Source: Chalara sp. BL73 (Eukaryota > Ascomycota > Leotiomycetes > Helotiales). Taken from it: 64,000 nt of DNA. The stretch spans positions 1,674,001-1,738,000 of the forward strand of contig CAKJVC010000012.1 of NCBI GenBank assembly GCA_918026815.1, written 5' to 3'. Numbering within the stretch: the stretch's first letter is position 1; each line of letters begins with the position of its first letter. The notes beneath the pieces were generated by a model. It saw only the letters and a program-made list of their open reading frames with translations. It was not told where the DNA came from and did no database searches. Shown one piece after another: positions 1-64,000 of the stretch. Both the position numbers and the translations under genes were made by a program.

Positions 1-398
1 TAAAATCCGAAAATAATCAAAGAAGTTGCGTCCGAGAATCATGTCATGAGAGCCCAGCTCTAAAATAAGTAAAGGAAAGTTGTAGATCCGGCGGCCATCA
101 ATCTCAATATTGAACAAAAGGTACTGAGAGATAGGGGATCCTTTTTTACCATCGTATCCTTTCGGATAGATAGAATGAGGAAGCCGTTTAGGCTTCAACC
201 CGAGAATGCGGCAAAGGTCTAATGCAAAACGAGTGTCAATAAAAACATAACCACTAGCTCCGGTATCACCTAAAGCTCTGGCCTGCACTGCAATCCCGTT
301 TTTGTGAAGAGTGCATGCTACAGTAAAAGAATTGCCGGCCATTAGTGAACTTAGATCGATCTGTTGAAGATCGAACACGTGAGCCCTAAGAAAGGAGC
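1..398 (-). CDS. pol: Gypsy Pol, N-terminal aspartic protease part (partial)
   Basis: The frame stays open from about 398 to the window edge. It holds a retroviral-type aspartic protease with the active-site motif DTGASGYVF, followed by the same residues as the protease of the other two gypsy copies. The tyrosine after DTGASG is present here, whereas the full-length copy has a stop codon at that place. The rest of Pol is outside the window. Confidence 0.85.
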
Positions 399-404
399 CT
401 TGGC

Positions 405-1739
405 TTAGGGCTGTTCGTTTTCCGACTTCTCTGCGTCGGCTTCATCTTGTGCTTCATCACCTGAAGCGTTTTCTTGCTCAATCTCTTGAATTCTAGGTGT
501 TGCTTGAGAATTTAAGCAAAAGCTTGCAAAATGCCCTTTTTCACCGCATTTGAAGCAAGTGCTTTGAGAATAGTCCGGAGCTGGGCTACGAGCCGGGCTG
601 GCCGTGCTGTCACGGCCTGTAGCTGGGCCTGGAGTAGCACGCTGAAGTGCTGGCGAAAAGGCTCGGTAAGCTTTCGGAGCCGGAAAGAGTCCTTGACGTT
701 TAGGAGCCGAAACAGCATTTGGCCTAGCTTGACGAACTGGTGTAGAAGGAAATTGTCGATAGAATTCCTGCAAGTCGATACTTAGCCGTTGACATTCGTG
801 TACTAGTTTTTGGTACGTAGAGTGCTGATGGTGTGTAGCCAAAAGTCGGTTCTGGAATTCTCTATTTAGCTTTCTCCACAAATGGCTTCTCCAGGTCGAG
901 GAAGGAACTCGCCCTACGGCAGCTAAGCGAGCAAACTCGGTATGGAAATCATTGAAGTCTTGTGCAGCTTGTTGTTTCAAGGCGTAAAACTGGTTTTCGG
1001 CTTCTTCGGCTTCAAAATGGTTCCGAAAGATTGTGTCCAAGTAAGCTAGCATTTCGTCGACAGAAAGCCAAGGTTCCAAGCTATCTTCGTCATACCGAGG
1101 CGAAAGATGACGCTGTGCTTCACCTGTAGTACAGCCGAACACGTAATCGATCCGCTCTTGTTCCGTAGGCCACCAGTCCGCATTTGCTCTAAGCTTTCCT
1201 CGTAATAAGGATTTCCAAGCAATGTACGTAGGCGAAGTACCGTCGTCTAAGGAGTCTGGGTCTCGGTGCTTCGGAGAAAGCTTTTTTGAGTATAGCCGAG
1301 ACTTATGCCGCTTACTAGACTTAGGCCTATGGTTGCTATCAGAAGATGAGCTGTCTGATGGTGACGCGTCTGGGTCATTTCCTTGTTTCCGAAGTGATCG
1401 AGGAGTCGAAGGTTTCTCCACTGAAGGGACTAAGTTGCTTGGTCCCGTGGCCGCTAACCGTTCTAGCAACGCACGAAACTGGCTGTCTGAAAGCTGAACA
1501 GGGGTCCCTAAAATATCAGCCACTTGCTGATTCAATTGATTGCGTACGTCTCGTTCAGGTTCCTTGCTAGCTGACGACCGGCTCATTTCCTCAGAAGTAG
1601 CAGCTGACGACTGTGTCTGACTCGTTGCTTCAGGGGTAGTACGGTCGCCTAGTTGAACCAAAGGAGTACCTTCTGTCGAAGGGGGTCTGAAGGGCGTTTC
1701 TTGTCCTTTCTCGACGAGCTTCTTTTTTGTCGTGGGCAT
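405..1739 (-). CDS. gag: Gypsy Gag protein with CCHC zinc knuckle
   Basis: Capsid/nucleocapsid protein of about 444 residues, forming the virus-like particle that packages element RNA. I start at the ATG at 1739 (MPTTKKK); the frame is open further upstream only through a TTG. A Ser/Pro-rich acidic N-terminus is followed by a retrotrans_gag-like core (motifs around YIAWKSL, WWPTEQERIDYVFG and FYALKQQ) and a CCHC knuckle near the C-terminus (CFKCGEKGHFASFC). The tail is acidic. The pol frame starts just downstream after a stop, so Pol is made from a separate frame or by recoding. This is the only undamaged gag of the three in the window. Confidence 0.92.
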   Translation of the reverse strand: MPTTKKKLVEKGQETPFRPPSTEGTPLVQLGDRTTPEATSQTQSSAATSEEMSRSSASKEPERDVRNQLNQQVADILGTPVQLSDSQFRALLERLAATGPSNLVPSVEKPSTPRSLRKQGNDPDASPSDSSSSDSNHRPKSSKRHKSRLYSKKLSPKHRDPDSLDDGTSPTYIAWKSLLRGKLRANADWWPTEQERIDYVFGCTTGEAQRHLSPRYDEDSLEPWLSVDEMLAYLDTIFRNHFEAEEAENQFYALKQQAAQDFNDFHTEFARLAAVGRVPSSTWRSHLWRKLNREFQNRLLATHHQHSTYQKLVHECQRLSIDLQEFYRQFPSTPVRQARPNAVSAPKRQGLFPAPKAYRAFSPALQRATPGPATGRDSTASPARSPAPDYSQSTCFKCGEKGHFASFCLNSQATPRIQEIEQENASGDEAQDEADAEKSENEQP

Positions 1740-1987
1740 ATTGCTGTAAAGTGAATTCGAAAATAAAGAGAAGTAGTAGTAATAGCTCAACTCGACTAAT
1801 TAGGAGGAGCGGCTCGACCAGTATGTGCTGGGAGCTGGAGTTGGTGTATACAGGCTTTGACTCTGGCCTATATCTTCACAGACCTCGTCTGTGGCGTCGT
1901 GGAATGGTCTTCACGGTCTTGATTCAATACAAAAGGAAGGGATATTATTAAGCTCCGTCCCCGGAAGGTTTGTAGAGTTTGTTCTAA

Positions 1988-2275
1988 TGTAACAACTCAA
2001 GCTGCACAGGGATCTCGATCCGTGGATCTAAGTAGAAGGATGCAAAGGTGTGAACAACTATCAATTGTTATAACTAAGAGAACAAACTACAGGCGGAAGA
2101 AGGGAAGGAGAGCAGTGCTTTATATACAGGATGCTGGCCAGGGGCCAGTGTAAGCGAGCCCTGTAGCGTTGGCTGCCAAGCTCTGAGGTGCCGAGCCCTG
2201 TGGTAACAGGGGCCAAGCTCTACCGAGCTCTGCAGTGCTTGGCGCCAAGCTCGAGATAGGGCCAGGGCCGTGACA
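1988..2275 (-). repeat. Gypsy 5' LTR (288 bp)
   Basis: On the plus strand it starts TGTAACAACTCAAGC and ends CCAGGGCCGTGACA, so in element orientation it is TGTCAC...GTTACA. It contains a TATATAA box. By eye it is identical to the LTRs at 52171-52458 and 58526-58813. A solo-LTR subfamily (223-257 bp) in the window shares both ends. Confidence 0.95.
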
Positions 2276-2343
2276 CGCAGCCTCTTAAATAAATCTAATA
2301 GAAGTAAACAAATAAAGCCTAGAAATGTTTTCGTACTTCAAAT

Positions 2344-2603
2344 CTACTTTTCCTCCCGCAAGAATTTTTTGATGTTGCTCACAAATTGCAGTGCAATACC
2401 TGGCGGTACCTTAAGTTTTACTATCAAGTCGGCGACTACTTTTGAGTGCTGCAGAATAGTGTTCAGTTCTGGAAATTGATCTATTGCAACCTGATTTGCA
2501 ATCTGCAGCGCATTTCTTTATTTGTCGCTATTGACTTGTGTCAAGCCCCAGTTACAATACTCCTCAAGTTTAGCCTGTCTATCTTTTTCTACGTCCCCAG
2601 AAT
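2344..2603 (-). pseudogene. 3' part of a host gene split by inversion
   Basis: Read on the minus strand from 2603, the frame gives a conserved-looking C-terminus (motifs KLEEYCNWGLTQV, ALQIANQVAIDQF, GIALQFVSNIKKF) ending at a TAG at 2344-2346, with one internal TAA. Its 5' part is at 5868-6833 on the plus strand. Joining the two at the shared AGAAT/ATTCT target site gives one frame through the junction. I recall similar hypothetical proteins in filamentous ascomycetes, but I assign no function. Stop codons and the inversion show it is dead. Confidence 0.7.
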
Positions 2604-2856
2604 TGTCACGGCCCTGGCCTTCTGGGGCGGAGCTCACCACCGGATGCCCCAGAGCTCGGACAGAGCACAGCACCGGACACCGCAAAGCTCGCCATCCTGG
2701 CCTCCGGCCAGTTCCTGTATATAGAGCACTGCTTTCCTTCCCTTCTTCTGTCCGTAGCTTGTTCTCTTAGTTATAACAATTGATAGTTGTTTACACCTCT
2801 GAGTCCTTCTATCTAGATCCACGGATCGAGATCCCTATTCAGCTTGAGTTGTTACA
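2604..2856 (-). repeat. Solo LTR, gypsy-related subfamily (253 bp), left inversion partner
   Basis: TGTCACGGCC...GAGTTGTTACA with a TATATA box. It looks identical, in reverse, to 6834-7086. Its own flanks do not match (AGAAT on the left, AAATT on the right). They match, reverse-complemented, the flanks of the partner LTR (ATTCT, AATTT), the signature of an inversion by LTR-LTR recombination. Confidence 0.93.
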
Positions 2857-3570
2857 AAATTGGCTGACACAATAATAAGCATTTGATCTCGGGAAAGTGC
2901 TGTCACTTTTTTATGTCAGCCAGAGTCTGAAGCACTGCAGCAGTGCTGTCAACAAATCCACCAAATCAATTGAAACACAAGTTGCTGTTTGAGAATTTCA
3001 AGAAATATCGGCTGAAATCGGCTCAGTTGTAATGTGAAAAGCATATTGTCAAGAGCTGTATGTAGCAGCTGCAAGCAGCGTGGTACTATATGCAATGCCA
3101 CACTACATCTAGCGATAGAAAGTACTGTAAGACAATGGCACAGTAACTGAATACGTAGAGTGCATACAGAGTCGGCGAATGGCGTTGCGCTGGCTGAGCT
3201 ATTAACTAACTGTCCCTAATTCAGCGCTATATTTTTATTTCTTGTTGTCATTCAAATTAACTTGAGCTGTTTAAAGATATTATTTTGTGGTTTCAGCAGG
3301 TTATATCATTAGAAACTCAGAACATTCCGGAAAGAAATAGAACAATTGAGTATAAACTACAATGACAGAGAGCTGTAGTCTTCCCTATACCTCTCTTCAG
3401 ACTGAGTTAATTAAATGTATACAAATAACTTAAGGAGATAAATTGATGCATATAGCAGCTATTCCAAAGTACATTGACTGCATTAATACCAGCTAAGTTA
3501 CATAAAATGTTCTATGAAATTCAGACAACATAAAGCTTCCCAGATTGACATTCGATTCAGTCGAGAGGTG
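2857..3570. other. Non-coding stretch inside inverted segment
   Basis: AT-rich sequence downstream of the HET-WD40 gene. No gene, transposon terminus or strong repeat was recognised. It presumably holds the 3' UTR of that gene. Confidence 0.5.
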
Positions 3571-5391
3571 TTAGTCCAACTGCAATGTTCTGCTGAAGTG
3601 TGCCGGCGGCTGTAACTTACTCCAAAGCCGCACTGTCCCGTCGCTTAATGCAAACGCTAATAGCCTCGAGTCAGGCGAGAAGGCCACTGAGTAAACTGTG
3701 CTAGGGACCTTATTCAGCGTCTGCTGCAGCGTACTAGTAGCTATATCCCAGAGCTGCACTGAACTATCGAACGATCCTGATGCTAGCAACCTCGAGTCAG
3801 GTGAGAAGGCCACTGAGGTGACCCGGTTACTGTGCCCCTCAAGTGTCTGCTGTAGCGTACCAGTAGCTACATCCCAGAGTCGTACATCGAACGATGCCGA
3901 TGCCAGCAGCCTCGAGTCAGGCGAGAAGGCTACTGAGTAGACCCCTTTCCACTGCCTATCGATAATCTGCTGCAGCATGCCAGTAGTTGCATCCCAAAGT
4001 CGTATTGTCTCATCAGACGATGCTGACGCTAGTAGCCTCGAGTTGGGCGAGAAAGCCACTGAGTGGACTAGGCCGTCGTGCCCGTTGAGCGTCTGCTTTA
4101 GTATACCAGTGGCAGCGGCCCAGAGCCGCACTGCCTTACTAGACGATCCTGACGCCAGCAGTCTCGAGTCAGGCGAGAAGGCCACTGAGTAGACTGCGCC
4201 ATAATCCCCCTTGAGCGTCTGCTGCAGCATGCCAGTAGCTGTATCCCAAAGACGTACTTTTTCGTCTTCCGATGCCGACGCTAGCAATCTCGAGTCGGGC
4301 GAGAAGGCTACTGATATAACCGGTTCGTCGTGTCCTTTGAGCGTCTGCCGTAGCACGCCAGTAGCTCCATCCCAGAGCAGCACCGTCTTGTCTCTTGATG
4401 CCGACGCCAGTAGCCTCGAGTTGGGTGAGAAGGCTACTGAGTAGACAAAGTCGTCGTGCCCCTTAAGCGTCTGTTGTAGCACGCTAGTAGCCACATCCCA
4501 AAGCTGTATTGTCTTGCCGACTGGTGTCGACGCTTGGAGCCTCGAGTCGGGCGAGAAAACCACTGACTGGACCGGGCTGTCGTGCTCCTTAAGTGTCTGC
4601 TGTAGCATGCCTAACTGGTTGGCATTATTCAAAGTAGCCTGTGAAAGTTCGTCGAGTCGGTATTTCCATTCGCGGTTTAGCCTACGGAATGCATTGTCTT
4701 TCCCTTCACCATAAATAACTGGTATTGAGATGTCGAAGATGCCTAGCAGGGAGTAAGCAAGGTCTTCTTCGCGCTTAGTATTCCGATTTTGTGCCCATAA
4801 AACTCGCTCGTCGAAGCTAAAATCAGAAGGAGGCTTTCCATGAAGAGCGAGGACAGGAATCCCCGTTATCTTGTGGAGTTGTACCTCCAATGATTTCTTA
4901 TCACCGAGTCGGTTGCCATTTAAGGAGAAGAACTCCACTGATGGCGGCGCGATCAGCTCCTGAAGTGTCCAACCACGGGTAAACCATCGGCTGTTCCTAA
5001 AAGCTTCTTCCCATAGCTTTGAAGACGGGTCTTTTGTCCAGACATCTGCCAGATACACATAGCATATTGCCGCTTTGCGATACCAGCGAAACATGGAGTT
5101 GATAGCTTCCGAAAGCTCAGTACTGTTCGATTTGTTGATGCAGCATGTGTCCACCCAGAAGTATTGTAGGCCATCACGAGCAGCCTGCTGTCCACAAAAC
5201 CGAAGCTTTTTGTATCCGGTTTTCGTCTCCCCAGAGCCATCCTTTAAGTCCTCGAAGGTAATTTCTTCTTCATCTTCTCCCCAGGTGTGTGAAAGTATCG
5301 CGTAAGGAGTTGTAGGGTGGGTGATGTCGTTCGTGAGGCTAAAATCGCCATTAGCTTCTAGCTTCAAAAGACGCATATTGGCCTGGAGCAT
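3571..5391 (-). CDS. HET domain-WD40 repeat protein
   Basis: Single open frame of 606 residues (or 601 from the second ATG at 5376, the usual HET-type start MRLLKLE). Residues about 29-150 form a HET domain with its three hallmark blocks (PYAILSHTWG; YFWVDTCCIN; RGWTLQELIAP). A block typical of HET proteins follows (LLGIFDISIPVIYGEG, about 216-231). From about residue 262 there are eight WD40 repeats of 42 residues with the core SVAFSPDSRLLASAS...VRLWD; repeat 6 is two residues shorter. HET-WD40 proteins of the het-d/het-e/het-r family act in heterokaryon incompatibility, normally with a NACHT domain between the two parts. Here NACHT is absent, so oligomerisation by that module is not expected. 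No stop or frameshift is seen, so the gene may be functional. It lies inside the 2857-6833 inversion. Confidence 0.9.
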   Translation of the reverse strand: MLQANMRLLKLEANGDFSLTNDITHPTTPYAILSHTWGEDEEEITFEDLKDGSGETKTGYKKLRFCGQQAARDGLQYFWVDTCCINKSNSTELSEAINSMFRWYRKAAICYVYLADVWTKDPSSKLWEEAFRNSRWFTRGWTLQELIAPPSVEFFSLNGNRLGDKKSLEVQLHKITGIPVLALHGKPPSDFSFDERVLWAQNRNTKREEDLAYSLLGIFDISIPVIYGEGKDNAFRRLNREWKYRLDELSQATLNNANQLGMLQQTLKEHDSPVQSVVFSPDSRLQASTPVGKTIQLWDVATSVLQQTLKGHDDFVYSVAFSPNSRLLASASRDKTVLLWDGATGVLRQTLKGHDEPVISVAFSPDSRLLASASEDEKVRLWDTATGMLQQTLKGDYGAVYSVAFSPDSRLLASGSSSKAVRLWAAATGILKQTLNGHDGLVHSVAFSPNSRLLASASSDETIRLWDATTGMLQQIIDRQWKGVYSVAFSPDSRLLASASFDVRLWDVATGTLQQTLEGHSNRVTSVAFSPDSRLLASGSFDSSVQLWDIATSTLQQTLNKVPSTVYSVAFSPDSRLLAFALSDGTVRLWSKLQPPAHFSRTLQLD

Positions 5392-5867
5392 TGAACGGTC
5401 AGTACGTCTGCTATTCGATGAGCATGGGTTCTAGGCGGACGTGCTTAGGTTGCGATCCACATAATCTAGCCACGAGGACTAAGATGGTGGAGATGGGTCG
5501 GTCCGAAATAAAGAGGTTGATAAAAGGTTTGAGGCTGAGGCTCTAGCTAAGCGCTTCGAGATGATCGCCGGCGCATATGTAGCGACGAATAGCGCTGCGC
5601 TAATGAAGCCAATAACTTGTCATCCCCCTTTTTTTATGAATGGCACATCAATTGCGCAATACCGTACATCTGGGCATTCCGATCAAGAAAGATGTCTGGA
5701 GGTTGGGTTGTTTCGGTCATAATTAGCAAATAGAGGGGCTTCTCATGGAAGCCCGTAGAAGCCCGCAGAAACTCTGAGGAAGCGGCCACTTGTCCGTTTC
5801 GCATGAATAGTGGCAACGATCTTTCCCTTTTGCCTCCCACGATTGTCGACTCGGAAGGCATGCCAAT
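5392..5867. other. Intergenic region between divergent genes
   Basis: Holds the upstream regions of the minus-strand HET-WD40 gene and the plus-strand pseudogene. A poly-T tract occurs near 5630. No other element was recognised. Confidence 0.45.
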
Positions 5868-6833
5868 ATGGAAACCACCGACTTTGACTGGCTGAATGGC
5901 AACTGGGCTTCAGATCTCGAATTTTTGCCATCTGGCAGCCCCAGAGCCGACACAGCTGCCGAATCAACCAGCCAAGCCGGCGAACGAGTCGACCAAACAG
6001 GTTCTGAACTTGCATTACCACTTCTTCGACTAAGTGGTTGGGAAGCGGACAAGCAATATGATAAGAATAACCCTGTATGTATCTACTATGACTTCCGGTG
6101 GAAGATCTCCCAGCGTGGAAATATCAGAGCTAGGCATATTTGTTCGGACACAGATCCCGATCTCGTCCTGGCTCCGAGCGATTTTTGGAAGATTGACTTC
6201 CAGGCACGACTTGAAAGCCTTTTACGAGACGAAAATAAGTTTCCTGGAAATACTTATACGTGCGAAGAAACGATTATCGAGATATCGATCGAGCGGAGCC
6301 GTCAGCGCGGCTTATCAAAACGATACAAGCTGGGGACCGATTAGCATATAATTGACAAGCATCTAGAAGGTCTTGGTGATTTATTTAGCAAGGGGAGGAA
6401 AATAATCTTCAACATAGAGTTTGTTTATAAGGAAGTTACTGGTGATTCTACAACGGTAAAAGGCAAGAAAAAGAAGAAAAGCGCTACAGAGGCTCAAAAG
6501 CAGCAGAAAGCCGCCGATGCTGGTTTCTGGAGCCGACTTTACGAGCTTCATCGCTGCAGAAGTAAACACTGTAAGCAAGGACCCCACTGCTTGCCGGACG
6601 AACGAGGAAACCACCGCAAACTGCTGCTAGCGCAGCCGGAGGAGATTGTTTGTCACATTAAAGTCAACATAGAGGAAAGGGAGACAAAGGAGACCGTCAA
6701 GGTTGACATTGAGATCCCACCCCACATTACCCGAAATATATTGGATAATAGTCGTAAGTGAAAGGCAGATTACTCTCCTGGCTGTCGTCAATGTAAAGTC
6801 CATGTTTCAGAGACTATACCTGGTGGAGATTCT
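5868..6833 (+). pseudogene. 5' part of the host gene split by inversion
   Basis: An ATG at 5868 opens a frame with motifs WEADKQYDKNNPVCIYYDF, RARHICSDTDPDLVLAPSDFW and ISIERSRQRGLSKRYK. It continues in the same frame past a TAG at 6342-6344 through DLFSKGRKIIFNIEFVYKE, a basic KGKKKKK stretch and HCKQGPHCLPDERGNHRKL. A TGA follows before the frame reaches the LTR at 6834. The C-terminus lies at 2344-2603 on the other strand. The family has no function known to me. Three in-frame stops across the two halves mark it as a decayed gene. Confidence 0.75.
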
Positions 6834-7086
6834 TGTAACAACTCAAGCTGAATAGGGATCTCGATCCGTGGATCTAGATAGAAGGACTCAGAGGTGTAAA
6901 CAACTATCAATTGTTATAACTAAGAGAACAAGCTACGGACAGAAGAAGGGAAGGAAAGCAGTGCTCTATATACAGGAACTGGCCGGAGGCCAGGATGGCG
7001 AGCTTTGCGGTGTCCGGTGCTGTGCTCTGTCCGAGCTCTGGGGCATCCGGTGGTGAGCTCCGCCCCAGAAGGCCAGGGCCGTGACA
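6834..7086 (+). repeat. Solo LTR (253 bp), right inversion partner
   Basis: TGTAACAACTCAAGC...GGGCCGTGACA, the reverse complement of 2604-2856 with no difference seen by eye. Flanks are ATTCT and AATTT. These do not match each other but pair with the flanks of the left copy once the intervening segment is flipped. Confidence 0.93.
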
Positions 7087-7362
7087 AATTTTGGCGATCC
7101 TCTTGGTCCGTGCTAGCGGTACCTTGGGGTACAACGAGGCAAGGGTGCACAGCCACAAGCGTCAGGAAGTGGAGCCCGCTTAAATAAGTTATCTATGAAA
7201 TTAGCGACACATAATTCGCCTTTTACTGTAAGTCTACTCCTACGTGCAAAAGCTATAATACATCCATGTGGTCCGTGAGTCGCGGGGTGTGCTATTCACT
7301 CATACCAACAGTGTCTTTACCTGTTATATTGCAATCCCTTCTGCTGCCCTCTATTTGTTACA
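7087..7362. other. LTR debris: copia-type LTR fragment and family-B LTR tail
   Basis: 7236-7310 is the reverse complement of the LTR start found at 34555 (TGTTGGTATGAGTGAATAGC). 7311-7362 is the last 52 bp of the family-B solo LTR (ends CTATTTGTTACA). 7087-7235 is unrecognised. Confidence 0.6.
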
Positions 7363-7810
7363 CTGAGCTAGCCAATAGAGCCTGCAACCATGACATTACA
7401 GGCTCTGGCGCTACGCTCGACACTTTTGTAGATACCGATCCTTTTGCGTACAGCACAACTACTTCACGCTACACATTTGCTGAATTCGTAGGATCATGAT
7501 CGATACTGGAGCTTCCAAACGCTCTACAGCAGGCTATGGCCAATTAATTGCACTCCAAAAAGCTGTTGACTTCAAGCTGAATAGCTCAACTAAAAGCATG
7601 GTCAACGTGCAATTCGGTATCGGCTCAGCTTCGTTTATTGGCTCTATTACGGTAGCAACTCCTATTGGCGTAGTCGAGCTCCACATAGTAGAAGCCGATA
7701 CTCCCTTTTTGCTTTGCTTTACAGACATAAATAATCTCCACACATACTTCAATAATTTTACTAACGACCTTGTAACTCCTAGCAAAGTCGTGCTAGTAGT
7801 ACGTCGATTT
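7363..7810 (+). pseudogene. Copia polyprotein fragment (protease region)
   Basis: The translation matches the protease region of the copia polyprotein at 41698-46065. Shared motifs include ELANRACNH, MIDTGAS.RSTAGYGQ (aspartic protease active site), MVNVQFGIGS, TPFLLC and FTNDLVTP. It is split by a stop near 7497 and ends at an LTR insertion. It is only about 150 codons long and lies in the opposite orientation to the copia gag fragment at 8034-8665. Confidence 0.82.
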
Positions 7811-8033
7811 TGTAACAACTCAAGCTGAACAGGGATCTCGATCCGTAGATCTAGGTAGAAGGACTCAGAGGTGTGAATAACTATCAATTGTCATAACGAA
7901 GAGAACAAGCTACGGACAGGAGAAGGGAAGGAAAGCAGCGCTTTATATACAGGAGGCTGGACGGAGGCCAGTGTAAGCGAGCCCTGTGGTGTCCGGAGCT
8001 AAGCTTTATCAAGAAAAGGCCAGGGCCGTGACA
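7811..8033 (+). repeat. Solo LTR, gypsy-related subfamily (223 bp)
   Basis: TGTAACAACTCAAGC...CCAGGGCCGTGACA. Flanks GATTT and GTAAG do not form a TSD. It sits exactly between two oppositely oriented copia fragments, so it probably marks another LTR-mediated rearrangement. Confidence 0.88.
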
Positions 8034-9312
8034 GTAAGAGTGATTGAATCAGAGGCTGTAACAGTGATTAAACTAAAGCTTGTAGGAGTGATAAATTCAG
8101 GGCAGGGGCTGTAGAAGTGATCGATTCAGGGGCAGGGTCCGTAGGAATGATCGAATCAGAGGCTGTAGAAGTGATTGAATCAGGGCCCGAAGAAGCGGTC
8201 GAATCAAGAGACTTGGGGGGTGACTTTCTCGAAAGGCCGAAATAGTTGCAATTGAGGGAATTGGGATGCAATATTGTTGGATCTGATAGGCCGCAGTCTT
8301 TCTGAGCCTCTTGAAGTTCTTCAATGGCCCGTTGATCTCGACAACGCTTTTCTTCCTGAAGACAACCGACCAACGCTTGAGCAAGAGGCTTGTTTGTAGC
8401 TATATAGATCCCTTGCCTCCGTAAACAAGCTTGCAAAGCTTGAACGTAGCGTTATAGAGCAGCATTGAACATGTCGATTGTATAGCCCTTAAAATCGTGC
8501 TGAAAAAGGTCCCATAAATCATTATCCATATCCCCGTGCATTTCGTAGTCGTAGACCTTAAATTTGACGTACATATTCACGTCGATTGCTGTGGCTGTTG
8601 AAAGGTCTATTCCGCGTTCCCATTTCTTGTTTAGGGCTCTCCATGCTATCCCTTATTGTGGCTGTCGTTGAAAAGAGTCAATCTGGAGGAAGGTTCGAAG
8701 TTGTAGGACGTCGCAGAGCGCTGTAGAGCGTTGTATGAAGGGTGTTGAGGAAAGGAGAGTCGTATTGAAAAAGGAAGGCTCGAAAGCTGGCAATATAAAG
8801 GATCTGATCCTTGGCTGCGAAAAAGCTGTAAGATGTTGTATGACAGCAGCCGTAGAAAGTCGTACGGGGGCTGTATAAAAAGAGTTGCAAGGGAGAGCTG
8901 TGTTGTGCGGGAGCAGCTGTAAAAGGTTGCATGAAAACTATATAAGAAAGAGTTGTATTGGGGTTGTATTCTGGAAATTGAAGCTGGAAACGAGTATCCT
9001 GATCTGTGGAGCTTTGGAACCCTATAAAGCGCCGTAGAGCGTTGAAGAGAGAAGAGTGTATTGAAAGAAAGAAAAGAGGTGTCGATTAGTCTGATCTGTG
9101 AAGCTTAACTGATCAGTGTCGGAATACTTACCACGTAGCAAAAGACGTAGTAGCCGTGACTACGTTCTTGCCGGTGTGGTTCTGGTATTGATGATTGATT
9201 CCTCTAAGCTACGGCCTATTGCCAGGTAGTTATATAGTGGTAGGAGACCCACAATCCTCGTGATCTGAATCATATAATGGAACGCGCAAAACTATGTACA
9301 TTCGTTCCGACA
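8034..9312 (-). mobile_element. Truncated copia element (5' LTR and gag start)
   Basis: Minus-strand element. The 5' LTR is at 9117-9312 (TGTCGGAA...TTCCGACA). CTGATCAG follows at once, as it does after the copia LTR at 46237. A gag-like frame follows from about 8665 to 8068 (KWERGIDLSTATAIDVNMY, DNDLWDLFQHDFKGYT, LRRQGIYIATNKPLAQAL). This shares its pattern with the N-terminus of the copia polyprotein at 41698-46065 (KWE...D, DLRAYFRKEFKAFT, LLRQGVFLEPIT). A stop interrupts it near 8440, and the element is cut off by the LTR at 7811-8033. Confidence 0.72.
9117..9312 (-). repeat. Copia-type LTR (196 bp)
   Basis: Ends are TGTCGGAA and TTCCGACA, with an internal CACGTAGCAAAA(A/G)(G/A)CGTAGTAGC block shared with the 496-bp solo LTR at 17978-18473. 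The outer flank is GATTC. Confidence 0.75.
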
Positions 9313-10914
9313 GATTCGCTTACTGGCTGGAAAAGGAAGCCTTTTTCCTTCTGAATCTGATGTCGTGCTTACAGAACAAAAGATCCGCTAAATGGCATTT
9401 TTGTTAGCGAATATATTTCTGGCTTTGGTGTCACAAACTTACATAAAAAGATGCACCATCCGAAATCGGCGTCTGTTTGTTTGGCTAGAGGAAGTTCGAG
9501 GCTCAAACCGCCCGCTTTAATGAAGAGGGCTCGAAAGTCCACCGAAACACCGCTGGAAAGCTCAAGCTCTTCGAAGGGTAAGTACTTACATATTAGAAGT
9601 ACTCTTCGAGGTAATTTGTTGAGTCAACAGTTAAAGGGACCATCTCTTCCATACCCACACATGGACTTACAGGGTATATTGCTTTGGTAGTTTGAGGCTT
9701 TCCTTTCTCCGTTCGCCCCTCGAGAATGTTGTAATAGAGAGTCACGGAGCTTCCAGAGAGTATAGGATAAACGAGTGTCAATTGCTGAAAGTTGTAGAAC
9801 CTAATCTACAGAACGAATCTATCTACTTACAGAGCTGTGATACTCAGGCGTGAGTATCACATACGTAACATACGTAAGTAGATTCATCATCAAAAGCAAA
9901 AATACGTATGCATCTTGCGCAAGCATACCTACAACTTCCCTGATAGGCTAGGTATGATCCTTAGACCTAGCCTGTTTAACAGAGAAGCACATTCATCTCT
10001 GCCTCGCCAATCCGGCTGAAACACCATGCAAGCACCGCTCCTGGCAATTCGCGACAGGCCAAATGCGTACAAGAAGAGCAGCAAACCTCTCCCTTCATTC
10101 CCTCAGCCAAGCTCCATTTAATGCGCCTAAGCGCAAGTAGAAGGGTAGCTGTACCCATTGCCGCCAGGGTTAGCTACTCAGAGCGCAGACGGTAATTTCC
10201 AGATGGCGATGCTTGCGTGGTGTCAGGCAGCCTTGGAGGCCGACCTTAGTGTATATAGGTTTAGAAGCCTGCATAGTAGCGGGCTCCGTCGCCTAGCATT
10301 CACCTAGATCGGCGTCTAGCACGCCGTGTTTCAGCCGCTTTGAAGTTTAGTAAGTGAAGACTGTACTTGACTGGGCCCTTTAAGCGCCGGCACGGCCCGA
10401 CAAAACCGTGCCTGCATCTTCGGTGTGGCTTGTCACAGGCTCGGAGCCAAAACGTGGGCTGAACCCGGTGAGCTCAGCTACTCGCCCTGCTATATTGCGC
10501 TTTAAGATTAATGGAGCACTGAGGCTGGCATTATGGTAGCTGATTGCTAGATGCTCCTTAAGAACACAATTGAGCTGCCAGCCTTGCAGGCTTTGAGACG
10601 TTTCTTGAAACAGGTTAACCCAGCGCTGCGGGCTAGCTAGCTTGCTGTTGGGTCCAAATGGGCATTTTCAAAACTGCACTTTGCAAGCCTAGCTTTCCAG
10701 CCGCAAGTTTACTATTCTGACTACGTCGACCGAGGCTTGATCTGTACTTGCCATGAAAGGGGGGTAAGGGCTGACCGTAGGCTGTGGACGCAAGTAAGAT
10801 AAATTCAAAGGTATAAAGACTAAAATATATCCAACAATTTCTCAACACTTTTCACAACTTATTTTATCATACTTACAAACTTCATTCAGTACTGCCAAAT
10901 CAGCCCAAGCGAAG
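9313..10914. other. Non-coding or unrecognised stretch
   Basis: No convincing gene. A short plus-strand frame at 9451-9580 ends at a GTAAGT and might be an exon relic, but nothing identifies it. A compact palindrome lies at 9812-9896. The last few hundred bases are GC-richer and include the promoter and 5' UTR of the gene starting at 10915. Confidence 0.45.
9812..9896. repeat. Short palindromic repeat
   Basis: GTGATACTCA and TGAGTATCAC form a perfect 10-bp stem with a 4-base loop. An outer, imperfect pair GAATCTATCTACTTAC / GTAAGTAGATTC extends it. It could be a tiny foldback element or an RNA hairpin. Confidence 0.5.
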
Positions 10915-12789
10915 ATGCATTGGAAATTTCTGGTATTCCCATTCCTTATTGCTGCCGCGGTGGAAACATGGGACAAAGAAATCTGGGAGCAACGCCATCA
11001 GATCGGCGGCCCGCACGGCAGTCCTTTCACCATGGTTGCCCCATCTGGGGTTCTTGTTAAGAAGATTCGCGTACACAAGAACGCTCAGGACGAGGAGTAC
11101 TTACGGGGCATTAGGGTCTTCTTTTCAGATGGCTCAGAAGCTGCCACTGGAGCGGAAGTGGAGGAATACCAGGAGTTCGAATTCCAAAGCGGTGAGCGCA
11201 TTCTGACTGGGACGCTATGGGGCGACGGCCAGGGTACCCGTACAGGCCGAATTCGATTCAGCACAAATATGCATAACGACTTCGACTATGGACAGAATAC
11301 GGATGGCCAGGATGAGTTTCCTATGAGGACCGGCTCCGGGCTTCTTATCGGGTTTACTGGCAGATCGGGTCTCGACATCGACAACCTGTCGCCAGTGTTC
11401 ATTCGCCCTCTGAAAAGCAGTCATGTCGAGAACGTCACCTACCCTAATCTCGATGACAAGGGAGGACTAGAGCTGAAGTCGTTGAAGCAGGCTGATTTCG
11501 CGGCAACAGGAGATAAGCTCACCTTCAAATTCCAGAACAGTGAAGAAAGCGACTTTACGAGCTCTTGGAACTTCGAACTCTCGACAAGTCTTGGTATCGA
11601 GACGACCTTCTCGGCTGGAATACCAGGTATTGAGAGTATCGGCTTAACTGCGTCATGGTCACTCGATGCGAAGACCAATCGCGGTAGTTCGGAAACAACG
11701 AAATCAATACTAACCTTCTCCGTCGAGGGTGAGGTTAGCGGCGATGACACGAAGAGGTATGTACCAAACTCCCACATTCATCCCAGATCTTGAAATCCCG
11801 TCGAGTTCTCAAGAGCATTCTCGAGCTGACCCACCGCTCCTACACTTAGCTGCACCGCCGAATTCTGGAAGGGTGACATCACCACCGACTGGAACGGGAC
11901 TATGGTTATTACCACCGAGACAGACAAGGTCTATGCTTTCCCCGCCGGAGGGCGTTTGCATCGAGTAGATGCCTCGAAAGTCAACGCAAGCTGCCGACTG
12001 TTGTCAAGTGGGACGGTCACACCAACCCCTTCAACCGACAGGTCAAGTAGTGTTACAACCTCGTTAAGAGAAGCGACTAGCTTATCCACAACGTTGAAGA
12101 CAAGCAGTACTCCAGCAGTCTCATTGAGTCAAAGCGACTCAACGACCAGCGCCTCTTCAACCACAAGTAGTTCTTCAACAACAGTAGATTTGTCCTCCAT
12201 TACCATCTCGACTGGGGGCCCAGGCGAATCCAAGATAAGCACCATTAAGTCATCCGGAATTAAAACTTCCATCCCGGAGTCACCAGCTTCGTCGTCCACA
12301 CCTACTACCTTAGCCAGTCCCACCAACAGCGCCACGACCAGCACTAGTACGAGCTCTTCCGTCTTAGACACTCCGACAAGCGTGATCTCACCATCCAGGG
12401 AGCCAACAACTCTTACAACCCTCACAATACCGTTACCGACAAGCTCTCTAGTTTCAACAACCGACACAGCCTCGCTACCGACCTTGACCAGCAGAACAGC
12501 ACTGCCATCAACACTCTTATCCTCTACTTTTTCTTCAACTACCGTGCTCAGCACCGCAGCATCGTGCGCTAGTGCTGTCGCCGCGCCGACCCCTACCCAA
12601 CCGGGCGTGCCCTGCCAATGCACCCAGTTCTACAAGGTGCGCCAGGGCGACACCTGCGCCAGCGTTGCTGCGGGCGCTGGCCTCGGGCTGGACCAGTTCA
12701 ATGCGTTGAACCCAGAGGCTGGGGTGGATTGCCAGACGTTATTTCTTGACTACTATGTATGTGTCGGGGCCGCCGGATACTACTTTTAG
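10915..12789 (+). CDS. Secreted jacalin-like / aerolysin-like / LysM fusion protein
   Basis: Two exons, 10915-11756 and 11850-12789, with one intron (GTATGT...CACTTAG, 93 bp) that keeps the frame; 593 residues. Order: signal peptide (about 1-17); jacalin-like lectin domain (about 20-165; IGGPHGSPF start, GFTGRSGLDIDNL end); a region resembling the aerolysin-type beta-pore-forming fold (about 170-310, rich in Ser/Thr strands such as FSAGIPGIESIGLTASWS); a long Ser/Thr-rich, probably O-glycosylated linker (about 330-530); and a C-terminal LysM domain (QCTQFYKVRQGDTCASVA...DCQTLF..YYVCVG). Jacalin folds bind sugars and LysM binds chitin-type polymers, so a secreted, cell-wall- or glycan-directed protein is likely. 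The pore-forming assignment rests on pattern only. A defence or virulence role is inference. Confidence 0.82.
11757..11849 (+). other. Spliceosomal intron (93 bp)
   Basis: GTATGT donor and TTAG acceptor. Removal joins the jacalin/aerolysin-like exon to the Ser/Thr-LysM exon in frame. Without splicing the frame ends at a stop about 35 bp into the intron. Confidence 0.8.
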
Positions 12790-13422
12790 CGACGGTGCTA
12801 TGCGGCGGGGTAGGGATGGATGGAGGATGTTGTTGAAGTGAGCGCGAGCCCCAGGTGCGCGCGGCAGGACATTGTGATTGGTAGGAGAGGGCTTAAATAG
12901 AGCTTTCCATTTGTCAAACGGATAGATTGCAGGCGGTCTTATCACGGAATAGGTTGTAGAATAGGGCATGCGAATTTGATTGTAGGGCTTACAGAATCAA
13001 CTACTATCTAGAGCGAACAAAATAGGGGTCCTGGTGCCAAGAAATACTAAGCCAAATATGGCCAATAGGCTTGGCCGTTTGACGCCACTCCTTTTCAGAA
13101 ACGGTGACTCGACTTCCCTCCGGCTTGAACAGACATGCTTCGCGCCTCCGCTCACATCGGGGTACATGGGACCGTGCCAGAGCACCGGACCTTCATCTCG
13201 TGACATCGCGTGCAACTAATTTTGCTACATAAGAATTTTACAGTTCCAGAAAATTAATGTGTGTTGTTTACTTACGCTCGGAGGCTTCTTCGGGTGGTGA
13301 TGCGATGAGCGCTGCCACGCATGTGAGACATCGCTAATTCATTGGGTAATAAGAAATCTTGGACAGTGGAAACGCAATGATGGGTGTGATGTGTCTATAA
13401 AGGGGATATGGGGGAAATGGTA
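12790..13422. other. Non-coding stretch
   Basis: 3' region of the LysM fusion gene and sequence up to the Tc1/mariner insertion. No gene or repeat was recognised. Confidence 0.5.
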
Positions 13423-15000
13423 CTATCCTCCCCCCCTAAATAGAGGTTAAAGTATGGGTCGTATGGGTATTGCCAAGGAACAACGTACAAGGGCGTAATA
13501 GCCAATGGTTCAAGGGACGCTCAGTTTCACCGCTTTGTATTACTAATGTAAGAAAATGACAGATCTCCAACTATTCCCTAGTATTTTGTAGGGCCACCTC
13601 GGGCATCTATCACTGCCTGGCATCGCCTCCACCAAGAATCAAACAAATTCTCAATAAAGCTGTCTGGTACAGCATTCCAAGCTTCCGTAACGATTTCTCG
13701 TAATCGATCAAACTGAATTCTAGAAGCATCGTAATAAGCTTCATAGTAATTCTTTTGAATATATTGCTTCATCCAAGCCCATACATGCTCTATTAAGTTC
13801 AAGTCTGGAGAATAAGGTGGCCATTCAATCTTTGAAATATTACGTCGATATAGATTATAGATTGTTTCATGAGAACGATGACATGAAGCTCCATCTTGTT
13901 GCCATATTAACCGTACGCCATGTACTTTAGCATAGTCGAACCAGCGTTGTATAGGCTCCAAAATGTACTGATCGTACTTTGTACTATTCATATTGCCCCA
14001 TTCCTTTTCCCAAAACATTGCAGGACCTTTTTTGCCATCACAAATTGTGCCGTGGAACATCCAAGCCGGTTTCTTAGAATATTTGTGCTGTACACAGTCT
14101 TCGCTGTATCGATCAAGAAGCACATCTTTCGGATCTCCTCGTACAAAACAAGTCACGTACGACTGTGTAAAAGCTCCTCCTTGTGCCCAAACCTCGTCTG
14201 AAAATACCTGTCGACGTAGCCGTTCTCGAGACCAAGTCAGTCCTTCTCTTGCAAAGCGTAAACGTTGATCCATGTGTTCTGGTTTATCGGAAAATCCTTT
14301 GCGTTTTGCAATACGACGGCCATATCCTTCAGCTGCAAAAGCAGATCGAATAGCTTCTTCTTTGTATTCTTGCAATCCAAGTTCAGGTGCTAGAAAAGGT
14401 ATATGCCTATACGCAATATGTCGGTGTGCAGAGTCAGATAATAGCCATTGTACCATTTCTTTCCTTTTGTTTGCTTTGATCTTGATTTTCCGGCCACACT
14501 TGTTTTTGCGAGGAGTTTGTTGAGCTCTTGCAAGTTGTATCTGCTTGAACGTATAGCCATATCGACGATTAATCGTTTTCGGTGTAGCCCAGTCCAAATA
14601 AGCTCTGATTTTAATTCGATCAGTTCGAGTAGTGTCGATAGCTCTAATTAATCGACGAGGCGTACGAGGGCTTTCCGCAGGTGAAGCAGATCGAGAAGAA
14701 GATCGAGAAGAAGGAGGAGTACTATTAAGTATTGCTCGAAGGTCCATTGTACTACTAAACGTCAGTACAGCTTCAATAGAATCGAGATAGCTTCATGTTT
14801 GGAGCTCTGAAATGAAGTCAACAAACAACCAAACAACCAAAGAGCCAATAACCTTGGGCCATTCTGCCAGAGGCAGCATTACAGTATGCCCCATTGTACT
14901 AAGAAAATCGATGTTCTGACTGGCTATTACGCCCTTGTACGTTGTTCCTTGGCAATACCCATACGACCCATACTTTAACCTCTATTTAGGGGGAGGATAG
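13423..15000 (-). mobile_element. Intact Tc1/mariner transposon (1578 bp)
   Basis: Terminal inverted repeats of about 80 bp start CTATCCTCCCC at both ends and differ mainly in the length of the C run (7 versus 5). They are flanked by a TA target duplication (13421-13422 and 15001-15002). It carries one uninterrupted DDE transposase gene on the minus strand. All parts needed for mobility seem present. Confidence 0.95.
13578..14747 (-). CDS. Tc1/mariner DD34E transposase
   Basis: 389 residues from an ATG at 14747, no intron. The Ser/Pro-rich N-terminus is followed by helix-turn-helix-like DNA-binding regions (TINRRYGYTFKQI; KKNKCGRKI-type basic segment). The DDE catalytic domain has VFSDEVW (first D), WQQDGASCHRS (second D) and YSPDLNLIEHVW (E). 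There are 34 residues between the second D and the E, a DD34E signature. It binds the TIRs and moves the element by cut and paste into TA. No damage is visible, so it may be active. Confidence 0.95.
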   Translation of the reverse strand: MDLRAILNSTPPSSRSSSRSASPAESPRTPRRLIRAIDTTRTDRIKIRAYLDWATPKTINRRYGYTFKQIQLARAQQTPRKNKCGRKIKIKANKRKEMVQWLLSDSAHRHIAYRHIPFLAPELGLQEYKEEAIRSAFAAEGYGRRIAKRKGFSDKPEHMDQRLRFAREGLTWSRERLRRQVFSDEVWAQGGAFTQSYVTCFVRGDPKDVLLDRYSEDCVQHKYSKKPAWMFHGTICDGKKGPAMFWEKEWGNMNSTKYDQYILEPIQRWFDYAKVHGVRLIWQQDGASCHRSHETIYNLYRRNISKIEWPPYSPDLNLIEHVWAWMKQYIQKNYYEAYYDASRIQFDRLREIVTEAWNAVPDSFIENLFDSWWRRCQAVIDARGGPTKY

Positions 15001-15607
15001 TAAATGGTAAGAAGAATCAATCCGACATCCTGGGTTTGCGACCAGGGGGGCGGCTCCCTGAAGTGGCTCTAGAGTGGGGTCAATTCGTGTTCCGACACCA
15101 ACCGAGAGTCCCGGCGACGGGCTTTGTTATCATTTAACAATGTTGAACCATTTCTTGTAGAAGTTCTGTGCAGCCACGCAACTGCATCGTGATGAGAGAG
15201 GATCGCAGTTTGTATCACGATCACGATCCTATGAGCCTGATGGGGCGTAATATAGGTGCTTCAATACGAGAATACTAAACTAGGGAGGAAAGGTGTAGCT
15301 GATTGATTGATTGATCTGTTTTACGTCCTGGCGGGGGGTACGATGCAAGTGCTTTGCAAGTGCTACATGGCCCCCTGAGCTCCGAAACCGAAGAAAAGAC
15401 GCTGAAGGATGCGCCTCCAGTAGGGTATAGTCTTGCGACTTTAGGTATATACAGATGCTAGCGTTGTGCCCTAACTGCTAGCATAATAAGCAGTAAAATA
15501 GAAAATCTATGTAAATAACAAAAACGATCTAAAGCATCTCGTCGCTTTTCTCTTTTGCGCTGCTCTCCTACGCCCCTTGGCCTCAGCAACAGTCTATTAT
15601 ATGTGTG
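15001..15607. other. Unrecognised stretch with LTR-like traces
   Basis: 15250-15310 shares a block (GCTTCAATACGA.AATACTAAACTA) with the LTR-like element at 35044-35231, so an old relative may lie here. No gene was seen. Confidence 0.4.
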
Positions 15608-15866
15608 TGTAACAATCGGTATGCCCAAGGCGCGGCACGGGGTCATGATACAGAAGTAAAGGGTGATGATCAGGGTATGAGGGGTTTCAGACCCAATACG
15701 GGGGAGACTCGGAGTCGCCTATATAAATGCCTGTTCCTATTGTCTACAGTTGCTCCTCATGTTTTTATATCCTTAGTACTTTAGAACTATAAGGCAATCA
15801 CGATCAGCCTATTGTACGCACTCCCATATACCTCTATTCTAGCCTGTGATTCCTTGCGTCGTTACA
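15608..15866 (-). repeat. Solo LTR, family E (259 bp)
   Basis: TGTAACAATCGGTATGCCC...TTGCGTCGTTACA with a perfect 5-bp TSD GTGTG (15603-15607, 15867-15871). It is the reverse complement of the family copy at 30788-31047. Confidence 0.93.
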
Positions 15867-16190
15867 GTGTGGCTGTGTAATAAAAAAGGAAGTAAAATGC
15901 AGGAGCAGCTTAGTTTGAGCTGGGTAAGTATAGCGACGAGAGATTTTCGAAAAAACGAGTATCTTTTTACTATTGTATGAGTTTTTCGGCTCTTCCGGGA
16001 GTGTCAGGTAGTTTTGAAAGGTCTTGGAAAAAGTGTCGCGAAAATAGAGAGTTTGCTGATTTTCGACGTGCGACCCGGCAGAAAAAGAAGTGTATAAGGG
16101 TTTTTGGGCGGCCATATAGGCAGTTAAGTTCAAACGTGGAATGGTTAAACTGTTCGTAGTAAGCTAAAAAGTCTCCGTAGCTGCTACGAG
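15867..16190. other. Unrecognised stretch
   Basis: Short frames occur on both strands but none shows a domain. It may be a relic of an older element. Confidence 0.4.
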
Positions 16191-16605
16191 TGTAACAGCC
16201 AGGGCCGGTTGGAGACAGATATCATAACAGCTACAGCAGCCGCAGGCATTCAGCCACAGCAGCCACAGGCATTCAGCTACAGCAGCCACAGGCATACAGC
16301 TACAGCAGGCATACAGCTACAGCAGCTACAGCACAGTTGAAAGGATATAAGGAACAGCTAGAGCTTTCTGGAGGAAGGCAAGCTTGAGTTTTTCTGCTAG
16401 ACGGACAAGCATACTTTTGATATCAATACATCACTATTTCCCGCGCTGTGGACCTACAGATACAGAGGGCAACGGTGGTGCAATACGAGAATCTATAGCT
16501 GAGGAAGGAAGAAGGAGCTCGAGGAGAGCAGGCTATATATACACGAGGCGCTCGGCGAGCTCGCCTAATATGGGTCACGTGTGCTTTGGAGCACGCGACG
16601 TGACA
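16191..16605 (+). repeat. Chimeric solo LTR: family B head joined to family C tail
   Basis: Starts as family B (TGTAACAGCC, ACAGCTACAGC minisatellite, GGATATAAGGAACAGC). It switches near 16442 (after ATCACTATTTC) into family C (GCGCTGTGGACCTACAG...GCACGCGACGTGACA). Flanks ACGAG and GTATG do not match. It probably arose by deletion between two neighbouring LTRs. Confidence 0.8.
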
Positions 16606-16897
16606 GTATGCAACACCGGGTTCTTTAAGTAGACACTTTCTGAGGAAGCATGTAACCAAGTTGCAAAAAGGGATGCACATTGACTGTCAGATTTGCGACG
16701 TCAAGCTAGAAGACCGACCGTGATTATTGATTCATGCAGAGAGGTTTCATGGGACCGCCTCACGGGGTCCGGCTGAGAGATTGATCACCTAGATTTCAGA
16801 GCCATTTGATTGTTTTGGCGATCTTCGATTCCAGGGCGGAAAGAAAGGGGCGGCAAGGCGTGAATAAGAACTGGATTATGCTTGCAAGTGTCTCAAG
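16606..16897. other. Possible zinc-finger relic
   Basis: One plus frame shows DCQICDVKLEDRP, a stop, then LLIHAERFHG, a C2H2-like spacing. The match is short and broken, so this is only a hint. Confidence 0.25.
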
Positions 16898-17068
16898 TGT
16901 CACGACACGCGCTGTGGATCTACAGATACAGAGGGCAACGGTGGTATCATACGAGAATATCAAGCTGAGGAAGGAAAAGGGGCTCGAGGAGAGCAGGCTA
17001 TATGTACATGAGGGAGCCCTAGTGGCTCGGCAACAGGGCACGTGCCCGACCAGGGTCGGGACGTGACA
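16898..17068 (+). repeat. Solo LTR, family C (171 bp)
   Basis: TGTCACGACACGCGCTGTGG...CGGGACGTGACA with a perfect TSD TCAAG (16893-16897, 17069-17073). Confidence 0.93.
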
Positions 17069-17428
17069 TCAAGCTCTTTTTCTTTATCATTAATTTGTTC
17101 GGCGACATGTGAAGTTGGGTTGACATCTGCATCAAGGAAGTTCGCTGGCATGTTTGACTAGTCAGGGCAATGGGGCGCTATGACAGCGTAATCTGGTATC
17201 AAAGATGCTGATCTGATCTCGGGTTCTATGTGTTATATATAATTAGAGGGGGACATATAGAGGCACAAAATAGAATTTCGCAACCGCCTTGTCTGACGTA
17301 AAATATCATGTTGATAAAATGCACTGTAAATGAATCCCCCAGTTAAATTGATACTCCTGCCACTATAGAAACTTTGATGCTATCATTAGGCTATATAATG
17401 TGAGCCTATACGAGCCTGCTTTCACATT
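17069..17428. other. 3' flank of the NLR gene
   Basis: AT-rich sequence downstream of the receptor gene. Nothing was recognised in it. Confidence 0.45.
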
Positions 17429-17431
17429 CTA

Positions 17432-17635
17432 CTGCTTCTTGTTTCGGTTCACGCCCCCCAAAGCTGCAGGATTTTGACTACCTCTCGGCTGCGCTATCGC
17501 CAACCGTGTTCGGTCATTTTTGTCTTGAATATCTGGGTTGGTACCAGCATTTAAGAGCAGTTCAACAACTTTCTCCTGGCCATAATCTGCAGCGACCATC
17601 ATTGTTGTTAATGCTGAAATATTGCTCTACCACCT
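17432..17635 (-). pseudogene. Ankyrin-like C-terminal end of the NLR gene
   Basis: On the minus strand, ALTTMMVAADYGQEKVVELL and LNAGTNPDIQDKNDRTRLAI form a typical ankyrin repeat, ending at TAG 17429-17431. It is cut from the repeat array by the foldback element. Removing the element and one 9-bp TSD puts IIEKVVE next to the array end, as expected for a repeat unit. Confidence 0.65.
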
Positions 17636-17644
17636 TTTCTATAA

Positions 17645-18880
17645 CGGCAAATATCTCATATACCATACTTTTGTTGACGAATATCTCATATACCATACTT
17701 TTTTTGACGGATATCTCATATACCACTTTTATGGTATATGAGATATATGCCAACAAACGTGTGGTATATCAGCTATTCGTCAACACTCACTGTAAAGCCT
17801 ATAATACACGTTAGAACGACACACGCTATAGCAACATAAACTGTAACAATATACGCTGTAATAATATAATATACGCTGTAGCAATACAGAGTATATGAAT
17901 ACTATTGTTATAGCGTGTGTTGTATTACTACAGTGTGTATCGTTACAGCGTATGTCGCTACAGCGTGTGTCGCTACATGTTGGTTCCGTGGGATACCTAT
18001 CACGTAGCAAAAGGCGTAGTAGCTATTGGCTACGCTCTTGCTGGTGTGATTTTGGTTCCTTGATTGATTGTTCTACTAAGATTCTACTCTACGGCCATGG
18101 AAGTGTGCGTGTCAGAAATAGGGTCTATTGCACAGGGAATCAATTTGTCGGATCACTCTACCTGTGGCAACACCACGTCTTTACGTGGATTGCTTAGGTT
18201 GAATGTGATTGATTGTTGAAGGTTGAATGGAGGAATGAGGATATGCCCCTTCCTGGGTCATGTGACGGTGTCACATGACCTGTCCCCCATTCAATAGCTA
18301 ATCTACGTACAAACACAATTAGAGGATCTGCGAAGGTATCACGGTGATGGAATTTCGGGCTTGTTGGAGCGTTCAGTGGTGATGATATTATCTACAGCGA
18401 TGGGCCGTAAATGAGGGGAAGATATTTCTAGCTCCTTGGCCTACTTACGTAAGCCGATTCCTGACAACCGACACTACAGCGTGTGTCGCTACAACGTGTG
18501 TCGCTACAGCGTGTCGTAACATACGCTGTAGCAATACAACATATATTATAGCTACATAATACATATTGTAGCAATATAACGCATACGCAGTAATACACTT
18601 TATAGTAATACTATTGTTACAGTGTTCGCTGCAGCGCATGTTATATTGTCGCAGCGCGTGTCGTATTGCTGTAGCGTGTGTCGGTACAGCGCGACAAAAA
18701 ATAATCGTATATAAGATATATAAATGTTTCTTATATACCATTGTTTTGTCAGTAAGTATCTGAAATACCTCTGTTTTGCGCCAAGAGACAAAAGGTGGTA
18801 TATGAGATAATTATTCGTCAAAAAAAGTATGGTATATGAGAAATATGATCACTTTTTTGTGGTATATGAGATATTTGCCG
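17645..18880. mobile_element. Foldback / Mutator-like non-autonomous element (1236 bp incl. nested LTR)
   Basis: Ends are CGGCAAATATCTCATATACC and its reverse complement, flanked by a perfect 9-bp TSD TTTCTATAA (17636-17644, 18881-18889). A 9-bp TSD is the hallmark of Mutator-like elements. Each terminal arm carries about three tandem copies of a roughly 30-bp unit (ATATCTCATATACCATAC...TTGACG). Inner parts carry inverted CGCTACAGCGTGTGT-type repeats. No transposase gene. Without the LTR at 17978-18473 it is about 735 bp. Confidence 0.85.
17978..18473 (+). repeat. Solo LTR, copia-type family G (496 bp)
   Basis: TGTTGGTTCCGTGGG...CCTGACAACCGACA with a perfect TSD CTACA (17973-17977, 18474-18478). 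It is inserted near the middle of the foldback element, so it is younger than that element. Confidence 0.9.
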
Positions 18881-18900
18881 TTTCTATAATCACCACATCG

Positions 18901-21390
18901 TCATGACCCTCGCTTCTTAAGCAAAAGCATCATTACCTCTTCTCCACTTTCTTCGTTTTCTGCCGCTGCTTTCACCACCTTTTCTGTAATTATCACGTCT
19001 GCCCCTCGCTTTTCGAGCAAAAGCGTTATCACTTTTTCCCCAAATTTACCTGCAATTGCTTTCACCACTTCTTCTGTAATCACCATATTTGACCCTTGTT
19101 TCTCAAGCAAAAGCATCATCACTTCTGTCCCACTCCACGAGTTCATCGCCGCCGCTTTCACTACTTTTTCTGTAATTACTACATCTGGCCCTCGTTTATC
19201 AAGCAGAACTTTTATCACCTCTTTCCCACTCCACGAGTTCCCCGCCGCCGCTTTCACCACCTCTTCCGTAATTACCACATCTGACCCTCGTTTCTCAAGC
19301 AAAAGCATCATCACCTCTTTCCCACTCTTCTCGTTTTCTGCCGCTGCCTTCACCACCTTTTCTGTAATCATCACGTCTGCCCCTCGCTTCTCAAACAAAA
19401 GCGTTATCACTTTTTCCCTAAATGTACCTGCAATTACCTTCACCATCTCTTCTGTAATCACTATATCTGACCCTCGTTTCTCAAGCAAAAGCATTATCAC
19501 TTCTGTGCCACTTTTCCGGTTCCTCGCCGCCGCCTTCACTACTTCTTCTGTAATTACTATATCTGACTCTCGTTTCTCAAGCAAAAGCATCATCACATCT
19601 TTCCCACTCTCCTCGTTTTCTGCCGCTGCCTTCACCACTTTTTCCGTAATCACTATGTCTGCCTCTCGTTTCTCAAACAAAAGCGTTATCACTTTTTCCC
19701 CAAATCTACCTGCAATTTCTTTCACCACCTCTTCCGTAATCACCATATCTAACCCTCGTTTCTCAAGCAAAAGCATTATCAGCTTTGTCCCACTCTTCCG
19801 GTTCCTCGCCGCCGCTTTCACCACCTTTTCTGTAATCACTATATCTGACCCTCGTTTCTTAAGCAAAAGCATCATTACCTTTTCTCCACTTTCTTCGTTT
19901 TCTGCCGCTGCTTTCACCACCTCTTCCGTAATCATCACGTTTGCCCCTCGCTTCTCAAACAAAAGCGTTATCACTTTTTCCCCAAATCGACCTGCAATTG
20001 CCTCCACCACTTCTTCTGTAATCACTATATCTGACCCTCGTTTCTCAAGCAAAAGCATTATCACTTCTGTGCCACTCTTCCGGTTCCTCGCCGCCGCTTT
20101 CACCACTTCTTCTGTAATTACTATATTTGACTCTCGTTTCTCAAGCAAAAGCATCATCACCTCTTTCCCACTCTCCTCGTTTTCTGCCGCTGCTTTCACC
20201 ACTTTTTCCGTAATCACTATGTCTGCCTCTCGTTTCTTAAACAAAAGCGTTATTACCTTTTCCCTAAATCTACCTGCAATTGCTTTCACCACATCTTCCG
20301 TAATTACTATGTTTGCCCCTCGTTTCTCAAGCAAAAGCATTATTACTTCTGTCCCATTCTCCTCATTTTCTGCCGCTGCTTTTACCACTTCTTCTGTAAT
20401 TACTACATCTGACCCTCGTTTCTCAAGCAAAAGCATCATCACCTTTTCCCCACTCCGCCTATTCCCCGCCGCTGCTTTTACCACCTTTTCTGTAATCACT
20501 ATATCTGACCCTCGCTTCTCAAGCAAAAGCATCATCACCTTTGTCCCACTCTCCTCGTTTTCTGCCGCTGCTTTCACCACATTTTCAGTAATTATCACGT
20601 CTGCTCCTCGCTTCTCAAACAAAAGCGTTATCACCTTTTCCCCAAATCTACCTGCAATTGCCTCCATCATCTTTTCCGTAATCACCATGTCTGCCCCTCG
20701 TTTCTCAAGCAAAAGAGCCATCACTTTTTCCCTAAATGTACCTGCAATTACCTTCACCAACTCTTCCGTAATCGCCATATCTAACCCTCGTTTCTCAAGC
20801 AAAATCATCATCACCTCTGTGCCACTCTTCCGGTTCCTCGCCGCTGCCCTCACCACCTTTTCCGTAATTACTATATCTGACCCTCGTTTCCCAAGCAAAA
20901 CCATCATTACCTCTTTCCCACTCTCCCAGTTTTCTGCCGCGGCTTTCACCACCTCTTCCGTAATCATCACGTCTGCCCCTCGCTTCTCAAGCAAAAGCAT
21001 CATCACTTTTCCCCCAAATCTACCTGCAATTGTCTCCATTATCTTTTCTGTAATCACTATGTTCGGCCCTGGTTTCTCAAGCAAAAGAGCCATCATCTCT
21101 TCCCTAAATTTACCTGCAATTACTTTCACCACCTCTTCCGTAATCACTATATCTGACCCTCGTTTCTCAAGCAAAAGCATCATCACCTCTTTCCCACTTT
21201 TCTCGTTTTCTACCGCTGCTTTTACAACTTCTTCCGTAATCACTACGTCTGACCCTCGCTTCTCAAGCAAAATCATCATCACCTCTTTCCCGCTCTCCCA
21301 GCTCCCCGCCGCTGCCTCCACCACGTTATCGCTAATTACAGCCCCGCTGTCTGCCTTCAAAAGTAGTGTAAAAACTTTTTCAGCATTCCT
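18901..21390 (-). repeat. Tandem repeat array of the NLR (about 26 x 30-32 residues, 282-bp higher-order unit)
   Basis: Each unit resembles VMMLLLEKRGSDIVITEEVVKAAA plus a short variable linker. Units come in lengths 32, 32 and 30 residues, forming a 94-residue (282-bp) triplet. The landmark CCTGCAAT recurs at 19427, 19709, 19991 and 20273 (282 bp apart each), then at 20651 (one 96-bp unit extra). Units look ankyrin-like (two short helices). High identity between copies points to recent duplication or gene conversion, as described for the ligand-sensing repeats of fungal NLRs. Confidence 0.9.
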
Positions 21391-22263
21391 TTCTATTTCT
21401 TTTGCAATTTGGCCTAGATTGGCAATGCTTCCAATATTTTTGTGATACTTCCCTAAACATTCAACGATTTCGAAATTCCCATGAATAGCTGCTGCATTAC
21501 ATGCATTCCCATAGCTACCCTCCTCCATTATAATTCTGTAACCTTTTTTTAAAAGATTCTTCACCGCCATTTGAAGTCCAAGTAAAGAAGCGTAATATAA
21601 TGGCTGGGGGTAGCCTATTTTCGGTTCCCTGTCAACCCTATATTTCTTATCAGAGTCATAAATATTAAGCCACGCAGCATATTCCGAAGAATAATCAGTA
21701 CTAAACAACAAGTCAATCTGGGCTTGCAACCCCGATGTGATGCTGGGATCGTCAGAGTTGAAAGCTTCGACAGCATGCTGCGGCCAGAACTCTGCGGAAT
21801 ACTTGAGCAAAGACTGTGGTATGACCTGTTCCCCACGTCGATTCAACTTATTCGGATCCAGGAGGTACGTGACCGCCATCTCGGAAATAACAGCTTCTGC
21901 TTGTTCATTTAGGAATTTATACCATGGAAATTCTTTATTTGCGCGCCTAGTCGTAATCAGGTACTCTTTAACGGAGAAATGCGCGAGTTTAATAGTCTTT
22001 TTTACTTCTTCGTCAATTAAAGTTACCAGAAGACTAGTACAAACGACAAGAACGTCCATAGGGAATCGGAATGAGACCACTGCTGCAATTTCCTCTATTG
22101 TCATAGGTCGAAGGGATGAAGTGAGCCATATGAGGATTTTGTATACGTGTTTCTTGTCTTTATCGGGAATTCTTTCAAGCGCATCCTCGTAGGTTTTCTC
22201 AAGACTCTCCGGGATCGTAGCCAAGGCATCGATAAGCTCTGTATCGTTCCGACATGATTGCAA

Positions 22264-23228
22264 CCTCCTTATCTGTAGATCCGCCCAACGGAACCGTCTG
22301 TTATTTCATTAGCCTGATATTCTTCGTTTATATCAAAGTACCCGGCGTACGTTTCACCAACTGCCGTAAGTTTTTTTTTAATTTGGGATTTTAAGTCTTC
22401 ATCCCATTGGCATAATTTCTCATCCTTAAGCAAAGCAGCCTGGACAAACAGCCTGATATCATTGTTGACTAAATGCTCTATATCAATGTTGTCATTAGAT
22501 GTTTGATTTAATATGGCATCGATGTCTGGTTCCCGTCTGCTTGTTGCAAGAATATGAACCTTCCCATTACTTTCATTATGAAGCTCATTAACGCAGTCAA
22601 GTAATTCGCGCCGGTGGTCTGGCCGTGGACATTCGTCTAGAGCATCAATAACAATGAATACATCTTGTTCCGATCCCCTGATAGTGTTCCGCATGGCTTC
22701 TATCAGTTCTTTTATGCTTGGCTTGCTTCCGGATTTTTGATGCCGGTCCCGTAGGCCACAGATCGCGCTCGGAAGAGGTGATGAGCTTAGCTGCCTAAGG
22801 AGTGATTGGAGCATGTTGCAAACGTTCTGTGTATTAACATCGCTAAACTGAAAGTACCAGTATGCAAGCCGCTTTTGTGAATCGCGTTCGCATAGTTGTT
22901 GAAGATCGTCAATAACTTTAGAGCTTGAAAAATGTTAGCTTTACTTGTGCTAAAAGTGCGATACGGATGTAACTTTACGATAATATAGACTTTCCACAAC
23001 CAGCTAAATACTGTTAGTTGAGCTAAAGCGAAATTTACATTTATTACTAAGACCTACCAACTCCATGAAGCCATAGCAACCCCGCGGAAGAGTCTCGCCA
23101 GTGAGTGTATTTCTCTGTCTTTAGCAACCACTCACCTGTATCCGGCGTTCGAGAAGCCAGTGCACTATTTTGAGGTGCGGAGAAGTTTGAAGACGAGAGC
23201 CAATCTAGAATTGATAGCTCTTCAGCAG
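22264..23228 (-). CDS. NLR NACHT region (exons 2-4)
   Basis: Exon 2 (23058-23228) reads ILDWLSSSNFSAPQNSALASR...GEWLL, the usual linker before fungal NACHT domains. Exon 3 (22979-23003) begins in the middle of Walker A; spliced, it reads GVAGCGKS. Exon 4 runs from 22923 and holds Walker B (VFIVIDALDECP) and the sensor-type block HILATSRREPDI. The frame breaks between the LTAVG motif near 22370 and FRWADLQIRRLQ near 22290, either from an unrecognised intron or from a frameshift; beyond this the reading continues in the repeat frame. NACHT binds and hydrolyses nucleotide and drives oligomerisation on activation. Confidence 0.8.
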
Positions 23229-23277
23229 CTACGGTACGATTAACTAAATATTATTCCCAAGCTATTCTACTACTTAC

Positions 23278-24361
23278 TTAACGCATGTTTCTCAACTCTT
23301 TGCACGACTGCAGTGTTAACTGCAAGATCAGCCGCCACCTTCTCCATCACCTCATTAATGGTAGGCATTTTCGTCACTTCGGCACCTGGAATAACATTTA
23401 ACAGCTCCTTTGCATACGCGGCCGCTGTTGCAGCAGCATATCGTTGCCATTGATCATTTTTGTGCGAGTCTGCATAGTCACAGATTCCCTTGATGACTAG
23501 ACAAGGGAAGTTGTTCATCAGACCCGCCGCTTCCATATCGTAGCAAATACAATCATCAGGGATATGCTTGAGCAACTTTTCTCTGGCGGCAGCATCTTTG
23601 ACGAGAGTGTTGCCGGAAGCAATAACGCCGTAATGGGCCACTGGATCGCCGTTTTCTCGTGGCTCGCGTGGCACTTCCTGGTCCTTCGGGCATTTACGGC
23701 AGTCGGGACCCTGAACATGCTCAAAGGCTGCTTCAAACAATCGGTCATTATAATGGCCTTGATATTTAAAGCCTGGGTTACCAGGTTTCGACTCGACCAT
23801 ATAGGGGTTGCGTGCTGCCATTTCCTTCAGAAACTCTGGCACTCTTGGCGGTCTTTGCTCATGCTGATTCTTTAGGTCCGACAACGCGTAAAGGAGAACC
23901 TCGGGAGGTGAATTAAGAAAATCTTTGCGTTCGAGCTCTCCTCCCTTCTTCGCCTTTACAAGGTCGTACTGGATGACTCCCCCACTACTCCCGCTAGGCT
24001 CACTAATTACGACATCACCAAGGCGAACATCACGGCCCTGATCCAGCCTAGGGATTCCTCCCCCGATTCCAACAAGCAGGCCAAATTTGATATCTGGGAA
24101 GGAGGACAGCATAGATGTTGCGGCTGTTGCCGCGGCGTTTGTACCATACATGCCCGCCTTAAGAGACGTGATTACTACGTTATGTCCTCCAATACTACCC
24201 CATGAGTACGAGAGCTTGTCAGTGGGAGGCCGATTGAAGTTGAGGGGTCTTCCGTGTTTCTCGTCTAGTAATACCTCTGCAGCTGCTCGTTCGATTGGGA
24301 GAGGGGCAATCCAACCGACAGTGTACTCATTGCGGCTGGCCAAGGATTTCAGTGAAGCCAT
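23278..24361 (-). CDS. NLR exon 1: nucleoside phosphorylase (PNP_UDP) domain
   Basis: Starts at an ATG (MASLKSLASRNEYTVGWIAPLP). Family blocks are visible: IAPLPIERAAAEVLLDE, SLKAGMYGTNAAATAA, KFGLLVGIGGGIPR, VRLGDVVISEPS, HYGVIASGNTLVKD, DMEAAGLMNNFPCLVIKG and ICDYADSHKNDQWQRYAA. These are the nucleoside-binding and base-contact regions of the purine/uridine phosphorylase fold. In fungal NLRs this domain is the N-terminal effector. Exon 1 ends in a GTAAGT donor at 23277. Unspliced reading stops at 23270, so a stand-alone phosphorylase-like protein of about 363 residues is an alternative product. Confidence 0.88.
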
Positions 24362-24415
24362 TTGTGGAGCTTACAGATCGGGGATTAACTTTCGGCTTAT
24401 TATTTGTTAGTTCTG

Positions 24416-24434
24416 AAAAAAAAAAAAAAAAAAA
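24416..24434 (+). repeat. Poly(A)19 tract upstream of the NLR gene
   Basis: A run of 19 A just upstream of the NLR start (poly-T on its coding strand). It may be a nucleosome-excluding promoter element or a chance homopolymer. Confidence 0.6.
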
Positions 24435-24874
24435 GAGAAGGCGGTGCTAGAACCACATGTGCGATCTAGTATTATGTACTGTATTTCAGCTTCCAGAACG
24501 CAGGGTATGCAAGTCGCCGAGACGAAGCGATTGGCTGCCTAAACATAGCACATACGTCGGCTGGCGCCTATCAGTATCCCACATTGGTCCTGTCAAACTT
24601 CTCCGATGATCGTGAAATTGTAGAGTGATCGAGGCACGGGATTACTGCTTGAAGTCACTCGTGTTAATACCGAGCTCTATAAAGTGAGAACGGCAAATTA
24701 GTTAAGAGCCCGGAGAGTTGAGAATTTCACGATCATTCAAAGCCAACCTTGGTCTGGACCAGAAGATGAAAATGGCATACTGCAGAGGATTGTAGCGGAG
24801 CTATCCCGGTGATGAGCCTCAGTTCTTCCCAGACTGGTTGGAGTGAGAGGAGGGACGGGCGGGCGTGTGAGGCA
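24435..24874. other. Upstream region of the NLR gene
   Basis: No gene or repeat was recognised. It probably holds distal promoter sequence. Confidence 0.4.
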
Positions 24875-25023
24875 CAGTGTGGTGCAAAAAGTATTAACCC
24901 ATGTCAACGCCAAGAAAATTCTTCAGGGCACTTCAAATGCACGGTTTGAATCCTGCAGCCCTGAAATTTCGTACTAACCATCACGCTAGCATGACATGGG
25001 TTAATACTTTTTGCATCCCACTG
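24875..25023. mobile_element. MITE, 149 bp, CAGTG termini
   Basis: About 30-bp inverted termini around GCAAAAAGTATTAACCCATG start CAGTG and end CACTG. The right flank is TA and the left flank is CA, compatible with a decayed TA duplication (Tc1/mariner type). No coding capacity. Confidence 0.78.
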
Positions 25024-25329
25024 TAGCTATATGCAGCTCTTGGTCATTCTTCACGGCTGGGATTGGCCGGTTGGTACTCGATTCTGTGGCTGGAGGATGG
25101 TATGAAATCAATTGAACCGTCCTCGAGTTGTTGAGGATACCCATTTTTTAGTGTGCGGATTTGAGGCGGGGCGGGATTTGAGGCGGGACCTTGGCTACTG
25201 TTCTTTGGACGCAAGGTGCTCAGTGCCACAATGCGGATCACACTAAGGCGGTTGTTCACAATTTGCTTCTGATAGGTCACACTTATCCAACTTTGTTGCC
25301 TTATCCCACGTCTGAATCTACGTGGTTAT
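25024..25329. other. Unrecognised stretch
   Basis: No gene seen; lies between two MITE-like repeats. Confidence 0.35.
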
Positions 25330-25440
25330 TTTATATTAGTATAAGTCTAAGTACAGCGGTTGACGGTGCGTAAAACAGCGACCAACCCCCCCTGTTTTGG
25401 CCCCCCAAACCGCTGTACTCAGACTTATTTCTACTATTAT
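25330..25440. mobile_element. Small palindromic MITE-like repeat
   Basis: AAGTCTAAGTACAGCGGTT on the left pairs with AACCGCTGTACTCAGACTT on the right, around a short C-rich centre. It is either a 62-bp core with TA flanks (25354-25415) or a longer element whose arms run past those TAs. Confidence 0.6.
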
Positions 25441-25564
25441 TTCAGAATATTCGTTGTAGAGACAAGACATATTATGCCATTCGACCAGCTCATTCATGCT
25501 GCTTCTTGCCAATAGGGCCACGCTCAAGATGAGAAGCCACCTTCAATCGCGACATGATACGAAT

Positions 25565-25951
25565 TGTAACAGCCACAGTCGGTTAGGGACGGTTGCAGGC
25601 TGTAAGCGAGCCGACAAGCCAACCGAAGGCTTACAGCCACTGTGAAGGCGTATTGTCTAGGCTATCGTGAGCTCTGATTGACAGAATGCTTTTTGGGGAT
25701 ACCGACCTTTAGAGCTCGGTGGTTCCGTAGGCCAAGGATACAGCACTGTTGAGCACTGTTATGGGACACAGCATAGTTAAGGGATATAAAAAAAAAAGCT
25801 AGAGCTCTCTGGAGAAGGGCAAGCTTGAGTTTTCCTGTTAGGACTTACAAGCATACTTTGGACATCAATATATCACTGTTGCATCAATAGCGCTGGCTAC
25901 GTGTTTTTACCTGTTATATCGCAATCTCTCCTGCTGCCCTCTTTTGTTACA
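25565..25951 (+). repeat. Solo LTR, diverged family B (387 bp)
   Basis: TGTAACAGCC...CTTTTGTTACA with the GGATATAA box. It lacks the ACAGCTACAGC minisatellite of the other copies. Flanks CGAAT and CGAAC differ by one base, so the TSD is slightly decayed. Confidence 0.83.
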
Positions 25952-26252
25952 CGAACAGTCATTTTGTAGCTTGCCCTATCCTTACGTTCCCCCGGACATT
26001 CTACCCCGTCCTCATCGTTTCCTCCATAGATACTTTGCATAGGAGGCCCCACGTTCGCGACACCAGCCCTCCCGAAAGCCACCTTCGCGCATACTTGTTT
26101 CAATATGTGGTAAAAAGTGGGTTGGCCACCACCTCCTTTTCTTGTTCCAACTTTCCGGTATAGTTGTAGTTCACATACTTTTTAGATAAGCGATCTAGCC
26201 AAGTAATCCGCGCTTCAGCAGAAAAAAAAAAAAGTCGAGATTGTTTGTATTG
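25952..26252. other. Unidentified relic
   Basis: The minus strand shows a frame with QVCAKVAFGRAGVANVGPP that runs into the family-B LTR. I do not recognise it. An A12 run lies near 26223. Confidence 0.3.
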
Positions 26253-26426
26253 TGTCACGGCACGAGCTGTGGATCTACGGATACAGAGGGCAGCTGTGGT
26301 ACTATACGAGAATCTATAGCTAAGGAAGGAAGAGGGAGCTCGAGGAGAGCAGGCTATATATACACGAGGAGCTCGGGGAGCTCGCCTAATATGGATCAAG
26401 TGTGCTTGGGAGCACGCGACGTGACA
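26253..26426 (+). repeat. Solo LTR, family C (174 bp)
   Basis: TGTCACGGCACGAGCTGTGG...GCACGCGACGTGACA with a TATATATA box. Flanks TATTG and ACTTT do not match, so a flank was replaced or deleted. Confidence 0.88.
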
Positions 26427-28260
26427 ACTTTAGAGAGGGCTTCGTTTTACACTATAATAAGCCTTTCGACTCGCAACACTACCACTATGCTTTATTCACT
26501 TTTTAAACTCATAGAACGATTAGATGATGATATACAGGTTTTGTTATAATGCTAAAACGCCATTGTCAGTCTTGTGGCGGCCAGGACGCGCACATAGGCT
26601 GATACCTCCTTCAATCAAGCGAGCAAGGATCCTGGTCAGCTGTGTTGTGGTTACGGTAATCTGAGTAAAATTTATTATAATGAAATGTGGCAGCCAACCT
26701 CATCACTTCTGGCTTTTCACTTTTGGCTTTTCTCAAACTGCTTTGCGCTCTGCTTGAAACTACGAACCGCTTCGATTCCTAACCCTGGCCTCCAAAAGGA
26801 ATTCGCTCTCTTGCAAGATTGCTGACGAAGTCCAAGATAACTGCCGGGAGTGCCGAAAGGAGCACGGTATCAGCACGCCAGACAGCGATGACCTAAGTTA
26901 GCCAAGACGTTAATACCCACGACATATAACAACGGCATAATGAAGATGGCACAATAAGGATGGCACAATGGAAGATGGCAAATCAAAGATCGTACAATAA
27001 CAGCGGGCACGACGATGGCAGGCATTGGCCATTGCAAGGCATTCGGCATACGCATTGCGGAGCAAGCGCGATAAGGGAACATCAAAGGCTGATTATAACC
27101 TCTCGTGTCAAAACTAACAAAGACTAAACATTAAATCTAAGCTACTCTACAGCAACAGGTGGTAAAGCTAGCCCGCTTGCCCCAGACCTATCGATTCTCT
27201 ATTACATGTCCAAATGGAAATCTTGGCCTCTACTACCACATCTGCGCCACTGGGGCTCTCCATGGTTCTGGCACAGTCTCATTTTTCGCAATCGATGTTT
27301 GTATCACTGAGGCTCTCGATGGTGCTGGCGCTTTGCTCGTCCGCGCCATCTTGGTATTTGGTTCTGGCTCTGGCTCCTCTGCCGCTGCCTCAGCCTCTAG
27401 CACAGCACTTTTGCGCTTCCGACCACGTTTACCCTTACCTTTGGCTTCTTTGGCAGCGTCTTTTTCAGCACGCTTCGCTCGTGCTTCCACGAGGTCCTCA
27501 TAGCTCATCACCTTCCCTTCCCCCTTCGCTTTCCCTAGCACCAATGGCTTGGTCAATCGCCGGACCTTGGCCTCGTTGTTTATTGTAGTTAGGAACTGAA
27601 TTCGGTCCTCTTGGAGGATGCTCTTTGCATCAGATTTTTGGAAAGCTTTAGCACATTTCTGCAAGTGCCTCGCTAGGTTCTGTTTGCTCGTTTCATTAAG
27701 CGCATGAGCATCCTGTTCTGCAGCGAGATAAAAGCCTCTGCTAACACTAGCGCCACAGGCGTTTGTAGTTCTACGTCTTGCCGACAAGACCCTACCTTCA
27801 CCTCATCGGCGCTTAGAATGGCTGGTTCAGCCGAGGGGCGGGCATACTTCTGAGCACCCGCTCTGGATTAAATGGGAACAGACCACTTGCAGCAAAACCG
27901 GCCTTGATATTCTTTGGCGTGAACGCTATTTTCCTCGCGAGGCTATATAAAGAAGTGAAGTGCTTTTTGCCGATCGTATTTACACTTCTTTGCTCGAGTC
28001 GATCAACCTGGTCGCGATAGCATGCCTTGAGTGGGGCAAACACTGCTACGTCACAAGGCTGGAGCTTGTGGGAGGTATAAAAAGAGAGACGACATAAAAG
28101 AATATTGTTCTCGAAACAGAACTTTAAGATTTCGAGGCTTTCGTGCGTTCCGAAGCCGTCACAGATTAGGACGCGTGGTTTCTTGTTAGCTCGTTTTTTG
28201 GTTTCGGGATCAAATATACGCTTAAGCCACTCTAGACGAAAAACAATATAAGAGAAGAAC
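26427..28260 (-). mobile_element. Pogo-like DNA transposon relic, copy 1
   Basis: Carries the C-terminal half of a DDE_1 transposase on the minus strand (27233-28243) and a non-coding part. The non-coding part includes degenerate GATGGCACAAT repeats and a block (CCTATAATA..., CTTGTGGCGGCCA) also present at 33030-34554. The N-terminal half of the transposase is missing. Ends and TSDs were not identified. Confidence 0.72.
27233..28243 (-). pseudogene. Pogo/Fot1-type transposase, C-terminal part
   Basis: Reading from about 28243: RVLICDGFGTHESLEILKFC (second catalytic D region), LCRLSFYTSHKLQPCDVAVF and APLKACYRDQVDR, then NIKAGFAASGLFPFNPERVL. These are standard DDE_1 superfamily landmarks. 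The frame stops at 27813. Another frame continues at 27787-27233 with a basic tail (KGKGKRGRKRKS) and an acidic/Pro-rich end. The lost N-terminus and the frame break make it inactive. Confidence 0.8.
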
Positions 28261-28397
28261 TTTTTATTCTAATAACTCCCGCTATACAATAACTCCTAAA
28301 ACTCCCAACTTCTTATCGATACCAACTTTGTAAAACCAACAGACCATCCCAAGCTTCCCGAGATCCCAATGCTTCACACCAGTAACAAACCCAAGGG

Positions 28398-29195
28398 TTA
28401 TAACGCTCTCTTACAGTGCTCGGCTGCTTTATCCTTCCTATTTTCCCAGGTCTTAACACAAACCTTCATAGCATCCAACTGGTTTTGTTGATCCTCAACA
28501 TCCTTTGGAGTCCTTCCCGGTTTAGTCATGTCAAGGGTTCCTGAGTTTAACATATCCTGGAACTTCTGCCTTCCATCTTTCTCCCTGTTTTAATTGTCAG
28601 TCTCTTTCTTACCACTATACATACAAAACCATGCTTTTTTGTTCCTTTTAGAGAAGAGGGAAAGGGAAGGAAAGGGAAGGAACAGGAAAGGGAAAGGGAA
28701 CGGGAACGGGAACGGGAACGGGAAAGGAAAAGGAAAAGGAAAAGGAAAAGGAAAAGGAAAAGGAAAAGGAAAAGGAATTACGTACGCCGTGGCATGACCC
28801 AAAGCCTCAGTCGCAATATTTAACTTGTTGGGCCAGGTCTCCTTCTGGTTGTTAAACTTCTTCTTGAAACCACTTTGAGCTGCTTGGGCAGCCTTATATG
28901 CATCATGAGCAGCTTGGGCTGCGGCTTCCTCCGCGTCACCACGAGCTTCGATACTGCGAGCGGTGAATTCCTCGTAGTTTTCGAGTGCTTGGGCATATGC
29001 CTCGCGTTTCACTTGGGCGGCCTCAAGGCTGGCTTTTGCTTCTCGGCGTGTGAGTTCAAGAGTGTTGAATTCTGGAGACCGCTGGGTGAGAGTGGTGTCA
29101 CGCGCTGCGAGCGAATCGGCGGGGAGTGCGGCGCCGGAGATTAGGCTGGGGAGGAGGAAGGCCGCGGCTGCGACAAACTTGAGTGAGAATTGCAT
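28398..29195 (-). CDS. Small secreted protein with one intron
   Basis: Two exons, 28786-29195 and 28398-28584, joined across a GTACGT...CAG intron; 198 residues. The N-terminus is a clear signal peptide (MQFSLKFVAAAAFLLPSL, cleavage near GAALP). The rest is a charged, Ala/Glu/Lys-rich, probably helical protein (blocks EAKASLEAAQVKREAYAQAL, EEAAAQAAHDAYKAAQAAQ) ending HCKRAL. I do not recognise the family. An extracellular or wall location is inferred from the signal peptide alone. Promoter and transcript lie to the right, with a CCAGA microsatellite at 29341-29372. Confidence 0.75.
28585..28785 (-). repeat. Intron filled with hexanucleotide repeats
   Basis: 201-bp intron consisting largely of (GGAAAA)n and (GGGAAC)n on the plus strand, a long pyrimidine tract on the coding strand. 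Read through unspliced it would encode an alternating Pro-Phe run. Confidence 0.8.
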
Positions 29196-29340
29196 GATTG
29201 CTGAGTTGGTTGAGTAGGAAGTGAGAAGGCTGAAAGAAAACTGCTGAGATGCTGTGTTGATGAGATGAGATAATGATAAAATAATGAGTTGATTACCCGG
29301 ATATTGCTGGTGTTTTATAGTTCCAGAGTCCTGGCACTTA

Positions 29341-29372
29341 AGACCAGACCAGACCAGACCAGGCCAGACCAG
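29341..29372 (+). repeat. (CCAGA)n microsatellite
   Basis: About six imperfect copies of the pentamer, upstream of the small secreted protein gene. Confidence 0.8.
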
Positions 29373-29949
29373 AAGCTTCTTCTACTTAACGAGAACTGCA
29401 ATAGCATCGTGAGATCCATTGCTCTGTCTGAGCAAAGGATCAGGAAGAATGTCTCCAAGTTTTTGATAGGAGACATCCTCCAGTGAGAGTCCAGCACCTT
29501 GGGGGTGTGCTTTGCTCGTATGGAGGTACCAGATAGAGGGATCCTATTAACATTGGCGAATGCTAATTACAGCAAATGGAAATCTGGCTAAGCACCAAAT
29601 GTTCTCTTGGGTCTATAGACTTGGGATCTCATTCGTTGGTGAAGTTTGTCGCGTGTGGATTGGATCCGTGCCGCTAAATGCACTGCCCCAAACGCCTATT
29701 TCAGCGTCGAAGGAATAAGGCTGGGCAGTTAAAACTGCTCCTTTCTCAACTCTATTTTTGCTCTTAATTTTAATTTTATGACGTGCATACTGTAAAATGT
29801 AAGCTTATCACGTGGAGTTCCGGTCGCATCAAACGGTTTCCTCGCTAAACTTTTATGTGCCCTTTTACTTACTATTTACTTTTATAAACGAAACCACTTT
29901 CACATAACCTCAACTCTCCAACAACAAGCCTATCCTAAAAGCAATCGCA
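29373..29949. other. Intergenic stretch
   Basis: No gene or repeat was recognised. It includes upstream sequence of the F-box-like relic. Confidence 0.4.
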
Positions 29950-30046
29950 ATGCTCGAAATGCACAAACTTTTCACTATTCCCGAAATAGTCGCCGCTATC
30001 TTTCTTACAGATACATTCGAGCACATTATGCTTTAAAACTGCCTTT

Positions 30047-30303
30047 TGTCACGGCCCTAGCCCCATTTCGAGCTTGGCCCCTGTTACCACGGGGCTCGGC
30101 ACCCCAGAGCTTGGCAACCGACGCTACAGGGCTCGCTTACACTGGCCCCCTGGCCAGCCTCCTGTATATAAAGCACCGCTCTCCTTCCCTTCTTCTGTCT
30201 GTAGCTTGTTCTCTTAGTTATAACAATTGATAGTCGTTCACACCTCTGAGTCCTTCTACCTAGATCTACGGATCGAGATCCCTGTTCAGCTTGAGTTGTT
30301 ACA
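30047..30303 (-). repeat. Solo LTR, gypsy-related subfamily (257 bp)
   Basis: TGTCACGGCCCTAGCC...GAGTTGTTACA with a perfect TSD CCTTT (30042-30046, 30304-30308). Confidence 0.94.
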
Positions 30304-30489
30304 CCTTTTCGTTTTTCGGCTCTTTTTTTACGAAGCTACGCACGTCCTCTGGGAAAGATGCAGTACTTCATTCTACTTCAGTAAAGGCTGGCTGCGCAAT
30401 AAAATCTTTACCGTCTATGATTTTGCTAAGATTATGGCGAAAGATACAGCACGTGGTCAATATTATACTAATCAGATCCGGCAGCTAAG

Positions 30490-30682
30490 TGTAGGAAGTA
30501 GGGGTTTACGGATCCACATACGACCCACCAGGTCACGTGGTCCGCACAACCCCCATTTTGTAGAATCTAGAGTAGAACCTAATACAAGAACAATCATTAC
30601 CATATCCATCAAGAGCAAGAGCGTGGCCTACACAGTAGAGCTGCGCCTTTTGCCCCGTGGAAGGTAAGCCCCTGATACCAAC
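30490..30682 (-). repeat. Solo LTR of copia family A (193 bp)
   Basis: TGTAGGAAGTAGGGG...CCTGATACCAACA with a perfect TSD CTAAG (30485-30489, 30683-30687). It matches the LTRs of the full copia element at 40828-46430. Confidence 0.94.
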
Positions 30683-30787
30683 ACTAAGATTTGTGAAAAA
30701 TAAGAAGAATTGGGGTGGGGTTTATAAAAAGAGGCAATAGTGTAATGGGTTGTTGAAGTTGGAGTTTCTTTTTCTGGAGGCTTTTAC

Positions 30788-31047
30788 TGTAACGACGCAA
30801 GGAATCACTGGCTAGAATAGAGGTATATGGGAGTGCGTACAATAGGCTGATAGTGATTGCCTTATAGGTCTAAAGTACTAAGGATACAAAAACATGAGGA
30901 GCAACTGTAGAGAATAGGAACAGGCCTTTATATAGGCGACTCCGACTCTCCCCCGTATTGGGTCTGAAACCCCTCATATCCTGATCATCACCCCTTGCTC
31001 CTGTATCATGACCTCCGTGCCGTGCCCTGGGCATACCGATTGTTACA
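30788..31047 (+). repeat. Solo LTR, family E (260 bp)
   Basis: TGTAACGACGCAAGG...ACCGATTGTTACA with a perfect TSD TTTAC (30783-30787, 31048-31052). Confidence 0.94.
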
Positions 31048-31276
31048 TTTACGAGTGATAGTTGCGCGAACGAATATCCGGAACTCGGTTCTATAAAAAC
31101 GAAATTTCTATTCTACACTTTCGGTTCTAGCGCAAACAACGAGCTATTCTATCACATTCTAAAAAGCAGTCCGAAACTTAAAGCTTTGGATTTAATAATA
31201 AATGAACCGGTTGATCTAGATGAACTTTATTATTTTTTTCTAATCTTTAAAGAAAGAAGCTATCCGATTTACTAAC

Positions 31277-31450
31277 TATCACGGCACGCGCTGTGGATCT
31301 ACGGATACAGAGGGCAACGGTGGTGTAATACGAGAATCTATAGCTAAGGAAGGAAGAGGGAGCTCGAGGAGAGCAGGCTATATATACACGTGGAGCTCGG
31401 GGAGCTCGCCTAATATGGATTACGTGTGCTTAGGAGCACGCGACGTGACA
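31277..31450 (+). repeat. Solo LTR, family C (174 bp)
   Basis: TATCACGGCACGCGC...CGACGTGACA. The first TG is mutated to TA. TSD CTAAC is perfect (31272-31276, 31451-31455). Confidence 0.92.
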
Positions 31451-31878
31451 CTAACGCGACCCCGATATTATTTTCGCTTTTTTTCCTTTTCACATACCGC
31501 ACCGGCTTCAAAGTCCTACTTAACACCTGGTTTCCCGCCATTTTTTCAGCTTTGGGTTCACTCTTTTCACTCCACAAACTAGGCGGACAAATCCTTACTT
31601 CCGCATTTCTTTTATTTTTCCCGCCATCTTCCTTTTCTGCGCTCAGAAAACTAGACGTCAAGTTCTCAGGACCTCTGTCAGCTATTCTATTAGCTTTCTC
31701 GAACTTCGAGCTTCTGAAACTCGAACTTCAAGATTTCTTCACTTTTGGGATTGGATCTTTCGGCGCACTCGGAAAGCTGGAAATACTGGATATTACGTTC
31801 GTGAAAAACGAAAAGAATTGTTTTTCTGCTTCTGATCTTTTTGCTATCGCTCACGAGTGTCTACGTCTGCACACGTTG

Positions 31879-32036
31879 TGTCACAAACAGCTTTGCACGT
31901 GACCCTTAGTACTAGCCACATGACTTACTTAGCCGACCTGCTATGGCGCGCCCACCTGCGCCATGAACAAAAGACGAGAATAATTGGTCGGGAGCCAATT
32001 GCGTACTAAGGTATATATATAGATTGTTCCGTGACA
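31879..32036 (+). mobile_element. 158-bp element with TGTCAC...GTGACA ends (family F)
   Basis: Begins TGTCACAAACAGC and ends TTGTTCCGTGACA. It has a TATATATA box and a perfect TSD CGTTG (31874-31878, 32037-32041). Either a very short solo LTR or a non-autonomous LTR-type element; only one copy is seen here. Confidence 0.82.
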
Positions 32037-32333
32037 CGTTGAATATTTTTTCCTCCGTAACGTTGATGATAAAGAATCTCTGTTCTGTTGGAAACGATAT
32101 CTCTAATTCTACTATCGAGGAAATAGCTTCTGTTTTACCGAACTTGCGGCAGTTGTGTATTAGAGTTGAGAATCGAGATGCACTTACTTACGAGGCGATC
32201 GTTTTACTCGTAAAACACTGTCTAGGACTCAGCTATTTCAGCATTACAGCGGACGTCAACATGCGCTCTCTGATTTCCGGCTTAAAAAAGCTCGGAGAGA
32301 AGCCATTAAGCGAGATGAATTTTATGCGCTTAT

Positions 32334-32691
32334 TGTAACAGCCAGAGCCTGTTACAGACGGATATCATAACAGCTTAGGAGCTGAAGGGCCGCAAGCGGC
32401 ATGCTCCACCCCTGAGCAACCACAGGCGTACAGCTACAGCAGCCACAGGCACACAGCTACAGCAGCCACAGGCATACAGCAGGCATACAGCTACAGCAGC
32501 TACAGGCTGACAGCTACAGCACAGCTGGAAGGATATAAGGAACAGCTAGAGCTTTCAGGAGGAAAGCAAGCTTGAGTTTATCGGTTAGACGGACAAGCAT
32601 ACTTTTGATATCAATACATCACTATTTCTATTGCAGTCACGTGTTTTACCTGTTATATTGCAATCCCTCCTGTTGCCCTCTATTTGTTACA
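32334..32691 (+). repeat. Solo LTR, family B (358 bp)
   Basis: TGTAACAGCCAGAGCC...CTCTATTTGTTACA with the CAGCTACAGCAGCCACAGGC minisatellite and the GGATATAAGG box. Flanks CTTAT and GGAAG do not match. It ends the recognisable F-box/LRR reading. Confidence 0.9.
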
Positions 32692-33029
32692 GGAAGGCAA
32701 TAGATTATACATATTTTTCATGCTGTGAAATCCTTTGGTAAACTCGGCCGTTAGCTCAATAAAGAGTCGTAGGCGGGAGCTGTTATAATCCTAAATTAAA
32801 GCCAATTGTAAATATCGACATCGAAATTGGACTAACGTCTGTCCCTGCGTGCCGAAACGCACCCCGTAACGAGACAAAGCGTAGGTACTTCAAGTTCAAG
32901 CGACTCAAAATCTGCGAACTCGTTAAAATTTCTATTCATTTTCATTTCAGTGCATTATATGCCTCCCCCGAACACTCCTAACCCACTAGTTCCGAAAAAA
33001 AATTATCGTGTCGTCGCCGCCCCTTTAAA
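32692..33029. other. Unrecognised stretch
   Basis: AT-rich; no gene or known repeat seen. Confidence 0.35.
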
Positions 33030-34554
33030 TGTACGGAGAGCCTCTTTTTACCCTATAATAGGACCCTTCGACTTGTGACACCACCATTAAATTTTTTTCA
33101 CTGTTTAAACACATGAAATGATTAAATATGGATATCCAGGTTCTATAATAACACGAAAATGCTATTGCCACTTTTGTGGCGGCCAAGGCGTGCCCTGTTA
33201 TACGACGTCGCCACATGGGCTGGTACCTCCTCCAATCAAGCGAGCAATGACCCTGGTTAGCTGCGTCGTGGTTACAGGAATCCTTGGTAAAATTTGTTGT
33301 ATTAATACTGTAATACCTGTGGCTACTAAAATTGTGGATTGCGATGCTTGTGGCTGAGTATAGCGGATCTTACCGGAAAATCCGTTTCCCGACATCCTTC
33401 GACTAGCCAAAAGTGGCAGGCAGCAACTACTACTTCCGGCTTGTCACTTCCAGCTTTCCAGTTCCAGTTTATTTCTTCTGGCTTTTCAGTCAAACTGCCC
33501 CGTACTTCGCTTGAAACAACGAACCGCTTCGATTTTTAGCCCTGGCCTCCAAGGGGAATCCGCTCTTTTGCAAGATTGCTGACGAATTCAAAGATGACCT
33601 TAATGATGACAGCAAAAGTGCCGAAAGGAGCACGGTATCAGCACGGCAGACTGCGATGACCTAGCCAAGACGTTAATAGCAGTTCAGATGGTTGCAACGT
33701 GGCAACGATAGCGAGCACAGTAGAGCCCCGACGACCAAAAGCAATACTACCCAGCTATATAACGACGGCACAATAAAGATGGCACAATGAAGGTGGCACA
33801 ACGAAGATAGCATAATAAAGATGGCATAATGAAGATGGTGAAGATGGCACACCCAAGAGCGTACGATAATGGCAGCATGACGATGGAAGGCATCGGGCAT
33901 TACGCATTACAGAGCAAGCACAATAAAGGAATGTCAAAGGTTGGTTATAATCTCTTGTGTCAAAACCCGATGAAAACTAAACATTAAATCTAAATTACTA
34001 TGCAGCAACAGGTCGTGGAGCCAACCCGGGCTTGCCTCAGACTTATTGATCTTTTATTACACGTTTAAATGGCAATTTTGGCCTTTACTACTACATTTTC
34101 GCTACTGGGGCTCTCCATGGTTCTGGCACAATCTCATTTTCCGCAATCGGTGTTTGCATTACTGAGGCTCTCGATGGCGCCGGCGCTCTGCTCGTCCGCG
34201 CTATCTTGGCATTTGGTTCTGGCTCTGGCTCCTTTGCCTCTGCCTCTAGCACAGTACTTTGGCGCTTCCGACCCCATGTTACCTTGTATGCGGTGACTTT
34301 CTCTGCCTCTGGCGTGCCACTTTTGCGCTTCCGACCCCGTTTACCTTTACCTTTGGCTTCTTTGGCAGTGTTTTTTATGACACGCTTCGCTCGTGCTTCC
34401 TCGAGGTCCTCATAGCTCATGACCTTCGCCTTCCCTAGCACCAATGACTTGGTCGATCGTCGAACCTTGGCTTCGTTGTTGATTGTGGTCAAGAACTTAA
34501 TTCGGTCCTTTTGGAGGACGGCCTGAGCAAAGGATTTCTGGAACGCTTTGGTAC
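33030..34554 (-). mobile_element. Pogo-like DNA transposon relic, copy 2
   Basis: Homologous to 26427-27700 with numerous differences. Its minus-strand frame 34091-34554 repeats the C-terminal tail of the transposase (FLTTINNEAKVRRSTKSLVL, KGKGKRGRKRKS, PSRASVMQTPIAENEIVPEP). It has lost everything upstream, being cut at 34554 by an LTR start. The GATGGCACAAT-type degenerate minisatellite is at about 33775-33850. Confidence 0.72.
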
Positions 34555-35043
34555 TGTTGGTATGAGTGAATAGCACACACCGCGACGCACGGACCACATG
34601 GATGTATTATATATAGCACTCGTACGTAGATTAGCACTTAGAACAATTCAAGAACAAGTCAACCACCTGCAACGAGCATAATAGCACTGCGCTGCGATGG
34701 CGGTGCTACGTGCCCCGTGGGTAACCGACTTAAGCAATTGCAAGTCATACGAAGAAGTATCACAGAGAGTGATACAAACACTAATCATCCAAAGTCTCAT
34801 AGTTTACGGGAGAGTCTTCGGGCGTTGGATACCGCAACAGGGAAAACAAGGCATAAGCTACTCAGAAAGCTTGGGTTAAGGTAGGTGCTTATTAGTGTGG
34901 CTTTATATTTAATGTATAATATTTATTTCTTTATTTCTCTACTTCATAGAGGGTCAAGGGGAGCATGTGCCTTTATAGTACTCCAGAATTGCCACGAGAC
35001 ATCGAGCATCTTCTACGTGATTACCACACAGTCGCTTGCGGAC
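34555..35043 (+). other. Copia-type LTR start and unassigned sequence
   Basis: Starts TGTTGGTATGAGTGAATAGC next to GGTAC. The first 75 bp match the fragment at 7236-7310, and a TATATATAG box follows. The end of the LTR and a matching TSD were not found. A frame at 34697-34879 is unrecognised. Confidence 0.5.
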
Positions 35044-35231
35044 TGTCACGAACACGGTCCTATAACCCTGGAAAGGCGGGTTTTAGGTACTTCAATACGA
35101 AAATACTAAACTAAGGAGAAGAGGTGGAGCTTTGGAAAAAAAAACTCTCAACTAAGTCTGGCTCTGAGGCCAGTCGCCACTAGTCCCAATTAGGGAAAAC
35201 ACAACGATATGATCACGTGACGACCGTGACA
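35044..35231 (+). repeat. LTR-like repeat, family H (188 bp)
   Basis: TGTCACGAACACGGTCC...ATCACGTGACGACCGTGACA. Ends are inverted (TGTCAC/GTGACA). Flanks CGGAC and GTTTT give no TSD. Confidence 0.6.
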
Positions 35232-35413
35232 GTTTTTAGGCGAAAGTTGATTGCTACAGTCGCATTTACAAAATACTTTTTTCTGTAAGCTACGGTATAA
35301 AATAAATCAGCTAAAACGAAAGCCATAATAGTACTGTTTTGCTTAAGTTTAAATTGATTTGTGAAACTAATTTTGAAAGCAATAGACAGTTTACTACAAG
35401 TTTGTATCGCGGT

Positions 35414-35502
35414 TTTACAGGCTAGTCGCGTTGTATTTTACAGGCTGATTGCTTTGTGTTTACAGGCTGGTTGCCCTGTGTTTACAGGCTTGTTGCCCTA
35501 TG
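35414..35502 (+). repeat. Short tandem repeat (about 4 copies of TTTACAGGCTxGTTGC...)
   Basis: Four imperfect copies of a roughly 25-bp unit containing TTTACAGGCT(A/G/T).(T/G)(T/C)GC. No function evident. Confidence 0.7.
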
Positions 35503-35796
35503 TGGTGGGGTGGTAGGTTTGGGCGTCGATACACTTATACCATGGTGTACGTTTAAGTTTTTTTAGTCAGCAGTTTTCCCACCAAAACGCCAAACACCAC
35601 CCCAAATAATTATTTTTACGGACCTGGAAAGCAACGCAGGGCGTCGGTACGGTCCCGTAAACCTAGTATTTATTATTACATTCCTTTTCTACAGTGCTGC
35701 TAAGCTTTAACAGCTGAAACTTACAACAGTCTAGGTTTTACGCTTTTGTAGTAACTGCAAGCCTGTAGCCGTTTCGAAAATACTTGGTTCGTCTCT
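35503..35796. other. 3' flank of the hydrolase gene
   Basis: No gene seen; includes the downstream region of the minus-strand hydrolase. Confidence 0.4.
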
Positions 35797-37002
35797 TTAG
35801 GAGCCAAAACTTGAATCTGCTGCTTGGAAAGCATCCATAGTAGCCATGCTGATTGCGGGATATGACATAATCTTATCATGAAGCCCAAAATCCAAGATTC
35901 TCTCCCTGATAAGACCCTTGCTCGTTCGCCATTCCATAGACCACCCACCGTCTCCCAGATCAACCCTTTTCTGATTCTTCTCCTGTTCAAGATCCTCATA
36001 ACTGATCCCAGTAGATAGCGCAGCGTTGACTGCATGCCAGAAAAGAACTTCAGTATGGGTCCACGGAATATCTGCATCGTCCCGCGCGTGGATAAAAGTG
36101 ATGTGGTATTTTGAATCATTGCTTTCTCGCTCCTCGAGTTGGATGAACTCAGATATCCGATCTTTACTCAGCCACGTACTTTTCATGAAACTTTGAAAGA
36201 ATGCGAGAAGTCGAGGCGAGATTGCGAGTGGTGAAAGCACGGGAATAACACCACCTATGCGATATGTTGCGGTCAAAGTAGCGACGTCGGAGAACGAAGC
36301 CACGAATAGAATTCCAGAAAAGTTGATGGGAGAAGGCAACCTAGCAAGGTGGCCTATAAGTGACATGCCCACTGCAGTCCCCAAGGACTGCGCAAAGAGA
36401 ACGATGCGTGAATCTGGGATGCCAGCAACATTAATAGCCCAGTCAGTAAGAGCCATTGCATCTAAAAGTAATCCTTCTTCAGAAGGTGTACCACTGCTAA
36501 GCCCATAGCCGCGATAGTCGATCGTGACAACATGGATCTTATCCGGTGCGCAAGAGTATAGAGCTCTGTAGTTGTCGGGCCTCCATCCTGAGCCTATACT
36601 GCCGGCCGTGCCATGTAAATAAATGACAAGCCGAGCTTCTGGGTCGTCTCGCAAAAGCTTAAAATTAAGTCTTGAGGTGATATCGTGAGTAAAACCAGAT
36701 AACTGAGCTAAGAGCTCTTTCTCATGTCTTCTATACAATCCTATAGGGAGAACGTGCCATGCATGTAGTGATACCCCATCCGGAGTGGGGATAGAGAATG
36801 TAGTGACCTGGTTGCGAAGAAAGCCGAAAGTTTCAGGCACATTCAAATCTCTAAACCAAGTCAGAGTAATGCGGTGGAGGTAGAATGCGTGGGTTTGAAG
36901 AGTAGGAAATGTAGCTACGAGGCCGAGGAGGCTGATATAAACTCCCACTGGGATGGCGAGGGAAAGGAAGGCGATCTTGAGGAGTGCCATTTCGACAGGC
37001 AT
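35797..37002 (-). CDS. Alpha/beta hydrolase, ABHD12/Bem46-like, membrane-anchored
   Basis: 401 residues from an ATG at 37002. An N-terminal hydrophobic segment (ALLKIAFLSLAIPVGVYISL, about 6-25) probably anchors it in a membrane. The hydrolase fold shows the oxyanion block YLHGTAGSIGSGWRP, YRGYGLSSG, the nucleophile elbow VLFAQSLGTAVG (catalytic Ser), an acid in HARDDADIPW and a His in GLHDKIMSYP. Family members hydrolyse lipid esters (lysophospholipids or acylglycerols); the substrate here is unknown. No stop or frameshift, normal length, so probably functional. This is one of few intact host genes in the window. Confidence 0.88.
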   Translation of the reverse strand: MPVEMALLKIAFLSLAIPVGVYISLLGLVATFPTLQTHAFYLHRITLTWFRDLNVPETFGFLRNQVTTFSIPTPDGVSLHAWHVLPIGLYRRHEKELLAQLSGFTHDITSRLNFKLLRDDPEARLVIYLHGTAGSIGSGWRPDNYRALYSCAPDKIHVVTIDYRGYGLSSGTPSEEGLLLDAMALTDWAINVAGIPDSRIVLFAQSLGTAVGMSLIGHLARLPSPINFSGILFVASFSDVATLTATYRIGGVIPVLSPLAISPRLLAFFQSFMKSTWLSKDRISEFIQLEERESNDSKYHITFIHARDDADIPWTHTEVLFWHAVNAALSTGISYEDLEQEKNQKRVDLGDGGWSMEWRTSKGLIRERILDFGLHDKIMSYPAISMATMDAFQAADSSFGS

Positions 37003-37340
37003 TATGGTATCGGATGAAAATCCCTTGGCTTTTATTAGATACAGAGTGAGGTTTGTCGTGATGAGCTTTGCGATGTGAAGTGTTGGAGGTTTGGGATGCG
37101 ACGTAGAAAGTGCTGAAAGTTAGGCCACGCTTAGGCTAGTAGTACAGGCCGGCCACTAAGTACAGGCGCTTAAGACCCTGCCAAAAAGCTTGTCTTGGCT
37201 CTAACTTGATACTCCAGATAACTGTACCGTGAACAGTTCCCAGTATTTCAATTACATAAATCAATTATTTTCCTTACCCTGTGCTACACGAAGCCAGGAG
37301 ACAGTAGAGGACAATATACTCAGTTCGATTCTATATGCTA
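37003..37340. other. Intergenic region
   Basis: Upstream of the hydrolase gene; nothing else recognised. Confidence 0.4.
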
Positions 37341-38389
37341 TTAGAAGAAATGTAGCCAATAATTCCAGATCTCATATGTATTGTAGACAGCAGGATCCAT
37401 TCCTCGCAACGACGCGAACACTTCCCCCAACATTAACAAGCGACTGACTCCATACAACAATGGACTTCGGACCCGAATGATTGATAATAGACCGTCCCAT
37501 TCAAATGAAATTGTTCTGAAATGCATAATTAGTATTGATGTTACAACAGACGCTATTGCGCTAGCCTGCCATAACCAGAGCTCAAAATTGGTGGGAAATG
37601 CGGAATTCCAGGATATTAGATGGAATGCTCCAAATGCAGAGCCCAGAATGCATACCAAGGGCCAGTATCTTGACATGTATAGTGCTTCGTCCCATTCAAT
37701 AATCACTGTGGTCTTATTTTCAGCTTTGGTTGTGGTTGCTTCCTCGTCTTTTTGGACGTCTTTCATAATGTTCAGGGTAGTGTTCTTGGGTTTCATCCTC
37801 TCCAAGCCGGTAATTTTATTAGACGTTATTGGGCTCCATGTTGCTGCGACTGTGGTTTCACGATTGAACCTCTCGATATGCTTGTTTTCTGGAACCCAGG
37901 TCGAAGACATAGGGACATGCCGTGTCTCTTCGGTATGCGCTAATATCTCGATTTCTTCCTGCCCGGTGAGAAGGGCCTTCGTACCATTTTCTCATCGATT
38001 TTGACACTTTGTCCCATGACAAGAACCTCGTCGCCCTTGCAATCTCGACCGACAAGATACTACGCAATATTTTTCGAAGGTTTCGCACTTGGATCGTCGT
38101 TATTATACGTATTTTCCATAGCTAAGGACTCGAAAACTCTCCACTGCTCACTTGTCATTTCTGGTAGATCAACATACGATGCTGTCGCGATATCTTTGGG
38201 CTTAATCCACCAGAAAATATAGGTCAGAATAACGACGAAAACGTACGCTAAGGTCATTGCTTCCAGAGGAGCAATCGGCAGATTGTGGGCAGCTCGAGTT
38301 ATGCACTGAAGCGTGAACCAAGACACCTGAAAGAGTGCCGCCAGTTTCACAAGACCATCTGCCTTGCTTTTGTCCTTTATGATTTCCAT
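37341..38389 (-). pseudogene. Fungal multi-pass membrane protein gene, truncated
   Basis: Two frames. 38060-38389 reads KSKADGLVKLAALFQVSWFT, ITRAAHNLPIAPLEAMTLAY and FWWIKPKDI, a pattern I recall from ascomycete integral-membrane proteins of unknown function. 37341-37910 carries the C-terminal membrane segments (WPLVCILGSAFGAFHLISWN; SRLLMLGEVFASLRG). Between them the frame is broken by TAG and a shift, and the usual N-terminal half is missing upstream of 38389. Remaining membrane spans: about five. Probably dead. Confidence 0.65.
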
Positions 38390-39303
38390 CGAGAGTCCCC
38401 ATAAATCCCGATCAGTCCATCGTATCCAGTGAACGAGTTAGTATCGTAGTATTTAGTAATATCGAGTCTCGAGACATATGAGATCGACTTTTTGATACTA
38501 CGCTAGTATTAGTATGAGATATCTTGTAGAGCGCTAGTATTAGTATGGAAATCGGATCTCATATCATATTGGCAATAATACTAAATACCGTGCCAAGGCT
38601 AGTTAGTCAGCTGAAATGCGGCTCTGCAGCTAAAACGTACCTAAATTATCGAGAATTTTCTGCTACCTGTCATCACCAACCTCCTTTTTTTCATCACAAC
38701 ACCATCACCAATATTTCTTTTTCTTTCCTTAAACGCCACTACGAGGGTTCCTGATACAATTAGAAACAAAAACCATGCTATAAAAAGGGTTATACAAGGT
38801 AGCCGGCTCGCGGAAAGGCTTCCTAGGCAATAAAGTTGTTGAGCTACCATGGTTCTTGAAGCGCCAACGACTTTACGGAAATGAAAATCGACAATATTAC
38901 CAGGTCCTGAACTTTTCGGCGTCTTAGGAATTCGGAAATATGTCGATTTTAAGTGTGAAATAGCTTATATTTGGAAATATTATGCCGTCGACGGGTCGAA
39001 GTGGAAATGAGGCTGTTACAGTGCATTTTGCTATAAGCATCAAGCTTGCAACTATTGCCTTTTTTGGTGCGAATAAACGATTTTAAGCAGTTGGAAACCC
39101 GGGCGATAATGATAGATCTTTGGAGTAACGCGCGGCATAGCTGATTCGAGTTTCGAGAAGTAAAAGATTCTCGTAGCCTTGTAAATTGGCTTTGTTTTTG
39201 GTGATTTTAAGAAACGCGAGCTGATTCTGTTAAGTATAAAATCTCGACCTTTCCTTTCTCTCAATTCAGTATTGCACTTTTTGTATTATCGAATATCCTT
39301 CAG
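38390..39303. other. Non-coding stretch, 5' flank of the hAT element
   Basis: 38440-38600 is AT-rich with short direct repeats (GCTAGTATTAGTATG twice). The 5' end of the hAT transposon should lie here, but I could not place a terminal repeat or an 8-bp TSD. Confidence 0.4.
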
Positions 39304-40174
39304 TATGTCGTTTTCAGAATCATTACTTAATTGCCTTTTCGATCATGCTCGAATTGAGCAAATCGAGAAGGATAAAGCGTTAGCAAAAGACTTTCAAAAG
39401 AATCAAGCTTCATAGAATGAAACGATGTCAATCGCTTTTAGTAAAGAACTTACAAAAGATATTACTCCTGACCCATTTGCAGCTTCTTTTACTACTAATA
39501 GTAAGCTGGAGGTAAAAGAATCTGCGACATTAATCGCAACTTCTTTTGCCAGCTCTCAGTCAGCTTTTGCAACCGACGATTGTGAACTTGATAATAAACG
39601 CAGTTCTAACGTATACAATCATCAACTTAATCCAAATCCTCAATTTGTACACCGCGACGACAAAAGCAGAAAAGTGTAGTTGTGTATGCATTGCAAAAAA
39701 GCGTACAAAGTGACAGGAAGCACTAAAATCATTCGGTCGCACCTTTTGATCGCTCACGACATCCACAGCGATTCTATGCGCTAAACAAAGCTGAAAAAGG
39801 TTCGAGAAGCAATTGAAGATGCGATGAAAAAAGCTGCGAACTCAAGTAACGTTATTGCAATTGTATTTTATTTGTTTTGGTGTTGTAGTTAATTGAATTG
39901 ACTAAATCGAACTGACGATAGCGGGGTAAATCGAAATGTTTTGCCAAGACTTTACTTCGCACTAGTCCTATTTCGTCACGAAAACCACTTCAACACCACA
40001 TACTAATTCCTTTACAATTGACTATGCTAATTTGTACTTTATTATAGAAGCTTATAAACGACGTCGAATTGCTTTAGAATCCGAAATTCCTTCAAACGAA
40101 CCTCGAATCGATCCTCATGTTCTAGAAATACTAGTTGTTAAATGGGTGGCGGCTGCATCGATATCCTTGAATTT
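39304..40174 (+). pseudogene. hAT transposase, N-terminal segment (BED finger)
   Basis: Begins ATG 39304 (MSFSESLLNCLFDHARI). After a frame change at 39425 it reads to a BED-type zinc finger, LCMHCKKAYKVTGSTKIIRS then HLLIAHD, with a TAG in place of the Trp just before it. An intron-like gap follows, then YKRRRIALESEIP...VVKWVAAASISLN. The reading continues, after removing the LTR at 40175-40639 and undoing the inversion, in the segment at 46633-47281. Confidence 0.78.
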
Positions 40175-40639
40175 TGTAACAAATAGAGGGCAACAGGAGG
40201 GATTGCAATATAACAGGTAAGAACACGTGACTGCAATGTAGTAGAAATAGTGATGTATTGATATCAAAAGGATGCTTGTCAGTCCAGAAGATAAACTCAA
40301 GCTTGCTTTCCTCCTGAAAGCTCTAGCTGTTCCTTATATCCTTCCAGTGGTTCTGTAGCAGTCAGCCTGTAGCTGCTGTAGCTGTATGCCTGCTGTAGCT
40401 GTATGCCTATGGCTGCTGTAGCTGTATGCCTGTGGCTGCTGTAGCTGTACGCCTGTGGCTGCTGTAGCTGTATGGCTGCTGTAGCTGTATGCCTATGGCT
40501 GCTGTAGCTGTATGCCTATGGCTGCTGTAGCTGTATGCCTGTGGCTGCTGTAGCTGCATGCTTGTGGCTGCTCAGGATGGAGCATGCCGCTTGCGGCCCT
40601 TCAGCTCCTATCCGTCTCTAACCGGCTCTGGCTGTTACA
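40175..40639 (-). repeat. Solo LTR, family B (465 bp), left partner of the large inversion
   Basis: TGTAACAAATAG...CTCTGGCTGTTACA with about nine copies of the GTAGCTGTATGCCTGTGGCT minisatellite unit. Flanks AATTT (left) and GTGGC (right) do not match each other. They match, reverse-complemented, the flanks of the opposite LTR at 47282-47809 (AAATT, GCCAC). Confidence 0.93.
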
Positions 40640-40736
40640 GTGGCGTCGTGGAATAGTCTTCACGGTCTTGATTCAATACAAAAAAAAGAGATATTATTAA
40701 GCTCCGTCCCCGGAAGGTTTGTAGAGTTTGTTCTAA
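40640..40736 (-). other. Gypsy leader fragment (part of the plus-strand gypsy copy, inverted)
   Basis: Matches 58438-58525 of the intact gypsy leader. Its continuation starts at 47810 on the other strand. The two pieces join exactly when the segment 40640-47281 is flipped. Confidence 0.88.
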
Positions 40737-40827
40737 TGTAACAACTCAAGCTGCACAAGGATCTCGATCCGTGGATCTAGGTAGAAAGATGCAAAAGTGT
40801 GAACAACTATCAATTGTTATAACTAAG

Positions 40828-41021
40828 TGTTGGTATCACGGGCTTACCTTCCACGGGGCAAAAGGCGCAGCTCTACTTTGTAGGCCACGCTCTTGCTCTT
40901 GATGGATATGGTAATGATTGTTGTTGTATTAGGTTCTACTCTAGATTCTACAAAATGGGGGTTGTGCGGACCACGTGACCTGGTGGGTTATACGCGGATC
41001 CGTAAACCCCTACTTCCTACA
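40828..41021 (-). repeat. Copia 3' LTR (194 bp)
   Basis: TGTTGGTATCACGGG...CCCTACTTCCTACA on the plus strand. Confidence 0.95.
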
Positions 41022-41130
41022 CTGGAGGCTCTCTAAAAGGCCGTAAGCTATCTAAAAGAGCCGTACAGGTCCGTAAGGTTGTTCCGTAGAATCTGTATTA
41101 GCTCGTGAGTAGAGCCCAATACTACTTCCC

Positions 41131-44100
41131 TTATATCTCTTCACGTTCTACCCATTCCATGACCTTCAGCTCGAGGTGGTTTGAATCAATCAGCTGTTTT
41201 AGGGCTGTTGAGGCTTTACTTTTGGTCATAGAATCGGCAGGGTTGCTGTTGCCGTCGATTCACCTAACTTCCGTGATTTCCCTTCTCTTATATGACTGGC
41301 GGAGGCACATGATATCTATTATAAGCCTCTTCTTTTGAGTGGTTCCTAATTTGACGAGGCACTCGTAGAGGGATTTGGAATTCGTGCAAATAATCAGGGG
41401 TAAGTCGATCTTCAGGATAAGCTCGATCGACGACTTGAGTGTGGCTCTAATATCAAATCTATGGCCTATAGCGTAAAGCTCGGAAGCTAGTACGCTTCGG
41501 GTTACTCGTTTGCACTTAGTTGACGACTAATGGAGCACGTTGGCCTTGTTCGTAGCATCAGCTAGTACGATTACGTAGCCGATTTGTGATGATAAGTTTT
41601 TATTGTTAGCAAAACTTGCGTCCGTAAAAACGATCAAGCGGAGGGTTTTCGGATCTAGCGGAACGTAATTCAAGCTTCTGGCAGAGTTCTCGAGTTGCTA
41701 TTGGAGACGCTTGTTTAGGGCTGTAACGTCAGCTTTCTTAGGGTTGGTTACTTGGGCAGCACAGGATAGGTCAAAGGATGCTTCAGGCTGGCACATTAAA
41801 GCTATATAGGCTCCTCTAGCTCGTTGAGCCACGTATTGATCGTAAAGAGAAAGGCTAGTTCGGGTGATGCCTCTAGAGCTTGTTGCGGAGGTTGGCTTTT
41901 CACTTACGGTTACTAGGTTGTTGCACTGATTTTCTTGATTGACCGTAATAGTGCCTTCGTCCGTAAGGTGTATTGTGCACCCGTTGAATTTCATTGGTTG
42001 ACCGACAGTGAGGTGTTTTCGTTTTTTTGCGAGGAATTGGGCTTTTTCGAGCTGTTGCTGTTCAGCTGTTGCAAAAGAGCTATCAGCCAAGAAAAGGGTA
42101 TTATCAGTTTGCAAGCCTACAAGGCCAAAGGAATCGGCGTTTCGATATAGTAAGCACGGGTCGTAGGTCGAAAGGTTCATTTCTAAGTCTTTGACGTGGT
42201 GATTGTAATACGTCTTGAACCAGTGATTGCCGGCCTCTGGCACTCCGTAGAGAGGCTTTACGACCCGTAGGATTTCGCCTGGCTGTAGGTTTAGCTCCGT
42301 AAAGAGCTCTTGCGGGGGATTGATATAGAAGTCACGGTTCAGCTTCGTGACTGACTGAACGTAAGCCTGGGATATATCTCTCAAATAGAGCTTAATATCA
42401 GAGCTTTGCATGATCGCCGTAATACAGAGGATTAAACGTTGGCTCATCCGCTGAATTGTCGGTGATTGGGTAAGAACGATATCTTTTTCGTGATCGTTGT
42501 AGGCTTGAACAACTAAACGGGATTTTTCGTAGGCTTTGGTGGTGCTTTGATTCTTGATTTCGTCGACAAACCTTGAGTTGAATATGCGAATTCCTGAAGG
42601 AACGTTCTTTCGTGAAATAGTTTCAAATACGCCTTTTTCGAGAAGGCCGAGGATCTTTTTGTTACGGGATTCCTTGAACTGGTTCTCGGCCTGGGGAAGC
42701 TTTGATTGGAGGTGAATCACCACGTTAGCTGTAGCGTGGTGTTTACGGGGTCGGCCTGGGCCTCGTCGAATAGGCTGTTGCAAAGGGATCTGCGGTTCTG
42801 TAGCAGCAGGGATCTCTACAGTGATAGAGTCGCCGGTGATAGGGTCGCTAATAGCTTCAATAGCGTCTGGTTCCTCGTTGTTAGTAGCTGGTTTTTCAGG
42901 ATCTTTGCGAGTGAGGTAAGGCTTGACGCTTGTGCTACGGAAGGTTACAGGGCCGTTAGGCAGGGCTAGCACGCAGTTTTTTCTTTCTAGGCTGATAAGC
43001 TTAAATGGGCCTGACCAAAAGCCTGGCTGGCCTGTATTGCTTTCTCTCCACACTAGCACTTCAGAATTCAAGGGGAGGCCGTGAACAGCGGTCGTACTAG
43101 GGCCGTTACGGGCCTGTAGTGCGTCGGCGACCTGGCGTTTTGCCCGTAGTTTTTGAATCTCTTCCTGGGCCTTTTTCAGGGCCGTAGATCGTTGGCTGAC
43201 TGACGGGGAAGGTGCATTTAGTTCGGTTATGCGTGGATAGGCTCCGAAAACTAGTAGGGTAAGTACGATTCCGTTGGGGCCTGCGGAGTCGTTGATTGCT
43301 TTAAAGGTTATTTGAAGAGCGATATCTTTGTCGATTTCAGGGATCTCGGCAGTAATGATCTTGTAGATCCGGCGTACAAGAGCATGATAGCGTTCGGCCT
43401 TGCCGATCGAATGATGGGCCTCTACAGGAACAGCTTTAGTTGTAGAACCGACGTTAGCAGCGTATTGACGGAATTCTTTGCTGACGAAGTTTTTTCCTGC
43501 GTCGTGAGCTATAATATCGGGTGGGCCTAAATAGCTGTCAATCCAGTATGCTCGTAGGCTTTCCCAGGTGTGCTTTGCCGACAGGTTCTGAAGCCAACGG
43601 CCGGCCTGAAAAGCCGTAGCTTCGTCGACGACGTGTAAAAGGGGATCACCGTCGACATACATTATATCGACGATTACGCAATAATTGAACTCCACGTCGT
43701 TTTTGAGAGTAAACTTGAACCGGCCGGGAGATTTGCCGTGCTTTTGACAGTGATGGCAATAGCGAGTGATTTGCTCTAGCACGCTCTGGTTGTCGTTATG
43801 GCCGGCTCTCTCTAGTATTTGCTTTAGGCGATTTGCGGAAGGGTGGCCAAACCGCCGGTGGAGGCGTCGTAGTTCGACCTCTGTTAAATAGCAAGGGTTC
43901 AGGTCGAAGCTACGGGTGAGATACAGGCTCAACGAGGTGTTCCAAAGCATGAAAGGGTGTCCGTAACGTCTCACAACTGGAACGCTCTTTTGTGGAGTAA
44001 CTAGAACGTTGGTAAGGTTGTTGTAGTAAGCGTTCAGTCGATCAAGGTCGGCCAAACAAAGGAGGAATGGGGTATCGACCTCTACAACATGAAAGTCGAC

Positions 44101-46065
44101 TAGGCCAATCGGGGTTTCCACGGTGATCGAGCCTATCGACGAGGTTGATCCGATACCGAATTGGACGTTGACCATTCCTTTAGTTGATCTGTCGAGCTTC
44201 AGGGTCGTTGATTTGCTCAGGGCGACGTATTGGCCATAGCCAGCTGTTGATCGCTGAGAAGCACCTGTATCTATCATGATTCCTACAAATTCGGAGGAAG
44301 TGTAACGCGAACCCGCTTTGTAGGCAAACGGGTTGTTTTCGGTGAGGTTGCTGTTGTTGTCCGTGACGTCAAGCTTGGTGATAGCGTGATTGCACGCTCT
44401 ATTGGCTAGCTCGATAGCGGTGGTTGCGGCGCTATCGAAGTCGACGTCGCCATACGCCGTAAAGTTGACTACAGTCAGCTTGTTGTCAGGGTCGTCGGCG
44501 GTAGGCTTGTTGTCGGTGATGAGAGCTGTGAACGCTTCCTCTAGCTCATTGCCGAGATCCTCGTAGTTATCGCCTTCGTATTCCACGAGGTATTGACGGA
44601 AGCGTTCAGAGAATCCTGGGGCTTTTGTGTATCGGGATCCTAGCTGAGCCTGGAGCTTCGCTTTGGCTTGTTCTTGCTTCTTTCCAGGGTGATTCCATGA
44701 GCGGCAGTCTTCTTTATTGCAGACGTAGCAACGATTTGATCTTGAGGGTCGTTGGCTACGGCTTCTTTGGTAATCCGCAAAAGCACGGCCACGGTTGTAG
44801 GATCTACCAACCGGGCCACTTCGGTAGTATCTACGGTCCGTGAAATACGCGTCTTGCTCCGTAAAGTAGGCCGTAGATTGGTTCTCTCTTTCGTGGGCTA
44901 GAATTGATGATTTCAGCTTGTTGATAAAAGAGCCTAGAGTCTCTGATGGTTCTGGCATAGCGTATTTACAGGAGGGTACTCCCTGGCAGGCCATTACGAG
45001 CTTGTTATGGAGGAAAGCTATTCCACGGAGATCTGGAGTCAGACTGTGTTGTAAATTGCTCAGTTTTTCGACCAGGATATTAATGCAGTCTACGGTTGAT
45101 TTTTCGGGGTTCTTTTTGATCACTACTTCGAGGCTTGTTATGTTCCATTCATGAAGCTTTTGACGGCTGTATGCTGGGCCTTCGAAGAAGCCACGGATAT
45201 CCCTGATAGCTTGCTCGAACGTGCCTTTAGTCGGTAGGACAGCCGTGTAGTAGTGGCTTAAAGCAGTTTCTTTAAGGATACAGGGGAAAGCTCTGAGGTA
45301 GGCCTGCTGAGGAACCTCCGCGCGGTAGCAAAGGTCGTAAAAAATCGTTATGTGGAAATCGAAAGCAGAGCCAGTTCCGTCGTACTTTTGGTTATCCGTA
45401 ATCATTTTTGTGAGGTTTGCGATTTCTTTGCTATAGCCCGTAACATGCCCGTTAGCCACGGAGCCTGTAGCGCTGGAAAAAGGGGTGTGGGCTGGTTTCG
45501 GAAGGAGAAGACCGGTGTCATTAGCTTGATTTTGAGGGCCTATAGAACGTCGAAAAGGGGAGTTGGAGCGTGATGGAGGATTACGGTTCTCGACTTCAGG
45601 AGCGCGAGGGGTCGGTGGTTGCTCGCGGGCGGCACGGGCTATGATTGTATTGACATGTATGGAGCCGAAGCTATCTTCTCCTATTTCCTCCTGAACTTGA
45701 CGGATTTCGTCGAGAGTCCATTTATGACGTTCTTTTCTTTCTACACAATTATACAAAGCTTGTTCAAGAGTCATATCTTCCGTAATTGGCTCGAGGAAAA
45801 CTCCTTGCCGAAGGAGTAGCCATGCTAAGTCGCGGGTGTAACGCTTCTTTATTTCCGTGACTCGTTCAAATAGGTCGACTGTAAAGGCCTTGAATTCCTT
45901 GCGGAAATAGGCCCGTAGATCCTCATCTATATCATTGTGGTATTCATATTCCATGACTTTGTATTTGACAAATTCGGCCACTTTCTCGATAGGGGCTGCT
46001 GTTAGGTCGACCTTGTGGTTTTCCCACTTTTTCTCCAGCTTTAAGTGCTCACTGGATGGGGCCAT
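41131..46065 (-). pseudogene. Copia Gag-Pol polyprotein, stops in RNase H
   Basis: ATG at 46065 (MAPSSEHLKLEKKW); frame open to 41698. Order: Gag-like N-terminus; Cys/His motif CYVCNKEDCRSWNH; protease MIDTGASQRSTAGYGQ; integrase with HHCC (HRRFGHPSANRL...CHHCQKH) and core D/D/E (VDIMYVDGDP, AHDAGKNFVS, HHSIGKAERYH); reverse transcriptase (NSRFVDEIKN, DISQAYVQS, PLYGVPEAGNHW, LQTDNTLFLAD). The RT active site reads TDN where copia elements usually have DD. The RNase H region 41131-41697 is recognisable (FTDASFANNKNLSSQIGYV, LASELYAIG). It is broken by three stops in the place of Trp codons, plus TNS where TDS is usual. Confidence 0.92.
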
Positions 46066-46236
46066 GTTGGCAGAGGTGTTCGGTGCTTGTATGGGGTTTT
46101 GATTGGTGTTACGGGCCGTCAAGCAGGTGCTGTCGTGTTACCTGGGCTGCACGAGGCCGTAAAGGTGGGATTCGCGAATAGGGGTGATTTTGTTTGTAAT
46201 AAGTAGGTAAGAGTGGTTTTGATCTGCGCTGATCAG

Positions 46237-46430
46237 TGTTGGTATCACGGGCTTACCTTCCACGGGGCAAAAGGCGCAGCTCTACTTTGTAGGCCACGCT
46301 CTTGCTCTTGATGGATATGGTAATGATTGTTGTTGTATTAGGTTCTACTCTAGATTCTACAAAATGGGGGTTGTGCGGACCACGTGACCTGGTGGGTCAT
46401 ACGCGGATCCGTAAACCCCTACTTCCTACA
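46237..46430 (-). repeat. Copia 5' LTR (194 bp)
   Basis: Nearly identical to 40828-41021, followed by the CTAAG duplication. Confidence 0.95.
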
Positions 46431-46632
46431 CTAAGAAAACAAACTACAGGCAGAAGAAAGTAAGGAGAGCAGTGCTTTATATACAGGATGCTGGCCAGGG
46501 GCCAGTGTAAGCGAGCCCTGTAGCGTTGGTTGCCAAGCTCTGAGGTGCCGAGCCCTGTGGTAACAGGGGCCAAGCTCTACCGAGCTCTGCAGTGCTTGGC
46601 GCCAAGCTCGAGATAGGGCCAGGGCCGTGACA

Positions 46633-47281
46633 CCAACAAGCGTTGTTAGCTAGAGCGAGAATATCGTCGATAGAATCCTCAGCGGCGGTATGAAGGAAAG
46701 ACTGACTAGCCAGGTTGATAATATGACTCTGGCAGCGAATTCGATGAATTTTAAAGTCTTAATCTTTGCTGTATTTCTCATGAATAACTGCAAAAGTCAG
46801 TAGGAAAGCCTATTATTTTACAGAAAAAAAAAAGCGTTGAAAAAACCTTACTTTCGCTCATTTCGCGCATTATAACATTTATCGATGAAGCGTTGTCAGT
46901 TACTACAAAACCGAGCTTATAAAAGCTATTAAATACTTTCCAATCCTTTAAACGTTTAACAACGTGTAAAGCAAGATTTCGGCCTGTATAAGCACTAATT
47001 ATCTCATCCAAACTAAGAAGAATGCGGTCGTATTTGCTGTCGAAAATACCGTAGCAAATAATGACTAAAGTAGGTATGCTGTTAGGTGACGACTACGCGT
47101 CAGTTGTAATATGGATTTTTGACTGACAACGAGCAATTCTTTTTAATTAAGCTTTTTGTTGCTTTTCTAACATGCGATCAACTCATTTTTTTATTGTATA
47201 GCCCGTAGTAGAGAGATAAGCTGTCGCATGAGGATTGAGGTATTGTAAAATCGATCGGAATTCGTTGCTCTCCACCAAATT
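46633..47281 (-). pseudogene. hAT transposase, middle segment (inverted)
   Basis: Read from 47281 downward: LVESNEFRSILQYLNPHATA, then a stop, RMLEKQQKA, CQSKIHITTDA (first catalytic D region), LDEIISAYTGRNLALHVVKR, FYKLGFVVTDNASSINVIMR (second D region), an intron, then DFKIHRIRCQSHIINLASQS and DDILALANNACW. It joins the N-terminal segment at the AATTT site after flipping 40640-47281. The next part is at 51838 on the plus strand. Confidence 0.82.
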
Positions 47282-47809
47282 TGTAACAGCCAGAGCCGGT
47301 TAGAGACGGATAGGAGCTGAAGGGCCGCAAGCGGCATGCTCCATCCTGAGCAGCCACAAGCATGCAGCTACAGCAGCCACAGGCATACAGCTACAGCAGC
47401 CATAGGCATACAGCTACAGCAGCCATAGGCATACAGCTACAGCAGGCATACAGCTACAGCAGCCACAGGCATACAGCTACAGCAGCCATAGGCATACAGC
47501 TACAGCAGCCATACAGCTACAGCAGCCACAGGCGTACAGCTACAGCAGCCACAGGCATACAGCTACAGCAGCCATAGGCATACAGCTACAGCAGGCATAC
47601 AGCTACAGCAGCTACAGGCTGACTGCTACAGAACCACTGGAAGGATATAAGGAACAGCTAGAGCTTTCAGGAGGAAAGCAAGCTTGAGTTTATCTTCTGG
47701 ACTGACAAGCATCCTTTTGATATCAATACATCACTATTTCTACTACATTGCAGTCACGTGTTCTTACCTGTTATATTGCAATCCCTCCTGTTGCCCTCTA
47801 TTTGTTACA
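47282..47809 (+). repeat. Solo LTR, family B (528 bp), right partner of the large inversion
   Basis: TGTAACAGCCAGAGCC...CTCTATTTGTTACA, inverted relative to 40175-40639 and longer by a few minisatellite units. Flanks AAATT and GCCAC cross-match with the left copy. Within gypsy this copy originally had the TSD GCCAC on both sides. Confidence 0.93.
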
Positions 47810-47965
47810 GCCACAGACGAGGTCTGTGAAGATATAGGCCAAAGTCAAAGCTTGTATACACTAACTCCAGCTCCTAGCACATACTGGTTGAGCCGCTCTT
47901 CCTAATTAGTCGAGTTGAGCTATTACTACTACTTTTCTTTATTTTCGAATCTACTTTACAGCAAT

Positions 47966-49288
47966 ATGCTCACGACAAAAAAGAAGCTCGTCGAGAAAGG
48001 ACAAGGAACGCTCTCCAGACTTCCTTCGACAGAAGGTACTCTTTTGGTTCAACTAGGCGACTGTACTACCCTTGAAGCAACGTTGTCAGCTGCTACTTTT
48101 GAGGAAATGAGCCGGTCGTCAGCTAGCAAGGAACTTGAAGGAGACGTACGCAATCAATTGAATCAGCAGGTGGCTGATGTTTTAGGGACCTCTGTTTAGC
48201 TTTCAAACAGCCAGCTTCGTGTGTTACTAGAACGGTTAGCGGCTACGGGACCAAGCAACTTAGTCTTTTTAGTGGAGAAACCTTCGACTTTTCGATCACT
48301 TCGGAAACAAGGAAATGACCTAGACGCGTTACTATCAGACAGCTTATCTTTTGATAGCAACTATAGGCCTAAGTCTAGTAGGCGGCATAAGTTTCGGCTA
48401 TACTCAAAAAAACTTTCTCCGAAGCACCGAGACCCAGACTCCTTAGACGACGGCACTTCGCTTACGTACATTGCTTGGAAATCTTTATTACGAGGAAAGC
48501 TTAGAGCAAATGCGGACTGGTGGCCTACGGAACAAGAACGGATCGATTACGTGTTCGGCTGTACTACAGGTGAAGCACAACGTTATTTTTCGCTTCGGTA
48601 TAACGAAGATAGCTTGGAACTTTGGCTTTCTGTCGACGAAATGCTAGCTTACTTGGACACAATTTTTCGGAACTATTTTGAAGCCGAAGAAGCCGAAAAC
48701 CAGTTTTACGCTTTGAAACAACAAGCTGCACAGGACTTCAATGATTTTTATACCGAGTTTGCTCGCTTAGCTGCTATAGGACGAGTTTCTTTTTCGACCT
48801 GGAGAAGCTATTTGTGGAGAAAGCTAAATAGAGAATTCTAGAACCGACTTTTGGCTACACACTATCAGCACTTTACGTACCAAAAACTAGTACACGAATG
48901 TTAACGGCTAAGTATCGACTTGCAGGAATTCTATCGACAATTTCTTTCTATACTAGCTCGTTAAGCTAGGCTAAATGCTGTTTCGACTTTTAAACGTCAA
49001 GAACTTTTTCCGGCTCCGAAAGCTTACCGAGTCTTTTCGCCAGTACTTCAGCGTGCTACTCCGGGCCCAGCTACAGGCCGTGACAGCACTTTTAGCTCAG
49101 CTCGTAGTCTAGCCCCGGATCTGTCTTAAAGCACTTGCTTCAAATGCGGTGAAAAAGGGCATTTTGCAAGCTTTTGCTTAAATTCTTAAGCAATACCTAG
49201 AATTCAGGAAATTGAGCAAGAAGAGGCTTCAGGTGATGAAGCACAAGATGAGGCCGACGCAGATGAGTCGGAAAACGAACAGCTTTAA
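47966..49288 (+). pseudogene. gag: Gypsy gag, multiple stops
   Basis: Same protein as 405-1739, read from ATG 47966 (MLTTKKK). TAG or TAA replaces Gln codons at several places (for example after GTSV near 48197 and at about 48838). The zinc knuckle region is still readable (SNAVKKGHFASFCLNS-like). It cannot make full Gag. Confidence 0.88.
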
Positions 49289-49311
49289 GCTAAGGCTCCT
49301 TTTTTAGGGCT

Positions 49312-51422
49312 TACGTGTTCGATTTTCAACAGATCGATTTAAGTTTACTGATGGCCGGCAATTCTTTTACTGTAGCATGCACTTTTCACAAAAACGGGAT
49401 TGCAGTGCAGACTAAAGCTTTAGGTGATACCGGAGCCAGTGGTTATGTTTTTATTGACACTCGTTTTGCATTAGACTTTTGCCGTATTCTCGGGTTGAAG
49501 CCTAGACGGCTTTTTTATTCTATTTATCCGAAAGGATACGATGGTAAAAAAGGATTTTTTATCTTTCAGTACTTTTTGTTCAATATTGAGATTGATGGCC
49601 GCCGGATCTATAACTTTTCTTTACCTATTTTAAAGCTGGGCTTTTATGATATGATTCTCGGACGCAATTTCTTTGATTATTTTCGGATTTTAATTGATGT
49701 TTATTATCGACAGCTACGGTGGCTTTCAGAGTTTCCACCAGTACATACCTATTCCAGGACTATAGCTACTTACTTAAGGGACAATATCCGACTTCAGCAA
49801 GTTCAAATACAATACTAGCAGGACATGCTACGCCGAGACAAAGCAATCGCTAGAAACGACAAAAGACGCCTGGACGGCATTCAGATTAAAGCCTTGACAG
49901 TAAGCTTAGTTCAGGCTCTGCCAGCGAGAGACTGTTTGCACGTTTAGGCCGTACAGGCTGTTCAGCAGCCAGCCGTACAGGCTGTTTAGCAGCCGGTCGT
50001 TTAGGCTATACAGCCAGCTGTTTAAGCTGTTCAGGCGGTTTATACTGTTCGAGAAGCTACAGCTAGCTAGAAGCTCGTTTCTCAGAAATCGAGCTTTGCT
50101 ACAGCTAGCCAGAAGCTCGTGCCCCAGAAATCGAGCTTTGCTACAGCTAGCCGGAAGCTTACCCGAGCTAGCGCTTACGGGCTAACCTGGGCTCGAGAAA
50201 CCAGCAAAAGCCTGAAAGTCATGGCTAGTGAGCTTTCTCGCTTTTACGACTACTAGCCTGAGGCCAAGCCAGAACTTCAGCCAGGAGGCTTCGCTAAAGC
50301 AGGGGGAAATAGCCGGCTTGACAGCCGGCCTGTCCAGCGTGCACACTTAGATATCAAAATGATTTCCAGTAACGGGTTTATGCTAAACGCTCGGCAACAA
50401 GGAATCGAGCTATTTTCAATTACGCTAGACGGCCTAGTGTAACAACTCAAGCTGCACAGGGATCTCGATCCGTGGATCTAGATAGAAGGATGCAAAGGTG
50501 TGAACAACTATCAATTGTTATAACTAAGAGAACAAACTACAGGCGGAAGAAGGGAAGGAGAGCAGTGCTTTATATACAGGATGCTGGCCAGGGGCCAGTG
50601 TAAGCGAGCCCTGTAGCGTTGGCTGCCAAGCTCTGAGGTGCCGAGCCCTGTGGTAACAGAGGCCAAGCTCTACCGAGCTCTGCAGTGCTTGGCGCCAAGC
50701 TCGAGATAGGGCCAGGGCCGTGACATCGAATGGACATAGACTGGGCTTGTTTTAAGGACTTTGTCTTAGTTTTACAGCATATTAAGGAAGCTCGGAAAGA
50801 TGCTTAAGCTTATATTAAAAAGATTCACGAAGCTTGGGAATGGGCTAAAACTAGAATGGCCGAAGCTTAAAAGCAACAAGCAATACAAGCTAACAAGCAC
50901 CGACGACTAGTCGACTTTAAAGTTAAAGACAAAGTGTGGGTTTCGACAAAAAACTGGACTAGCGAACGGCCAAGCCGAAAACTAGGCTACTAGAATGAAG
51001 GCCTATACGAAATCACTGAACAAGTAGGTTACTCGTATCGCTTAAAGCTTCCAGAAGGCAATCAGCTTTATAACGTTTTTGCACCGGAACTTTTGCGGAA
51101 AGACTTTGGTGACCCGCTACCAGGCCAGCATCAAGAGCCTCCAGTACCTGTAGTTTACAACTAACAACCGGAATGGGAAATCGAGCAAGTTTTGCAAAGC
51201 CGAAAGTACTGCCGAAAGCTTCAGTACCAGGTAAAATGGGTAGGCATAGATTACGACCCTGTATTTTATGATGCCGAAGGATTCAAAGGGGCGCTATACA
51301 AGCTGAAAGCTTTCCACAACGAGTACTTTAAAGCTAAAGGTTTTCCGGCAAATTTACAATACTGGCTTGATTGCTACTTGCAGGGCAAGGAACTAGCTGA
51401 TCGCCTGAATGACAATGGGTAA
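49312..51422 (+). pseudogene. pol: Gypsy pol: protease, then deletion, then integrase end and chromodomain
   Basis: Protease with DTGASGYVFIDTRF, then a linker with stops. The frame reaches ARQQGIELFSITLDGL and meets the LTR at 50438. After 50725 it resumes at RMDIDWACFKDFV (integrase end) and the chromodomain-like block EWEIEQVLQSRKY, LQYQVKWVGIDYDPVFY, ending LNDNG. About 2.5 kb present in the full copy is missing. Confidence 0.88.
50438..50725 (-). repeat. Gypsy LTR inside the decayed gypsy copy (288 bp)
   Basis: TGTAACAACTC...GGGCCGTGACA, opposite to the host element. Flanks CCTAG and TCGAA differ and belong to pol sites about 2.5 kb apart, so it marks a deletion between two LTR insertions. 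Confidence 0.93.
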
Positions 51423-51549
51423 AGCATGCTACGGAAGCCGGGAAGGTGGATTTTTTGATTTTTGATTTTTGATTTTTGATTTTTGATTTTTACATTCCAT
51501 TTTTGATCCGCCGTAGCTTGAGGGCAAGCTACACTGGAGGGGGGGGTAA

Positions 51550-51837
51550 TGTCACGGCCCTGGCTTTATTTCGAGCTTGGCGCTAAGCACTGCAGAGCTC
51601 GGTAGAGCTTGGCCCCTGTTACTACAGGGCTCGGCACTTCAGAGCTTGGCAACCAACGCTACAGGGCTCGCTTACACTGGCCTTTGGCCAGCATCCTGTA
51701 TATAAAGCACTGCTCTCCTTACCTTCTTCTGCCTGTAGTTTGTTCTCTTAGTTATAACAATTGATAGTTGTTCACACCTTTGCATCCTTCTACCTAGATC
51801 CACGGATCGAGATCCCTGTGCAGCTTGAGTTGTTACA
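51550..51837 (+). repeat. Gypsy 3' LTR (288 bp) of the plus copy
   Basis: TGTCACGGCCCTGGC...GAGTTGTTACA, preceded by a G-rich polypurine tract (GGAGGGGGGGG) and, further up, TTTTTGA repeats. The outer flank CAAAG does not match the outer flank GTTGG of the 5' LTR. Confidence 0.94.
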
Positions 51838-52170
51838 CAAAGTAAATTAAAACTAATCAAGTACAATAGTTACTAATTGTTCCTATTTTCAATTAGGTGG
51901 CATTCTCTTTTAAGAACGATCAAATCAATTTTATCACTTTATATTCGTGAAGCTTTACCCAAATTCTACAAAAAGCACCCCAGCGCAATTCCTTTTCCTG
52001 ATCGAATTACCAGCGACGATTACATTAAGCTAGAACGTATTGTAAAGTTCCTTCAGCCTCTCGAAAATGCTACTTTATTTACGGAATCACACAAAAGTAC
52101 TATTGAGAGATAGTTACCGAATTTGGAGTTCGTGATAGAGTGTTTTAAGAAAGGCAAAAAGCGCTATAAA
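51838..52170 (+). pseudogene. hAT transposase, segment before the second gypsy insertion
   Basis: Reads IRWHSLLRTIKSILSLYIRE, SAIPFPDRITSDDYIKLERI, FLQPLENATLF, one stop in the place of Trp, LPNLEFVIECFKKGKKRYK. It continues at 58814 after removal of the gypsy element. Some sequence between this and the middle segment is missing. Confidence 0.82.
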
Positions 52171-52458
52171 TGTAACAACTCAAGCTGCACAGGGATCTCG
52201 ATCCGTGGATCTAAGTAGAAGGATGCAAAGGTGTGAACAACTATCAATTGTTATAACTAAGAGAACAAACTACAGGCGGAAGAAGGGAAGGAGAGCAGTG
52301 CTTTATATACAGGATGCTGGCCAGGGGCCAGTGTAAGCGAGCCCTGTAGCGTTGGCTGCCAAGCTCTGAGGTGCCGAGCCCTGTGGTAACAGGGGCCAAG
52401 CTCTACCGAGCTCTGCAGTGCTTGGCGCCAAGCTCGAGATAGGGCCAGGGCCGTGACA
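52171..52458 (-). repeat. Gypsy 3' LTR (288 bp)
   Basis: Identical by eye to 58526-58813. The inner side has the C-rich complement of the polypurine tract. Confidence 0.96.
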
Positions 52459-52591
52459 TTACCCCCCCCTCCAGTGTAGCTTGCCCTCAAGCTACGGCGG
52501 ATCAAGAATGGAATGTAAAAATCAAAAATCAAAAATCAAAAATCAAAAATCAAAAATCAAAAATCCACTTTCCCGGCTTCCGTAGCATGCT

Positions 52592-55500
52592 TTACCCATT
52601 GTCATTCAGGCGATCAGCTGGTTCCTTGCCCTGCAAGTAGCAATCAAGCCAGTATTGTAGGTTTGCCGGAGGACCTTTTGCTTTAGGGTACTCGTCGTGG
52701 AAAGCCTTTAGCTTGTATGGCGCCCCTTTAAATCCTTCGGCATCATAAAATACAGGGTCGTAATCTATGCCTACCCATTTGACCTGGTACTGAAGCCTTC
52801 GGCGGTACTTTCGGCTTTGCAGAACTTGCTCGATTTCCCATTCCGGTTGTTGGTTGTAAACTACAGGTACTGGAGGCTCTTGATGCTGGCCTGGTAGCGG
52901 GTCGCCAGGGTCTTTCCGCAGGAGTTCCGGTGCAAAAACGTTGCGGAGCTGATTGCCTTCTGGAAGCTTTAGGCGGTACGAGTGACCTACTTGCTCAGTG
53001 ATTTCATATGGGCCTTCATTCTGGTAGCCTAGCTTTCGGCTTGGCCGTTCGCTGGTCCAGTTTTTGTCGAAACCCATACTTTATCCTTGACCTTAAAGTC
53101 AACTGGTCGTCGGTGCTTGTTGGCCTGTATTGCTTGTTGCTTTTGGGCTTTGGCCATTGCGGTTTTAGCCCATTCCCAAGCTTTGTGAATCCTTTCAATA
53201 TGAGCTCGAGCGTCTTTGCGAGCTTCTTTGACATGTTGTGAAACCGGAACAAAGTCTTTAGGGCGAACCCAGTCTATGTCCATTCGAGGTTGATACCCTA
53301 GTTCGACCATGAAAGATGACAAGCCTGTTGAGTGATGTGGCAAACTAGCTGCTGCGTAGTCTATCGCATGAATCAAAGTAGACCAGTTATCTTGAAAAGC
53401 ATTGGCAAAGGGACGAAGGCGTTGATCGATCCATTGATTTGCGTTTTCAGTCTGACCGTCTGTCTGAGGGTGGTATGCTGTCGAAAGCTTAAGCTTTGTG
53501 CCTAAAAGCCGGCAAAACTCATCCCAAAACGCGGAAATAAACTGAGGTCCTCGATCCGACACGATAGTTGTAGCAGGACCATAGTACTTATGGACATGCA
53601 CTAAATACAGCTGAGCCATAGTTCTAGCGTCGACTGTTTTGTTGCAAGGGATCGAAATAGGGCGTTTGCCGAGCCTGTCTATAAACACGCATACCATATT
53701 CATGCCTTTTTTGTCGAGAGGCATGTCTTTGAAATCAACTGATATATGCTGCCAAGGGCGGTCCGGTATTGGCAGTGAGTGCAACAGCCCTGGAGTCTTG
53801 TCTCTAGGGACTTTAGACCTACGGCAAGCGTGACAATTGCTTACAAAACGCTCAATATCGTCATCCATTCCGAGCCAGTAGTACCGTTCTTTAATCAGCT
53901 TTTTTGTCTTGTCTTGGCCTGGGTGAGCTGTAGCTAAGCTACAGTGTGATGCTGTAATCAAAGCAGTCCGTACTGATTCGGCTACTACAAGCCGGCTTTT
54001 CTTTCTTTAGCAACCCGTTTTCTAAGCTGTAGCCTCCTTTGCTTTCTTGACCTAGTTTTCTTGCAAGGTCTAAGTCTTGAGCAGTTCGGTTGGCCTGCAG
54101 GATTTCGTCGATCAAGTCGAGCTGTTCCTCAATTGGCGACAACGACAAAGCTACCCGGTTCACTTCGAGCTCTGCAGTGCTTAACGCTGAGCTCGTGTCG
54201 AGCTTTGCAGTGCCTGGCGCTGAGCTCATATCGAGCTTTGCAGTGCCTGGCACCGGGCTCATGTCGAGTTCTTGAAGGATCTGAGGATCAAGCTGTGCTG
54301 GGGATAAAAGAGCCTGATCTCGGTTCTCTCGCTTTGCTTGGTCCAAGCCTTTTGTCTGGTCTTGTCGTGTCAACGGGTCGGCTTTGTTGTGCTTGCCGGG
54401 CTTGTAAGATATTTTGAAATGGTACCGAGAAAGAATCTCAGCCCAACGGGCTTGTCTAGCTGATAGCAGCTTGCTCGACATGAAGTATTCTAAAGCTTTG
54501 TGGTCTGTAATTACCTCAATGTGATTTTTGGTGCCTTCGAGCTCGGCACGCCAATATTGCAACGCTTTAACAATAGCTAGCATTTCTTTGTCGTGAATTG
54601 GGTAATTGGTTTCCGCGGGAGCCATAGTTTTAGAGAAATACCCTACAGGATGCCATTCACCGTCAAGGCCTTTTTGAGAAAACACAGCTGCTACTACAGT
54701 GTCCGAAGCGTCCGTCTCCAGCATGCACTGACTGTCTAAATCGTAGTGAGCCAGCAAAGGAGCACTTATTAGCATAGCTTTGAGCTTGTCGAATGCTTGA
54801 GTACACTTGTTGTCGAAAACAAACTCGTAGTCAGCACGAGTCAACTGAGTTAGCGGTGCCGCAATCTGGCTGTAGCTTCGAATAAACCTTCTGTAGAAAT
54901 TGCAAAAACCTAGAAAAGATTGAACTCCTTTAACTGTCTTCGGAGGTTCCCAGTCTGCAATTACTCGTATTTTGTCTGGATCTACTTGGATGCCGTCAGT
55001 CGAAACAATGAATCCTAAGTACTTTGTCCGCTTTACACTGAATTCACACTTTTTGATATCGGCTTGTAAGCCGGCAGCTTGCAATCTGTCGATTACTTGC
55101 TTCACGTGTGCTTCGTGCTGTAGCTCGTTTTCAGAGTAAATAAGAATATCATCAAGATATGCTGTACAAATCACATCTAACAGATCTCGAAGAGTGTCGT
55201 TAATGTAGCTTTGAAACGTTGCCGGCCCATTAGTAAGGCCAAAAGGTAAAACTTTGTACTGAAACAAGCCATAGCGAGTGCGGAATGCTGTAAGTTCTTC
55301 AGATTCTGGAGAAATCCGGATCCGATGGAATGCCTGACGGATATCTAGCTTTGTAAAGACTTTGGCTTTGCTTAGCCTAGCTAGCGTTTCGTCAATCAAC
55401 GGCAAAGGATACCGGTTTTTCTTGGTTAACGAATTCAGTTTCCGGTAGTCGACACAAAAACGAAGTGAGCCGTCCGACTTCCGCGCAAACAAGACAGGTG

Positions 55501-56930
55501 ATGCAAAAGGAGCTTTGCTAGTAACAACAAAGCCTTTTCTCAAATTAGCTGTCAAGTAGTCTCGCATAGTTTCAAGCTCTTCGATTGAGTGCTTGTTCAA
55601 ATGGCAAAACCCTAGAGTATTGTCTCCCGTAAGCTCGATTTTGTGGTCGATGCTTCGGTGTGGAGCTAAAGTGTCTGATTCTTGCTTCGAGAAAAAAGCT
55701 AAGCGACTATGGTAAGTGCTCGGAATTTGGTTTTGCAAAGATTCTTCTAGCTCAACAGGCTGCTGTTCTTGCTTCCGATCTTCAATCATCCGGTCTAGGC
55801 CGTCTAACGTGATTGAAAATAGCTCGATTCCTTGTTGCCGAGCGTTTAGCATAAACCCGTTACTGGAAATCATTTTGATATCTAGGTGTGCACGCTGGCC
55901 AGGCCGGCTGTCAGGCCGGCTATTTCCCCCTGCTTTAGCGAAGCCTCCTGGCTGAAGTTCTGGCTTGGCCTCAGGCTGGTAGTCGTAAGGGCGAGAAAGC
56001 TCACTAGCCATGACTTTCAGGCTTTTGCTGGTTTCTCGAGCCCAGGTTGGCCCGTAAGCGCTAGCTCGGGTGAGCTTCCGGCTGGCTGTAGCAAAGCTCG
56101 ATTTCTGGGGCACGAGCTTCTGGCTAGCTGTAGCAAAGCTCGATTTCTGGGGGACGAGCTTCTGGCTAGCTGTAGCTTCTCGAACAGTATGAACCGCCTG
56201 AACAGCTTGAACAGCTGACTGTATGGCCTGAACGACCGGCTGCTGAACAGCCTGTACGGCTGGCTGCTGAACAGCCTGTACGGCCTGAACGTGCAAACAG
56301 TCCCTCGCTGGTAGAGCCTGAGCTAGGCTTACTGTCAGGGCTTTGATCTGAATGACGCCCAGGCGTCTTTTGTCGTTTCTAGCGATTGCTTTGTCTCGGC
56401 GTAGCATGTCCTGCTGGTATTGTATTTGAACTTGCTGAGGTCGGATATTGTCCCTTAAGTAAGTAGCTATAGTCCTGGAATAGGTGTGTGCTGGTGGAAA
56501 CTCTGGAGGCCACCGTAGCTGTAGATAATGAACATCAATAAAAATCCGAAAATAATAAAAGAAGTAGCGTCCGAGAATCAAGTCATGAGAGCCCAGCTCT
56601 AAAATAAGTAAAGGAAAGTTGTATAGCCCGCGGCCATCAATCTCAATATTGAACAAAAGGTACTGAGAGATAGGTGATCCTTTTTTACCATCTTTTCCTT
56701 TCGGATAGATAGAATGAGGAAGCCGTTTAGGCTTCAACCCGAGAATGCGGCAAAGGTCTAATGCAAAACGAGTGTCAATAAAAACCTAACCACTAGCTCC
56801 GGTATCACCTAAAGCTCTGGCCTGCACTGCAATCCCGTTTTTGTGAAGAGTGCATGCTACAGTAAAAGAATTGCCGGCCATTAGTGAACTTAGATCGATC
56901 TGTTGAAGATCGAACACGTGAGCCCTAAGA
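52592..56930 (-). pseudogene. pol: Gypsy Pol polyprotein, interrupted
   Basis: Domains in order: protease (DTGASG followed directly by TAG near 56787); reverse transcriptase (FCVDYRKLNSLTKKNRYPLP, FTKLDIRQAFHRIRI, LPFGLTNGPATFQ, active site TAYLDDILIYS); RNase H (LETDASDTVVAAVFSQ, VITDHKALEYF); integrase with zinc-binding N-terminus (HPGQDKTKKLIKERYYWLGM ... CHACRRSK) and core D/D/E (HISVDFKDMP, IVSDRGPQFIS, HPQTDGQTENANQW); and a C-terminal chromodomain-like part (PEWEIEQVLQSRKYRRRLQY). Frameshifts lie near 53996 and near 53065 (five A where the plus copy has six). Confidence 0.93.
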
Positions 56931-56943
56931 AAGGAGCCTTGGC

Positions 56944-58277
56944 TTAGGGCTGTTCGTTTTCCGACTTCTCTGCGTCGGCTTCATCTTGTGCTTCATCACC
57001 TGAAGCGTTTTCTTGCTCAATCTCTTGAATTCTAGGTGTTGCTTGAGAATTTAAGCAAAAGCTTGCAAAATGCCCTTTTTCACCGCATTTGAAGCAAGTG
57101 CTTTGAGAATAGTCCGGAGCTGGGCTACGAGCCGGGCTGGCCGTGCTGTCACGGCCTGTAGCTGGGCCTGGAGTAGCACGCTGAAGTGCTGGCGAAAAGG
57201 CTCGGTAAGCTTTCGGAGCCGGAAAGAGTCCTTGACGTTTAGGAGCCGAAACAGCATTTGGCCTAGCTTGACGAACTGGTGTAGAAGGAAATTGTCGATA
57301 GAATTCCTGCAAGTCGATACTTAGCCGTTGACATTCGTGTACTAGTTTTTGGTACGTAGAGTGCTGATGGTGTGTAGCCAAAAGTCGGTTCTGGAATTCT
57401 CTATTTAGCTTTCTCCACAAATGGCTTCTCCAGGTCGAGGAAGGAACTCGCCCTACGGCAGCTAAGCGAGCAAACTCGGTATGGAAATCATTGAAGTCTT
57501 GTGCAGCTTGTTGTTTCAAGGCGTAAAACTGGTTTTCGGCTTCTTCGGCTTCAAAATGGTTCCGAAAGATTGTGTCCAAGTAAGCTAGCATTTCGTCGAC
57601 AGAAAGCCAAGGTTCCAAGCTATCTTCGTCATACCGAGGCGAAAGATGACGCTGTGCTTCACCTGTAGTACAGCCGAACACGTAATCGATCCGCTCTTGT
57701 TCCGTAGGCCACCAGTCCGCATTTGCTCTAAGCTTTCCTCGTAATAAGGATTTCCAAGCAATGTACGTAGGCGAAGTACCGTCGTCTAAGGAGTCTGGGT
57801 CTCGGTGCTTCGGAGAAAGCTTTTTGAGTATAGCCGAGACTTATGCCGCTTACTAGACTTAGGCCTATGGTTGCTATCAGAAGATGAGCTGTCTGATGGT
57901 GACGCGTCTGGGTCATTTCCTTGTTTCCGAAGTGATCGAGGAGTCGAAGGTTTCTCCACTGAAGGGACTAAGTTGCTTGGTCCCGTGGCCGCTAACCGTT
58001 CTAGCAACGCACGAAACTGGCTGTCTGAAAGCTGAACAGGGGTCCGTAAAATATCAGCCACTTGCTGATTCAATTGATTGCGTACGTCTCGTTCAGGTTC
58101 CTTGCTAGCTGACGACCGGCTCATTTACTCAGAAGTAGCAGCTGACGACTGTGTCTGACTCGTTGCTTCAGGGGTAGTACGGTCGCCTAGTTGAACCAAA
58201 GGAGTACCTTCTGTCGAAGGGGGTCTGAAGGGCGTTTCTTGTCCTTTCTCGACGAGCTTCTTTTTTGTCGTGGGCAT
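56944..58277 (-). pseudogene. gag: Gypsy gag, one stop and one frameshift
   Basis: Compared with 405-1739 it has a GAA to TAA change near 58126 and one T missing in a T run near 57825, so it splits into three readable pieces. The zinc knuckle CFKCGEKGHFASFC is intact in the last one. Confidence 0.93.
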
Positions 58278-58525
58278 ATTGCTGTAAAGTGAATTCGAAA
58301 ATAAAGAGAAGTAGTAGTAATAGCTCAACTCGACTAATTAGGAGGAGCGGCTCGACCAGTATGTGCTGGGAGCTGGAGTTGGTGTATACAGGCTTTGACT
58401 CTGGCCTATATCTTCACAGACCTCGTCTGTGGCGTCGTGGAATGGTCTTCACGGTCTTGATTCAATACAAAAGGAAGGGATATTATTAAGCTCCGTCCCC
58501 GGAAGGTTTGTAGAGTTTGTTCTAA

Positions 58526-58813
58526 TGTAACAACTCAAGCTGCACAGGGATCTCGATCCGTGGATCTAAGTAGAAGGATGCAAAGGTGTGAACAACTATC
58601 AATTGTTATAACTAAGAGAACAAACTACAGGCGGAAGAAGGGAAGGAGAGCAGTGCTTTATATACAGGATGCTGGCCAGGGGCCAGTGTAAGCGAGCCCT
58701 GTAGCGTTGGCTGCCAAGCTCTGAGGTGCCGAGCCCTGTGGTAACAGGGGCCAAGCTCTACCGAGCTCTGCAGTGCTTGGCGCCAAGCTCGAGATAGGGC
58801 CAGGGCCGTGACA
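58526..58813 (-). repeat. Gypsy 5' LTR (288 bp)
   Basis: TATATAA box. An AGTTTGTTCT block lies about 30 nt after it in element orientation; its complement AGAACAAACT occurs just behind the LTR in the leader, a possible self-priming pair. Confidence 0.95.
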
Positions 58814-59526
58814 ATAAAGATCACGCTTTCCTTTCAGCGTCGATCAATTCAGGATAGGAAAAACTTAATAAGTATTATATCCTTACAAATAAATCTCTAG
58901 CTTACGCTTTTGGTGTTGTATTGGATCCTACTCAGAAATGGGCTTATTTTGAAGAAGCTTGGGCCGATCACCCACAGTGGTTAATTTCAATCAAGGAAAG
59001 AGTCGAGGATTATTGGAATGAGGAGTACAAAGATAAGGGTAAGTAGTTAAAGATTCCGGCGTTCATTACTAACTAATCCGTAATTATAGTCTTTCGTACT
59101 ACGACAGCTCTTTCTAATTCTCTCGACGTTCAAGAGATCTTTCAAAATGCGTACTTTGCTTATCTACAAAAGCGTCGGCGTTCACGCTCTTTAGCGCCAA
59201 AGAATAAGCTACAGGAATACCTTTCTTTCCCTACAACTCAAATAGCTCTTGGCGATTCTTTCGACCCTCGTATTTGGTGGTTATCACAACAAAAAAAATG
59301 GCCAAATCTATCCCAAATAGCTATTGATATTTTGGGGATACCTTCTATGTCGACCGACGCTGAAAGGGCGTTCTCTAGCGCAAAATTGACTATTACGGAT
59401 CGTCGTAATCGTCTTTCTATGGCTACTGTAGGTGCTTTGGAAAAGATTAAACAGTGGATGGGCGTAGATCACCTTATCTACGAAGATCTTCTAAAGGATC
59501 AAAAGCTTGTAATAGAGCAAATTTAG
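58814..59526 (+). pseudogene. hAT transposase, C-terminal segment with dimerisation domain
   Basis: Reads AYAFGVVLDPTQKWAYFEEA, WNEEYKDK, a 51-bp intron (59039-59089, GTAAGT ... ACTAAC ... TAG), then LQEYLSFPTTQIALGDSFDP, RIWWLSQQKKWPNLSQIAID and the hAT C-terminal hallmark IPSMSTDAERAFSSAKLTIT, ending VIEQI and TAG. This region makes hAT transposase dimers. An early stop (near 58860) adds to the breaks upstream. Confidence 0.85.
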
Positions 59527-59704
59527 GTGAGTGCTCGTGGTGTTTTAAAACGTGATACTAATTAGGAATAGCGTCATTTAGAGTTGGTGTCATAGTATAT
59601 CGCAGTATAGTATGATACAATATAAGATTGCAGATTTTGCTGTGATACGTATGCAAATTTCAAATCTCATATTGCGTGGTGTATGGTATTGTATTTTAGA
59701 GGTC
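59527..59704. other. 3' flank of the hAT element
   Basis: AT-rich, with repeated AGTATA-type words. A hAT terminal repeat should be near but could not be placed. Confidence 0.35.
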
Positions 59705-60141
59705 GATATATCGGGTACGATTGAAACGGCCGTCATTAGCGCCAACACACCAAAAAGTCACGGCATGCCGCTTTTACATCACTCCGCACGAAACTTGGTG
59801 AAAATTGTGTTTTGCGATTTCGCGTAACTAACACTAGAACAACTAAATGAAATAACAACCCAAAAAATTGAAACTTGATTTATTAAAATCCAATAGATTT
59901 AGTTAAATCCGATTGTTATAATATATATGTATGTATGTTTTGTAGCGATATTCATTTGAAAAGAAAAGAAATCCTTTTCAAACAAAATCGGGTTTAGCGT
60001 ATTTCGCTTAGTATAACAGCAAAGTAAAATTCTGAAAGTAGAAAAGCGTGCATGTGACTTTCGCTTAATGATCTCAACAAAGAATATAGTGGGTAGTGCC
60101 AAGACGCTAATGACGACCGTTTCAATCGTACCCGATATATC
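59705..60141. mobile_element. Inverted-repeat (MITE/foldback) element, about 437 bp
   Basis: GATATATCGGGTACGATTGA at the left end pairs with its reverse complement ending at 60141. About 37 of the first 39 positions match, and homology fades further inward. No coding capacity. TSD not resolved. Confidence 0.72.
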
Positions 60142-60868
60142 ACGAGAATACTAACTCGATCACTGATCGTATCAAGCCGTTGTTGAGAAGCCAAGCGTAC
60201 TGACTTGGCCACAAAACCCGGTATCCGTTTTCTGTCCGATATCTAATTCCCAGCATCCCAATGTATAATTCATGGATCATTTTCAGTCCGCTGTCGGTAG
60301 CGCCCGCAGTTCGATGAACCATCTTCCGTGCTTGAACCCATTCTTGCAGAGACTCCAAGCATACCATTTCTGGAGCCATGATAGTCTTCACAAGCTGGCA
60401 GCATTTGTGGAACCGTGCGAGGCGAATATTCGTGTGTATCCGAGGATGAATAACCGTCCAGGTGCAAATGAGAATGGTGAAGAAACAGGAGATAATTATT
60501 CGGAACGTTCGTCGCCCCGCTGGCTCTGGAATCCACCCCACCAAAGCAGAGCTATTGTTTGTTGTTTTCCGTGGTTCTAACGCAAAATTCAATACCGACA
60601 ATTGGAGAAGGGGACGTAAAATGGAAACCCTCAACATATGAGAAAGTCCAGATACAAGCTGAAGATAAGACGGCAAGGTAAATAATATATTACTCGTGGT
60701 ATTAACCTTCCGAATAACGATTGAGTACTCCAGAAAGAAAACTTGTGAATTGGTGTATCGAAAGGGGAGAATAAACAAGGCACACCTCACAACGGTAGCA
60801 TTGACATTCCCGATGGATAAATCAGGGTACGCAGTGTAACCTGTCTTACCTATACCCAGCCGTGCCAA
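60140..60868 (-). pseudogene. Fungal membrane-protein-like gene, truncated by the inverted-repeat element
   Basis: The frame contains WIPEPAGRRTFRIIISCFFT, ILICTWTVIHPRIH, MAPEMVCLESLQEWVQARKM and WPSQYAWLLNNGLI. I recall this pattern (RGT/F..L.SC.FT...CTWTV.H) from large ascomycete families of unknown function. The last residues before the stop are encoded by the element end at 60141, so the native C-terminus is lost. The N-terminal 100 residues do not look like the family and may be intron or non-coding. Confidence 0.55.
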
Positions 60869-61624
60869 CGCTCCCTAATTCAATCCTCGAGCTTTTATTT
60901 GAGGGTATGCAGATTCTCTCACAGACCCAAAGGGTGCAGCCAAAGGATTGGATTTGCTCCGCATCTTTAGGCTTTAGAAAACAAGAGAATATTGGGCAGA
61001 GAGAAGTTTGAGAAGGACCCAAGGGAACAGTACGGCGCGTAGTACGAAACATCGTTGCGATAACTGTTTGTATCACTCTGTGATACTTCTTCGTATTGAT
61101 GACTTGCAATTGCTTAAGTCGATTACCTACAACGGGCACGTAGCACCGCCATCTCAGCGCAGTGCTATTATGCTCGTTGTGGGTGGTTGACTTGTTCTTG
61201 TTCATTCTAAGTTCAAATCTACGCGCGAGAGCTAAAGTACATTCATGTGGTGGTCGCGGGATATTCGCGTGACTTTGGCTGCATACCAACCAAAAGAGAA
61301 GAAGTTGCTAAAGATTCCGAGCGATATATAGAATAAATACATAGTTGCAATGTAACTGCGTTGAGCAGTGCATTAATTGCGGGCGAAATTATAGTGCAAG
61401 TGGATGGTAGGTTTGAGTTCCAATACACTTACCCGAACCCCTCGACACCACCAATATCGTCGGCTGTGCACCGAGCTGATTATATATACGTGATGAAATG
61501 TAGATTGACGAAAATGACAGGCGGTCAACCGAATTGCCGCTTCGCGCAGTGCCCTAAAGCGCCCCGCATCCGCTCGTCCAACGTCGATTTTGCCATTCCT
61601 GTAGCTTGAATCCACACACGCCGA
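60869..61624. other. Intergenic region
   Basis: Holds the upstream region of the kinase gene. Several open frames on both strands show no domain. Confidence 0.4.
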
Positions 61625-62572
61625 ATGTTGAAGAGCCAGCAGGTTTTCTTTCTGCGCCTCACGAGGTGTCTACGCTTATTTCAGGATCACAGAATGACAT
61701 TATCATACGTTCCGCCCACTTACAACATTGAGGCGCAGCACAATGGCACCGAATGTCTCGCCATCAACAATACTTTTATTCACCGTATATTAACACGGCT
61801 CGCGTCACATACAACGTCGAAAATCTATCCGCGCGATGGCCTCTGTACACGAGTCTCGAGAAACAAAATTCTCAAGACGGGCCGTCGAGTCCACTTAACG
61901 GAAGGTGCGACTTTGAGATACCTGGCTAAACACACTACCATCCCCGTCCCCAAGGTTTATTGCTCTTTTCTACATAAGAACAGAGCGTATATTGTCATGG
62001 AGAGAATCCAAGGAGAAGAGTTATCAAAATCATGGGAAAACATGTCTAAAAATTCAATAGAGAGTATTCTCGCGCAGTTGGAAAAGATCTTCCGACAGTT
62101 GCGCGCGTTAAAACCTCCAGGCACCGGCGTGGAAAGCTGTGTTGGAGGCTCCCTGTACGACTCGCGTATACCTCGTGGAAGCCCACGTTTTGGTCCGTTC
62201 AAGTCCATTCAAGAATTTCATTCCTGGCTCAGGCAAGATTTAACACCCGAATGTCTCAAAGATCGGCAACGGGATCAAGACTGGCACGACCTCCAGCATA
62301 TGTTGAGCGTACAGGATGGGCCGTGGCCTCTGCCAACTTTCTCACACGGCGATCTAAATCCATGCAATATCATTGTTCGTGGGGGCACTGTGGCTGGAAT
62401 CATTGACTGGGAATTCTCTGGATGGTATCCACATTATTGGGAATATACTTCGGCCTGGTTTGGCAATGCTACGAGAACAGAATGGCAGGGCTTACTTGAC
62501 AAAGTGCTTGACCGCCCACAGCCCGAGGTGTTCAAGATGGAAGAAGTTCACAATAAATGGTGGGGAGAATAA
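61625..62572 (+). CDS. APH-family phosphotransferase (aminoglycoside-kinase-like fold)
   Basis: 315 residues from ATG 61625; a start at 61694 (MTLSYVPP) is also possible. Protein-kinase-like fold: ATP-contact region with EGATLRYLAKHTTIPVPKVY, hinge YIVMERIQGEELSK, catalytic loop SHGDLNPCNIIV (Asp as base, Asn for Mg) and metal loop AGIIDWEFSGWYPHYWEY. Such proteins are greatly expanded in filamentous ascomycetes; they phosphorylate small molecules or are of unknown role, and resistance to aminoglycosides should not be assumed. Length and motifs are normal, no damage seen. Confidence 0.88.
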   Translation: MLKSQQVFFLRLTRCLRLFQDHRMTLSYVPPTYNIEAQHNGTECLAINNTFIHRILTRLASHTTSKIYPRDGLCTRVSRNKILKTGRRVHLTEGATLRYLAKHTTIPVPKVYCSFLHKNRAYIVMERIQGEELSKSWENMSKNSIESILAQLEKIFRQLRALKPPGTGVESCVGGSLYDSRIPRGSPRFGPFKSIQEFHSWLRQDLTPECLKDRQRDQDWHDLQHMLSVQDGPWPLPTFSHGDLNPCNIIVRGGTVAGIIDWEFSGWYPHYWEYTSAWFGNATRTEWQGLLDKVLDRPQPEVFKMEEVHNKWWGE

Positions 62573-62670
62573 ACCTCCGAATTATTGTTCACGTCACGAA
62601 ACAACGGACGACACTCTTTCCCATCACAGGTCGACAACCACCCTCCTCAGACATGTATGGTTACTAGCTC

Positions 62671-63240
62671 CTACGGTACAATTTCCTTGTTCTCAAGCAT
62701 ATCCCATGTCGGCTTCGATTTCAACAAATCCGCAGCAGATTGATAGCGACCAGCAGCAGTCTTGTCTCCTACGTACTGTCTCGCAAGAGCTTCGATCTTC
62801 GGCCAATTCAGCTCTGCGATGCCGACACACTTCCCATCTTTCGCAATCTCAGCCAGCGCACTTGCGATCCAAGTATGACACCTCCAGTTCGAATCGCCCT
62901 GCACAACTGGGAGCTATCGAAAGAGTCGAATAAGGCGCTGCTCGTCTTCGATTTTAGCAATAAGGATGCGTGCTAAGAGGCTGTTAGTGGTTCGGACGGT
63001 CTCTAATGGGATTTCTTCATATTTCCAGCCGAGAGGGGAGTTTTTAACGTGGTAACGTGCGCCTGGTATCACATCTTTAGTCTCTGCTTTTGGACCAATC
63101 AGAAAACCCCAGTGATATCCAAAAAGGTCAGAATATGTTAAGAAAGACTCAACGGTGCAGCTATCTCACCTGCGTTCCTCGTTGTTCACAACGCCGCTAG
63201 GATACAAGGCGATATACGGTCGAGATTTGTTGGAAGGCAT
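62671..63240 (-). pseudogene. Small fungal protein gene, one stop and doubtful intron
   Basis: ATG at 63240 (MPSNKSRPYIALYPSGVVNN EERR in two pieces), a GTGAGA donor, then YHWGFLIGPKAETKDVIPGA, KNSPLGWKYEEIPLETVRTT, a TAG in the place of Gln near 62919, GDSNWRCHTWIASALAEI and ALARQYVGDKTAAGRYQSAA up to a stop at 62671. No AG acceptor sits where the frame needs it. Function unknown. The stop and intron problem suggest a recent pseudogene. Confidence 0.6.
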
Positions 63241-63806
63241 ATTGTTGTAGCGTGGACCAAGGATGAATGAAAGAGCAGCGAAGATGGATCTCACAAAATG
63301 AAGCAGTAAACAATGGGTAGCGATAACTTGTACATTTTATACAATGTTTTAATTTGACAGAAATAGCATCAAAGTTCTGTAGAGTTTGATCAACATGCAC
63401 GCGATCTGCTATCATCTCAGGCGCTTCTATTGTCTCATAATTCGAGCGCGTAAACCCTCAAGGGGCGGTAGAGGGTTTACCAATCACAGTCCTGAGACGA
63501 AACATTAAGCGCCGACCAGGCCACATGCTTGAATAGTCCATGCGACATGTTTAAGCGGACTCGTGGCAGACATTTCTGGGACAATTTTAGATAAGGAAAG
63601 ACTTTTGCTGCCAGTGAGAATCAGCATTTCTGCTGGTTTGACTACTGTGGGAGTAGGAACTTTGCGGTTGCCGTGACAGCATTGACGTCTATGCTAGAAT
63701 TGCTGCTCGGCTTGTTGGCGGCAAGTCTCGAGGTCTTGTTGTTTGTTTCCGAGCAGTACCCTCGGAAAACGTGGAGCTCGCGGTCTGGCCATCTGGGGTT
63801 TGAAGT
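63241..63806. other. Non-coding stretch
   Basis: Promoter side of the small pseudogene. A perfect 10-bp inverted repeat (GTAAACCCTC / GAGGGTTTAC) lies at 63450-63480. No gene seen. Confidence 0.45.
63450..63480. repeat. Perfect 10-bp inverted repeat
   Basis: Stem GTAAACCCTC, 11-base loop, GAGGGTTTAC. Could be a binding site or RNA hairpin; no gene boundary explains it. Confidence 0.55.
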
Positions 63807-63980
63807 TGTCACTTCCTGTTCTCTGGAGCACACATAACCTATATTAGCCGAGCTCTCGGAGCGCCTCGTGTATATATAGCCTGCTCTCCTCAGGCTCCTC
63901 TTCCTTCCCTTAGCTATAGATTCTTGTATGATACCACCGTTGCCCTCTGTATCTGTAGATCCACAGGGCGCGTCGTGACA
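63807..63980 (-). repeat. Solo LTR, family C (174 bp)
   Basis: TGTCACTTCCTG...GCGCGTCGTGACA, reverse orientation, with TATATATAG. Flanks GAAGT and AAGAT do not match. The first bases after TGTCAC differ from the other copies. Confidence 0.8.
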
Positions 63981-64000
63981 AAGATACGATATATAAAACC

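Follow-up and report, generated by a model that had tools for sequence, protein, structure and literature searches.

Strong evidence for a 6.6-kb inversion between inverted mobile-element repeats with exchanged target duplications in Chalara sp. BL73

Analysis of a 64-kb stretch of the Chalara sp. BL73 genome (hereafter the window; G000:C9:1674001-1738000) gave strong evidence, drawn from sequence comparison within a single assembly, that the segment at 40640-47281 is inverted relative to its ancestral order. The segment lies between two copies of a short repeat, family B, that stand in opposite orientation and whose 5-bp flanks are reciprocally exchanged. The strength of this evidence comes from further copies of both elements in the same genome and not from the two breakpoints alone: the pieces of a hAT element that are parted here adjoin in eight paralogs, and two gypsy copies are unbroken through the second target, GTGGC.

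The window belongs to a contig of 3.0 Mb in an assembly of 58.7 Mb and 199 contigs, and labels for loci elsewhere (C59:..., C80:...) give the contig and the position in that same assembly. The coordinates of the features are collected in Table 1. A gene on the minus strand at 35797-37119 marks the window as fungal: it encodes a protein with alpha/beta hydrolase domains, whose closest relative from a named organism is a Bisporella protein (84%), followed by proteins of other ascomycetes at 66% or less.

Table 1. Features of the window that bear on the inversion (positions are those of the window)
Feature	Position	Strand	Evidence or remarks
Companion repeat, very probably a gypsy-type solo LTR, exchanged flanks	2604-2856	-	Crossed-flank scan
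Partner of the companion repeat, very probably a solo LTR, flanks exchanged (AATTT/ATTCT)	6834-7086	+	253/253 identical to 2604-2856
hAT, left piece, ends in target duplication AATTT (40170-40174)	38427-40174	+	96-91% to hAT paralogs L030-L034
Family-B copy 1, TG...CA ends, probable solo LTR	40175-40639 (465 bp)	+	Left flank AATTT, right flank GTGGC
Segment with strong evidence of inversion	40640-47281 (6642 bp)	.	Both ends adjoin paralogous sequence only in opposite orientation
Gypsy leader piece, starts with target duplication GTGGC	40640-40736	-	40640-40827 matches 58429-58616, 95.7%
Gypsy 5' LTR, split by copia	40737-46632	-	40737-40827 and 46430-46632 match gypsy LTRs; outer end 46632
Copia element	40828-46430	-	LTRs 99.5% identical; 5-bp duplication CTAAG; RVT_2 in frame 41701-46137
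hAT, second piece, ends in AAATT (reverse complement of AATTT)	46633-47281	-	95-92% to L042-L045
Family-B copy 2	47282-47809 (528 bp)	-	Copy 1 plus one extra 63-bp repeat block; flanks exchanged
Gypsy copy, gag side, starts with GCCAC (reverse complement of GTGGC)	47810-50437	+	Matches 58433-55795, 92%
Gypsy-type LTR across the missing ~2.5 kb of the gypsy copy	50438-50725	.	Flanks CCTAG/TCGAA, mismatched
Gypsy copy, 3' end and 3' LTR (51550-51837)	50726-51837	+	50723-51837 matches 53290-52171, 91%
hAT, third piece, 154 bp of hAT missing ahead	51838-52170	+	Comparison with hAT copies
Gypsy copy, both LTRs identical, inserted in hAT	52171-58813	-	Duplication ATAAA; unbroken through GTGGC 58429-58433
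hAT, fourth piece, with hAT C-terminal dimerisation domain	58814-59712	+	hAT alignment and domain match

The two family-B copies, on the plus and minus strand respectively, were found at exactly the positions of the original prediction, and both start with TGTAACAAAT and end with GGCTGTTACA. Read in the orientation of the repeat, the flanks of copy 1 are AATTT...GTGGC and those of copy 2 are GTGGC...AATTT, so that the cross-match as reverse complements holds as had been claimed and the exchange is reciprocal. Such a pattern is expected if two insertions of opposite orientation have each made a 5-bp duplication and then swap flanks. The chance that both 5-mers would be crossed is about 1e-6, a rough estimate in which each counts for about 1/1024 under assumed equal base frequencies, and no other exact reciprocal pair was present in the 80 family-B copies analyzed that have both ends. 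Two near-reciprocal pairs were set aside. In C5:643464 / C9:1544697 (one mismatch), the flanks of C9:1544697 match a repeated unit at three other places that carries CCTGT on both sides, and C9:1544697 is without the second of these duplications; in C3:1807360 / C4:504, the copy at C3:1807360 has a matching duplication of its own.

For the first breakpoint, two genome searches, one with 38400-40174 and one with 46633-47281, each recovered a set of hAT copies. The proposed comparison of the uninverted order with intact hAT came out in favor of the inversion: in eight hAT paralogs (L030-L036 and L040) the two pieces stand side by side, base-exact at the target, in the order that results when the segment is flipped back. 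In L030-L033 and L040 the end of the left piece and the start of the reverse-complemented right piece overlap at one shared target, while L034-L036 agree in piece order and spacing, and their target lies where it should; a more distant hAT (L038) agrees in order, its target being unaligned. The target reads AATGT or AATAT in the eight paralogs and AATTT in both window copies, so that the two window duplications appear to stem from a single site. An uninverted allele was not found when the one assembly was searched with the two hAT stretches. The flip had also been predicted to restore a transposase frame. Across the junction it does, with AAASISLN joined in frame to (L)VESNEFRS, but the right piece has stops shortly past the junction where four paralogs have coding residues, so the flip restores no working transposase.

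At the second breakpoint, the gypsy copies at 52171-58813 and 1-2275 are continuous through GTGGC (at 58429-58433 and 1891-1895, respectively), and flipping the segment makes the split leader colinear with the intact copy near 58438, in agreement with the prediction. In the split gypsy copy, GTGGC is duplicated around the family-B repeat: the part up to GTGGC runs from 47810 (on the reverse strand) and the part from GTGGC onward runs from 40640. The copia element sits inside the LTR piece of this same copy. The statement that the flip returns the copia-split LTR to its own element is correct, since this LTR is part of the gypsy copy at 47810-51837; in other respects, however, that copy has been rearranged. 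Between its parts matching 53290 and 55795, some 2.5 kb is absent and an opposite-sense LTR stands there instead. The outer flanks of the copy are mismatched, and the hAT lacks 154 bp at the insertion point. This damage is a further rearrangement beside the inversion.

One flip corrects both ends of the segment with no base lost or gained, and the uninserted counterparts, which are paralogs and not alleles, carry each target once. Together with the crossed duplications, the base-exact contiguity in the paralogs supports the proposed order of events, in which one family-B copy had inserted in the hAT and the other in the gypsy leader before the exchange.

In a one-gap alignment, the two family-B copies agree at every one of 465 aligned bases and differ only by the 63-bp minisatellite block; the BLAST figure of 88% is misleading when set against this alignment. 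The nearest of 75 other copies compared reached 96.2% over the first 185 bases, the nearest relative over the last 95 bases reached 94.8% (one 31-base partial match set aside), and the best other full-length match was 89% among 40 candidates scored. Across the assembly, 162 family-B heads were found (at most 3 mismatches), and 106 heads were analyzed, made up of 91 of 100 listed heads (162 in all) and 15 others. The flank count was based on the 80 of these 106 that had a recognizable tail, leaving out 26 tailless heads, and the head comparison on the 77 copies of at least 240 bp, leaving out the 3 shorter two-ended copies. The median head identity (first 185 bases) was 91.8% over 2,926 pairs of these 77 copies, compared with 100% without gaps for the window pair. 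Substitution-free heads were seen in six further pairs, five of which have flanks in common and represent duplicated or subtelomeric segments; the sixth, C9:1544697 and C59:244924, lies in different surroundings and has 12 gap columns. Identity of two independent family-B insertions is thus unusual in this genome, and it is probably a consequence of the event. A contrast of nearby inverted and direct family-B pairs (28 vs 12, mean head identity 0.85 vs 0.75) was not used, the low values being dominated by truncated copies.

Family B has LTR-like features in its TG...CA ends, its duplication of 5 bp and its target, which weakly resembles GTNAC (across 31 sites, G in 10 at position 1, T in 14 at position 2, A in 13 at position 4 and C in 12 at position 5); it is likely to be an LTR, present here as presumed solo LTRs. 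The 5-bp flanks of the 80 two-ended copies match exactly in 38, with one mismatch in 5 and not at all in 37. The ends are inverted, with TGTAACA and then AGAG three bases further in at both. The earlier description of family B as an LTR is therefore probable on account of its ends and duplication, but no full-length family-B element was seen in the window and the fetched loci (most about 1 kb, few above 3 kb), when these were screened for same-strand head/tail pairs separated by at most 9.5 kb and carrying matching flanks. One candidate, C59:80849 (2,069 bp), was rejected: it is a family-B copy interrupted by a pogo-like element, which has inverted ends itself. Six longer stretches 3' of tailless heads were inspected; five held no tail with a matching flank, and the sixth (C82) is a 483-bp family-B copy with a variant tail. 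No common internal region was found in the shared sequence flanking family-B copies. Among the copies fetched there was no transposase-coding relative either, the sole long coding copy being the one that holds the nested pogo-like element.

A family-free scan for crossed flanks covered 178,150 bases, made up of the window and 28 loci with partial overlap; it took inverted pairs of at least 80 bp at E 1e-10 and, with the ends left free to shift, read TG...CA ends and 5-bp flanks. Both flanks were crossed and TG...CA ends present in 2 of 86 inverted pairs of any end type, and both of these lie inside the window; no fully crossed pair outside the window was found in the loci scanned. The second pair consists of the two 253-bp companion repeats, to which the next genomic copy is 99% identical. 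It has the same ends as the LTR of the gypsy copy at 52171-58813 and matches it at 206 of 253 positions overall and 143 of 160 over the first part. The 253-bp repeats are very probably LTRs, and their similarity suggests a relative of the 52171-58813 LTRs and not the same family.

Pairs with uncrossed flanks were less alike. The inverted pair 15608-15866 / 30788-31047, in which the members have their own duplications (GTGTG and GTAAA), is 94.7% identical. Both members also had duplications of their own in 4 of the 20 inverted family-B pairs that are at most 12 kb apart and have all four ends read, and these four are 94.7, 90.8, 80.1 and 66.5% identical over their length. The inverted pair C59:332809/333825 differs at 3 of 311 bases, each of them among the first 47, and carries ATCTC crosswise on one side while the other side is uncrossed (ATGCC vs AGTTG). 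The pair C80:116681/117587 is 98.9% identical over the head; its tails were not recognized, so its flanks are uninformative.

Our data suggest that the inversion is likely to have arisen by ectopic recombination between the inverted family-B copies with homogenizing gene conversion, a process of the type described for yeast flip/flop repeats, where inverted repeats are homogenized by conversion with occasional crossing over (PMC9731477). We infer both the recombination pathway and the conversion step. In two independent insertions of opposite orientation, family-B copies would have entered the hAT (at AATTT) and the leader of a gypsy copy (at GTGGC) that itself already lay in that hAT. Ectopic homologous recombination inside the repeats would then have inverted the 6,642 bp and exchanged the outer flanks, and gene conversion, either at the exchange or in repeated exchanges, would have rendered the repeats identical. 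A later change of repeat number in the internal minisatellite may account for the 63-bp difference. Recombination with conversion is favored because family B is LTR-like, because the fetched copies include no transposase-coding relative, and because an identical LTR pair is present in the same window; its weak point is that a full-length family-B element was also not found in a limited search. The coupling with conversion is supported by the identity of both crossed window pairs, compared with at most 94.7% for the uncrossed inverted pairs examined, but, as far as tested, high identity is not limited to crossed pairs, as in C80:116681/117587 (head only, flanks unjudged). A search for gene-conversion tracts had been suggested, and the full identity over the aligned length agrees with homogenization while leaving room for single-event alternatives. 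With 465 identical bases there is no variant able to reveal whether the copies are chimeric, and the pair therefore cannot show the kind of variant switch that proved ectopic recombination for the Galileo inversion 2z3 (PMC2775673).

It is rather unlikely that recombination took place without conversion, in which case both copies would have been freshly made from one source, would have been identical on landing and would have recombined because they were identical. Recombination does favor identical copies, and the family looks partly recent, with 54 exact matches to the 30-base head query among 100 of the 162 heads; yet a common fresh source is hard to reconcile with the lack of a close third copy among the 40 scored over full length and the 77 compared over the head, and with the 12 gap columns in the only other substitution-free pair from different surroundings.

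Hybrid element insertion, or reversed-ends transposition, of which P and Ac/Ds are examples, is distinctly unlikely. Family B would then be a short cut-and-paste transposon, and the ends of sister copies would have inserted at a second site, giving the inversion in one step. In PMC2775673, ectopic recombination is described as leaving chimeric copies with exchanged duplications, and hybrid element insertion as leaving an inversion with two identical copies and exchanged duplications. By that distinction alone the window pair, identical except for the 63-bp block, would point to hybrid insertion (PMC2775673), and the inverted ends of family B and the failure to find a full-length LTR element in the fetched loci are in keeping with it. 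However, the ends, the duplication and the target of family B are LTR-like, and the cut-and-paste transposase that the process needs (PMC2775673) left no sign in the fetched family-B copies, where the pogo-like element is nested and has its own inverted ends. In addition, the same identity is found in the gypsy-type LTR pair, to which this model is very unlikely to apply; if the 253-bp repeats are LTRs, their identity cannot stem from hybrid element insertion.

An assembly error, in which a wrong path was taken between the repeats and the locus is in fact uninverted or occurs in both orientations in the culture, is unlikely and the least probable of these alternatives: identical 465-bp inverted repeats are where such errors fall, and the window has a second such pair, but the window and 262,617 bases of fetched loci are free of N, and a 3.0-Mb contig that runs through nested repeats suggests long reads able to span 7.6 kb.

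Under the preferred reading, recombination with conversion, a filamentous fungus here provides a base-exact inversion between short repeats of mobile elements, and sister copies elsewhere in the genome reveal what the locus looked like before. Since a single assembly is enough to look for exchanged duplications, the rate of flipping, and whether homogenization always accompanies it, can be tested without relatives. The difference between identical crossed pairs and uncrossed pairs at 94.7% or less is a hint, from a very small sample, that exchange and homogenization are coupled. A more tentative idea, possible but doubtful, is that pairs of short, nearby inverted LTRs act as flip/flop switches, in which repeated exchange keeps the copies identical and segments occur in both orientations. 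If so, swapped duplications would be a readable tag of each flip, and two identical pairs in 64 kb would suggest a common process in the transposon clusters of this fungus.

This class of event is already known from the Galileo inversions; what is new here is the 465/465 identity of the family-B pair and the presence of a second exchanged-flank pair (2604-2856 / 6834-7086) in the same window. The Galileo inversions 2j, 2q7 and 2z3 of Drosophila buzzatii likewise have copies in opposite orientation at the breakpoints with exchanged duplications, and a single target copy in the uninserted sequence with nothing lost or gained (PMC2775673). In contrast, the 2z3 copies are chimeric and belong to a DNA transposon, whereas the copies here are identical and probably solo LTRs. 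The Galileo rearrangements are natural polymorphic chromosomal inversions (PMC2775673), whereas ours is a 6.6-kb inversion within a nested transposon cluster, and its uninserted counterparts are paralogs, not alleles.

The flip/flop region of Saccharomyces chromosome XIV is similar in that inversion occurs between inverted repeats kept similar by gene conversion (PMC9731477), and inverted repeats more alike than expected were found here in both the family-B pair and the 253-bp pair. The Saccharomyces repeats (PMC9731477) are 4.2 kb long, bear genes, are present throughout the genus and are found in both orientations among strains, unlike the short mobile-element repeats seen here in one assembly only. 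In Mycosphaerella fijiensis, differing flanks of LTR retrotransposons have also been taken as a sign of ectopic recombination (PMC3562529). That account counts 125 retrotransposons whose flanks differ, whereas the present case is one event resolved to the base with both partners known.

A second inversion in the window, of about 4 kb (2857-6833), is probable because the gypsy-type solo LTRs that bound this segment are inverted and identical and have swapped their flanks. The split gypsy copy has undergone another rearrangement, possibly by recombination of two gypsy insertions. Part of this copy is replaced by a gypsy-type LTR, and the surrounding hAT DNA transposon lacks 154 bp at the outer ends of the copy.

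Features of the window and of one further locus (C59, another contig of the same genome)
Feature	Position	Identity	Flanks or structure
Gypsy-type solo LTRs, inverted	2604-2856 and 6834-7086	253/253	5-bp flanks exchanged, AATTT/ATTCT
Gypsy-type LTR	50438-50725		Flanks unmatched; takes the place of a stretch of about 2.5 kb in the gypsy copy
Insertion of about 420 bp near the hAT right end	59713-60132		Inverted ends around CGGGTACGATTGAAACGG
Long arrays of internal tandem repeats	18878-21339 and 3589-4611		Window self-comparison
Inverted family-B pair (locus L102)	C59:332650-334100	308/311	ATCTC crossed on one side

The analysis of family B, the short repeat that is probably a solo LTR, covered copies from the genome at loci L005, L009-L028 and L053-L112. 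The 5-bp flanks were mismatched by more than one base in 37 of the 80 copies with both ends recognised, and in 7 copies the final 12-14 bases of the tail occur again in tandem. The inverted pair at L102, one insertion of which apparently sits in a gypsy-type LTR, is perhaps a further small inversion. At L098 (C9:1837540-1840800, on the contig of the window), a family-B copy is apparently interrupted about 23 bases in by a gypsy-type LTR; its remainder lies inverted 1.5 kb away, with GCAAG beside both outer ends, and this locus may be another inversion associated with an LTR.

As for the remaining window features, the insertion near the right end of hAT is probably a short non-coding DNA transposon, and the tandem arrays are possibly repeat-domain genes.

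When the split gypsy copy (47810-51837, 40640-40827 and 46433-46632) was compared with the copy at 52171-58813, the differences were mainly sense-strand C>T changes (191, versus 35 G>A). CA and CT were changed at about equal frequency, and CG was the rarest target. The gypsy pieces within the inverted segment had the same bias when read in the gypsy sense (10 to 1), so the bias either arose before the inversion or tracks the strand of the element itself. The hAT stretches adjoining the gypsy copy carried 19 C>T or G>A changes found only in the window in 333 columns (51838-52170) and 21 in 648 (46633-47281), with proportionally fewer in the outer hAT pieces (27 in 1730 and 17 in 888). In the hAT sense, G>A was in excess in both adjoining stretches (17 to 2 and 15 to 6, respectively), a strand bias opposite to that of the gypsy sequence between them. 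RIP usually produces changes on two strands, and the one-strand C>T bias of the split gypsy copy is not this usual picture.
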